Assembly (NCBI RefSeq): GCF_032854445.1
Contig: NC_088301.1
Location: 50,029,116 to 50,093,115 of the forward strand
DNA: 64,000 bases
Direction of reading: 5' to 3'
DNA from: Liolophura sinensis
Lineage: Eukaryota > Mollusca > Polyplacophora > Chitonida > Chitonidae
This document shows positions 1-64,000 of the stretch, one piece after another. The position numbers and the translations under genes are program-made. The notes below the pieces were generated by a model. That model was given only the letters and a program-made list of their open reading frames with translations, was not told the DNA's origin and ran no database searches. Position 1 is the stretch's first letter, and each line of letters starts with the position of its first letter.

Positions 1-2747
1 ATCAATCTGCATTTAGTTTCTTTACTGTTACAGTTCCCTGTTGCAGTATAATTCATTGGTAGTAGTTGCATATACGTAAGTCTTGATTTTTACCAAATTG
101 GTGTAAATAATGTTAATTGTGAGTCTGCGTTGGGTTCAATTTAGACTTACATTCTGCTCAGACCGCCAAATACGGTTTAAGCCACATGACAACGCACCGG
201 TACATGTAAACATCTTTGTGAAGTGGCACAGGCGCGGTGCCCAGAGGCCATACAACGTGCTGGTGGTTTGAGACAGCACAGGCAGCACCCGCCAGTCTTG
301 GGGTACGTTTTACCACAGGTGTCATGAGATGGCCAACAGCCGTGTTTCATGATGTTGCAATGCATACTCACCTCGTCCCCACGGGTTCTTCCGACACTCC
401 ACCTTGGACAGTATTATCTGTCTTACTCCGGCCACAGATTACCGATCCAATTTTATAAATATCTTAGACTGTAATACAAAATAATAGTGTGTACAGGCCT
501 GCATGATGTCGATCTACGGACAGTCTCTCGGTCGTCGCAGTAGCGAGGACAGATCTAAAACTAGGTCACATAAATGCGGCGGCGGACTCAGTGTTCTCGT
601 GTGCAAGCGCTGCAGAGACATCGATTCAACAGCCTCCTGGATTTCGCGCTGCTGAAGCTACGTAGTCGCCGAGGTAAAAAGCCCACGGTTTCCACGCTGA
701 ACTAATGGACTATCCTTAAAGCAGGGGGAAACTGGAAGCGAATCAATAACAGACCCGTTGCCCTTGAAAGCATGAAAAACCGACCGCCTGCGCTCATATT
801 TCATAGAACCCTTCATACAGCTACCAGCCAATAGGCCTACATATAAGCTACGCGCCATATCATGATGCCAAAGTGCTTGATTAAATAATTTAAAAATTAC
901 CCTTAATACAGACCCATAAGTTTCCATAATATATAATACTATAAGAAAACTGGAGGAAATGATAGGCCTAAATGTGGTGAAAGCGACTTCAAACACATCA
1001 AACATGTGCAGTCAAATTGTTAAAGCATTGCAGCTGGAACTCTGTGGACACACGCTTTACAACCGATATTTAAAGGATGTAAATAGTGTGCATGAGATGA
1101 CACAGTTTATTTACGACGTATATGTTAGTGTTGGCCTAATGAATCAACGTCTCACACTACAGGTCCATTCACAACACCATTGGTATTTTTTATACGTATT
1201 TGGAACCTCCGTACCGTTCCATACCTGACATCTTCTCAATCAGCCATCCCTAGCCGTGGGAATCGCACTTTTATTGAACCACAACCGGGTACAGTTACCA
1301 TTATATCGTGTATTTCTAATCCACGACCCAGCTAACCTTCGAACTGACAGCCATGTTCGCCATAACCTTCGCCGAGTGGACCATTCTCCACGATGTTCAT
1401 TTTGACGAAAAGTCTCTTTCGTGGAGAATACTCAACAAAGCCTCGAGAAGGGCAACACTGGCTGCCAGTTCAATCTTTTGCCGTTCTTTCGATCTTAAAA
1501 TGACCGATTTGAGCAAAACAGCAGCCGATTGTAGTCCAATAAAAGAGCAGTCACCTCGGGTCTGCCCACTGAGAAAATATCAGGTAGGGAATGCTAATGA
1601 AGTTCCAAATTCGGAGAGGAAAATACCAATAGTTTTGTAAGTGGACTTCTGTTAAACATTGTTTCGTTATCATACGTCTAATTTTAACGATGTTAATATG
1701 TAGATGGGTAGGTTTTATATAGTGCGTTAGATTACCACCATCAGCATCAGTCGGCATCAACCGATCAGTAGTAGGCCATTTCTCAGTATGGACCGTCATC
1801 ATATCGACTATAACATAAACATTTCAATATTACGATATATTCCCCCAATACATGCACTTATCTACAATATTTATAATCTCTGTAAGTCCAAATTCATGTT
1901 GTATTGACGTTCAAAATTTACATATGCTCTATTGCATATTTTTCTGTTATCGAACATAGGCCGACTACAATTTCCGGTTATTATCAGCTGTAGTTATCCG
2001 AATACAGTTAGCCCAGTACAATATTGTTCATTTCCCTTCCCAGGACTACCTTTCACCTCGTCGTCTGCGTGGCGCTGCGTCATTCATGTACCGGTGGCAT
2101 ATATATAAGGCTGCCAATGTGTGTACCATTTCAAAGGATCCTGATTCAAAAACCGAAAAATATTAAGCATTGAAAACTTATCCATGGAGCAAGCTGCTTT
2201 CTAATTTTGAAACGCAAACTTGCGTACAAACTTTAATCAAAATCGGCGGATAATACATATATATTTGGGTGAATTATATATATTACATGAAAATTACTTA
2301 ATGCCTGACAGATGAGCGGACGTACAGACTCAAATCTGTGAAGTCCGTCTCACTTTTCGCGAATGTGTCGGATATAGGCCTGAAGTCGTAAATAATGAGC
2401 GTTGATATTAGCTTATGTCATCATTGGTTACGCACAGATACAAAGTGTGCCATATAATATGCAGTGACATGTGATGAAAAGCACTGGGATAAGTTAACAC
2501 GTGGCATCAGATGTACAGGAAGAACTTTACAGGTGTATACGCTAACGTTCCCATAATTTTTACAGTTTATGCATGTATACATGTAGCCTAGCTATAGTTC
2601 AGATGGTGCATGTAATCTGTTAAGAACATGATATCCATGCTTTTATAACGGCATGCATTATATAACGCCTCAAAACATTGGGCTTTGGCCCTGGCGACAG
2701 ATGCAAGTTTTTATTCAAGCGGACAATACTTCGAAACATGCACAGTG
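1..2747. other. gene-free flank with a diverged inverted repeat
   Basis: No ORF here resembles a known protein and no convincing exon chain is visible. The readable structure is an imperfect inverted repeat whose arms lie near 1140-1245 and 1555-1668. Each arm contains a matching block around the shared word attggtatttt on opposite strands, with roughly two-thirds identity over about 105 bases. Otherwise the stretch is AT-rich non-coding sequence, and its right end is the upstream region of the SSR4 gene. Confidence 0.5.
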
Positions 2748-2816
2748 TGACGTCTTCACAGCGAACATGTACGTGTATATAAATTTTCGGCAAGCCTGAT
2801 TAACCCTGTCAGTCTA
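2748..2816 (+). promoter_or_regulatory. TATA box and initiator of SSR4
   Basis: TATATAAA lies at 2776-2783 and an initiator-like TCAGTC at 2809-2814, so transcription would start at about 2811. That is 58 bases before the SSR4 start codon and about 35 bases from the TATA element. A TGACGT core at 2748-2753 resembles half of a CRE or unfolded-protein-response element, which would suit a secretory-pathway gene; that regulatory reading is inference. Confidence 0.5.
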
Positions 2817-2868
2817 CTCTTGCAGATGGTTGATCCACGTCACTCGAGAGCCTCTTTCTCGTTCCAAC

Positions 2869-5800
2869 ATGGCCGCTACGATGAACGTGGTTCTTCTTCT
2901 GTCTGTTGTTTTCCCGGCTCTGGTCTTCGGTAAGCAATTTATGAGAGTATAAAAAACATGCGATGAGTGAAATTAATACGACATTTAACTCCACCGGAGT
3001 TTGAACCAGCTTCTTGCTTGTGGAAAAGCAATAATGAGGGTAGCGTGAGACAGGTAACAGGAGGCGTCGTTGTTGTTGCTGTATTGTACATAAAGTAATA
3101 GCAAACGTGGCAAGATAGTTTCTGCTTTTACTTGTAAGTTGTATTAGTTAAATTCACAATTCAGACAACAATTCCAGGGCATTGGACAATACCAGGCAAT
3201 TTTATGCAAGCATGGCTAGATTCCACGGAGAAGACCATTCGTTGATCACTTAGTTTCAGAATAGTTCAATTCAACTTAGGTCTATTTTCAACAATTTCTG
3301 ATATTTACCTGCCTCAACGTTTAATTTTTGAATTCAAAAACGCGGTAGGTCCATTCTGCAAGGCCCTTTGAGGAATAAAGTGAACCGTTAAAGCCACTCC
3401 AAAAAGGGGGCATGCGACGATTTCTGGGGCGCATGAAAGACCTTTATTACCTCTACTGCAAGTGTAAATTTATTCTCAAGTCGAAATGTTGCTGAAATCC
3501 ACAGAAATGTTTCCTTCTCACTCGTCCACAACATTGTATTGTCTGAAATTGATAGAAACTTGCAGGAATGATTGAAAAGACCCATTTCTTCTCACTCCAT
3601 ACCAGAAATCGGAGTGTACCGCCGTTTTGGAGTGGATTTAAAGGCCACCTTCATTGGGGCATGGGCCTACTCCATTTTTTAATTCAATGCTTAAATGTTG
3701 AGGTAGGTAAATATCAGAAAGTGTTGAAAATAGTCCTCAACTTCTTTTTTAAGGTTATCTTCTTGAAAATGTTCCCAGTACAAATTCTTGCGAGCCAGCG
3801 AGACAGGAGATTTAGCGATGATGCATAAATGCTCAGCCAAGTACAGTCGAATGCACTTGGATTCAGGAATAGGTTTCACACCTTAATTAATGACATAATT
3901 GGCAAGAAATGCCTACATACAATTATCTTTTGATGTTACTTTTGTTACGCCAACAATATACTTTATTTAGATGAATGAACAAGTTTCAGAACCTTTGGCA
4001 TTCCCAAATCCCAAATCCATGTACTTGTATAGGATATATTACGTTTGGGAATTGTAGGTAGTGATGTCTGTTCAAGCCCTGATGTGCAGTATGAAGTATA
4101 TACCACTCCAGAGACTGTATTGTCATCAGAGACCATCTTTATCATACAGTTTAAACTTAACTGTAAAAATGGGGCAAAGGTAAGGAGACATTTGCATGTA
4201 GTTTGTATTAAATTAGATGCATTAACAGCATTGTTAATAGTGTGCCTTCACAGGGGTCAGAATGTTTAGTCATTGACTGTTTTTCACTCAGCTGTACATA
4301 CACTGACCAGTGTCAAACTTATCTTTTAAAAAGCTATATTTTTGAAATATACAATTTGACAAGGTGTTAACAATTTTATTATAAGTCAGTGAACTGAGGA
4401 AAGATGTTAGAAAATGTCGCAAAAACCTACTATCCGAATCTGCTAGATTTTGCAAGACTGTTCATTTGTAACTAAAAGGTCATATTTAATTCTGTTTCAG
4501 AACTTAAACCTGTATGCAGAGATAAATGGGAAAACCATTGTGGCCACAAAAAGTGTTGAAAGCAACACTTACCAGGTGTGTTACACAGTGTAAAAGCATG
4601 GTTTCTGGACTTTCCGCAAATTATTATATAAAGTCTGGAACACACCATATTGCCCTTGTATAGCTCTCCTACAGTTTGCCACATAGGTCAAGTTTTATCA
4701 GTTTATGCTGTGACTGGATACATTGTCCACCCGAGTCTCTTTTGTCGCACGCTGTTCATACTTCCTCATTGTTTGACATATTTAACAATAATAGAGATCT
4801 ATTGCAATTCACCGTATCTTAATGAGGGAAATATAGTCCGCTAGTCTAGTGAAAGTTTGTGTTCATGACCAAAGTAGTAAAGACCTGCCTTAAGTTACAG
4901 TCTGTAAATAGATGTTTTCAATGTTTTGTGGCTTATTTATTTTATATATGTCTTTAACAATATTTGATTATTTGACTTACAGATTAGCATTAGTGATGAA
5001 CATAAAAATTTGCCAGCTGGTTCTTATCCAGTAAGACTCTTTGATGAGGATGGATATGCGGTTCTTAGAAAGGTAAAAATCATTACAAAGTGTTCCTTTG
5101 ATAATATCATAATGGTTAAGTCATGTATCCACCAGACCCGTACGAATTTTTCTACATATACCAATGGCTGATTTCTAAGATTTTTGGAAATTGGACCTTT
5201 TGCCAGTGGAGCTTTTGCTCCAATTTGGTCCTGATATAGGTGGGTAGCAGTCACATTTGGTCAGGCTCAAGTTGAAGTTTTGGTGTCCTTTGAAGTTTTC
5301 TTCACTGAAATCATAAGGTGATCAGGTGAACATATTTGTACCATAATTTTGGACGTAGTGAAAGGTAATGCAAGATTGATTTGAAGGACCTGAATCAAAA
5401 GGCATCAGTACAGGTGTACTGAGCCCATGCAATGCTGTCTATGATACATCTACATTCTTAAAGCCAGTATAAATATATCGGACACCTTGGAATTTTTAAC
5501 TCCGCGCTGAAAACTTCTTATGTGCCCAAAAGCCAGGAAGGCCATGGTGCCTGTAGAATAGCCGAGATGTTGCCTTTTTTTTTTTTTTTTCCAAAAGTTT
5601 CTGCCATTGGGAGTGCATCATTTCGAATTGGTGGATACAAGTATGTGTCTTTAATTATAATTGATGGCATAAGATTCGCTCTCTGAAAAACGAGATGCAA
5701 GAAAACTTTGAGTCACCATTTCCTGGGAGCAGTTATGTGCTATTTATTCAGATACAGATGTTATCAATATGGATAATTTTTTATTTAAACTGAACATTCA

Positions 5801-6591
5801 TTATTTCTGTCTTACTATTAGGTATTCTCCTTGATACTCATTCAATAATGGCCAGCTAGTGAAGCTATCACAAATTTGCATTTTAACTATATATCTTCAG
5901 TTGTAATATGCAATTATTTCTGTTGCAGGCTCAGCGAAGTGGTGAGGACACAAGTAATATTAAAGTTCTGAAAACAATAACCCTTCAGCACAAGGTAAGA
6001 TTTCCCACCTTGCATGTAACACTGCATTGTGCCGTGAGTTACTTAACACTGGCAGATGTCTCCTGACAAACCGTATCAATGCCGTAACAAGGTCATAATG
6101 TAGCCACTAGACTTCCACTAGCTGTGAAAAATAGGAGCTTGTATGCCCTATGAGGGAATATATTTGGTTTTGTTTTACTTTACAAATCCATGGTCATGTC
6201 ACAGGTAAACTTTGTGGCATTGTAACAATATCTGAAGGACTTTAAACAATAAATTGTGCTGACATCTTGTCTCTTAATCCGACTAGAAAACAAGTCTCAT
6301 GGCTTTTGTCACTATTAACGTATATGTTTTTCTTGTCGGCACAATATTTGAAGACCTGCTTGAATTAAATGAAGCCAGCAGCCATCGTATGTTATTCGCT
6401 GTGCTAGGAGTGCTGTATCAAGGTTTCAGATCTCTTGTACAGCCTAATTCTGACATCTCATAATTCTGGGCATTATATTGCAGGGTTTGTGGACTGGTCC
6501 GTATGTACAGAGCGAGTTTGTCGCTGCTGGAGTTGCCGTGTTGGTGTGGTACCTTGCCTATGCTGCCAGAGGAAAACTGCAAACAAATTGA
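2869..6591 (+). CDS. SSR4: Translocon-associated protein subunit delta (TRAP-delta), six exons
   Basis: This is a subunit of the TRAP/SSR complex, which sits beside the Sec61 channel in the ER membrane and assists translocation and glycosylation of secretory proteins. Coding exons are 2869-2929, 4058-4179, 4501-4575, 4983-5072, 5929-5994 and 6484-6591. All junctions are GT-AG and the frame stays open to TGA, giving 173 residues, the usual family length. Visible parts are an N-terminal signal peptide (MAATMNVVLLLSVV, cleaved near VFG), a lumenal domain with the paired cysteines of SDVC and KLNCKN, the conserved RLFDEDGY and LRKAQRSGED blocks, and one C-terminal membrane helix (EFVAAGVAVLVWYLAY) followed by a short basic tail. 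The first ATG after the predicted start site is used. The gene is convergent with the kinase gene that follows. Recognition is by family similarity and is very secure. Confidence 0.96.
3272..3748. repeat. fold-back (long inverted repeat) element in SSR4 intron 1
   Basis: The sequence from about 3272 to 3510 pairs with the reverse complement of about 3511 to 3748. Matching blocks include ctgatatttacctgcctcaac (left, about 3298) against its complement near 3700-3720, and cactccaaaa (left, about 3396) against ttttggagtg (about 3625). Identity is around 70-80% in the outer arms and lower near the centre. No ORF lies inside. The form fits a non-autonomous fold-back or MITE-like insertion. Confidence 0.7.
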
Positions 6592-6628
6592 AGATATTTT
6601 CACACTTTATATGAACATTGTAAAAAAA

Positions 6629-6646
6629 AATAAATAAATAATAAAG
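6629..6646 (+). terminator. SSR4 poly(A) signals
   Basis: Two or three overlapping AATAAA hexamers lie 40-55 bases after the SSR4 stop codon. They are a standard cleavage and polyadenylation signal and would give a very short 3' UTR. Confidence 0.75.
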
Positions 6647-6649
6647 GAC

Positions 6650-8734
6650 ACACTTGTTTCATTTTTAGTTATTATTATAATATATAAACTGTCCTCTCGC
6701 TGAGTCCCTGTCAGTAGAGTGGATCTTCCATGTTGGAAGTGTGTAAGGCCGTAAAGAAACCAACATCTTTGCTATAAAGGGGCTTGATAAATTAATTATG
6801 AACAAGTTGAATATAAAGTTTGTTAGTAATACTTTAATGAATCAAAGAATTGCAGTAAGTCATACTTGACCCACTTCAAACAATTTCTCAAATCAAAAGT
6901 GAGTTCACATCAATAGAAATGATAAATTCTCCAGTGAAAAATCTTCAAATATTAAATGATGTACTTGTTGTAGGTAGTGTTTGACTCGTGCAATTCAGGA
7001 GCAACTACTAAAGAAAACCAAAGTGATAATTTATTATTAAGGGTCATTGGGCAAAAGTATTCTGAATTGTAATAATGACAAGTTACAAAATGGTACAGGG
7101 CTTCTACATACTCGTACAACTTTTGTGTACAGATTAACAAAATGACTGAAGATAAATATATCTCAGTTTTTAAAGGCAAAGAAAATGAAATGAAATATAT
7201 ATGGGAGATGAAAGACCATTAAACGCCGCCCAAGAAAATTTATTTGGTTGGTTTTTTTCACACTGTACTCAAGAATATTTGACTTATACAACAGTGGCCA
7301 GTGTTATGGTGGGAGGAAACCGGGCATAGCCAGGGGGGAACCCAATCCAGGATTTGGAAAGACTTTTTTTTCCCTTTATTTTCAGCTTTTATTCAAAATA
7401 GTCCAGAATAATCAGTATGCTAAAGCTGTGACATTGATAGGTTGCTGTCTACAAATTGAAAACCATTTGCATTTTCAATGTAAGAGATGAACGAGTTGTG
7501 GTCACCACTAGTTTTGGACAAAGTAGAATTACCCAGGAATAAAGCTGAATTTCATATTAGCATTAGGTTCATGTATCAAGGGCATTCCATTTTTAATATC
7601 AACTGTTCTAGGCAATGCAACTTTTCCATTTACTTGTGAAAACCCAGCTGTCATGACAATACACTTGTCTGGGGGACTGGAACTTTGAAACAAAGTGGGA
7701 GATCTGAACAGTGCATTTATCAAGAATTTAGTAATAAGATAAGTATGTGAACAAAACCACTACAATTAATGACACTGCATCTAGAAGATAATGTATTAGT
7801 AGGTTTTTTTTCTCTTCATTTTCTTATTTAAATAAACTTTTTTTGATTTTGTTCCATTCTATTTACATTTTGTGACAAAAAGAGAAACACTAACACTTGT
7901 GATAAAGTCCAGTCACCAGAAAACGCAGGTCGCGAAAGGGTTTCACAAATTAAACAGCAAGACAAACATTACACATTACTTCATAAAATACAAATACGAA
8001 CAATTTTAGTATGCATGGTTACGTCTGCACTGGTAATCAGAGCTAATGAAAATAAATAAACATGTCAAAAAGTCGCAGCTGTTTGTTAACATGGAGTATG
8101 GACAAATAAAGAATGCCATGTTGGTCGGAGTAAGAATGTGCACTGCAGCTTTTAACAAATCTGTTCTCTTCAGAATGTGAGATCATACACTTTACTTCCT
8201 ATTTCATTAGAACCTATCTATTTTCTTACATACAATGTATACATAGCCATCAAATATAATACATGGATCAGTAAAGTTGCATTTTGATATTAAGCTGCAT
8301 CTGACATCCACTGACAAGGAGATTGGTAATTCAGGCTATACTAGAGATATTGAACGTAAAATACATTGGCACCTCTAGGTTTCGAGCTGTCATGGACCTA
8401 ATATAAAGAAATGTGACTAACAGGTAATTACATGTCAGTACAAGTAGAAGAACTTTCACTCTAGTCCTATCACCCTTCATGGAAACTGTGCAAGTGCACA
8501 TCTTTGCACCTATGCAATTTATATGGCTACTGTTGTCTAGAAATGGTAACAATAATTCTTGTGAACCTTAGTCAGAACACCTGAACAGTAGAAAAGGCAA
8601 CTGTTTTCATGTTTCTTCACTGTCACATCGTAACAAATGAGTGACAGTTTTTGTCAATATTCCTTTGTCCGAGAGCCATGCACCTGAACTGAAGGAGCAG
8701 TGTTGACAGTGTTGTAGTTATATCGGCATTTTGG
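6650..8734. other. space between two convergent genes, includes the probable kinase 3' UTR
   Basis: No coding exon is visible between the SSR4 poly(A) signal and the kinase stop codon. A SINE fragment lies at 7239-7351. A minus-strand AATAAA (tttatt near 7027) is a possible, unproven end for a long kinase 3' UTR. Confidence 0.45.
7239..7351 (-). mobile_element. SINE fragment (copy a), diverged
   Basis: It shares the tail, then tactcaagaatattt, gacttatacaac and the core ggtgggaggaaaccgggc with the other SINE copies in this window. The AAATAAA-type tail is on the left when read on +, so element sense is minus. No tRNA-like head is present. Many substitutions suggest an old insertion. Confidence 0.75.
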
Positions 8735-10004
8735 TCAGTAGGGCCCTGCTCCAGAAGAATGAAAAAGACTAACAATTGACATGTTGCCCATAGCCATTGC
8801 AACTTGTAGCGGACTTCGACCACACTCATCTTCGGCTTCAAGGTCCGCACTGTGGTCAATCAGGAGGCGGACATTCATCACAGAGCCACTTGTGGCAGCA
8901 ACATGGAGGGGAGTCTGCAACCACTGATTACGCGACAACACACTGGCTCTTGCGCTACTCAGTAGAAGCTTGAGGGCTTCAGAATCCTTCTTACAAGCAG
9001 CATAGTGCAGTGAAGTGAAGCCATTGGAGTCCTGAGCATCCACGTTTACACTCCTACTGTCCAGGCTAAGGATATACTCCGTTAAATCAAGGTGTCCATG
9101 CAGCACAGCCAAATGAAGTGGACCCCTTCCTCTACCATCAGAGCAATCCAAGTTGGCATTGTATCTCAAAAGGATATCTACAACAGGCTTGTGACCATTT
9201 TGTATTGCCAATAGCAATGGGGTAAACCCAGCTTTAGATGTCAGTTCTATATTGTTTTTCCCTGTGGACAAGAGGAGTTGTACAGCTTCTACATAGCCAC
9301 AAGCGGACGCCAGGTGGAGTGGTGTCAGACCATGTTTGTCTACAGGTGCAACATCAGCCACTCCATCCAAAAGAATCCGGACCGAGTCAGCAAAACCATG
9401 CATGGAGGCCAGGTGCAACGCTGTTCGTTCTGCTACATTCCTCAGACTCACCACATCTGGGTCTTTTTGGACTAATAACTTCAAAATTGATGATCTACCA
9501 AATCGTGCTGCAATATGAACAGCTGTGTTTTTCCCAATAGCCATCACAAACAGACTAGCATTATTCTCCAGAAGAAGCTGAACCATTTCATCACAGCCCT
9601 TGATTATAGCCCAGTGTAAGGGTGTGAGGTACAATTGGTCCTTACAGTCCACATTCACTCCTTGACTGATGAACGTCTTGCTTGCTTCAACATTTCCTGC
9701 GAAAGTACTAAGATGCAACAGCGAAAGCCCATTAGCATTTTGTCCATGAACATTCAAATATGATGGCATGTCAACCTCATAGTCTTGCAAATTAATTTTA
9801 TTAGGAAATGAGTTTAGTGACGATGGCGCATTCTGGAAATGGCTCAGTCCAACTTCCAGGAAGACGCCTTTCTGGGTAGATGGGAATTTGGAAACAGAGC
9901 TAGTCACTTTGGTTGTCCATTTACGGAAAACAGATAGCGAACTATCTGCTTGACCCCATGCTGTTGGCACAGATTCATCAACAAGACCCATTTCTTTCCT
10001 CCAT
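8735..10004 (-). CDS. last exon of the kinase gene: linker plus nine to ten ankyrin repeats
   Basis: One uninterrupted exon encodes residues about 732-1154. Residues about 733-822 form a Ser/Thr-rich linker. From about 823 onward come ankyrin repeats of about 33 residues with the TPLHxA signature: examples are [41 protein letters not shown] and [10 protein letters not shown]. There are nine full repeats and a truncated tenth ending SSGAGPY. The acceptor is tttgtag before ATGG at 10004, and the split arginine codon (AG from exon 15 plus A) keeps the frame with the kinase. Ankyrin repeats bind proteins; the partner here is unknown. The exon could in principle be an independent gene starting at an internal ATG (9989-9987), but the acceptor and matching phase argue for fusion. 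Confidence 0.85.
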
Positions 10005-13000
10005 CTACAAACAGGCAAACAAACAAATACATCTGTGACTACTTAGTTATTACAGATATTGTATGCATATATATATTTTCATGTGTATATGCTAGTTGCT
10101 TTACTTATGTGAACATATCCTTCATTACAAAACGTAATACAGAAACATGCTTTAATAACCTTTGCGACCTTGTGGTCACCTGTCCAATTATTATTAATTT
10201 GATAACATGAAATAACCAAAATTATTATTATTTATGTAATGGTCATCCACCATTCCCCACCACTTTTGCTATTATTTTTACCATGTTTTACCATGCTTTC
10301 CAGGACTTCTGTGCGTGTTGTTTTTTATATACAGGATTTAAATCCTATGGAATCCTTTGAAAGTGTAAGAGATATTTGAAGATCGTGGTTTCATTTCATA
10401 AATCGGCATTCTTGAAGACTGGCAGCTTGAGTTTTGAACAAACCAAAACTCGCTAAATCCCGAAAGAACACCTTGTTGGTCTAACTCATCCTATTTTTGT
10501 TTTTCTTTTCGTGAAAGTTTCAAATTTCATCTGGTCACACGCGAGTTGCTTGTCAGAGATGATATAGTCATGTACATGAATTATGCATAATAAACACAGC
10601 CCATCACTATGACACCCTATGAACATTCATGTTGTATAATAATACTTAATTATTCTTTCTAAACAGTTATTGATAAGGGCAAGATCCCAGTTGAAACAAT
10701 AGTCAATGTTACCCCACCAGTACTTTTATCTGTAATCCGTGTGATAATAAGACATTCTGTTCCTTTAGGGCCTTTAAATGCCACCCAGTACACCCACACC
10801 AAGTTACAGTAAGACAGTATTCTCATTCCGCTGTAAAATTGCCAAAATACAAAATAGACCCTAAAGGAACATGCGTCCATACTTTGACACTAAGTTCAAA
10901 GAAAACAAACCTTTTATGCAGGCTGTTTGTGTTCTCTTTGATGTTCTCTATGACCTGCATAGTATCAAAGTTAAGGCTGTCCATGCTGAAACAAAATCAA
11001 AGGTATTCAAGGTGTGTTGTATGAAAGTTGTAATTCAATTTTTAGCGATTAGGCTTCAAATATGCAATTATAATCAATGTAATGAACAGATACAACCTAA
11101 CGGCGGTTTTCTTATAATGAGTAGATCATCTTTGATTGGCATTTAGAAAGTTGTGAAAAATGAAGCAGGATAGTACCTTTATAGGACAACAACGTTTCGT
11201 TGCAGAAAATTTAACTTAAATGATTTATATGACCTTGAAGAAGGTCATAGGGTCAAGGTTGATAAAAATCAATCAAGTTCTTCCCCATGTAATGGTGCAA
11301 GTGTGGGTGTACGTTTGGTGAACTTGGGCTAAGTTGTTCTAGAGATAGCATCTTTACCATCTTTTAATAAAATTAACTTAAATGACCTCAATGGCCTTGA
11401 AAAAGGGTCAAGATCACTGAAGAACAAAAGGGATCTTCCTCACGACGATATGTATTTATGGTGTGAGTTAGGTGAATTTGGCATAAATTGTTCTCGAGAT
11501 GTCATGTTTGGAAGCCTTATATAAAATTTAACTTAAATGACCCCAATAACCTTGAAGAAAAAGGTCAAGGTCACTGAAAATCAATAGGGTTCAAATTGGA
11601 ACTACAAAGAAACTTAATTATTGCCTAAAAACATAAAATTGTAAGATACCGATTTTCTGTAAAAGCATAAGTTAGCTATTGGAAGAAAAATACAGAAGTT
11701 TCAATTTGAATTGTTTAAGCTGAAAATTTGTGGTTATTCTCGGGTATAGTCTATAACAACGGCAGATTCATGAGATCAAGGAGAATATAGAATGAAATAT
11801 ACCTTTCTACCAGGTACTCGACTAACGAGTCTGGTTTAGCAGCTTGCTCCTGACTTCCATTTCGCACCCAACGAGCACCATCTCCTACGCCATGAGTAGA
11901 CTCTACAGACAGTCCCTCCAGGCTCTGAATTACCTTGTCGTCCTGGCAAAGCTGGGGAAAATATAATTTTTTACATTTTTTACATGTTATTAGTCAAAAA
12001 ATCATTTACAGAACAATAAAACTTAAACTGATATTTTAACACATTTCTGACAAAGAACCAATCCTTTGGTAAAATCCAGAAACAAAGCCACCTTCAGTTT
12101 GCCACCATAAATTCCAAATCGTTCAGCATCTGAAAATTCTCTACGATATCATTTAACACATATTATTCACCTTATCAAGCTTAACAGTAAAGCACTGTTG
12201 TAAAGCAATAAGATCTTCCATTTCCTTCTCAGTTCTGTGACTATCACGTCTCAGTGCACTGGCTTTGCTGAAATCAAAAAGTGACAAATAAAACTGCATA
12301 GCGAGATGAGTATAAAATACCTAAAATGTCAAAAAAGAACCCAGAACAGTGACAATACAAAGTAGTTCCTATCGAAATATCTACATCATTCTACTCCTGA
12401 GAAAAATCGGAAAAAAAAAAAAAAAAAAAAAATTTTCATTTGTGAGTAGAACAGAATATACTGTATTTGACACAAAACTTCATCCATGATTAAGTCACAC
12501 ATTTTCCTGATTTTTAAAGTTCTACTGATCAGTGGACATTAGAAAAAGTTTTTAATTTCAATCACTGTTATTTCCACGAAAGTTGAATAAATATTTTAAA
12601 TAAAGGAAATGATGTAAAACATAAATTAAATTTCATAAATCCTAAAAACTGAAGAAAAAAAAATTGAATTTTTGACAAAAATATACACAAAATTAAAATT
12701 GCTAATACCTATTTTGCTTTGTGAGCCAGCCACAATTCAAAACTTTCCATATATTTCAGACGATGAAGTGCAAATGCATGGAGACACTGGGAAGGCAGTG
12801 GTTGGGGGGGAGGGGATACTTACCAAAGCCATGCACAAGCCTTCAGATGGATCATTTGGGAATTGGGAATGCAATGCTCTCTTAACATGTTTCTTGCCTT
12901 CCCTGTTAGCGTGTACAGATTGTTCCTGGGAAACATCATATGAAACCTTAAAACACCACATTTTAACCTTAATGGTACACCACTTATCAAACCAGAAAAA

Positions 13001-16000
13001 AATACTGAATTATTCATTAAGTTTTATTTTACGCCAGAATTCCTCCATGTTTAGACAGTATTTATTTTAGCACACTTTGTTGGCATCATTCTGTCTATAC
13101 TGATAGAACCTTTGTGAATCCCATGTCAAACCAGTGAACCCAATCCACACAAGTATAAATCAAACTACATCTGAAGTTGCCCATTAATTTATATTTTCGC
13201 TGAACTTAGATTTGGTAGCAAGGCTACCAAACACTTCACATGTAGGGGACACAAGAATGCAAAACTTCAGTTCAATACATAACATTTACTTTAACAAGGA
13301 TTCTAATACAAACAAGAAGATGCAAGGGCACTAAGTGTTGTCATTTATGGTAATTAACAAACCTGCAGGGCATCAAAAATTGAACATAGCTTTCATGTCA
13401 CTGCACTTTATATGTATGCAAAACCTGAACTCAATACATGCGGTACTTTTTAAGATAACACCTCTAACATTTCCTTATTACTGATCCCGCTGTTACTGGA
13501 CAGTGATGGGTACGACACAAACATAGCTTGTACTGCATACAGATGAGCTTAAAGGCAATTTGAAAGACCATTCAATTGTGAAATGACTGAACACATTATT
13601 TCATTAATTGGTCCTTTTGCAATTATTTGACGCTCACTTTTCAAACTTGTGTATCTGTTCATCATTGTATGGTAGCACCTTCTTCTGTTTATCTATTTTG
13701 AAACGTTCCATTATAACCGTAGCACTCTTAATTGTCATTTCAAGCCTTGGTGCACTGAAACATATAATATTTTACAAATGTATATGAACATACAGGCTAA
13801 AGGTCTTCACAAAAGAAGAAGTCAAGTTAAGGTGGCAGGTAAGAGGGAAGTATCAGGATGGCTGACAATACCAAGAAGATGTTTCAACTTCAGGACTGTG
13901 TTTGTAATGATACTGCACAAGCACAATGGTATTCATCATGTATGTCCTTTTCTGCATATGCGTTCAGACACCTTACTTGAAACAACTATATAGATTATCT
14001 TAACAGAGAGTGGAGTACATACACCTGCTAGGCAGGGGGCATAACTTGTGTTCTGAGCATTCTTGGTTTCCCTTTTTATACATGTACATCATGTACAAGC
14101 ATGTAGCAACAAACTGACATTATCATTAACTTTGAGATGTGCCAAGGCAAAGTGACTGAGACATGGTCAATGTATGATTTTACCTTTGTCCTATTACTCA
14201 GGGTCAATAAAAATATTACCTGATTCCAAAATAGAAAATTTGTTAAATAAAATAACTCAATTTCACAGAAAAATATTTCAGATTACAAATTTCCATTATT
14301 ACCGCATGATCTACTAAAATAATTACCAGCGCATAGACTCTTCACAGCCCAACTTGAAGTCCCAGTCATTTTGGAGGTCTTTTCTTTCAAGATGATGAGA
14401 TGTGTAAAGACCAGTGCTCTTATTTATCACTGACAATAACTTATCCATCTGAAAAAAACAATATTTACAAAAAATGAAGTCATTCGTAGGTCAATTTTTT
14501 TGACATCCAAAGATTAAATGTGGGGCTAATTTAAACATGAAACAGGGGTATAGTGGTATATAGGAGCTACTGCAAATCTGCTCATGTCCCCATACATAGA
14601 CCAAACTAAGATCAGCATTTACTTTACTTTTAAGTTATCAACAACCAGCATTAAAGTTTAACATCAAGAATTACATCAGATGACATATTTTTTAACAGTT
14701 TATTTATTATAAACATTAAACCTTAATACACTAGATCATGGTAATAAAACAGTAATTGTGTATTTTAGTGGTACGCATAGTGAAAAATGTACATTTTACA
14801 CATATAGGTACATTGGTGCGGAATTATTGGCATTTCACATTACATGATCTGCAAACCATGCCAACTGAAACATCAATCCCATTTGTCAGATTGATTCCGG
14901 TTCAAAATTTTAAATAAATTACACCTTGCTGGTGTCTTGTTCAAACTAGACTGGTAGTGTTCAAAGAACCAGCGCTGAAAACATGAACCATTTCACTTGT
15001 CTTCTTGGAAAATCAGATAGAATGACTAGATTTAATTTCTTATAAAATCAAAAACATACCTTGACCTCAAATTCATCTAAAATTTGTCGATTAGACTGCC
15101 ACTCCCTTGACAACATGTGTAACAGCTTGGACAGGGCAGGTTTTTCCTGAGAAAACAGCCTAAGCATATGGATCTTATCCTCTTTGCTCCTTGAAAGATC
15201 CAATTTTCGTTTCTTTGTTTCTTGACAAAATCTTCTTAAATGGAAGTCATTATCCCTCAAGTGCTCCAGTGAGTGATACAGCTGATGTCTAAAAAAAAAA
15301 AACGTACTAGAACAAATATTTGCAAACAAAACACTCTGTGAAACTGTTATTAACTGGACAATCAATTAACTGTTGATTTGACATGATGACCATGCATAAA
15401 AAAGTTTGACAAAAATGAAATTCCAAATATAATGCCTTCTGAAAGCTTTTAAGTCTGTGAATGAAAAAAATTTGTATGAAAGCTTTTTCCTGGCAAACCA
15501 TAATATTTTTGTTCAGTTTACTTAATTAGACTGCAGTTTGTGGGCCCAAGTGTTTTCAGAACTAAAATGGCTCTAGATATGGCTCTGTATGCCAGTTCTG
15601 TTTTAGAGATTTTTTTAAAATCTGATAAATCACAAGCCTTATTCCACCAGTCTCACCTTCTCACTGGCTACAGATTCATCTTTATTTATGCCTGAATTTC
15701 TCCTCGTGTCTGGCCTATGTACAGTAGTGTCAGAGTACTTACACATAATTAACAATTCCCTCATGAGTAAGACGTTGCCTTAACACACAGTCAGAGATCT
15801 CTCGGTGAATGGCATGGAGGATACCGACACACATCTTAGCCAGTGGGTAGTCATTGTCCAGGCTCATTGTGGTGCTGAATCGTGGGAAGTTGCCTAAAAC
15901 CACATAACAGCATAATAGGTAATTGAAAGTGAGAAATAAGCCAGTCCTCAGTTGTTCTAGGAAGTACATATACATACTTGTAGATATGTGAAGCTCAATG

Positions 16001-19000
16001 ATCAAAAATATAATAGCAACAACGTTTTCTTGCACAAAATTAATCTTATGAATTCATTTTATAAATGAACTTCCAATGTTTGGTTAGATCTTGAATGAAA
16101 AGGCCAGCTCTTATAACAGACATAACAAGCAATGTAGAATCAGCTGGCTGTGTAAAACTCTACACACATTCACTACGACAGTAAATAATACAGTGATCTG
16201 TTAGATGTAAAAACATGAACTAATCAAGTAACATAATTATGCATGTATGGCTTCATGCTTAAAGTACAAGGTCTTATTTATATACAGCTTTGGTTTGTAC
16301 TTTGCTGGTCTCAGCAAGTCTGGTGCATCATCCTTAAGTCAATGACTTGGGATGAACAAAGCAGGCACCATTTTATAAGAATGCATTTAGATATGGGGTC
16401 CAAACAGTTCTCATCCATATTGCAGAAATTTGTGCAAATTTTGCTCATGTTTGTAAATATTTTAACACTTTCCAGTGCACATACTGGTGTCACTGGTAAC
16501 ATACTGTTTATGCATACTGGCCAAATCTGCTTTTAAACAGCAAAAATTGTCTGTGTATAAACTGGCGGAAGCAATAGCATAGAGTCACCAAAGAATTTTC
16601 CCCAAGAGCTGAATCATCCTATTATCAACTGAGCCCCTCAGGGGCAACAGCTAAGAGACATCATAAACAAAACTCACACTCACTGATATAAGGTGATGGA
16701 AATGGATGTGAATCATTGTCATCTTCTGTGAATATGAAGATTGGTTTGGTGTGACTAATACACCTTGGGTAAGTCACAACTGTCTGTGTTGGGTCCACAA
16801 TTTCGGATAACAACTGGTTCTGGTAGATTATCAACTGCTTTGGTGCTGGGATTTCCGTTTGCTGTGCCACAAGTTCTTGAATCTTGGTTAAGCTATAAGT
16901 AAAGCATAATATGAAATTTACTAGCCCCATATATGTATGCTTAGTTACTGAGCAACTGTGTAACTAATACTGTCAAGTGCTTGAACAATATATACATGCA
17001 CCTTCCACACAAAATATTTTGTAAGAAGTGCCTTGAGACATGTATGTATTTAGTCACTGGATTGGATTTGAACACCCTACTCCAGGTTGTGAGAAACTGG
17101 ACTGCCAGAAGTAGATGACTGTTCTTTGCAAAATACTTGACAATGCCACTGAAAAATAAACCACTGAGAAGTAGATTAATACCAGTAAGTGAAATGGTCT
17201 GTGGCAGAATAGCTTTTGTGGAAGGAGCCACATGGGTCCTCATTTACTGTTATATTTCGTACGTGCATATATGCAAGTATCAAGTACAAATATGGGTGAC
17301 CCCATATTACAGTTGATAATAGAAGTACAAAGCGCTTTTTTCCTGTAATATGGATGTGATATAATAAACTCTCTTGACCAGAGAGGAAGCCATACTTTTC
17401 TGCGTGAGAAATGAGAGAGAGCCTTACTTGTCTGTAACATTAGCATATATCTTTACTAGGGTCCATGTTGGGACTGAAAACATGGGGATGACTTTCTTGG
17501 AGGTAATTTTCTTGGCTTCTATGAAGAATCTGTCGAACTGCCAAGTTTTCCTGGGATCTGCCTCAAGAAGACTTGCCAAGAAAGGGACAATCAAGAGTTG
17601 GAGGCCTTGAGAAGCTCGGCAGGACTGAGGCAGTTCACGACTCCACTCAATTGGACCTGCCTCTGTGTTCTGCACACCAGAGATAATACCAGATTCCTTC
17701 TGTGTTGTTATCTTGTGCCTGAAAATACAATAGGCAGGGCATGAATGAGATAATTACTATTATGAAAAATTAGAAGTGCAATCTTCGCTCGCTTATAAAT
17801 AAAAAGTCTCCAGTGTTTACAGGAAGAATTTTCTCCACGTCCTGAGTATATTCAATAATAACCCTTCAGCTACAAACTAAAGCACTAGTTGTATTAAAAA
17901 ATAACAAAAAAAATAAAATCAAAATAAAACAACAGTATTTATAGTACAGAATTACTCAATAAACTGGCTTACATGGTCTCTCGGTTTCTTCGACCTCCAA
18001 AAGGTCGAAATGGCAACTGACCAGTCAGAACATGATAAAAGGTAACGCCTAAACTCCACAGGTCCACAGTAGCACAGAAAACCTTGTAATCTTGGCCTCT
18101 CAGAACAGCTCGCTCATACATGTCTGGGTGCTGCAAATTAGAATAGGTTTTACTAAGACTGAACTCAATTTTCTACATGTGCTAGTCTCCTCTGAAAAAT
18201 AACAATGTTTATTTGTTTGTACAAAAAAAAGGAACCTACATGAACCAAATCTATACAATTATGATATATTTTCAGAATTTTTTGTTTTCACAGGGAGCAA
18301 TTCCTGCGATGCAAATTGTAACAGTTACCATACCTGTTTGTCAATAGTCGGAGGTTTATAACACGTCACGAAATAGCAACGTATAAATACTGTCTCGTGA
18401 CATTGTATACTGAACAGCAACAAGGACTGCTAAGGCTGTCCAAGGCACAGTCATAACAGCCAGGTTTCATCCAAATGCATCATTCCCCTTATTATTTCTT
18501 GACAGAATTACTTGATTTTTTTTTTTTTTTTAAATTTTGTAAACTTGCTATGTTTTACTAAAGTCTGTAAACATTAGAGCAAATCTGCTGTATATGCTTT
18601 AAATTTGGTATTGCTTAAGAAGAAAGAAATTTCTTTCCAAAATGAAGGACAGAATATGTATACTTCAAAAAAGTATATGTAGCAATATCTTTAAAAATTT
18701 CCTCAATGTGTGATTATCCAAATGTAGATCTTTGTTTGCCTGCCAGCTGTTACAAATTTGGCAACAGGAAAAAGGGAAGAAATATTCCTGGTTTTACCAA
18801 ATATTCTTCTGTGCCATAGAGGGACATAAATTGTTCCTCTTCCTCTAGCTCTCTAGCTGCACCAAAGTCTGTCAGCTTATAAATTGACCTGGAATAAACA
18901 TACACAGGAGCTGATTTCCAAACATCCCAAAGGCACCAAATATGAAATTACTTTATGTTACAGACCACATACATGCAACCTTATGTACAAGACCAACTAT

Positions 19001-22000
19001 CCACCACCCATTTTACCACCTATTACAGGGAATGTTTCAGTCACGCCATGTCTAAAAGGCAACATTTCTTGGTGAATAGGTGATAAAACTTTCCGCCATA
19101 TACAGTCTGTCAGTTCCTGCATTGTGATGGATTGATGGATTTACCATGCTTTTAACACATCGGTACGGTCAAGACTGATGTGAATTTTATCACGATGGAT
19201 CAATACAAAAGTCTACCACAAAACTGAAACTGAAAGATTTGTATGCCTGTCAAGTCATATTCAACAAGTGACTATACTTACATGCCAGCACATTTTTTTT
19301 AGACAAAAATTCCATTCTTACTATCAACTGAACATTCACATACCAGTAGACGGAAAACATGTTAAAGTGTATGCTTACAACTTATGATAAAAGACAACTC
19401 AAATTCTAGTAAAGCTGATTGCTCTATCTCAAGCTTGACAGTAAAATTATAAAATATCTTAAAATGACTGAATATGTGTTGGATGTATGAATATAAATCA
19501 TAATTACTTACTGTTCCAATAAACCTTACCTTCCATCTTCAGAAATAAATCTCATAATATTGCCAGGTTTTATATCCCTATGGACAATTCCGTGTTCCCG
19601 CAGATGTTTCATCCCAGATGCTGTATAATTCAATGGTACAGGAAATTTAATGAAAATTATAATGCCTTGAGCACTACAGACCTTTTACACTACCTCTTAA
19701 AAAGTCTAAAGAATTTGTCCACTAAACAAATCAATTTTGAGAAGTTCTTTTGTTGTCAGTGTTGAATTATAACAGTAAAATGGGTATACTTTGGCCATCC
19801 CATGAGACCTTCAACCTTTTAGGCAACAATGCCCAAATAAGTGAATCTCAGAATGAAGCAGGTAACTGTATCAAGACCCCATAACTACGAATTCCCAATC
19901 CACATTCCACTTTTTCCCCACCCCTAAACAAAATTCCTGGATTTTTCACATAGTAAGCATCCATCACTACAATAGAATGTCTAAGTTTTATTATCACGGT
20001 GCCCATGACAGTGCTGGCACTTTTGGTACTGATAATCTACTGTGCCTAAATGTTCATCTGCTCTGAGGTGAATACCCAACCAGTTTTAGGTTCACAACAT
20101 CCATGCCAAAATTCAACTAACCTACATGTTCCAAGATTAACAGAAACTCTTCCTCCTCAACACCAAAAGCATTCTTGGGCTCCTCCAGCATGGTGTAACA
20201 CTCCCCCCAGTGCACAATTCCATCACTATAACCTGGGTTTGTTGACCCTTGCTGAAAATGACAAAGTCCTCCTTGAAAAAATAGATCCTTTTTCAGAATA
20301 TAAGGGGAAGTTCGCAAAACAGATATGATTTTAATGGCATGTACTTCCATAATAAAACAATAAAACTTAACATGGACATGTAAGATGTTGTAAATACAAG
20401 TACATTTGGATCATCTTAAAAAAATAAAAAAGGATACAATATTTATTTATTATTTGATTGGTTTTTTATGCTCTTCAGTATATGATATACAAATACCAAT
20501 GCCATGAATGCCAAAAGACAAACACCTTTACACCATTGCATTACACATACCTCTGTTTCTGAGGCGATCATGCGGACTATGTTTACATGGTCCAGTTTTC
20601 TGAGCACTTCAAACTCTCTGTTCTTCACTCCAGTGGGTCTCAAGTTACCGGCATCATTAAACCACTTTCACTGCCACCTGCTCTCCTGTCCTCTGCTGAA
20701 GAAAGAACTTGCCAAACCTACTTGGTCAACAACAACACTTTCAGCATAACTCTGGTTATGTATTAATGACGGTCCAATTCACAGTACTATATCTCTCTCT
20801 CCCCGTGGAACACCATTCAGAGGTCACTGCTGCCACAACACCCAAATGCAGTGCACTAATATGAGGAAGAAAAATGTATCTCCTTTGAAGAATACTAAGC
20901 AAGGAGAGTAGCAAGGTTTTGAGCTCTTCAATACAACTCTTTGTGTCAAGGTCTGTCTCGTATGTTTCTTATGCATTTGTACATGTCTAATCTTAAGTAA
21001 CCAGTAGTTCTGCAAAAATCTTAAGATATTATAGCTGTAAACTAAAGGAAAACAAAGTAGCACCTGAAAATAAATACTATACTGTGATCATACACTAACT
21101 TTGATCCTACCCGTTATCAACGCCTATTCGCAAATGGGCCACATAACAATTTTATTTTATTTGATTGGTGTTTTACGCCGTACTCAAGAATATTTCACTT
21201 ATACGACGATGGCCCAGCATTATAGTGGAAGGAACCGAGCATGTATAATAAATACTCAGCAAAATTCTCGTCTTAGAAGTGAACATGAGAAAAATACCTC
21301 ATGCATGCATGTATAATGCTGCATGATACGCTATCTGTTCTCCATGAAGGCGAGCATTACACTGGGTACTTGAATGAAACCCTACACTAACCTTCATTTG
21401 CACATATATACATGTTATGTATATCCATGTTTGAGGTCCTTATCTCTACAAAATCCTTGGGTACTTGAATAAAACCCTACACTACCTTGTTTTGCACATA
21501 TATACATGTTATGTATATCCATGTTTGGGGTCCTCATCTCTACAAAAGCCAGATTTACGAATGGGTAGAGCAGCCTAGTTTGACCTATATACACTAAGCA
21601 TTTTGTATTTTATGTTGAAATCCAAACGAGAGCGCATGTGCATGGCTTGTCCATTTACACACTTGTAGCTTGAATGGACCAAACAGCATTTACTCCTTCA
21701 GCACACACGTAACAACATGGGCTAACTACACGTACATTTATGCTCTACAGGTGAGCTCATCTGCATCATCAGAATCCGTATTTGAAAATACAGAACAGTG
21801 TTTTAAAAGTGAGTACACTTATGTAACACTTTCTCATTTGGCATTATGAAAACTTTCATTTGTCATATCATTGGCTTGCGGACAACAGGGTGCCATAAGA
21901 CCTGCAAATATTGTTCACTGAATTTGTTTCATAAAAAGATTCCAAAAAATTAACGAAACATCCAATATTTTTAATGGTACAACTGGTTGGAGGAGGAAAG

Positions 22001-23867
22001 AAATTAACATGTATTTAGGCAGAGTCAATCTATCTGTCAATTCTGTCCAATCTATCTGTACAACGCTGAATCCAGGACAAAAGCCTTGGCAGACAAAAAC
22101 CCTGGCAGGCAAAAACTCTGGCGGACAAAACCCTGTCGTTTTAATTAACCAATAAAACATATCAGACAGTCTTACAAACATGATGACAAATATTTGTTAA
22201 GGGGACTTCATACAGTGTAACTTTGTTTTCCATCTAAAAATTTGTCATCAAAGGGTATCCCAGTCTGTCACTCGAGTTCAACAGCTTTTCTCTGTCTCTT
22301 ATGTCTCTAATATTATTATTAAATATAAGTTTATTCTACGTAGTATCACTATACTTGATTGTTTGGCTGAAACACTATGATTCACAATATCACCTCTCGG
22401 CTGCCATAATGTATGCATTTTAGTCAGTTTACCAGACATCTCATGTAATTTTATGTGTTCACCATAACAGATGTTTCTAAAAATTTTGATTATTTCGACA
22501 ATTTACACCAAATATAATAGTTCAAGAAAAATATTATTTTTGAATATAATATAAAAGAATAAATTATAATTTATTTTTATAGGTTACTGTGTATTTTTTT
22601 TATATGACCCTATGTGGATGTACATGACAAATAGAATGAATCCACTGATCTTAACATTAAATCAGAAGAATTCCATATTAATTATGAAATTATAAATTTA
22701 TGTATTATTCCCCAAAATCCGGAAAAATGAATAAAAAAACAACAAAAATAGGCTATAGCATGTAAAATATATTTCCAGGCTATGAACAAGTGATATATAT
22801 ATATATATACGATTTGTATTCTTACAATAGGCAAAAAAAAATCCAACACAAGCTGCAATATAGCAATTGTTAACTGTACGTGTAGACTTCTTTAGTTTTC
22901 AGATAAGCCTGGAATGGAGGTCAAGCATCCTGTATACTTCTGAGAGATATATCTCTTTTTGATGTCGTCAAAAAACGGTCAAAATACATGGAGACTGAAC
23001 GAGCAAGAAGATTTTCTACTGACCACAAAGATGTATTGAAATCTGGTAAACGTCACTTAAGGCAGAATTTTTAAAGTTTTCTCACACAAGCAAGCAACCT
23101 ATGTTATTTTTCATACACACTTAATACTGATCAACTGCTTATGTCCACCAGGAGTTTGTCTGCAGGAGTTTTGTCCACGTGGCTTCTGTCTGCCGTGGCT
23201 TAAGTCTGTTCCTCGTACAAGGCTATATCACATGATTTGTGGCCAAAAATTCAGCTTCTTCGACTTACCTAAAGTTTGATTTGTATTTTTAGCTGTACTC
23301 AAGAATATTTCACTTATACAACGGCAGACAGCATTATGGTGGGAGGAAAGCTGGCCGAACCCAGGGAAAAACTCATGACCATCCCGCATGTTGCTGGCAG
23401 ACCTTCCCACTTAATTATGACCAAAGGAAATCAGCATGAGCTGGACTTGAACTCACAGAGGCCGCATTGGTGAAACTCAGAGGCTCCTGAGTCAATGTGC
23501 TGTACTGACACGCTAATCATCACACCAAGCAAGTCTCAAGTTTGTTATTCTAAGAATGGGATTTTCAGAATCAAATAGAGGCCTTGAAATGATAATTTTG
23601 ATTATATTTTTGTTTGATAAGGAATTAAATCAAATTTCATCTGCAAAAAACACTCTTACATAGCCCTGTCAGGTGGATGAATCAATCAGAATCAAGTAAA
23701 ATGTATCAACTGAAAATGCAAAACTCTAGCTCAAATGGTGTGATTTTGGTATTATTTGACATCTACTATACCTTGTTTCTTCCTGGACACACCATGCTGG
23801 TTGCTCCTTGACCAAGCAAGCGTTTCACATCCCAAATATAGCCAGGTGACCCTCTTAGACCACTCAT
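8735..23867 (-). CDS. TBK1/IKK-epsilon-like serine/threonine kinase with a C-terminal ankyrin-repeat domain, 16 coding exons
   Basis: IKK-related kinases of this family phosphorylate innate-immune and autophagy targets. Coding exons (minus, 5' to 3'): 23867-23772, 20692-20551, 20251-20122, 19620-19530, 18888-18798, 18130-17973, 17718-17428, 16892-16684, 15893-15743, 15288-15060, 14448-14327, 13754-13638, 12946-12824, 12267-12171, 11951-11803, 10004-8735. All have GT-AG borders and consistent phases, giving about 1154 residues. Visible parts are a glycine loop [13 protein letters not shown] lysine in VAVK (about 41), hinge and LEEPKNAFG, catalytic HRDIKPGN (about 136-143), [14 protein letters not shown], activation serine in [10 protein letters not shown] (about 175, equal to TBK1 Ser172), a ubiquitin-like region (about 310-395), and helical scaffold with [12 protein letters not shown]. 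This TBK1-like part is about 732 residues, nearly the whole human protein. The last exon adds linker and ankyrin repeats. The start ATG has an in-frame TAG 18 bases upstream within the same exon (23938). As assembled, exons 2 and 3 carry single-base indels that break the frame. Confidence 0.9.
10759..10870. repeat. short inverted repeat in the kinase-ankyrin intron
   Basis: GTTCCTTTAGGG at 10759-10770 is the exact reverse complement of CCCTAAAGGAAC at 10859-10870, about 88 bases apart. An unidentified open stretch on + (about 10871-11020) follows. The element type is unknown. Confidence 0.5.
11205..11600. repeat. diverged tandem repeat (about 155-bp unit, three copies) rich in AAGGTCA
   Basis: Units beginning near 11209, 11368 and 11524 each start with aatttaacttaaatga or a variant, followed by a ccttgaa..aaggtcaaggtca block. 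Copy 3 contains a perfect TCAAGGTCA at 11565-11573; copies 1 and 2 have TCAAGGTT and TCAAGATCA. Copy 3 is truncated. The repeat lies in the intron between the kinase and ankyrin exons. Confidence 0.75.
13205..13530. repeat. dispersed two-unit repeat, locus 1 (kinase intron)
   Basis: Two related units share the pattern tgcaaaac..caatacat..tttaagataacac..ctaacattt, joined by a tatggtaattaa block. The same two-unit arrangement recurs at 28860-29230, so it is a dispersed family rather than a local duplication. Confidence 0.65.
20122..20251 (-). other. kinase exon 3 with two compensating single-base indels
   Basis: The exon has the expected length for 43 codons plus one base, and its end ([20 protein letters not shown]) is in frame with exon 2. 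The middle is shifted by one: the family-like [12 protein letters not shown] reads only in the next frame. The simplest explanation is one extra G in the run at 20246-20248 and one missing base near 20197. Both are homopolymer-type changes. Confidence 0.75.
20551..20692 (-). other. kinase exon 2 with an extra base and a NAGNAG acceptor
   Basis: The exon is 142 bases, one more than 47 codons. An extra G at 20662-20663 puts a TAA directly after VAVKV; without it the reading continues [20 protein letters not shown], as in TBK1. The acceptor reads ttcagcag, so splicing at 20695 or 20692 would include or skip one glutamine. Frame is unaffected by that choice. Confidence 0.8.
21151..21242 (-). mobile_element. 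SINE fragment (copy b)
   Basis: It contains tail, ggtgttttacgccgtactca, agaatatttcacttatacga and a decayed core, then stops at gagcatg. It lies in kinase intron 1 in the same orientation as the kinase gene. Confidence 0.8.
21363..21550. repeat. tandem duplication, 95-bp unit, two copies
   Basis: Unit 1 (21363-21457) and unit 2 (21458-21550) both run tgggtacttgaat..aaaccctacact..gcacatatatacatgttatg..gtcct.atctctacaaaa. Identity is above 85%, suggesting a fairly recent duplication inside kinase intron 1. Confidence 0.8.
23277..23526 (-). mobile_element. near full-length tRNA-derived SINE (copy c)
   Basis: This is the longest copy. Read on minus it has a tRNA-like head with a box-B match GTTCAAGTCC (complement of 23443-23452), a middle with agcatgagctgg-type sequence, the conserved core around ggtgggaggaaa, and the cacttatac/tactcaagaatattt 3' part. 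The core resembles the deeply conserved Nin-type SINE domain; that family assignment is recalled and unchecked. Confidence 0.75.
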
Positions 23868-23999
23868 TATTACTCTGGTCCACGTCTATTAGTTAACTCT
23901 ATCACGCAACATTTCATCCCTGTCCAAGCACAAAAAATCTGAAACAAATAAGAAAAAATAATCACATATACCATCACACATCACATCAAAGAATTTGAT

Positions 24000-26900
24000 T
24001 GTTCAAATTCCACAATTCCTAAGTTTTCCTTGGTTTGTTATTCACATTACTTGGGGCCACAGATCTTTCCCCTAATTTCTTATTCACATGATGATTACTC
24101 ACTAAACAAAAAATCACCATCAAAATTCATAAATTCATAAAAGAGTATTTCTGTTTTACAGCAAAATATCCTTAAAGTACCTTCTTCTGTAACACATGTA
24201 CTTCAATGAATCACTACCAATGAACCGCTGTGTCATATCAAGATTATTTCATCATCAATTGAATAAAATGTGAAATTGAATGGCATATGTTAAGCTATTT
24301 ATTTTAAAACACATTCCCTCTGTCCAGGAGCCTAAAAGAAGAATTTAATCATGTAAAATAATGAGACAATTGTTGAGTACCAGTACCATATATTCATTAT
24401 ATATTTATACACCAAGACCCATTTTGGGAGGATCAGAGTGAGTGCTTGGGGTTCAACATGGTACTTAACGTGGTATGACGACAACTCTCAACAGGAAAGG
24501 CCTTTTTCACTATATCGCAGTGTCTAACCTATGCAGTCATGACCTAGATACTAGCACATGCCTATATCACATGATACCAGCGTATAACAAGCCTAGGGGA
24601 CAACCAGTACTGAATGGATTACACATTTCAGGTCACACCATTTGGTGAGTGTAGAATGTAGAGACCATCACTGTCCAATATATGTCCAAGTGAATCATAT
24701 CAGCACTTTGCAACTTGGTCCTTATCCATGCAGTGCTTCATAGCGTTGAATATGTAATTACCAAAACAATGTTCTAGGTTGCCATTACCATACTTGTCAT
24801 TAGGTAGTTATCTGCATATTACACGATGAGGGTTTGATAATGAAACCAACCCAGAAAAAATGGCAAACTATTTTTTTTAACCCAAACGGTTTCTTCACTG
24901 AAAGTTAGTTTATTTGATTTTCCGGCCATCACTGCATCTGTTCCAAGTGATTGACATACAGTAGAAAATAATACCTAATCAAGTCATTTTGAGACAGGAG
25001 ACCTTATATTTATGCAACACAGTGTAATGGCATCATGTTCTCCAAGNNNNNNNNNNNNNNNNNNNNNNNNNNNNNNNNNNNNNNNNNNNNNNNNNNNNNN
25101 NNNNNNNNNNNNNNNNNNNNNNNNNNNNNNNNNNNNNNNNNNNNNNNNNNNNNNNNNNNNNNNNNNNNNNNNNNNNNNNNNNNNNNNNNNNNNNNNNNNN
25201 NNNNNNNNNNNNNNNNNNNNNNNNNNNNNNNNNNNNNNNNNNNNNNCGAGACGTACATGTAGGGTTTAAAAAAAAAAATCAAGATTAGAAGTAAGTGCGC
25301 CTAGTTTATGAATGATGGTTCCAAGTGTAACATTCGGAACCCAACTTTTATATGACAGCTACAGATGAGCTTATTTGGCGTATTTTTTTCACTATGTAAT
25401 ACAGCCTTATTCTGATCGACAGAAAAAAAGAATTCCAAAACTCTTAACACAATGTTAATTCTTTCTGACATGTACATGTACTTTACGTTATTTGTGAAAA
25501 CCAAAGAGAATCTAGCTCTAAATTGTATAGTATAGCCAAAGTCGCGTGTTCAGCCAGACGCAGTTATAGATAAACAAGCATCAGTCTTAATCCATTTGAT
25601 CTATTTGATTAAAAAATAAGGAAGTTTATCTATTGTGTTCATTTCAGTACAGTACATGTGGAATATCTGGAATTTTGTAATTAGGCGATACATAGTATAC
25701 ACTTTGCATGTAATGTCGGATCAGATTCCCCCTGGGACATAAAAAGTTCATGATTTCCATTCCAGAACGCTATAGCATATTTTTTTAATCGCTTGAGGTG
25801 GTAAAAGTTCGTGGCCAATGCAAGCACGCGTAACTACTCCAACGCAAGCGCAGATAGGTGATTTGCGTTTTATAGCCGTCAGAACTTATTCACGCAATGG
25901 TGAAAACAATTCAGTTAAGGAAGACAGTTATTCCCATATATACTGCCACTATTTCCACGCATGTATATATGTCAGCAGATTTTTCCTCCCACGCAAAACA
26001 AGTAGGGCCTACCACATTCGCACATATATAGATATCAAGATATCCCCATATAGTCTTTAATATCTGCACTATTCGCGCTACAAAGGCCTCATATAGTTAC
26101 CATATAAACATCGGAACGAAGCTGTTACCAATCGTCACGCCTGACTGATGCTTTCCAAATAATTGCCAATTCCCATACAAATACCATTCATAACACAACT
26201 CCGTAATTTAAAACACATAAATAAATAAATAAATAAGCATGAAAAGCAAAACTCTGTAAAAGAAAATAAGGCCTCTGTCGTGCACCAAATTTTACTTATT
26301 TTATTTCATTGGCAATTTGTCAGTTAAATCTGGGACTTATCCAAGTTACATATGCATGACTTTGGTCAGGTTTATGAGTGCATGCAGGCGATCAATTGTT
26401 TTCAATAATAACGCGAATGCAGGGTATATAATCCGCATTTGCTAGTCATATCAGGAAGTCATATTGTATTTGGATCTCAGTCGCGCTATATTTCCAACAT
26501 ATTTACATATCGTGGTAATACCAAACTGTTTTAGTCCAAAGCTATCTGGGACACTACTTACTGCCCAGCTATATACCTTTGGGTTAATCGGCATAGGTAT
26601 GGCGCATGTAACTACATACCCTTGTCCTGGGTGCAAAAGTTATTAAATACGCCATCGTCCAGAGCGATCTGCTGCGCATACATATGTCGATAATTTAGGT
26701 CTTTCTATCTTTTCAATACTCAGAAGTTAAAGTGAAACCCTTTAAAAGGGTTTCCTCAGCAAACCCGTTTTTGATGTTCTAACCTGTTATATGGGCTGCA
26801 ACCATCATACAATGCTCAGAAACGATTAAATTTTACAATTAAAATATCTTTAAATATTAAATATTTTTGACGTTTGTCTGTTCGTGCGTCCGGCTATACA

Positions 26901-27300
26901 TGTACCTTGGGGAAAGGAAAATATGGGGTTCACTGAAGCTACATGTATATTATATACTGTTGTATATAGACCTATAAATGGTCTACAGGTGACACTGGCC
27001 TCAGATGACATGAATTTATCACAAGAAGGCTTAAAAATACAAATTAAAGAAATGTAATTAACATATTCACTTAAACATCTGTTCACTGTTTCACACAGAT
27101 TTATTAATGGGATATGTCAACAATACAGAATACGTACACAAACATACTTCATGAATGAATCCCCCATGCATGTTGTATGGAAGTAACGAGGGCTAATTAT
27201 TGCTGTGGAAATAAATGTAACATTGACACCACTTGCAATTGAAAACAAAAAAATGAAAAAGCTGTGTTTTTTAAATGTTCTTTTCAACCTTCCCAAATTT
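24000..27300. other. non-coding sequence around the scaffold gap
   Basis: No exon is recognised between the kinase start exon and 27.3 kb. The acceptor just upstream of 23938 implies that at least one 5' UTR exon of the kinase lies to the right, possibly within or beyond the gap. A 10-bp perfect hairpin (GAAACCCTTT / AAAGGGTTTC) occurs near 26733-26753. Confidence 0.4.
25047..25246. other. assembly gap (200 N)
   Basis: Exactly 200 unknown bases, a typical placeholder for a gap of unknown size. Kinase 5' UTR exons or promoter may be missing here. Confidence 1.
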
Positions 27301-27307
27301 AGAACAG

Positions 27308-27394
27308 TGACGTCACATCAGGTGTTTGCCATTTGACACACAGACTGCTAGATTCCTTCATTAAATATACCACATATATATAGAAGTGACGTCA
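27308..27394. promoter_or_regulatory. two perfect CRE palindromes
   Basis: TGACGTCA occurs at 27308-27315 and again at 27387-27394, 79 bases apart, each followed by C. They are full CREB/ATF-type sites. They lie 0.3-0.7 kb from two candidate first exons (27754-27654 minus, 28016-28069 plus). A third TGACGTCA is at 29904-29911. Confidence 0.4.
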
Positions 27395-27653
27395 CCGACA
27401 TATACCTTCACGGTCATAACAGACTACAGTAGAATACAGTCGAAAAAATTCTTATTCGGAAAAAATAAAAGGAAGTACTTTCTTGGCCAGTGTTTTAAAG
27501 ATCTTTCATCTGACGTTTAGCCTACTTCATTTTCGCGTTTCCTTTACCTTTAACTACTGTGTACATGAAAAAAGAGAGCACGGCGAGATGAAAACTTAAA
27601 ACAATGGCACAATGGCTGAAAAGAGCACATTTTTTTTTTCTATCTGGTGGTAC

Positions 27654-27754
27654 CTGTTGTATAATTTTGCGATTTTTCCTCGCCATACACGTAAAGCCTG
27701 AAAACGGCAAAGCTGGCATAAATCGTCCATAAATAAGTCCATGGCGTCCTCCAT
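27654..27754 (-). CDS. candidate first coding exon, unknown protein
   Basis: An ATG at 27754 opens a frame starting MEDAMDLFMDDLCQLCRFQ and continuing with a basic stretch VWRGKIAKLYNR up to a possible donor (ACAG before gtacca, 27653). A CCAAT box (27799-27803) lies just upstream in the shared intergenic stretch. No family is recognised and no following exon was found, so this is a weak call. Confidence 0.25.
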
Positions 27755-28015
27755 TTTTAACACCCAGTAATTTATGCTGGGTGTGTGTTGCCTTTCAGCC
27801 AATGAGAGTCGTTAAAATTGCCGGCTTGTTCGTTTAAACTCGGAACCTACGTCCAACATACCGGTTTCACGATCGTCTAGCGAAAAACGAACTGTACTGT
27901 TCGCTACCCTCTGAAAAGAAGCGTTCTACCGGAAATGTAAGAACTGAACTTCGGCGGTTTCCGACGGCAATTCTCCTCCTAACACAGAAGACTTCAAGAC
28001 TAGTTCTTGGGCAAA

Positions 28016-28069
28016 ATGGAGTCGCCCACAGCGGATTGTGGTGCTGACTACATAATTTATCAACTTGAG
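28016..28069 (+). CDS. candidate first coding exon, unknown protein
   Basis: An ATG at 28016 encodes MESPTADCGADYIIYQLE and ends exactly at a codon border followed by gtacat. It is divergent from the candidate exon at 27754-27654, with 260 bases between the two start codons and a CCAAT box in that space. No downstream exon was identified. Confidence 0.25.
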
Positions 28070-28859
28070 GTACATATTAGAATTGCTTATATGGCATGCA
28101 CCATCGAAGAAATCCATACTCTTTTCAATGGTTTTTGTTTGACATTTAAATTTTCTTCTCCTTTAAGATTCCCTGGGGTAGCGGTAAGCTCTCTCGGTGC
28201 GCTCAAGAGCACACACTCGCTTTGCACCAGTTTGGCACATGTCACGCGCGAAAGCGTTCGTCAGAACTAGCCTAAAGATCGATGGCTTACTCCCAGTAGG
28301 TTTACACCTGTTTCACCCATCCATAAAACATGCCGCCATCGTATACTAAGAATCATTAAAGAATTATTAAAAATTAAATGACTATCCTATGCCGATCACA
28401 ACAAAATGTCCGGATTGCTGAGCATGGCATACATGGATTTTCACACACCCGCGACATTCAGCTTTCCTGAATTTATTATGTCTCTTTGTACAACGATACT
28501 CCAACTTTTCCTTATTTCTTGTACACCAGCTGCCTGACCCAACTTCTACGAAAGTTTCTCGATACCGGTATATAATAATACATAATGCGATACTTTAAAA
28601 AATTTCGGTATTCTACCCGTTATAAGTTCAAAGATTAAGTATCCGATAAGATTAAACGACACTGACGAAAATTCGTACAATCGACCGACTGATGGTCCGT
28701 ATATGACTAATACAAAATATGGCTCAATTACTATAAAGGCTTTCAACCCTTTATATGATCAACGACCTATCTTTTCTAGCCAGAAGACCCTATTCTAGTG
28801 TACACTTCGTCTAAGCCGAAATTTGATCAACAGTCGTAAAGACAAAAACACGTGCTGGT

Positions 28860-29230
28860 AAACGCACGAGACTATGTCGTGAATTTGTAATCTACGGTAA
28901 TTAATATGCACCCAGAGCATTCACAATGAAACATCACCCTCTACATGTATGTAGAACATGGGCTCAATAAACTAATTGAGACATGACCGCTAACATTTCC
29001 CTTAATACAGATTCCAATACACAAAATTTTCGTGCATTTACGGTAATTAATATTCACAAAGAGAATCAACGATAAAGCATCCTCCTCGTCTTTCTGAGCT
29101 TTATACATGTATGCAAAATATGAGGTCAATACATTGTCTCTTTAAGATACCAATCTAACATTTTTCACTTCAGTTATTACTGGAATCCAACGCCGACACC
29201 GATGCCAACGCTCATACTTTGTACAGGTGT
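28860..29230. repeat. dispersed two-unit repeat, locus 2
   Basis: Same family as 13205-13530. The block from about 29107 (tgtatgcaaaatatgaggtc through ttattactgga) matches 13415-13500 closely, and the preceding cggtaattaata block recurs in both loci. No ORF is present. Confidence 0.65.
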
Positions 29231-29843
29231 GTTAAAAGCTAGTGTGTCAACGCCATCAAACGCCTTTGTTCTAAGGTTTTTAAATTCCACTCTTGCTGAC
29301 AAACGTCGACAGAGTGTTGAGGATCTCTGCCTTGGATCTGTTTCGTAGTTGTCATCGTTGTATCTGATCCCCTCAACCCGATGTAAGCATCCAGGTTTAC
29401 TACATGTCCATGGTGTTTTTATGAACAGTTGGCGATCAAAGCACGACAGAGATACTTATGTAACTGTATTACTAGTACATCGAGGAATTTGATTTGAATG
29501 TCATGCCTAGAGTCTCCATGTCATCTTTGCAGCATTGAAAACTGACGACCTCTCTTTACATACCAACTTATAATTATTTTTACATACTTTTTATGTTTTG
29601 GAAAGATGTGTTGGATTGTTGACTTATCATGTGTTGGGAGTGTTATACTAATGTCAGACTTGACGCTTACAGATTATACAGTTATACCTGGAGTGGCATG
29701 AGTCGATAATGTCCATTTAGGCAACTTGCCTATACCGGTACGCTAACGATTCTGTTCAGTGAAAGAAATAAGTGTGATTTGGTTTACATCTTGAATTGTA
29801 TTTTACATATGTATAGCTTACCCTTTTTACCTCACAAACAAGA

Positions 29844-30090
29844 AGTTAGGACAACGGTGTTCGGGATAAGCTTTTCCTATAGTGAGTGCCTATAAGTGAA
29901 TTTTGACGTCACATCACTGCCAAAATTAGGAAAACAGTGCTCGTTACAAGGATGCTTATATATTAGTAGTCAATGTCTAAACAATGTCACACATCATCGC
30001 AGCCAAAGCTATAGGACAACAGGACTCGTTACAAAGTTTACCTATAATCAGTGCTTACAAATATAATGTGTCATTTGACATTGCAGTCAG
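29844..30090. repeat. decayed tandem repeat, about 82-bp unit, three copies
   Basis: Units start near 29844, 29925 and 30008, each with taggacaac or a variant followed by gt..tcg..aca and a later gtcacatca-like block. Identity is only moderate. Confidence 0.5.
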
Positions 30091-30161
30091 TTCTACTTCA
30101 CAGAGCTTGCTTTTGGTTCAGTGGTTAGAATATGAAGACGAGATGGAGAAAGCAGACGGCC

Positions 30162-30182
30162 ATATATATATATATATATATA
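30162..30182. repeat. (TA)n microsatellite
   Basis: About ten TA units. Confidence 0.9.
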
Positions 30183-31431
30183 GTATGTAAAATATTGACA
30201 GCTGGAGAAGATACACGGTACATACATATATCTATACACAGTGGTATAAGGGTGTAGGCATAATTACAACAGGAAATAGATATATCGGCCATCTTTGATT
30301 TTACCTGAACATGCTGATGCTGAACAAAAAATAGACAGGCCAACTGTGAAGCAATGAGCTTTTTACAGAGACAATCCGTGTCCACGTAAAGACAATACCA
30401 ACTCTTCATATTAGTGAACACATAGTAGTTTTTCTAGCTTATAGCTGCATGTTGATTTATACATTTAGTGCATGTAGCTCTCCTATATACGAATGCGGGT
30501 ATATATATTTGTATATAACTGTATGATACAGTTATTCCTTCATTTATAGTTATATATGTGTGAATATGAATTCTGATCGCCCCTCTATTTGTCTGAAACG
30601 AAAACCATACAATCATCGCAAGAGGCACAAATGTAAAGGCTTTGCACTTATACAAAACCATTTTCAGACTGGAATGAATATTCCACACGTTTAACACCGA
30701 TGAACGGTGACGGTTTCTGGTTACTAAATAAGGGATCCCTGTAAATTGGTTTCTGGTGTATATGAACAGCCAGTACATTTGCAGTGACCCAGGCAGCTAT
30801 ATAAAGTTGTAGACGGAGGATTGCTCCTATAATCTAAAAAACGCCAACAATTTAACATGAGTTTGTTATAGGTGCACAAACAAGTCTTTAAACAATTGGT
30901 AGATCTGGCTGATGATATTACAACCATGAACAACTGGAATATTCCTGCATCACGTGACCAAACGGATATCACATGAGAGGATATTGCCTGCATGTCACAA
31001 CATTTGTCTCTATAGAAGTGTCTGATTCTGGTGTTAGTGTAGCTACATAGTATATGCGTTATATTTAACTTGTCTCCGTTGAGAGCCCTTGTATGTAGAT
31101 GCAGATCTACGTGCAATTTGATGGCGACACTCTCTACACGTATAATGGATCTTTTCATCACATATATCGTTCAGAAATACCTTTAATTTGCACCGTGTAT
31201 ACACACACGTATCTACACGGTTTTGATGCACGGGATAGGTACGCCGATGACATTTACGGAGAACAAACAGCTAGGTATATATAGGTATGATTATGTAAGC
31301 GTGATAGTGGAGTGTGAAAAGTTTCCCACATAGTTATCTTACCTCTACACTTTGTCATCTTTGATTAAACGTATATACGTCTACAAGCACCTCCGAGTGA
31401 ATACACGCCGTCGTTTTTAGAACATTTGCAT

Positions 31432-31433
<2 letters not shown>

Positions 31434-31492
<59 letters not shown>
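31434..31492. repeat. (TA)n microsatellite
   Basis: A nearly perfect TA run of close to 60 bases with one G interruption near its right end. Confidence 0.95.
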
Positions 31493-32118
31493 AAAATTCC
31501 CAACACTGTGTTTTATCACGTGCTTTACATATTCATTTTGCTTCCTTCTTGGGATATCAATTTGTATGAAACACCTTCCGGCTTATTTATCAATGACGTT
31601 ATATATTATCAAGGTTATATGTCGTTGAACCTGTTTGAGGAAACAGAAACACAATAATTTTTACGATGTACATAATGGTGCTGACACCATTAATTTTACT
31701 GACAGTCATTAATACAAATTCGCTTATAAGTACACCGTAAATCTACCATTTATCTGTAGACTTATTTTTTGCACCATGAAATCAGCTTCCAGCACTATTG
31801 TTGTTGAAATGACTGTCCGAACTGTCTGAAAGTTTTCCTGGTCAAGATCACTGTCGATAATGCTCAAGGTCGATTGTTTGAGCCGAAAGTCCACTGGCTG
31901 TGATTTATAGTTTTGAGCAAGGAAATTGGTAGGGTATAGTCCTACAAAACTCTCAACTTCGTTCCGATGTATTTTCATTCTTCATCAATTGTCTTCATTG
32001 TACACATATACATGTTACTTTCTTGTATAATGTTATGCTTAAAATCTGCAACCATAGCGTTATAAGTTTTGTCTCGGGTCTTTCGACGATCGATTGGGTT
32101 AGAAAGCTGATCGATGCT

Positions 32119-32139
32119 CCGATCGCAATATCATTGCGA
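32119..32139. repeat. short perfect hairpin
   Basis: GATCGCAAT and ATTGCGATC flank the three-base loop atc. No further context explains it. Confidence 0.5.
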
Positions 32140-32586
32140 TCACTATAGTTCATCTTTCAATTGCTCTGAATAGTACTATATTTAGGTTTAAATCATATTG
32201 AAAGAGCCAGACGGAGGTTCATATACAGATATGTTATCACAACCGAAGTACTTCTGTCAAACCTCAAACAAATGCTGAAAATTAAATCTCTGACAGGAAA
32301 ATGGTGAAGGGATTAAGACACCGTGAACAGTATTAATATCACATAGAGCCAAAAACAGGTGTAAATACGGATACCTGCATGCATGGCGTACAAATGCAAC
32401 ACCCGAATGTGTTCCATATCCATATATATAGCCTACACTGTATCGGCAGAAGAGTGCATGGCGAAAGACTTCAGAAATCACGATAAATAAATGCATATTA
32501 CTGAGGACTGTAAACCTGTATTTATTTCTTTATTTTATAGGTGCTTAATGCAATATATTTTTCACACAGCCTATACGACGGCGTTT

Positions 32587-32770
32587 GGCTTTATGGATTG
32601 ATTTATTTATTTATTTATTTGATTGGTGTTTTACGCCGTACTCAAGAATATTTCACTTATACGATGGCGGCCAGCATTATGGTGGGTGGAAACCGGGCAG
32701 AGCCCGGGGGAAACCCACGACCATCCGCAGGTTGCTGCCAGACCTTCCCACTTACGGCTTTATGGATTGA
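32587..32770 (-). mobile_element. 5'-truncated SINE (copy d) with perfect 15-bp target-site duplication
   Basis: The 15-mer GGCTTTATGGATTGA occurs at 32587-32601 and again at 32756-32770, exactly bordering the element at 32602-32755. The element has an ATTT-repeat tail, tactcaagaatatttcactt and an intact core (gggcagagcccgggggaaac), but lacks the tRNA-like head. The perfect duplication shows a fairly recent retrotransposition with 5' truncation. Confidence 0.92.
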
Positions 32771-33822
32771 GGAATGTAAATCAATGATATATACGTTTAC
32801 GACGGATACTAGAATGAATAACTTAATGTCAATTATAGGCATTACTGCAAATATTCAGCAACCTTGAACTTCAGCATATTGCCTTGACGATTCATACTTT
32901 CTGTTCAAACCGGGATGTATGTGGAAGGCCTGTCCGAATCGTTTCAAACATTCAAAAAGAGCGCCAAGCATGGGCACATCGATAACACAGAGAATAAGGC
33001 TATGACATGGAATTCTATAAATAGTCTGACCCGCCTGCTGTCGCCACTTCGTGCAGGAAAATATAGCGTGACCTATATTTTCCGCCAAAATGTAGTCTGC
33101 CGTTTATACATGTATTTTTACATGCATTAACAGACTGCTTTCTTAATATTATTAAATATCATATATAAAGCATACTCATTTTAGGTTTGCTTAGTGTTTT
33201 TAAATTTATTGAGTGAAGTCTGCACAACTTGCTTGACTCAAGACTACGATCAACATGTACACAGAGCAGCCGTGAGTCGTTGCATAAAGAGGTCTTTCTG
33301 CGGTCTCCTGAGTTTGATCACGTTACCCTTGTCTCACATTGAGTGTAAAAGACAGACTTCCATGTCAGCATGGTTGGGTTTAACCCACAGTTCATTCTCA
33401 AGCTATTCTGCATAAAGATGCGTCTCGGGAAATGTGTTGTTTGTGCACTTCAACTTACCCCAAGATCTGAACCGGTCGGTAACCTCCGCCATGGTGCTAA
33501 CGCTTTATTTAGGCCAGGCAGTTACTGGCTGATATCGTATGGACAGAGAATGAATATATGGCGTTCAAGCGGAAAGGTTAGTTTCACCTCATGAAGTAAA
33601 TAATTCTCTCAAGAAATGAGCTTAGCAAGACACAAGTTGTAAATGATTAAATTAGTGAATATTACAGTATATATTAGGCATATACGACTGAAATACAAAT
33701 TTGATTTATTTTTTTTTAATTTTATTTTGTCATAAATATAGTTAATAAGTTATAATTTTCTATTTATATCTTGAGACAATATCGTGTACATAATTAACGT
33801 TTAATACTGTATTCCATTCAGG

Positions 33823-34007
33823 TTTATTCAGATTAGAAGACGTCATGGACACTCATAACATTTGATGCAACGCTTCTTTCGGGGTATTCCCCGACTGCCT
33901 CGTTTTCAGTTAGGATCGCTATGGCATCACGTGATTCACTTATATATTTACACGCATGGGGAAGATCAGATGTAAACAGCCTAACAATGTACTTGCTGTC
34001 TGTCGGC
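33823..34007 (-). CDS. candidate terminal exon of an unidentified gene, with poly(A) signal
   Basis: On minus, an acceptor (ccttcaag before 34007) leads into an open frame containing TDSKYIVRLFTSDLPHACKY and ending SNVMSVHDVF with TAA at 33835-33833. AATAAA follows at 33828-33823, five bases after the stop. The composition looks protein-coding. No family is recognised and no upstream exon was found; the exon may be orphaned or part of a gene with very long introns. Confidence 0.35.
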
Positions 34008-34312
34008 CTTGAAGGTAAGATTTGAGCATAGAAAAAAAAGAGGTTCATAAATGCCTCTTTTGTGGTTGCAAAAGATACAACATGCATATATCAGTTCCTT
34101 ACGTTTGGATTGTATATAAAAGCTCTAAAAATTGTGACTGAGACATTTACTTTGTTTAGCAACTTGAAAAATGTAACCTACAATGTGTGCATGTCTTCGA
34201 TCTAATCAACCCGTCTTGTTTGTACCAGTGTGATTTGCGCATAGAGTTTCAATTTGTATTCAGATATAGGGGTAACCATGCGAACAGTCATGTAATGTTT
34301 CAGTGGTCATGT

Positions 34313-34356
34313 ATTTGATTTATTCCATTGTTGTTTTACGCCATACTCAAGAATAG
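34313..34356 (-). mobile_element. SINE tail fragment (copy e)
   Basis: Only the 3' part remains: tttgatttattccattg, ttttacgccatactcaagaa. It sits at the edge of the minisatellite array. Confidence 0.7.
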
Positions 34357-34359
34357 TCA

Positions 34360-35465
34360 GTGATCATGCAAGTTCTTCTCACGGATGCACAATGGTCTTT
34401 TGTGTAAAAGTCCGATCTTGTCAACGGTCATGCAATGTTAGTTACACGTATGTTTGACAATCAGCAAATTGGATCCTGTCAACTTTGGGGTAACGTTGGT
34501 CAAACGTACGCCGCTTATTACATAAAATTGACCCCTATCAACGAGACATTACTTTGTAAACAAGAATTTTATTCAAAGGTGAAAATAGAAATACAAAAAT
34601 CTCGGTTTCTTACCACTGACATTCATCATTACCAATATGGTAAATTTCAACGCCCTTTTACCTGACTCTTACTTATTTTTTTTTACTTTAAGGCAAATTA
34701 AATACGATAAACGGCCATGCAATATTTACACGCATGTCGTTCATCATGAAGTACTAGATAGACGCATGTGAGGTATTTGGGAAATCAAAGAGGACAAGGA
34801 CATACAATGTTAGTAACGCGTTGTGTCAAATCATATATTGTCAAGGTGATAAAATATGAGTTACATGCACACAAGACGTCGTTAGAGATAATCGGATTTT
34901 CTCAAAGGTCATGTAATTTCTAGTCACAAGCACGCTGGTCACTACGGAAAGTATGATCTTGTCAACGGTCGTCCAATGTTAGTCCAACACATGCAGGCCA
35001 CTAACGGAAAATTAGATGTTGTGAGCGTTAAAACAAGGTTAGTTCCATGTATGCTGATCACTAATGGTCAATTGAATCTTGTCAATGGTGATCATCGCAA
35101 TGTCATAGTCACACGCACCCGGTCACTATGGAATATCGGATCTCGTCAACGGTGATCATCGCAATGTTATAGTCACATGTACTCGGTCACCATGGAAATT
35201 CGGATTTTGTCAACGGTGATCATCGCAATGTTATAGTCACACGCACCCGGTCACCATGGATATTGTCAACGGTGATCATCGCAAAATTATAGTCACACGC
35301 ATCCGATCACCATGGAAATTCGGATCTTGTCAGCAGTCATCATCGCAATGTTATGGTCACACGCACCTGGTCACCATGGAAATTCGGATCTTGTCAAAAG
35401 TCATCATCGCAATGTTAGAGTCACACGCAAACGGTCACTGTGGAAAATCGGATCTTATATAAATG
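34360..35465. repeat. minisatellite, about 65-bp unit, with an identity gradient
   Basis: The unit reads roughly caatgttatagtcacacgca, cccggtcaccatggaaattc, ggatcttgtcaacggtgatc atcg. From about 35085 to 35460 there are six well-conserved units, one of them shortened at about 35258. Leftward, from 34360 to 35085, units are progressively diverged and partly lost. There is no supported coding function; an ORF across the conserved units only reflects the repeat. Confidence 0.85.
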
Positions 35466-38212
35466 TGTAATTCATTACGACATTTTAGGCAGCCAGTTAC
35501 GTACTTTAATTGCAAGTATGCAGGAATATGTTGGCTCCTCCCTCATTTGATTTGATACTATAATTGTCAATTAAATCAAGGGATTATGAAAATGAGTATC
35601 CGCGATACACAAATAGAATACATTTCTTTGTATCTTTCATTCTCATTATACCTATGGGGTCTACAAAGGAACATTAGCTGGCATCATACCTTCAAATAGT
35701 CGACCAAGTGTGTAGGTGCCACGTGCATCATGCCGCTATACCTTTTTATAGGCCTACTGATTACCTTACATTACATGTAGATCTCTTATAAGAAAAGAGA
35801 AAGGCTTCAGTACATTTGGGATTTTTGCTGGCAAAGTTTGCAATTTGTTAATCGTGCACGGTTTCCGTGTGAGTGATGTTTATTTTACCAAGAATTAAAA
35901 TATATAATATGTACATATTCATGAGTATATACTTGCAATGGGAGAGCGGTTTAACAAGCCGAGCAAGATGTTCTGACATCTTTTGTTGTCGTAGTTAGTT
36001 TAACGTTCGTTTCTATCTGTCTTTCACCTACACGGTCGGAATATTCAATCGAGTACAACGTCAGACACCAGTCAAAATGTAAATAAGTAAAATTCACCTC
36101 CGATCATCATGAATGATGTTTAAGTCTTGGTTCTGAATACGATGTAAATCCGAGAAATAAGAATAGTATATCCGTTAATGATTGCGGTGTTTTCGTTTCT
36201 TATGTAGGATGTTCAGCATAGCATAAATGACACCCGACTGCAGTCAGGAGATAAATTCATTCCTAGGTCTGCACCGAACTGGAAATAAACACCATTCAAA
36301 CATAAACTATTTATGTTCAAGTTTAAATGTGTTTAGGACATTGCGATAAACTAGACTGGTAACTATATAGTTCATGCTGAAGATCGTTCCTGATATGATA
36401 CTACATGTAACTGGGAATGTTAAAGATATTATATCCAATTATTAAGAATGTTGCAAGAATAAAATGTTTAGAGCTCTACTTTTGCACAAAAGCAATACAG
36501 ATTGCAAGACGCGTAATTCTTAGAAAAAGCGCTTAAATGTCTTATACGTATTTGTGTGTGTGCATGTTCTCAGAACCACTCAGAAAAAGCGGGAATGCCT
36601 TTGTTTGTTTTCTAGGCTAAAGTTCTGGGTTGTAGTGACATTTGTGTGACCGTGGTGGGTTTATCGGTTCTTTCAGTTTCACCGAGGGAACAACGCTGGC
36701 TATGACTATGATCTTTATTACTTTCCTCTGATTTTACATTTGGACTGGGCTCATTCGTAGGTGTGACAGTCGTATGCAACCCTGGAAGGATAACAGATAC
36801 AAGCATAGACAGGCAAATAAGCCACAGCTAAACTCAAACCGATCGCAAGGCAGCAGCTATGTCATGGATACTCAAATAACCTCAGAAAGCATACCAAAGC
36901 AATCACATGTTACATCCACTTATGAATTATTGTACATCACACTGCAGTTATGTTAGACATCAGAAATACTCATTACTTCCATTTCCAGCTATTTATACCT
37001 GTTATAGGCTTACATTTAACCGTATAAAGCATGTCAAACTGAGTAACGGCGATCTGCCAAACTCCGTTCACGAAATTACACAGCTGAGCGTACTGACAAC
37101 GTTACCGCAGAACATCTCACAGAAAATCAAAGAAAAACAGTGACCTTTGCGCTTAGAGACTTACAAAATGACTGAAAAACTGTCAGGCAAACTTAATATG
37201 CATGTAGTTAAACCTTCAGTTCTCTCATAACTGTGAGAAGCATCATAGTCACAATAGTGTACACATCCGAAGTAAAATACGAGTAAAAATCTTTACCCAC
37301 TTAATTGTACCATCAGGCCCCCGGTGTCTAACTTGGTCATAAAGTTCATGCAGCACTCTGTCCCACAATGATTCCGGAATGACTGATTTACACTCATGTA
37401 TAAATTACTATTGTTAACAGTTAATTTATTCCTTTGTCTCAGTAGCCTCTACATCGTCGTTTTTCCAACATTGTCATTTTGGAGACATTCCAAAACCTTA
37501 CCCTGACTCTGTCCTTCTGTTGTTGTTTTGCCACGTCTATCTGTTCAAGCACTGACTCCAAACAGTGGCTATATTCATCTTATGATTTACACCGTCACAA
37601 ATGGTTTTAACTGTTTGAGATTCCATGGGTCTTCTAGACAGACCATCACCATCTTTGTTGCTTTTCCCAGACTTGTAGATGATCGAAAAGTCGTAGGATT
37701 CCATCTGTGCTAGCCATCGTTGTCCTGTTGCATCACGTTTTGCCGATGTACGTACCTACGTGGGTGGATTGTTATCCGTACAGACTTGGAATTGTGCTCC
37801 ATACCGGTCATGGAATTTGTCTACAACAGCCCACTTCAGGGCCAAGAACTCTTAACGTGTTAGTTAGGTATATATCCAATAACTGAGATTCCTGTCGATA
37901 AGATCTTTTCTTGGGATCATTACTTTGCAGAAAGCAATGTAAGGAATGTGCTATTTTAGCAAAGTTTCTAATATACCGTTAATAAAATTCAGTAAATCCA
38001 AGGAAGGTTCTGAAATCCTGCATGTTACTTGGTTCTGGCCAAGGGAATACAGCTCCCACTTTCGATGGATCTGTCCTTTCTCCATCGTGCAACACTATAT
38101 GATCCAGATACTTGACCTCTCTCTTCAGAAACTAACCCTTTGATGCTTTGACCTTAAGTCCAAACTCTCTCAACCTTTTTAAGATTGCTTCCATACGGGA
38201 CATATGCCCCTA

Positions 38213-38827
38213 TCATATATCTGGGAATACTAGATCATCTGTAAATAACAGACATGTAGTCAGATGCAAATTTCCCAAACATAACTGTATTAGACGTTGG
38301 AAACTTACTGGGCTATTGGTAAGCCCCAAGGGCATTACACTGAATTCGTAAAACTCCAATGGTGCTACTGTTAAGGCCTTCTTTTCGCGATCTCTTTCAG
38401 CGATTTCCACGTGCCAAAATCCTTTCATCTAATCGGCGTTTCGTCTAATCGGGGAAGTGCCCAGGTCTTTAGACGGTTTTTAGCTTTCAAATGTCATTAA
38501 GATGTTGCCTCACCTCCTCATACAGAGATGATGGTATCCTGCGGTGTCTCATCTTAATAGGACGATTATCAGCCAACTCAATCCTATGTTTAACTGCATT
38601 GGTCTTCCATAGTCAACTTCATGTTTAGAAAATACATCCTCATGCTTATGTAGGAGATTCTTGAAACCTACAGTATCACCCTCCATACTATCCCAGTTAA
38701 ATTTCTGTAGCCAGTCCTCATCATAGCTCTCAGTATGACCTGGCGTGTCAAGCTCCGCGCACTGCTGTAGATCACAAACAGGTGAATCGACAGAGATGAT
38801 CATCCTGTGACCAATTATATCCCGCAA
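38213..38827 (-). pseudogene. reverse transcriptase relic
   Basis: The upstream part includes HKHEDVFSKHEVDYG, typical of the region before the RT palm. Further down are FYEFSVMPLGLTNSPVSFQR and the catalytic box as FTDD instead of the usual YLDD. At least one frameshift separates the two parts (about 38430-38550). Inactive. Confidence 0.85.
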
Positions 38828-39239
38828 GGTTTACATGGACTCTCTCAGTTTGACGGCCTCTTGAAGGAACATTAAAAAAGCTCGGTGTGACAAGCAAACC
38901 ACCTGACAATGACGACTTCCTAGATTACTCTGTTATCATCACCATTCTATTGGACAGGTCGAGTTTAAACTACACCACGTACCCTTGCTCTTGTCCTTGA
39001 CTAATCACTACAGGCTTAGTTGTCCTCACTGTTCGATACACTCCGTCTTTACCTCCTATTGATTCCTCACTTTTGCGAATACTGTGAAATGCCGCAGACC
39101 ATGCATCTCCAAGCTGCGACCCTTCAACATCATTCATTGTCTGTAGAATGGTTTTAGTACTTTAAACCAGTCTGTGAGTGGGTATTTCTTTACCTTAGGT
39201 AACTTTTCTTCAAGGAATGGTTGCGACACTGTTGAAACT

Positions 39240-39711
39240 TCAGAACCCGTATCTAAACATGCCTGTGTTTCAACACCGTTTACTTATATGGCAGGTAAGG
39301 TTTTCTTACCGATTATCTTACCCCATATTTTCTTTTCATTTACAGGACAAGAATAACTCGCCCGGCATCTGCCCTCGATCCAGGCGTTCTCTAGTTTCCC
39401 GGCTGATTTGTTCGTTTTAGGACAGTTTCTCCTAACATGTCCTTCCTTCTTACAAAATTAACATACAGGGGCTTTCCTGGCTTCCAGTTTAGCTACTTTA
39501 TCGGCCAACTCTGCAAAACTGCTGATATTTTATCTTCATGTGTATGTGTGCTGAATCTGGTGTTTCTCTCCTCTACCAGACACATTAACAACTTCCTTGC
39601 CTCTAAGGCTAATGTTGTGTTCAGCTGCACATGCTGCTTGAAGCCAATTGTTAAACCTTTCACCTGTGTCAAATCTTGACGTGTTGCAGATCTGACTTCA
39701 TGGTCAAACAA
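39240..39711 (-). pseudogene. gag zinc knuckle and protease relic
   Basis: The zinc knuckle has Cx2Cx4Hx4C spacing with a stop codon between the first two cysteines. The protease active site is visible as ACLDTGSEVSTV. The upstream segment (39711-39493) has the helical, charged composition of a gag product. Confidence 0.75.
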
Positions 39712-41383
39712 ACCACTCCAAAACTTATAGGGTTTGTGTCAACTGATTGACGTTCCTTGGATCTCTCATTGCCAGAGGAAACATTTCGCTTCTTTCCTGT
39801 TGAATGAAGTTCTTCATCGCTTCTGTTATATCGCTGACCTGCACAAGTGGACGTGGTCGCTAAACTACATCAACTACCTGGTACTCCTCTAGTGTTGGTT
39901 TACAGACAGTAATCTCTGTACCATGGTAGGACTTACCGTTAAGGGTCAGCGCTCTCTCCACTTGCTCTGAGTTAGAGAACAATAAAAAAACACTCACCTT
40001 TGTTTTGATCAGGAATAATCATCTCTTTGATCTTCACATCTCTACTGAAAAATCCAGCCAAGTCCTCACCATTAACAGGAACATTCAATCCACACACCCA
40101 TACTCCATGCCAACAGTATCAATCTCAAAACTCTCTAAACTCCAGGCTATAAAAATGAGTACAAATATGTGAAGTATATGCACAAGTTACATTTACATAA
40201 ACCACAAAAGTTAATCAAAGAATTCAATTGTAATTCAAGAATTCAAGATATTTTCAAATACTTTGTCGATTACAGAATATCGACGAGGTGACACTGGTAG
40301 CAACAACAAAAAAAATGTGTCGCTTACCCAATGACATATATTTTGCTTACACTGGTCACAAGCACATATAAGTTACTATGTTAACTTGTTTTAGTTTCCC
40401 AAAAACAGTTAAATCCCTGTAAATGCAATGTCACTTTTGGGCCCAGACTTATAACAAGATATCACAGTAAGAAATTTTCCATAGCTTGTAGACAGTCAGT
40501 TTCCAGATTTTCCTTCCATACTGGGTTAAACCGACTAAACTGTAACTCTTACCACAACTGTTCACACCGATCTGGTATCGAATTCTCAGAACTTTGGACA
40601 ATTTACGCACGTCGTTCACCATTAGCGATTTGTCTTGTTGTAAACAAGATCAATTATCTGAGACATCTTGGGGTTAACTGATGTTGAACAGCTTTTTTAT
40701 CCAAGTGATAAACATCTGTTGCTGTTGGGGCGACTACGTACTTGTGTATGCATAGCGGGAAATAAAGCCAATTAAATTTTTTACGCAAATTTGATTTTAT
40801 TAGTATCTCTGCGTCTTTTTTTCAGAAATTGGTCTTCAACCCGTTGTGACTTTAATTTCGGTTGTTATTTATTGCATAATAATAGGGTTTTGTTGAGTAA
40901 AACGAAGAAGCTTATTGGTGATCTGTGAGTTTTGAAAGGGAAGCTGGCGAGCATTAATTGCTGTATGTGGATGAACTGTAAATCATGAGAGTACAAAGTA
41001 CAGTTTTCTTTCATCGTATAGGCCTTCTATGTATGATCGCATCACTGAGAAACAAGCTTTCATGGACGCACTGAAACAGTTATACAAACTTGAAACAAAA
41101 TAATATCGAGCACCAATGTAGTGAAAAAAGGCGTTCATAAGATACACCTCATAAAATTACCTCTGATTACCCGAGTTATGACTCGTACCAGGTATTTTAG
41201 ACCTAAAGCATGCAACGTTCATTCCACGCACAAAAGTGTAGACACATCCTGTGCAGCATACAGTAACTGGGTCTATATTTCGGCTGTCCACATTTCAGTC
41301 ACCGACATTTCAACACAAAAATGCTACGTTTTGACAAAGAGTGTTTTAGTATAAAGTGTAAAATATTTGGCAGAATATCTATA

Positions 41384-41385
<2 letters not shown>

Positions 41386-41424
<39 letters not shown>
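41386..41424. repeat. (TA)n microsatellite
   Basis: About 19 TA units. Confidence 0.95.
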
Positions 41425-41426
<2 letters not shown>

Positions 41427-44400
41427 CGTTACATGAGAGGTGATCCAGTCAGGGTTGACTGGCCTGTTTACTTGTAATACGTAGAATGCAGAAAATGTTG
41501 TGACCAATCAAAATGTCCGTTTTAAGATTGCAAGGCAGATATCATGCTCCATCGTCACACACACACGATTTATTTATCTGCAACTACTAGGTCGAACTGT
41601 GTGCAGTATTACATAAAACAAGGAGTGCAGTGAGAAAGAACCGTTGCTTTTGAAACGATGTCATTTGTCGTACCAATCCCGTTGCAACTAGGTGCAACTA
41701 GATAGGAAATCGTAACACTTAGGTGCAGCAGTGATGTGTAATTTTTTACATGCAAATAACATGTAAAAAAAAAACAGGAAAAAAATAGTAAAACTTACTT
41801 GAATACGAAGAACAATTACTGAAAAACTTGTATGTGAAAAATTGGAGTGATGAGATTTATGCTTTTTGTTTTATCAAAAGGCAAAAGTAGGGTCAAAAGC
41901 AGATTTTTCCACTTGATGGCGTTTTCCTGAGAGAATGCTTTTCATAGTAAAAATGTGATTAAGTTAACCAAAATCATTTTCATGTCTAATTTGTCTAATT
42001 TGGAAGTAGTAATCTGAAACGAATTATTGTGTTGGTTTACGCAATCATATTTTTATAAATCGAAAAAGATGAAATAATTTGGAAGTTATGAAGAATTCTA
42101 CATTCACCATATCATTTCATGGCTTTTAACGCATTGTCCGCATTGATACAGTGGTGACATGCATTCCTTGAAAACGTTTTGTGGCACAGGATAACAAGTT
42201 CGATTTCTATATTGCATACTTTTTTGTGCTTACCAAGGTAAGGGAATGGAAGAGGGGGGCTGGAATTTGAACCACACAAGAAATTCTTTTTTTGTTAAAT
42301 ATTTTTCATGTATTGTCAAGCAATATATTAGATAAGCTTAAATATAAACATGATACAACGATAAAAAAAAGAATACAGCTCCCTTATACAGCTTTCATTC
42401 ACCATTCGTCCATAAGCCTAACCCGACTGACATATCGTCAGATCAAGGCAGGTAAAAAAGGCCCAGGCATTGGACTAATTCACCGGCAATTTGTTCTCTT
42501 GCAATGAATTACGTTTCAGTTTGTTCACGAAACGTTATCACTAAGGCAGGAATGACTAATATATACACTGCTCAGCTTACATCCCAACTACATTAGGCTT
42601 TCACCATTTTGGGATATTTTCTTGCAAATTGCATAGTTCACATCGGATGTTTGTCAAACCTGAATTTATGCCTGTTAGTCAATCGCAATCCATGTGAACA
42701 GAACTCAGTCAGCAGGGGAAAGACGAATGCTCGTGTGTCTTTAACTGATTACTGCCCCGGCATGTTTATTATTTTAGACCAGTTGTGCTACTTATAGGGC
42801 ATATACAGGGCCTGAACGTTTTCTTCCTTGTTCAACGATGTTCATGTTTACGGAGATTTAAGTATATTCTATGATGTTGTATATGGTTTTTGTATATTCC
42901 CCACATGATAGAAGTTTGGTTTAACAAAATCATTGAACCATTATGTAGTTATTAAATGAATTAATCAAATAATCATACCCAGAGGCCACCCGAGGTAAGC
43001 TACTGTCTACAAGGCGATGTAAATGTAAATTGTTAACCACAGTCATTTTTGTTTTCACCTATGGCTCTTTATGTCACATCTGGTCTACATATATACGAAT
43101 TCCAAAAACGTAATATAATGTGTATTTAGTAAACACAGTGACACATAATATAAAAGTACGCACGTGAATCAAAAGGTAGCTAAAACATGCACGAGCTGAA
43201 GGATATCAGATCTTAGCCATGTACCGGCATACCTAGAGCTGTCAACAACATATTGGTGAAGTAAGAGTTCAGTATGGACCTAATTTGTTCTTGAATTTTT
43301 TACTCCACTATAGAAAACGGACATAAGTAGTAAATGATTAGATACTATATAAGTTAGACATAAGAACCTACACTTTTTCGAAAACTCTACAATACCTTAT
43401 AATCCAGAAGACGTGTCGATAATTGCCAGACCACGTGTCACGCCGCTATGCGCACGTGGCAACCTCCTGTTGTATGTGTAATGCATGGGATGGGCATGAT
43501 CAGCGCAGTTTCTAAATGATGGTATAACAGTATGTTGTGTTACTCTGACCTCAATATTTGAAAAAAAAATTTATGATAAGCTTTAAGAACTAAAAGACGT
43601 GTATGTACAGGCAGGGTCGAGATCAGATCAGCATAGCCTATATGTTGTTGTTGTTAAAATTGGCCGGTTGACAATGGTCCTATATTTACATACAGATATA
43701 TACAGAAATGTCCGTAGTGTTCATTGACTGTTTTCATACTGTATAACTATATACATGTACATTTTACAAATTATGACCTTAACCTCTAGCTGAACATTAT
43801 CGGTACCGCTTTGTGAAGTTACCACCTACACCTTTGTAGACCTAGGCCTATCATTAATGAGCTTCCCAGTGATGGATATGATTTGAAACGAATTAATGAC
43901 TTATTTGTTTATTATATACCAGCTGATTAACAGATTATCGTTTGAAATGGTTCGATACACTTAAAATGCTCGGAATTATGTACACATAGGCCTATATATA
44001 GGCCTGCGAAATCTTAACCCACGGTATACACAGCCATCGCGCTGAACTCTTAGACTCGACACCATGTATTAACATATCTCACGAGCCCACCGGCGCCATG
44101 GTGACAAGGAGCACTTGCAGCTTGCGCAAGACGACGCAGTTACTAATTCTATGAAACCGCGAAGCTTCTGCGTTGTATAGTGGAAGTACCAAGGCATAAA
44201 GTACATGCAGTAAAAGACCTGTATTACTTGTGTTGTCTTGTCCACATGCTACGTGGGAGGTAGACTGGCATGGTCATGACTAAGGTTTACTATAGAAGAT
44301 GGGTTTAGCTTGTATACATGTCTCTTCCGGGTCCAGAACTAATCTGTGATGACAAATAAGTGTATGTGTATCCTGTTTTGGGCGTCGATCAATTGGCTGT

Positions 44401-47217
44401 ACCAAGAAAACGTATACGGATTCTTTCAGTTAGGCTAAAAAAAGTTTACTGGTAAGTAAAATGAAGTAAAACTGGTAACAAAATACTTGTTTACTCTACA
44501 AAGAAACAACTGTATTGTTCCGGATGTTTAAGACGTTTGTGTCAACTGGATCTGTTACATACAATTAGCCGCTTAAGTCAAAACTATTTATGCGTGCGCT
44601 CTGTGCTGTCTGCTGTGTATAAAAGTATATCCTCAGTACATGACTCCACGTCCCAATCGACCAGACCCGATATAGACACTTTACTTCTCGGCAAAACGGT
44701 TGCTTATAGGCACTCCCGTAGAGCTAAAACCCTGTTTACCAGTTTTCATAGTTGCAACATATATACGGGGATTATGCATCACGTTTTGGGAGAGTATGAC
44801 TTCTCACAAGTACCTGTGGAGATGGGGATAGGGGATTCCCCTGTAAAGTTTACAATAAAGTTATAGATGATGTCATGTCTTAGGTGATAACTGCATGATA
44901 AATAGCTCGTTATGTATTCAAACTTATACACTTTCATTACCATTATTTATACAATTTTATTACAAGTTTCTTTTTTAAATAATTAACGGTAAACACCATC
45001 AGCCTTGTTACCACAAGGGAGGTAACAAGGGTTTAGCTAATGGACCAAATTCGTTACAATGCATGCTTCTCTCCCTGTACGTTCGCTTACACCACTGTCA
45101 CCACTAGCAGTGTCACCGAGGTAAGTGGGGTCACGGTGATGAGGCAGGAAGTGATGTCGGAAGACACAAACATTCTGTCTCAACCTTTGTCTTCATTTAT
45201 ACCTGATAAACATGCATTCCCTTTGTGTAAAGTATTCCGAACATGATTCTAACCAAAAACGCTAAATAAGTTTACGTGCGTCGCACAGGCTCAAAAGGTC
45301 AAGTTTGTCTAGTGATGGCAGTGAGCGTAGAGAGCGGAATATGCGCTATAAGGAGTGCGGTAAAGGACCCACTCACACTCCATACTCTTTCGGGAAATTG
45401 ATTTCTATTCAAGATAATAGTTGCATCGTGTATCTGTTTACCTCGTGAAATCGTGTAATTAATATGCTAAGTTTTCTGTTATTAATGTAGGCCTACTAAA
45501 ACAGAGACTCAAATCTAAATTCTTTACAAATGATTTGTGTGTGATGTCTTTCACGCGAGGTTACGCCAACACTCATATTCATGCAGGAAATGTAGGCTAC
45601 ATGTTTTAAATCGTGAAGATTCGGAGATTCAAATGTTTATATGAAAAGTACCAGATGGATACAACCAAAAGGATTAGCCTCATTTGTAGAGTAATGTGTG
45701 CACGTAACCAATATAATTAGGGACGTACAGCAAGGAGAGCAGCGACGACAGTGCGCATGATAGCTGCCACACGTAACCGGTGAAACGCGACCTCTTGTCA
45801 ATTCACCTCAGTCAGAGATTTATTCTAACTGTATTTATTCTAATTTACACGCCCCCTAACACCATGGCTTAAGGAGAATTAGGTAAAAAAAAATTGTAGC
45901 GATGTTAATTGCAATTTATTTGTCGTCACTGGTCTAGAATTACTCAAAATGCTGTGTTGTCATCACATTTAACATGCAGTAACATTAAAACAATGCAAAG
46001 GGACCAGGTATGATCGACCTGGAAAAGTCACAATTGTGCAATGATTGGAAATAAATTACCCATAACAGACATCACTACTATCACTAGAACATCAATAAAA
46101 TGGTCCCACTTAAGTTATGATTTAAGTTGTAGAGGATCCGGAACTCCGTAACAAAGCTCGGCCATGTCTAACCAGAAACATAGCTATAGGCCTGACATCC
46201 TCATAAAAAAACATTACATAAGTATGAGATCATAGCATCTGGAAAAAGATTAGTGGTAACAATTTCTGATTGATCATTTGTGTACGTGCAATAACCGCTT
46301 TATAATTTAGGCAGATTTTGATCAAATTTTGTGTGCAGATTCATTTTGTAGGTCCCCAGATCAAGTTTCCCCAGATCAAGTTCGAGTACTAACGTGATCC
46401 ATGTGTAAGTTTGTATATTTAGCGTGACTTATAAAATCTCTGAAATTAGCTTGTTATGCCTCCCTTTTGATGAGAATAGTCATATTTATGATGATTGTAG
46501 GTCACATGTTTGCTATTTGCTTACATCTTGAAACCTAATTAAAGGAGAATCATGACAGTGATAGGTTACGTCGACAGTGTTAGACAATTTTGTTTTACTG
46601 GACGTTGAACTTTTAAGTATATGTGTGTACCACTGAATGTAATTGAACATATATGAATGGCATGATATAGGATTGTCAATAGGCCGTGATTATTCTAACG
46701 TCAGGTTTGGGAAACTTTTTATTCAGCCAACGATGGCTATTCTTGGCAGCACACATTTTTTGCCAAACCTGAACAGCAGACAAATCTCGAATTATCAAAA
46801 GCACAGTTGGGGAAAATGATGTACTTACAATCTTTGATTGTACAGTAACCCATCTGGTCTTTTTCAGGCTTCCTCCTCCACCACCCGTGATCAGTGTAAT
46901 ACGTCTTTTTCCACAGTGGGACTACAGCTAACGAACGATTATTCATTTTCATTATTTTAACATGTATCTCAGGTAGCTGTTGCTCTACAAACTTTGAGTT
47001 TGACGGTCTCAAAGTGATTTATATGAAATTTTTCTCTGAGCTCTCTTAAAACTGCTAAGCTGATATGGGATAGGAAGGAAACACAATAATTATAAGTCTT
47101 AGTTTTCCCAAACAATATTTTCTATATAAATCCTATGTTTTAATTTGTTAAATTTACGTTAGTCTAATTAAAGTAAAATTTCTATAAAGAGAATAAAACA
47201 ATGCATTTAAATCTCCC

Positions 47218-47290
47218 TTGTATCCAAGGGAACAGAGCATTACATAAATGTATCCAAGGGAATAGAGCAATACATACATGTATCCAACAT
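47218..47290. repeat. short tandem repeat, about 37-bp unit
   Basis: Two units of tatccaagggaa(c/t)agagca(t/a)tacata(a/c)atg, followed by a third start (tatccaacat). Confidence 0.75.
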
Positions 47291-47489
47291 ATAGCCTATC
47301 AAGGAATAATTCTTCTGTGACAACAGATTGATGAAACTTAAACAAGAACATGAGCAAAGCATGACTTGACAGGAAATACGTGACTATTTTTAGCACTCCA
47401 CGTATCTTACAATCAGTACGTGCAGAGAACGTGTCGGTTTCGTTATTGGTTCCCCATATATGTCAAATTGAATGTTCACACGATTCTCT

Positions 47490-47820
47490 CTCCACGATGC
47501 GCAATGACATGGACGAATTGTAGCATAAAGCCACAATCATTCATTCCCACATCATTCTTTCTCGCCGGGTTATCTCTGTGACATGGACAAATTGTAGCAT
47601 TAAGCCATAATCATTCATTCCCACATCATTCTTTTTAGCCAGGTTATCGCTGTGACATGGACGAATTGTAGCTTAAAGCCATAATCATTCATTCCCACAA
47701 TATTCTTTCTCGCCAGGTTATCGCTGTGACATGGACGAATTGTGGCACAGTCATAATCATTCGTTCCCACATGATTCTCTCTACATTATCGCTGTGACGT
47801 GGACGATTTGTTGCATGAAG
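47490..47820. repeat. tandem repeat, about 75-bp unit, four to five copies
   Basis: The unit is built from tgacatggacgaattgtagc, ataatcattcattcccacat and attctttctcgccaggttatcgctg. Copies are 80-95% alike, the last one shortened. Confidence 0.85.
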
Positions 47821-50637
47821 TGTTATTTTGTATTTTTATGCATTTGTAAGCTTACAGGCGTAGAATTGTATGTTTTCTGTCTGCAGTCTGCGTATACTAC
47901 TCATTGAATTTTCACTCTCTAGTTACATTTATATAGCATGCTCACCATTAAAATGGATTTAAATGGAAATTTCGTAAATTTAGACATACTGGTACAACGT
48001 CTTTGTTGTTAATTGTAATAACTTAAACATGCATGCAGTGACAACAGACATGGCAAATCGTACGTATCAAATAAATGCATGCACACGAAAACTCTGAACT
48101 GATCACATAGCGATGAACACGAAATGCAAGATTCGCATTTTCAAAATACCTCACCTGTTTATCGTAATATCTTCGCCGGCCTTAACACCACCATCCTGCT
48201 TAACTAAATATGAAGGCTGACGTCATAAAGCACAATGTTTTCACTTTCGCAATGAGCTATTCCTCATTTGATTTGTCGGTTCGGTCGTAATTCTTTTGGA
48301 ACATGGTAACTACAGGTGCAATGATCACAAGTGCTATAATCTAGCTAGGCGTTGAACATTTTTATATATAATTGATATTTTATTGTTGCCAGATAGTAAA
48401 CTTAATTGGATCTCCGTGATGTCCAAATCAACACCACGCAGTCGTTTCTCAGTCTTACAGGTAACTGGAAAAGCTAAAAATAAATCGAAGAAAACCAACT
48501 ACTGAGATATTCCTTAAGCACCTAATCTAGTCCTTGCTCTCTGAAGTCGGCGATTATAGTCATCGTTTTATTAACCATAAGTCAGTACAGTTCAGCTGAA
48601 ACAAAATCGCAAGTGCATACATCAATCTATTAAACCTATGCAAACACCCCCAAAAGCAAGGAGAAAGTCCAAAGTCCAATTTCTAAGAGAAAGTATCGAA
48701 TTGCCTCTCTTAGACCGATGTATTATAAATGATGGAGGCTTAAACCAGAAGGGAATTCCAGCGTTAAAAATTCCGTCGAATTAATTAATTTAGTGGGCTA
48801 ACCGGTAGAAACAATCGCCCTTCACCGGGTACCTGACAAATCAGCGTTTCAGTGACCTGTCCGGATATTAATTTGAAGGGCTTATTTATCAGTGGCTCGT
48901 ATTGAGATCCGCGAGGAGGATAGTGTATACATCAAGTGCCTTAAGGCTTAAGTCATAAATTGCAAGTTTTTACAAAAAGCCACTCAAAGCACTGCACAAC
49001 TCAGATCTGCAGTAAAGAATCAGTGTGCAAAAACTGTGTTTGAATTTTTTAGTTAAGTCTGAAAACGTTTGATAAATACAGGCCGTGCTTTGCATCATGG
49101 CAAGACTCATGTGAGTAACTTGTTACCGCCTAGTGCGAGTGCTGGCATGAAATAACCTCACATCCCCTTGGTACTGTCTTGCTTACCAACCTTTGTTACA
49201 ATTGTATTGTCTTTAGCAGCATTAAATTCCGCGAGATGGAAACTTTTAAAGTGACCAGCATGTTTCAAACATCACAGGGCTCCGTGCATTCCCTTTCGAA
49301 CATGCAAGAAAATGCGAGATGCGAGATTTAATGCGGCAAAAAATCTGACCTGTAAAAATAAATTCCTAATTTATAAAATACATATCATCATCACAAAGTT
49401 AGTCATTCTATATATCAGTTCCAATAAACATTTGTTGCGTTGAACAGACGAATAAGCGGACGGAGAAACGTGCGGACGAACATATACAGTTGATCAAAGT
49501 TACTGAATTCATACAGCCTTTTGGTTCTAGGGCTATAACCAGAACAGCAACGTAAGTCTGCTTGGTTTACGAACGTTTTTAGTTTCAGCAATAGAGAAAA
49601 ATAATTAACACCAACCTGTGGCGAGCAACAAGTTCAAGTGTAACGGTAATGTTTCCTGATGCCTTGTACAGAACAGTGGTCCCAGTGGGAAAACGCCGTA
49701 ATGTATGAGTAGGCTTTATGGGCGTGAACACTTTGTCGATTATAAACAACACTCTTCAGTTGTAGTGAAATAGAGCTTGGAACACAGGGCCCTATGTGCG
49801 TAATAGATTTACTTTTGTAGGCATAGAAACAATGGTTTGACAAGTGCTTGTTCATCTTCATGCAGATTTGGCATAAAAGCCTATGTTGCACATTCCCTGT
49901 TTTTATCTCTAGTTTGACTGCTAAAACAAATAAGGCCTACATACTTTCTGTGAACGTATGGATAATACAATACAAAGGGACTATACAATGTGGAGAGGAA
50001 GGCTTCGGTGGCCGAGGGATCAACGTAAGACTATTCGCAGGTTCCTGACAAAGCTCACGTACGGCCGTAGGGGAAGCCAGCATGAACAGGACTGCTCAAA
50101 GTGATTTATAACCCTGATATGATGAACATAAACCACAAAGTGCTCAGATGGAAATATCTCTTTCGGGAAAATGTGGTTGGCCCTGAAAAGGTCCGTTGGG
50201 AAAAAATAATCTTGAAAAAGGCTGTTTTAAAATAACGACGACACTCCATCGTATGGGTTGTCTACATATGGGGCATTCATGAATGGAGAGGGGCGTGTCA
50301 GGCACCATCGGCAGAAACTGGCGTGATGGCAAAGCGAGAGGCAGGTATCCGCTGAGGTGGTGGTACACACGATGAACTGTTTCGTTGATGTTTACAAAAA
50401 AAAACTATGACAAAAAGTATTTAAATAGGACATTCTTTTGCAAGGATGTAGGTGATGAGTAACCTAGCTTACATGGTCAGAATGACAGGCTATGTAGAAG
50501 TATTCGGCAGCCGTCAGTAAGGTCGCTCAGCCTGCGCGCGGGGCCTATAGCTACGGTGATCTGTGCTTGTGTGCGTCTTTTCCTGGCGACAGCTTACCCA
50601 AGTGTACTGCATGATCTCAAATGATGAAGCCAAATTC

Positions 50638-50801
50638 TCTTATATATATGGGTCTGTCATCAACCTGCAGATGGTCGTGGGTTTTCCCCGGGCTCTGCCC
50701 GGTTCCTCCCACCATAATGCTGGCCGCTGTCGCATAAGTGAAATATTCTTGAGTACGGCGTAAAACACCAATCGAATAAATAAATAAATCTTATACATAT
50801 G
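50638..50801 (+). mobile_element. 5'-truncated SINE (copy f) with near-perfect target-site duplication
   Basis: The element (about 50651-50788) reads in the opposite direction to the other copies and ends in an AATAAATAAATAAA tail. TCTTATATATATG (50638-50650) and TCTTATACATATG (50789-50801) flank it, matching at 12 of 13 bases. The core gggctctgcccggttcctcc is intact and the tRNA-like head is absent. Confidence 0.88.
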
Positions 50802-51240
50802 CACTGCACTCGACTACACCAGTCAATAAAGACATGTTTTTTGCACTTAGCGTAAAAGTTGAGTGTAGTCTGGAAATGGATGACTGTCGCCTCAGAGTTG
50901 AGGGTTGGGATTTACTCTTCCGGTCTCTCTTTTTACCTTTTGGTGTAGGCATGACGTCCGTTATCGTCCGTGGTCAGTGCGAAACTAAAATCACGCTTGA
51001 TTTGTTTTCTGTTATATAGGCTCACCCAACTGTACAGACCGGAGGCCGAATCATCGTCCATCCTGCACTCCTCTTAGCGACGTCGACCCTAATAAGACGG
51101 TCACCGCCACCACCATCAGCACCAATATCGCCGCCTCTCCGTCTCCACCAGAGACTGTCTTTTGTCCGCTGGAGCTGGTCAGCACATACGGGAAAGAAAA
51201 TAAGGCTGACAACCCCCATCATCCGCCACCTTTCACAAGC

Positions 51241-53760
51241 ATGGGCGTGGGCAGTGTGAACGCTGACTCAAATCAGACCCTTCGTACCCCCTGCGGAGGC
51301 ATTACCCTCGGACCCGACGGTACGTGGGTGTATCAGCGCCATTCACCAACATTTCCACCGTCCCTTGCAGGACGCCCACAATTTTGGAGTGGTGGGGCTA
51401 GACGTGTACCTGAAACAACTCTTTTTGGATCAGCAAACATCCTTCCGTGTGATCTTGGCCTACGGATTTATCCTGCGTTACCGGGACACCAACCAACTAC
51501 GGTATTTCTATCCCAGCACCAACACCCGAGTTCTTGTCCAATCCCAAGACATCCAGTCGTACGGTGACGTGGATGCACTTCCACGTGACCTGTCTCCGAA
51601 GGACTCCGCATGCCATCAACGTCCCAAGAGCAAATGGGTCGTGGACACCGTTACCAACGTCACGTTCTTCGTCCACAAACTAGTGCAGGTTCCCGATTAT
51701 GTAAAGCAGAACAGGGGCCTCCACGACATGGTGAGTGGTAGTCACGGGGTTTACATCGGTAGTTTGTGTTTTTCCGATACTTGGCCTATCACCTGGAAAA
51801 CGCGCACCCCAAACATTGCGATCTAAAAGCCAAGGGGTATTTACAAGTCTGTTTAAAAGCTAAGAGGTTAGAAGCCCGGTATTTCCGAGAAGTTCCCATG
51901 AAATGAAATCGACTTTGTCGAGACAGTATTCAGGTTTACGAATTGGTGATTGAACACGATGTGTTGAGCGCACAGATTCACCACCGCACCGCAGGGTGTT
52001 TTCCCATGACCCGCATGTTCAGTTTATACGACAAGCAGTTCGGCGTTGTCAGAGATCTCTCTGTATACGCTCGCTCGTTTATTTGCAGGTCCTGTGGAAA
52101 AGCCTTTCCTAATATGGATTAAAACGACATGCGCGCACCTGTGATGGGCCCATCAAACGCAAGTACATGGGAGTTCAAAAATAAACCTACCATCTTTGAA
52201 GACATAGCAGACGACGGTATTATCGACGTGCCCGAACACTCACTACATGGATTGTGTTGATTTCGAGGCGTACCTACGAAAATAAGACGACACCGCCAGT
52301 CGTAACATGGAATGAACAGCCCGTCACGTCCTCATAAGCGTGTCCGTGAACAGCAACGTCCCCTGGTGCGACAACCCGGTGTCCTTCATGCTTTGATCGA
52401 GACCTTAATAACGCACCTCACCACCGTCAGTGTGGGCCAGCTTTGAAGCCCTGACGCACCAGTACCGCCACGTTTTGGATACGCTGGACGAGCGAATAGC
52501 CATATCCAGCCCAACGATCATTCATCCAAACAGAAATCCTACTCCCACAAACTCAAGCAATTTTTAGCATATCTGGCCGGGAAAATACGGTTTTAACCTA
52601 ATCAAGCGACAGTTGTACCCTAACTTGTCCAAGACAGATAGGATGAAGTACCTCATCAAACGGAATAACAATCACATGTCCTCTCTACGCATCAACTCAA
52701 ATTTTAAAAGTGCGTAATTATTGGCCCCGAACTACAGGTACGACAAGTGCGTCGAAGCTTACGAGTGTAGGATGACCAGGTCGCTTCTGTTACACGTGGA
52801 CAGCCTCCAGCGCATTCTGGAAACAACCCTAGAACCTCGCGAAGCCTTCTAGAACGATTTGAAGAATGAAGTGTGTTCCAAGGCTTAGAAAAACGTGTGG
52901 CGACCACAAGGCATGATGACCGTCCAAGATTTCTTGATGTGGTATAATAATCTGGATGTCATCCAGATCATCCATCCTCTATTGGTTCGTGGAGAGCGAC
53001 ATCAACGTTCCCACGTTGCCCCGAATGCCCTGCCATTGTAAAAAAACACGGACGTGGCCCTCGCCGACATCGGACCCACCATGGCAGCGTTCGCCAACAT
53101 CATGACCCAACCGCGACAGATGTTAATCAGGCCACCCAGTATACACCAGAACCCTGCTTCCTTGAATTTGCTGAATTCGTGACCTCGAACTCGTCCTCAA
53201 GGGGGACGTGGACCCTACCAAAGCCATGATCGTGAGACCATGAAGTTGTTAGCGAAGTGTATGTCAATGTGTGCACTTTGAAAAAGACACGGACCTTGCT
53301 TCAATTCCTCCTTGTGCCCTGAGAGTGAAGAAATTAATCAGAATACTTACAAGATCACCTGCAGCAAGAAAACCGTTCGGTACAATTTACCCTTGCAAAT
53401 AGGGTGAATGGTCTATCAGTACGCCAAGCGCCGCATGGCTTACATGGTGTGATCAGACCCGAACTGGAAGTCCCTCGTTAAACCGGAACTGCTAGAGCCT
53501 ACGAAGCCGAGCGTGATCGATGGCTACCCCGACGAGATCACTACCATTATGACTCACGTTCCTCAGGTCTTTTAAAATCGCATGGACCGGAGATGTCATC
53601 ATCGGTCTGTGCTCCAAGACTATTATTGTGGAGGAAACAACACGGCAATTTTTCGTGCAAAGGGTTGAGTCGAAGGCAGGTGGAGGAAGACTGTCCATCC
53701 TTCGCAACCAACAAAGATGCCTTCAGTTACTTTTTCTATGATGCCTTTCAGTTCTAGAGG
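51241..53760 (+). pseudogene. protein-primed type B DNA polymerase relic
   Basis: The longest open piece is 51365-51826, an N-terminal region containing NSKW-like (KSKWVV) and TNVTFFVHKL. After several frameshifts come a zinc-finger-like CRSCGKAF (52085), MWYNNLDV (about 52937), KRRMAY (about 53430) and IGLCSKT (about 53604), which appear in this order in polymerases of virus-like elements in invertebrates. Stops occur throughout and parts of the catalytic core seem deleted, so it cannot be functional. Confidence 0.75.
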
Positions 53761-53804
53761 ATTGTGTGAGCACCACGTACCCTGGACATCTGGAGATGAC
53801 CCCC

Positions 53805-53860
53805 AGCCCAACCAGCTCAACCGACCAGTTGACCAGACCAGCCCAGCCTAACCTTCCAAT
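53805..53860. repeat. low-complexity CCAG/ACCAG stretch
   Basis: Irregular repetition of accag and cccag words just after the polymerase relic. Confidence 0.5.
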
Positions 53861-54424
53861 AACAAGGGCCCTATTCCTGGCCAACCACATCCTTGAAAGA
53901 AAATGATCTAATCTAAGGATACAATATTCTAATAAAAAGAAAAACACACAATATTATTTTTGGTGAGATATCATTTTATTTTTTTTTTTATTATTTTTCA
54001 AATAACAATGAACAGCGAAGATATGTATAATCTCATTTTATTAAAAAATCATTTCATTGAACAAAGAACGGCCGGTCGGATACCAAACATATAAACGTCC
54101 CCTCATATACCAGCAGATCGCTGTCATGTGTGGTAGGTGGGGATTAAAACGTCCTAAGAATAGTTCAAAGAACGTTCGCGAGCGCGCTGTAATGAGAAAT
54201 ACAAGCAATATTGTCCACACACGGCTGTACCGAAGCTCTGTACAGATCGGGCATTACATTGCCAATGATCCGTGCGGATATCTCGCCACTTCCTCGCGGA
54301 GACTATCAAATAGTCTCCAGAAAAATGATGTGTCGCGGCGTCATAATCCAGTTACAAAGCCATCCAATTCCCAATTCAAAATGTTTGAATGTCCATGTTT
54401 TTTTCCCTTCTTCTCCCCTAATGT

Positions 54425-55601
54425 TTAGTTGGTGAAATCAAACAAGACGTTGCGGCTCTTGTCAATCTCGATAATGTTCTCAAACTCGGCGTAAGAGATC
54501 ACGCTGATGGTTTGAACTAAGGACTGATTAAGCATTTTCCAAACGCAGATCACCCTTATATTCTGGTCAGCGATTAGGTCAAAGCAGAACCCTCCCTCGT
54601 AACGTTCACGCTTGATGCCTTTACCGGTGTCCATGCCAGCTTTTCCAGTGCCTGTAGACAAGTTCATGTTAGATCGGATATAAGTTTCCGAGTCCAAAAT
54701 CCGGGGGTGAGTGACTTGGCCGGAGCCTGACGTCTTCCCATGTGCAAAGCCACGTAGGATAATGTAGAAATGTTGAAATTTGAAGGTTTTTAGATTACAC
54801 TCCGTCAAACGGGTTCCACACACATCTATAATCAGGTGTTTGGAGAGACGCCCAAATACAAGTTTTGTTAGATGACGCTGGTATGCCCTTGGGCCACGGA
54901 GTAATGTTCAGTCAGGACGCGACGGATCAGGAACTTGGCTGGGGATTTCTCCAGAGCTTTCTCATGTCCCAGCTGTACACCGGGGTGGACTTTGACTTTT
55001 CGCAAAGCACCGTGACCTCCAACACGATTTAGCAGGTCTTCTACTCTCTCCTTCCCAACTTGCCATGCCGACATTAAGGCAAATCAACAAATAGTGCCCT
55101 TATAGAAACAAGTCACAATGAAGCCGTCCAATCATATCGATCGACCTTCTCACCGCTGCCAGGGTGTGCCGTTTCTAAACCCGTCGTTCTTGTTGCCCGT
55201 GGTGTCATTATACCACAAACCACTCGCCAGGTGAGTGTTTTTGGCGTCATTTCCGTAGGTCAGCAGAGTCTCGATGTACGCCTGATAGGGGTACATGTTG
55301 GTGGAGATGTCCACTTGTTGCCACATAGCATGCACCCATAGATTGGTGGGTGCCACCGGATCACCTTCCGCGAGTGTCTTACCTTTGCCATTCACCACTT
55401 TGGGTCTCACGAACAAATACGTATTAGCCAAGTCACGATCCCCGTTGGCGATAAAAATACCACGGGACCACCGTCTGTAATGCTGGCAATAGGGCTGCAG
55501 GCATCATAACGTCCTTGTACACTGGTTGGTGTCGGTAGTAAAGTCCACAAATCAAATTCACTGTTGACTGACGGACAGGAACCAGGGTGGTGTATGGCCA
55601 T
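54425..55601 (-). pseudogene. major-capsid-like protein relic
   Basis: Three open pieces are collinear. The N-terminal piece near 55601-55407 contains SEFDLWTLLPTPTSVQG. The next (55431-55150) includes NTYLFVRPKVV and YPYQAYIETLLTYGNDAK. The C-terminal pieces (55074-54868 and 54823-54425) end YAEFENIIEIDKSRNVLFDF at TAA. This pattern matches the family often labelled uncharacterised protein F54H12.2-like, regarded as a double-jelly-roll capsid of such elements; that identification is from memory. Frameshifts separate the pieces and an internal part seems lost. Confidence 0.75.
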
Positions 55602-55762
55602 CGTGGTTAGCCAAAGATGTGGCGGGGTGTTCTCGTGGGACGTTTGCGGGAGCCGTTGTGGGTCCGAAAGGGCTTCCGAGGGCGAGTGAAGCTGGATCGG
55701 GATGAATCTCGCAATATATTTGGCCGAGGAGTACGGTGACCACTAGGTAATAGGGCGACCGA

Positions 55763-56071
55763 TCAGACGACAAGCTTTGACCACCAAGCGCTTACATCCT
55801 TCCACAGCCTTACGTTTGAGGGCATGCTTGACGCGGGGGCCCCTCGGAAAATGCCTTTCGCACCAACCATTGCATTTTGCAAGTGGGCTTCTACTGTGGT
55901 CATAACGAGCTTTGTCACCAGCCGACGCCCTCCTCCTCCTGAGCCCAGTGTTGCCAGCGGTGCTTTGAGGAGACTCCCTAGCACGTTGCCCATTCCATAA
56001 ACCCCGTTGTGCTTGTGCTTCCCGAAAGACAGAAAATCCACCGGCACCAGCCTGATTGCAGTGATGCACAA
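55763..56071 (-). pseudogene. small glycine-rich virion-type protein relic
   Basis: A short frame includes YGMGNVLGSLLKAPLATLGSG followed by basic and hydrophobic stretches. Such small proteins lie between penton-like and capsid genes in related elements and may act as minor capsid or membrane-active proteins; here the role is inferred from position. An overlapping frame (56282-55743) is continuous with the penton-like relic at its start, which points to a frameshift or readthrough. Confidence 0.5.
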
Positions 56072-56074
56072 TGT

Positions 56075-56858
56075 AAAGTTGTTGAGCGTCCTCCATCGTC
56101 ATTATCAGTCTTTTAGGCCGCAGCGGATTACAGGAGAGGTAAGCCCCGCCGTTGGCAAAAGTGAAGTACGGAAAAGGTACGGGAATGTTCTCGATGTATG
56201 TGAAGGTCTCTGTGATTTGGTCTCCGTACAAGCCACTGGGCGGGACGAGGCGAAGCAGTGGGAATAGCGTATCCCCCAACACGCGGGGTTCGGTGATATC
56301 CGATTACACGTACAGCCTGGGCATGGTGTTCTGGTGCAGGTTCTCTGAACCAAAAAGAATCGCATCCGCTGGGCCATTCAGAACGGCCCCATCGGGAATG
56401 CTTATAATCTTCCGTGGGCTAAAACTCACGGTTTGCGGAGATTTAAAGTCCATCGCATACCTTTGACGAAAGCCATTGGAATTGTTCCTCTATTGGGTGT
56501 TCAGGGCGTGTGCAAAGATGGTGAGTGTACGATAATATCCCTCTGGCAGGAATGTCTTGTGGGTACGACCTTGCTGAAACACACAAAGCCAGACCTCGTC
56601 GCGGCCTACTTTGTAACATGATCGCGGGCACTGCTTTTCCGCCAGTCCACATTCCCAGTCGCCGGACAGATGAATCAGCTGAGGCAGCTGTATGGTTTTA
56701 ATAAGGGATCCACAGCTATGGTCGAACAATGCCAGGCGTAGAACGCACGCGTCGCCTACCCCGGTCCTAGAGAGAGTCGATGTCTTTTCTTCTGCGACTC
56801 TGTGGGTTTCCATAACATGCGTGGAGCAGGACGATAGGTGTGAGACGTCCTGGGGCAA
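56075..56858 (-). pseudogene. penton-like (vertex) protein relic
   Basis: The N-terminal part has IQLPQLIHLSGDWECGLAEK and LPEGYY, typical of the jelly-roll minor capsid in Polinton-like elements. The C-terminal part (about 56440-56075) includes GDTLFPLLRLVPP and YIENIPVPFPYF. A frame change lies between 56490 and 56440 and a stop near 56305. The product class is assigned by resemblance and order. Confidence 0.6.
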
Positions 56859-56899
56859 AGGGTCTCAAAAGGTCGGGGATGTCCACGGTACCGTCTTTA

Positions 56900-57330
56900 A
56901 CGCAGAGACCTCACCAGTAGGTGGTTGCGCTGGCGGTTTGCTCCTTTGCGTTGTGACCCGCGTGGGTTCTGGCGGCGATGTTGGTGGCGGTTGTTGTGGT
57001 GTTCATGGGAGGGGGTAGAGCTAGCGGTTGCTGGTATTGGTCTTGAAATGTCAGGTAGCGTTCGTTCGCTTCGGCAATCCACGATCACCATGGTTCGTTT
57101 TCCTAGATCGAACGCTGTAGAACTGGGCACACCTTCTTAAAAGTCGACGGACGGCGTGATGGTGTACATGGGCTGCCATTCCCCGTAACACCACACCACG
57201 CAGTCTGGCGTGGGTCGATAACCCGTTTGACAAAGACGGATTTTTCGCTACCGGTAGGTCCGCTAACAAGGCAGGTGAACGGGTGACCTCATCGCATGTC
57301 CATGGTCCACATGGAAAAGACACCAGATTG
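56900..57330 (-). pseudogene. FtsK/HerA-type DNA-packaging ATPase relic
   Basis: A Walker A-like motif GPTGSEKS (complement of 57239-57262) follows HPFTCLVS. A Walker B-like strand KRTMVIVD is encoded at 57100-57079. The last glycine of Walker A is replaced by glutamate, and the two motifs lie in different frames. Confidence 0.65.
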
Positions 57331-57919
57331 GTGTTATTGGGGTCCAGAGGGCTCTGAGTGTGGATGGTGTAAGGGGGCGGTCGGGTTGGGATCGTAATAA
57401 GGATCCTCCAAACAGTTACATACATCTTTCCTAAACACACGGAGGACGGTGAACCGACCCTCGCTTAAGTGACTGTCTTCGAACATGGCACGTACAACTT
57501 GTTTTTACCCTCTGAGATCCGTGACAGTCCTGACTATACTAAAGCAGTTCACTTCATAATGAAGAACGTTTTCTCAGGCATCCCCAGGCTAGGTAGGTAA
57601 TGACCACACCTGCTTGATACCACGCGCCTTATGCGAGTTTTGTCGACAAAACCTAAATCCATCAATTGAAATGAATAATATCGGCGTATGTCAATAACAG
57701 CAACAACAAACACAGCATCTTATATGTTTCAATTTTTTTACTTGTGCATCAGAAAACAAACTACAGGAACTGGAGAAAGGAAAAAACGTATCACTCATCA
57801 CGAATCAGCAAAAGTTCAAGGCAAAGTCAAAAGTTCGATCGTGGTTTCTAACAAAAAAAACAATCACAAGTTCCATTCGCCGTCAAAGTTCGCGAAAAAC
57901 AAAATCACAGATGTGAAAG

Positions 57920-58245
57920 ATCATTAGATCAAACACATCCTTCCTCAGGCGAGTGAGTCGCTCTCCACCCACCGTAGGTGGGCCGATGCCTGGCATGGCG
58001 TCGACGGCTTTACTGTTCACTCCCTGAAAATCTCCCCAGGCGTCTACAGGTATGGTGATATCCTTTTGGTAACGCTGCGCAGAAACTTACTCCCTCGTAC
58101 CTGGATTCCGAAGCCTTTGGTGACGTCATTGTTCTGATAAGGTAGTAACGGTCGGTAAGCAGTCTTCCGCTTTTTCAGAGATATTGGCTGAGAAAAACTT
58201 GTTCTCATCAGGTTGTGCTGATGCCTGCTGTACTCCACGATCTCG
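57920..58245 (-). pseudogene. small ORF(s) upstream of the ATPase, possible helix-hairpin-helix fragment
   Basis: One frame (58238-58044) encodes a basic 64-residue peptide starting MEYSRHQHNLMRTSFSQP. The next frame contains SKAVDAMPGIGPPTVGGERL, which looks like a helix-hairpin-helix of the barrier-to-autointegration-factor kind. The match is short and may be chance. Confidence 0.25.
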
Positions 58246-58350
58246 GGTGCATGACTTGCACCCCAGGTAGGCCGGCCAGCGCGCCTGTCTGTACACTGTT
58301 GCTACTACAACACAGACGCTTCCATAACGTCACACATTTTCTAGAACACC

Positions 58351-58455
58351 ATGACGTCATACCGCGTCCTATGATGTCATGGCGTGGTCGCACGCGCACG
58401 CCCCTCTCCACCAATCACAACGCCCCATTTACACACTCACCTCCCCAGTATTTAG
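58351..58455 (+). promoter_or_regulatory. CRE palindrome, CCAAT box and TATA-like site
   Basis: ATGACGTCAT is at 58351-58360, a variant ATGATGTCAT at 58371-58380, CCAAT near 58411 and tatttag near 58450. The arrangement resembles a promoter at the right edge of the GC-rich element. No gene is seen downstream on +. Confidence 0.35.
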
Positions 58456-58479
58456 GCTCCCTCCCGTAAGATTAACCCA

Positions 58480-60700
58480 GGCGCCGCGAAATTAATCTGA
58501 TAAACTACTAGCAGCTGATTTTCTTAGGATACTGTTAACACAATCGTTTTGAGGCTAAGAACACAATGGAAAACTTTATAGACTTAAAGCTATGCTCGGT
58601 ATTAAGTTTACAGTTTCCAACATCCCGGCCCTGCATAGTTTAACTCTCCATGCAGGCACTAGTCTTTCGCATTTGAACTACACCACTTCCTTTTATCGTC
58701 GGTGTCCCATTCGCATAAATACTTATTCCCGATTTATATGCTGTGTTTGTCCGAAAGAATCAGACTTGAATCCATGAAGCTATGTCCGGGGTTTGTCTGT
58801 GGAGGTTAGTTGGTAGGTTTCTTTTCTGGCAAAGTCTGGTTTATTCTCGTCTCTTTCATATTGTGTAATTAGGCCTACTTAACTAGTAGCGTCAAGCGAG
58901 GCGACAGAACTTAACAGTTTTGAAAGTCTTTGGTATAACCCGACTCTGGTTTCATCATGAGCTTTCCTGGACTTCGAGGCAGACTCTCTAAGCATTAAAC
59001 CACGTAAGTGGTCCCCACAATTTGTATTTACCCCGCCAAAAATTAGAACTAGTCGCTTCATAACTCTTCGGGATAGACCAAAATTTGACCAATTAAGCCG
59101 ACACTAATATAACCGATTATATTAGTCCCAGGTATAAATAGTCCGTCGCGCATCAGATATTCAAACACCTACTTCCCAAGTTAAAACTTTTCCACTGTCA
59201 ATTTCTTCCAAGCATATTCTACGTCAGGGAAGAAAATGGAAGAAAGTCCAGAGAGGATAAATGTGTTATTTAAGTGAAAAACTTTCTCCACAGATGAATC
59301 TCGCATATTAACATAATTGCCATGCGTCAGATTGTCAGTTAAGAGGCATAAATCCTTACTTTTGTGGTTTTAAAAACGTTCGAGTCATTTCATTCGATTT
59401 GGTCATTTTCGCAATGAAAACCTGTCTTGTTTGAAATACGTGCTTGCCACTATATGGCTGAAATATTTCCGATGAGGCTTGAAGCCAAAATCATTTATTC
59501 TGTGGAAATATATATATATATATATATACGAAACTAGGATGCCAGAAGAAAATCGAGAATTTATTAGGAATCATTAAGCCATATACACTGTAATTTGGAA
59601 TCATGACATTTCGCTGTGATGGACCCATTTGTTCTGGAAATAGGATATACCGGTACTTATATTTGAAATGAAACTAAATGTCTATTCATTTCACGGAACA
59701 ATAGAAAGTTTTGCAACCCATAAACCGTATAATCTAATAATATAATCTATATAATATTTGAGCTCCACCAATTAATACTGTAGCCAGTCCAATCCCCTAA
59801 AAGACTATAAAGCAATGAAAAAACGTAAACATGTGTATAAGCTGAGCATTCCACAGCGATTCTTAAAATTCATTTGAAGCATTTATCCTCGTGAAAAAGT
59901 TTTATCCAGCTGATAGCTTATCAATAAAGCTTCAAAAGCACAATGAGAACTACAAAAATAAGAATAGGGTTGTAAAAATTCAAAAACAAAACAAAAACGT
60001 AACATAGTAGCTGTAACCTCCGGTGCAGTGGAATAAATGGTGTCCAGATATACCGGAGAGCCAACAGCAAGCCGCCATACAACACCCATATGACCAGGAG
60101 AGTAAAGCAACTCTATTCACAGCACAGGAGGAGCCTAGTAGCAACATAAGGACTACAACATACATATATAAGAATCTCTCGGTTGCAACTTGTTAAAAGC
60201 ACAAAAAGTTAAATAGAAAAATCATGCTGCACCAGGGTGAAAGACTTGTTCCACAGCTGCTTCATGATGAAACAAGATATTTTGTAACAAACACATTCCC
60301 CAAGATGCACCCCAGAAATGTATGCCAGTACTGACAAATTTATGGTTACTTCAGGCAGAGACATGAACCACTGTGTCTTATGCTATTACATGGGTACAGG
60401 AATGCTCCACAGAATGTTACTTGGTAGTAAATCTAGGACAAGTGTGCATTGTCCAATAATGGATGTGACGAACTGTTCCAAAAATAAAAATAAAACTAAA
60501 AGCTCATCATAAGGCCTAGTTTGAAATTGCTGTTCTATGCAAATTAATTCATTATTACACCATATACATTTCATGCTGCCAGGAAAGTTTGCCTGAACAT
60601 AATGTTAAATTTTAGACGTTAGAAAATTGTGATGCCACATACTGTAAAGAAATAAAGGACATAGATGGTAACAAATTTGACTTTGTGCAAGATAATGTAG
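58480..60700. other. non-coding stretch, including the probable gelsolin-like 3' UTR
   Basis: Base composition returns to AT-rich. A TA run lies at 59508-59528. No coding exon is recognised. The part next to 60703 is expected to be the gelsolin-like 3' UTR, but no clear minus-strand AATAAA was found near it. Confidence 0.4.
59508..59528. repeat. (TA)n microsatellite
   Basis: About ten TA units. Confidence 0.9.
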
Positions 60701-60702
60701 TT

Positions 60703-60947
60703 TTAAGCAGCCAGAGCCTGGGTGACACGCCCATTCCCAACAGGTCCCTCGACAACGCACTCTATGGAGGCAAAAGGATGATCAGACTTCATCAGGTGAC
60801 TCTGCAATTTAGACACAAACATTAACTGTTACCGAATGTGTTTATATGAATCAACATTTGAAATTTCATTATCAGGTTTGCTATAAAGAAACACCAAAAG
60901 AAGGAGTAAAACACTGATTTGACACACATGCTTTTACTTGTATGACA

Positions 60948-61000
<53 letters not shown>

Positions 61001-64000
61001 GCAAATCATTATTTTATAACCATATGAACTTGTAAAAGGTGGAAATATGTAATCTTATGCTTTCAAGCCCATTCAAAAATATGTAGTATTAATGCCTATA
61101 TATTTTCATACTATAAATACAAGGAAAAAAAGTTATTTTGTTATGCGAGGATTAGAGGTTTAACTTACATGAGCATAGGATAAGGCATTTCTCCGCTCAT
61201 CCCTTGAAGCCTCTTTTCCCACCCAGACAAAGACGTGATTAACCAGATCAAGTACAAAAACATCCTGAATCAAACAAAAAGCCAAACCTTAAAATTAACT
61301 TTGATACTCTTGGGCTGCACTGAAATATAAAAATATTAAATATAATATATAGAACATGATATAAATGTTTGTGGAACTTTCATATCCAATTTTTCTTCCA
61401 CTTAACAAAATAAGATGAAAGAACGTTTTTTTACATTTGAGAAAACATAACACTGATACAGACAGCCACAAAATCAGGAAATCACACTACCTTGCTGTCA
61501 AAATCTGACAGAGAAATGGGCCCTTCCTTTACTTCATCCATGTCCATACTGCCATCCTCATCGGATACCCTAATAATTTGTAAAAAAATCCACAAAGCAG
61601 TGCTGGTTAGTGAGTGCAAGATTTTGTATTCCTTGGACAAGAAATTTAAAAATCAGTATTTATGTCTATTATAAGAACATATCATTAGTGTGGACACATT
61701 CAGCTTTATGAAAAGAGGCAACTTTACATAATGCTAATGTAGCATAAGCCAACAGTGTCATGTAATATCTAAAGAAATAACAATGGGGAAATCCATGTAT
61801 AATTTGAGAACGAAGACATCTGAATAATTATATGCTACATAAAAAGGATTTGTACAGCTTGGCTTTAAATCTCTGAATCTACACCTACTTGTAAAGTTTA
61901 GGTGGTCCCTGAGCAGGGGTTTTTGTCTTTTTTGGCCCTTTTCCCTCAGAAAGACTACTGAAGAATTCATGCTGTCAAAATCCAAAAAGAAGACTCCATG
62001 AAAGTTTTGTCATTTTTGTACATACAAATGCTAAATGTAACAAATATGAAGCGGTTTCAGTCTCCAACGTTCTAAAATCATAAATGAAAGGCTAAACAGT
62101 TCACTAAGTAGATAATTGTCATGGTAAACTGGACAATCCTCCTAGGTCTTAAGTGACTGTTCCGCTTTCATTAAAATTTTAATCGCTGTTATTAATTATT
62201 CTTATAATTATTATTATAATTAAACAAGTTCCACACTTCTTTCAAAAATGAAACTTTTATGATGCTTTCTGGCTCATATTGATAATAGGCTTTATTATTA
62301 CAGTGAAAGTTTCTTATAAAACTTCACTTTATGAAAACCGAGAGTTAGTGTTGATATTAAAGGAGAGGGTTGTAATTACAGATTTAGGGGTGGAATCTCC
62401 CTCCAATATTTCAGTTGAAGGTTTACCACCTCTTTCAGACTTCAGCTTCTGCAGATATTGCATAGCCTGTGGAAATAAAATAACCTTCAGTCACGTTTGC
62501 AAGTCTTTGGTAGTCAATAAATTTCATGGACGACTTACACACAAATCTAATACTATCACAGCATTATATATTTAAACACTCACGATCATCCAAGTATGCA
62601 AGCCAAATTCAAACCTTTACCTTGAACTTCTCATCTTTGTTGGCCTTCTCTCCATTGTACTGGAAAATTCTCAGCCCCAAATCCAGAATAAACACATCAC
62701 ATTCGTTAATGTTTTCCTTCTTTGTCCCTATCTGTAAGAAGAGGTACAAAACGTTGCATGAAGCAAATACACAAGTACAACCAAGGGAGGTAATTCAATA
62801 TACCCAGTTACCACACACATGAATCCAGAGTTAAAAATTTAGGTACAATTACCTCTTTCACCACAACACTTTTTCTCTCTCCCACAACATGAAAAAGACG
62901 AGGCTTGTATTCCTCTGGCTGCACTTGGCGGAACCCAGTTTCAGCACCACCCCTCATAAGTCTGAAACAATTTAAGTTGGAACCATCTTGTTTCATCAGT
63001 CAAAAGATGATGACTAAATTGAACAATGGAGTAAGCAAAATATCACTTAATGGTTTAGATTACGGTTTTCCATATGGATAGACTTTAAGTTAATAAGAGT
63101 CTTGTTCCAACAGAGCAGCATTTCAAAAGAAAATCTGCCTACTCAGGGCTCCAAGAAGATGATTTTTGCCGACTAGTTTAGTGCCAAAGCCTACTGTGGA
63201 AAATGTTATGACAACTGATGACTTCAGTTTAGAACTAAGCTCTACAGTCAGACAGTGTGGCTGATGTCTAACTTAATTTATTTATTTACCTGAATTGTGT
63301 TTAATACCATTCACAAGAACATATCACTTTTACAGCACCTGACTATTTCTCAGGTGGAGAACTCAGACTTCAGTGAAAAACTAAAAAACTTTTCCACACT
63401 ATGTACCAGTATCTAATTACATTGGTGAAAGGCAAGAGATTTCTAACAAAAATCTTAAAGACCATGAATGCTTTCACCTGCTTACACCATTGCCACCATG
63501 GCCTCCCAAGAAATAATAGACATGAGAATATGAGACACAATCTATCTGATGCTTATAAACATTTACTCACTCTAGGCTGGGAAAGTAACTTTTAAAGAGT
63601 TGAGACTCATGCCCTTGCACCTCCCTGTGCTGTATTGGCTTGTCATCCAGGAAAGTGTCCAGTTCTACAGTCTTGTAAGCTGCTGTGCCATACTCATCCT
63701 GAAAGTCAATATTTTAAGGAATTATGAACATGTAGGTATACAAATGATTAAAAAACTTTTAACTTCTTGATTGCAAAACCCTAACCTTTAAAATCAACCC
63801 TGATGTTTTTATCTTTTTAGGGTTTATGACAACAGATAAAAAATCTATATCTTACAGTAATGTAGGCTATTTCTGATCTATTCAACTGCAACTTGGAGAA
63901 AAAAAATATCTGATATGTTTACAGCAAATTATGGTGCATAAATTTACATTCACCTGAGAACTGTATTTTCCAATCCAAAAGTGAACATCATACAGCAACT
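60703..64000 (-). CDS. three-domain gelsolin/CapG-like actin-binding protein, 3' part (nine exons seen)
   Basis: Gelsolin-family proteins cap or sever actin filaments, usually under calcium control. Exons on minus: 64000-63954 (partial), 63698-63571, 62961-62853, 62731-62621, 62466-62380, 61971-61889, 61569-61491, 61264-61169, 60801-60703 (TAA at 60705-60703). All junctions are GT-AG with matching phases, giving 278 residues here; the start lies beyond 64000. Domain 1 is seen from [15 protein letters not shown] through [19 protein letters not shown]. Domain 2 has [19 protein letters not shown] and [13 protein letters not shown]. Domain 3 has [20 protein letters not shown]. It ends shortly after [14 protein letters not shown], so it is the short severin/CapG-type architecture, not the six-domain gelsolin. 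A Pro/Lys/Gly-rich segment (61971-61889) and an acidic DMDEVKEG segment (61569-61491) link domains 2 and 3. Confidence 0.92.
60951..60998. repeat. (TA)n microsatellite in the last gelsolin-like intron
   Basis: About 24 TA units between the last two exons of the gelsolin-like gene. Confidence 0.95.

Follow-up and report, generated by a model that had tools for sequence, protein, structure and literature searches.

A chiton TBK1 gene whose last exon probably carries the reading frame on into an ankyrin-repeat domain

Several pathways meet at TBK1, namely cGAS-STING, RLR and TLR signalling and selective autophagy. Like IKK-epsilon, it consists of a kinase, a ubiquitin-like domain, coiled-coil 1 and a coiled-coil 2 tail, and it usually ends soon after this adaptor tail. 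Domain content is uniform across the 120 TBK1 matches listed of 3656, which include molluscs, annelids, nemerteans, a brachiopod, insects, hemichordates, a lancelet and tunicates; each has 673-831 residues. The Pfam lists of these 120 contain no ankyrin entry, and the claim of a first-pass annotation that other TBK1s lack ankyrin repeats holds to that extent. In human cells, the coiled-coil 2 segment is bound by the separate adaptors TANK, NAP1 and SINTBAD, which differ in location (available text of PMC3169550). The TBK1 gene of the chiton Liolophura sinensis described here shares the four-part layout, but its frame runs on for 422 residues in exon 17, so that the predicted protein exceeds the listed ones by an ankyrin part. 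No TBK1-ankyrin protein was found among the listed database matches, nor was such a fusion named in the titles and abstract openings of the literature matches listed, a search mainly of journals open without subscription.

Gene organization and the TBK1 part

The window, a 64,000-nucleotide stretch of contig NC_088301.1, contains a minus-strand gene (23867-8735) in which exons in compatible phase at GT-AG sites lead from a TBK1 kinase to a long ankyrin exon; the neighbouring gene is confirmed as SSR4 (TRAP-delta). There are 17 exons. The first-pass annotation counted 16, recognizing the phase-compatible ankyrin exon correctly and overlooking exon 16 (10985-10911); its TBK1 part of about 732 residues over 15 exons is corrected to 750 residues, and the junction it had placed at 11803/10004 should read 10911/10004. 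Exon 1 (23772-23867) supplies the start codon and the glycine-rich loop, exon 2 (20551-20695) the kinase N-lobe with the VAVK motif, exon 3 (20122-20247) further kinase sequence, exon 4 (19530-19620) the HRD motif, exon 5 (18798-18888) the DFG motif and the SLYGTEEYL activation loop, and exon 6 (17973-18130) the C-lobe. According to Pfam, exon 7 (17428-17718) spans the end of the kinase and the start of the ubiquitin-like domain, which continues in exon 8 (16684-16892), and coiled-coil domain 1 occupies exons 9 (15743-15893), 10 (15060-15288), 11 (14327-14448), 12 (13638-13754; [10 protein letters not shown]) and 13 (12824-12925). Alignment assigns further coiled coil to exon 14 (12171-12267) and a variable region, N-terminal to the tail, to exon 15 (11803-11951). 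Exon 16 is the C-terminal coiled-coil 2, the putative adaptor-binding tail, and its product aligns with the C-terminal coiled-coil/adaptor tails of 23 TBK1 proteins out of 120 fetched. The terminal exon 17 (8735-10004) comprises a start resembling a native TBK1 tail, a linker, ten ankyrin repeats and the stop codon.

The kinase part is beyond chance and groups with molluscan TBK1s. In the conceptual protein, in which two frame breaks, both N-terminal to the HRD motif, are read as X, Pfam identifies Pkinase (146.5 bits, cut-off 31.7), followed C-terminally by TBK1_ULD (PF18396, 52.9 bits, cut-off 31) and by TBK1_CCD1 (PF18394, 80.6 bits, cut-off 25.9). Solved TBK1 chains align across residues 4-651 with an E-value of 9.4e-146, match scores favour TBK1 (490 vs 113 bits), and no other locus in the genome matches TBK1 as well. 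The VAVK, HRD and DFG motifs and the activation-loop SLYGTEEYL including its serine are all present ([19 protein letters not shown]), which suggests that the kinase chemistry should be ordinary. In a tree of 25 kinase rows that contained no IKK-alpha/beta rows, the gene is placed next to 13 rows from gastropods and bivalves, as expected for a chiton, at a fork with support of 92/90, below the tool's star threshold. Its branch is of ordinary length (0.37 vs a median of 0.29).

The junction between the adaptor tail and the ankyrin exon

The reading we prefer, to which we assign a probability of about three in four from the sequence evidence, is that an ordinary chiton TBK1 ortholog continues through the linker into the ankyrin domain, with a single product of about 1172 residues. 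The phase match at the junction is by itself weak evidence, with a chance expectation of about 1 in 3. Support for the junction comes instead from the resemblance of exon 17 to a native tail and from a second sequence, P0121, and both bear out the earlier description of an in-frame TBK1-ankyrin chimera. Exon 17 starts in phase 2, and its first 20 residues (9944-10003; [20 protein letters not shown]) include an abalone-like TAWxQxD motif, reading TAWGQAD where the abalone TBK1 C-terminus reads TAWQQPD; bivalve TBK1 tails are without the W motif. Exon 16 (ending in SLHKR) also closes in phase 2, at the same position as the tail exon (ending in SLQER) of a divergent TBK1 paralog about 2.6 Mb away, the only other TBK1-like gene found in the genome, and two Haliotis asinina isoforms part at the codon that matches this exon end. 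A phase-2 last exon would thus be expected, and from its phase and its abalone-like motif exon 17 has the look of the native terminal exon of TBK1, prolonged by ankyrin repeats.

This resemblance is short, and the tails for comparison were picked after inspection. Against four of them (three abalones and Gigantopelta), 29 of 5000 shuffles attain the score sum of exon 17, as do 3 of the 2513 phase-2 acceptors with at least 20 open codons within the window, two of which are registers of exon 17 itself. An unrelated acceptor at 55405 outscores exon 17 (136 vs 111). For the best single tail score, the corresponding counts are 135 of 5000 shuffles and 9 of the 2513 acceptors. When all 11 chosen gastropod tails are used, 455 of 5000 shuffles reach the exon 17 score; among the 195 acceptors considered as candidates downstream of exon 16, the two registers of exon 17 come first against 11 tails. 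A scan of 455 acceptors for the terminal exon of the paralog gave no convincing candidate. The best two, both behind poor acceptor sequences, score 270 against 12 tails, compared with 227 against 11 tails for exon 17, and since these unrelated-looking frames outscore exon 17, the all-tails score discriminates little. No ankyrin match to the fusion query lies in the 40 kb around the paralog.

P0121, from a public contig and probably from another species, preserves the same ungapped frame of tail, linker and ankyrin repeats over 418 residues at 89% identity. It agrees with exon 17 at 19 of 20 positions of the tail-like start, the last 16 of which are identical, and at 305 of 334 positions of the ankyrin part, and its linker is less conserved nearer the repeats. 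Exon 17 is without another close copy in the chiton genome, where the next match is at 32%. P0121 begins at an in-frame ATG four codons into exon 17, so the junction lies outside it. No independent protein crossing the junction was found with a 321-residue query made of the coiled coils, tail and linker, for which P0121 was the sole match among 546 candidates, covering 27% of the query.

The same ATG, at 9991, is one argument for two adjacent genes, in which TBK1 would end after exon 16 or in intron 16, an intronless ankyrin gene would start at this codon, and the phase match would be coincidental. The methionine has G at -3 and G at +4, P0121 starts there, and read-through past exon 16 stays open for a tail of 28 residues. 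The acceptor of exon 17 is also weak, with 2465 of the 6977 AGs in the window scoring at least as high and just one of the gene's 16 acceptors scoring lower; the splice model is small, having been built from the 15 other acceptors of the gene, and a score that so many AGs equal is uninformative as proof of the junction. The donor of exon 16, however, is good, with 146 of 7813 GTs scoring at least equally, and its position is common to the paralog, from which a further terminal exon is expected. Between exons 16 and 17 there is no AATAAA and one ATTAAA, at 10156, and the retained-intron tail scores 46 vs 111 for the first 40 residues of exon 17. Moreover, the first 16 residues of the putative independent ankyrin protein hold the motif resembling a TBK1 tail. 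It is this resemblance that leads us to rate separate genes lower, as an unlikely arrangement.

Integrity of the gene and nature of the ankyrin domain

Two one-base frame breaks, near 20,665 in exon 2 and near 20,198 in exon 3, sit within about 470 bases of each other. Each separates stretches of conserved kinase sequence that lie in different frames, and stops follow. The assembled sequence consequently encodes no intact kinase, and if the breaks are real the gene could be a decaying pseudogene with a dead kinase, or an assembly chimera. We consider this quite improbable. The remaining 15 exons have open frames and canonical splice sites, the catalytic motifs are kept, the tree branch is ordinary, and P0121 preserves the frame of the ankyrin exon. 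The locus is also the genome's best TBK1 match, the only other candidate being the divergent paralog. The gene contains no N (the sole N run of the window is at 25047-25246) and is thus not a scaffolding join. The published assembly was built from 14X HiFi, according to the available text of PMC11068029, and at that coverage local consensus errors are plausible.

In the preferred single-gene model, the tail-like start leads into a linker of about 64 residues (9752-9943), predicted to be disordered from low model confidence, and then into the ankyrin domain (8738-9751). This domain is beyond chance; in the Pfam search of the conceptual protein, Ank families exceed their cut-offs, with Ank_2 at 205.3 bits. 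The linker and repeats had been described correctly, with the repeat number left at nine to ten; the predicted model has ten helix pairs, corresponding to ten repeats, at high confidence (pLDDT of at least 90 for 304 of 422 residues). When solved structures are compared by sequence, ankyrin-1/2 and NOMPC match best among 60 shown of 462, and the best fold matches are again ankyrin-1/2, among 50 entries shown of 997 chains aligned. This likeness is generic and does not imply shared function; unlike ankyrin-1 and ankyrin-2, the chiton protein is without a spectrin-binding or death domain among its Pfam matches. NCBIfam matches of the ankyrin part to bacterial ankyrin effectors all fall far short of their cut-offs (121.9 bits vs 600 for the best) and were rejected as generic ankyrin similarity. 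An interferon-adaptor pLxIS-like motif was found in neither the fusion nor P0121.

I-kappa-B and p100/p105 bind Rel proteins through their ankyrin repeats, TBK1-family kinases work in NF-kappa-B and IRF signalling, and the first-pass annotation had accordingly proposed a docking platform of this type. The proposal finds no support here: ankyrin-1/2 are the best matches shown by both sequence and fold, no I-kappa-B or NF-kappa-B chain appears among the 60 sequence matches shown of 462, neither the fusion nor P0121 has a DSGxxS-type degron, and no Rel homology domain, a feature of NF-kappa-B p100/p105, occurs among the 11 Pfam matches. I-kappa-B is likewise absent from the 50 fold entries shown of 997; neither absence amounts to an exclusion. 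A fusion that acts as an I-kappa-B-like Rel dock or by autoinhibition, and not as a general recruitment module, is given little probability. Nothing in the analysis counts against autoinhibition.

Possible function and relation to known kinases

We infer that the TBK1-ankyrin gene is transcribed as one mRNA and that the fusion is functional. The native C-terminal stop of the chiton TBK1 would have been lost, and the last exon would have been extended by the disordered linker and then by the ten-repeat domain. Placed directly behind the adaptor tail, the ankyrin domain most likely acts in cis to recruit the kinase to a specific partner, membrane protein or substrate. By analogy, one may go further and imagine that the main TBK1 of chitons is self-scaffolding or self-sensing. 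Its ankyrin domain would then stand in for TANK-type adaptors or, in the manner of RNase L, directly contact a ligand or membrane receptor, and one polypeptide would combine recognition with signalling kinase activity, a distinctly speculative idea that we think improbable. If the fusion is real, a TBK1 ortholog with a protein-binding domain behind its adaptor tail would be a natural experiment on TBK1 targeting, its ankyrin domain could be used as bait for the partner, and the gene would illustrate how a conserved signalling hub can gain a large domain when the stop codon of its final exon is lost.

Two known arrangements invite comparison. In RNase L, the ankyrin repeats come first and are followed by the pseudokinase and the ribonuclease, an order opposite to that of the chiton protein. 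RIPK4 and RIPK5/ANKK1 are closer in layout, as a kinase of an innate-immunity family is followed by an intermediate region and C-terminal ankyrin repeats, as in the chiton protein. The available text of PMC10492769 describes the RIPK4/RIPK5 repeats as probably gained by domain shuffling, gives RIPK4 eleven of them, and places the gain after the first vertebrates. The chiton kinase, however, is not of the RIP type, having its best score with TBK1 and carrying the ULD and CCD1 domains. To our knowledge, RIPK4 and RIPK5/ANKK1 lack both the ULD and the TBK1 coiled coils. The RIPK4/ANKK1 and chiton architectures would be convergent, not homologous.

Gene structure and identity of the kinase

The TBK1-ankyrin gene comprises 17 exons on the minus strand, running from 23867 to 8735, and every intron is GT-AG with compatible phases. 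The first-pass annotation had joined the TBK1 exons directly to the ankyrin exon across an 11803/10004 junction. The frame continuity it described holds, but the junction itself does not, since a 75-base exon (exon 16, 10985-10911) was skipped; because this exon is phase-symmetric (2 to 2), the frame looked continuous without it. The exon 16 product aligns to the coiled-coil 2/adaptor-binding tails of the 23 TBK1 proteins included in the alignment, taken from 120 fetched. The conceptual protein is 1172 residues long, and exon 17 (10004-8735), which encodes a tail-like start, a linker, and ten ankyrin repeats, begins after the first 750.

One-base frame breaks interrupt exon 2 (near 20,665) and exon 3 (near 20,198), with conserved kinase sequence in different frames on both sides of each. 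An intact kinase could not be produced from the gene in its assembled form, and the conceptual protein was translated with X at the two breaks. Given that the remaining 15 exons have open frames, that the catalytic motifs are retained, and that the kinase sits on a branch of ordinary length, we consider the breaks more likely to be local consensus errors, or to belong to a recent allele, than to mark an old pseudogene.

Solved TBK1 chains match residues 4-651 (E = 9.4e-146; IKK-beta, 1.1e-31), and the kinase, ULD, and CCD1 models each score above cut-off. The 120 database matches listed, of 3656, have 673-831 residues, TBK1_ULD and TBK1_CCD1 entries, and 37-52% identity, and none of these 120 has an ankyrin Pfam entry. 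In a 25-row tree the kinase adjoins 13 gastropod and bivalve rows, which is where a chiton gene should be, at a fork scoring 92/90, under the tool's star threshold. The same contig carries a second, divergent TBK1-like gene at a distance of ~2.6 Mb (about C7:47,385,975-47,398,650, plus strand). Its branch is long (1.28), making its placement unsure, and the fusion query has no ankyrin match within the 40 kb fetched around it. A frame close to this paralog, at about C7:47,409,645, is presumably Rab-like. By its TBK1 matches, domain models, and tree position, and given the long-branched paralog, the fused gene looks like the canonical TBK1 ortholog and not a stray duplicate.

Probable connection of exon 17 to the kinase

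Exon 17 could be either the native last exon of TBK1 or part of a separate gene, and settling between the two was the central question. Two clues point to a phase-2 last intron exactly at the end of exon 16. In the paralog, the tail exon ends in SLQER and the donor splits the last codon (AG|), as it does in exon 16, which ends in SLHKR. Two Haliotis asinina TBK1 isoforms, P0019 and P0020, are identical through SLLH and then read R-stop versus SFNGLGLEVDTAWQQPDIT-stop, a pattern we would expect of a split AG|N codon. Exon 17 starts at that point in phase 2, and its TAWGQAD resembles the abalone end TAWQQPD; the Gigantopelta counterpart is MSWEQPD, and the TAW-type motif was not found in the bivalve tails listed. 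This native-tail match is short and suggestive, and counts because it is located at the one acceptor where it is expected.

With comparison tails chosen after inspection, shuffled versions of the first 40 residues reach the observed score in 29 of 5000 cases against four tails (three abalones and Gigantopelta), in 135/5000 for the best single tail, and in 455/5000 against the full set of 11 selected gastropod tails, those with a W close to the end. Among the 2513 phase-2 acceptors in the window followed by at least 20 open codons, three match or exceed the four-tail score: exon 17 itself in two alternative registers, and an unrelated acceptor at 55405 that outscores it (136 vs 111). The best single-tail score is reached by nine of the 2513. 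Between 10909 and 6000, the two exon 17 registers lead 195 phase-2 acceptors (227 vs 209 for the next) in a ranking whose scores favor long frames, and frames downstream of the paralog score up to 270 against 12 tails.

The same tail-linker-ankyrin frame occurs in a second public sequence, P0121, from a 7592-base contig, with 89% identity over 99% of exon 17. No second close copy of exon 17 exists in the L. sinensis genome, where the next match is at 32%, and for this reason P0121 is taken to be from another, related species. The alignment is gap-free, with 19/20 residues identical in the tail-like start, 29/32 and 20/32 in the proximal and distal linker, and 305/334 in the ankyrin part. In both sequences, therefore, the reading frame runs from the tail motif into the ankyrin domain, with apparent constraint at both ends. 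P0121 begins four codons into exon 17 at an in-frame Met, the start that a mechanical gene caller would pick on genomic DNA, and the exon 16 junction is therefore not within it. No protein crossing the exon 16/17 junction is among the matches listed for the TBK1, exon 17, and junction-spanning queries.

Genomic setting

The window corresponds to C7:50,029,116-50,093,115 in a genome of 609,464,459 bases and 632 contigs. Immediately upstream of the fused gene, 25047-25246 is a run of exactly 200 N, which represents either a gap left by scaffolding or masked sequence. Exon matches to SSR4 (TRAP-delta) lie on the plus strand at 4060-6582, convergent with the TBK1 gene. The stretch 50001-58000 is GC-rich (47-50% vs 32-43% elsewhere), and both of its strands carry ORFs of 95-190 residues; a Pfam search of 7 of the 13 ORFs listed there gave no match, and the stretch is possibly a mobile element. 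A short element with AAGTGAAATATTCTTGAGTAC recurs on the minus strand at ~23290-23330 and 21160-21230, with similar frames near 7240 and 32600; we take it to resemble a SINE-type tail common in molluscs. The assembly was first released under the name Liolophura japonica (609.5 Mb, 632 scaffolds, N50 37.34 Mb, 14X HiFi; PMC11068029); the species name was later corrected to L. sinensis (PMC12441733).

Novelty and possible function

Among the papers listed in the literature searches, no account was found of ankyrin repeats on a TBK1 or IKK-related kinase. The main text of a paper on scallop TBK1/IKK-epsilon describes the kinase, ULD, and CCD1, and the word "ankyrin" is absent from it (PMC9879056). 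Judged from sequence, the chiton gene is a predicted fusion with a putative function and a kinase frame broken twice in the assembly. In human cells, the adaptors TANK, NAP1, and SINTBAD, which occupy different compartments, compete to bind coiled-coil 2, and at physiological levels TBK1 activation requires this segment (PMC3169550). An ankyrin domain directly behind the adaptor tail would give the kinase a constitutive recruitment surface, which is probably its function. The earlier idea of an I-kappa-B/NF-kappa-B-type docking platform is unsupported, as neither a degron pattern nor a Rel domain was found. RIPK4/RIPK5 provide a precedent for an immune-family kinase that acquired C-terminal ankyrin repeats (PMC10492769).
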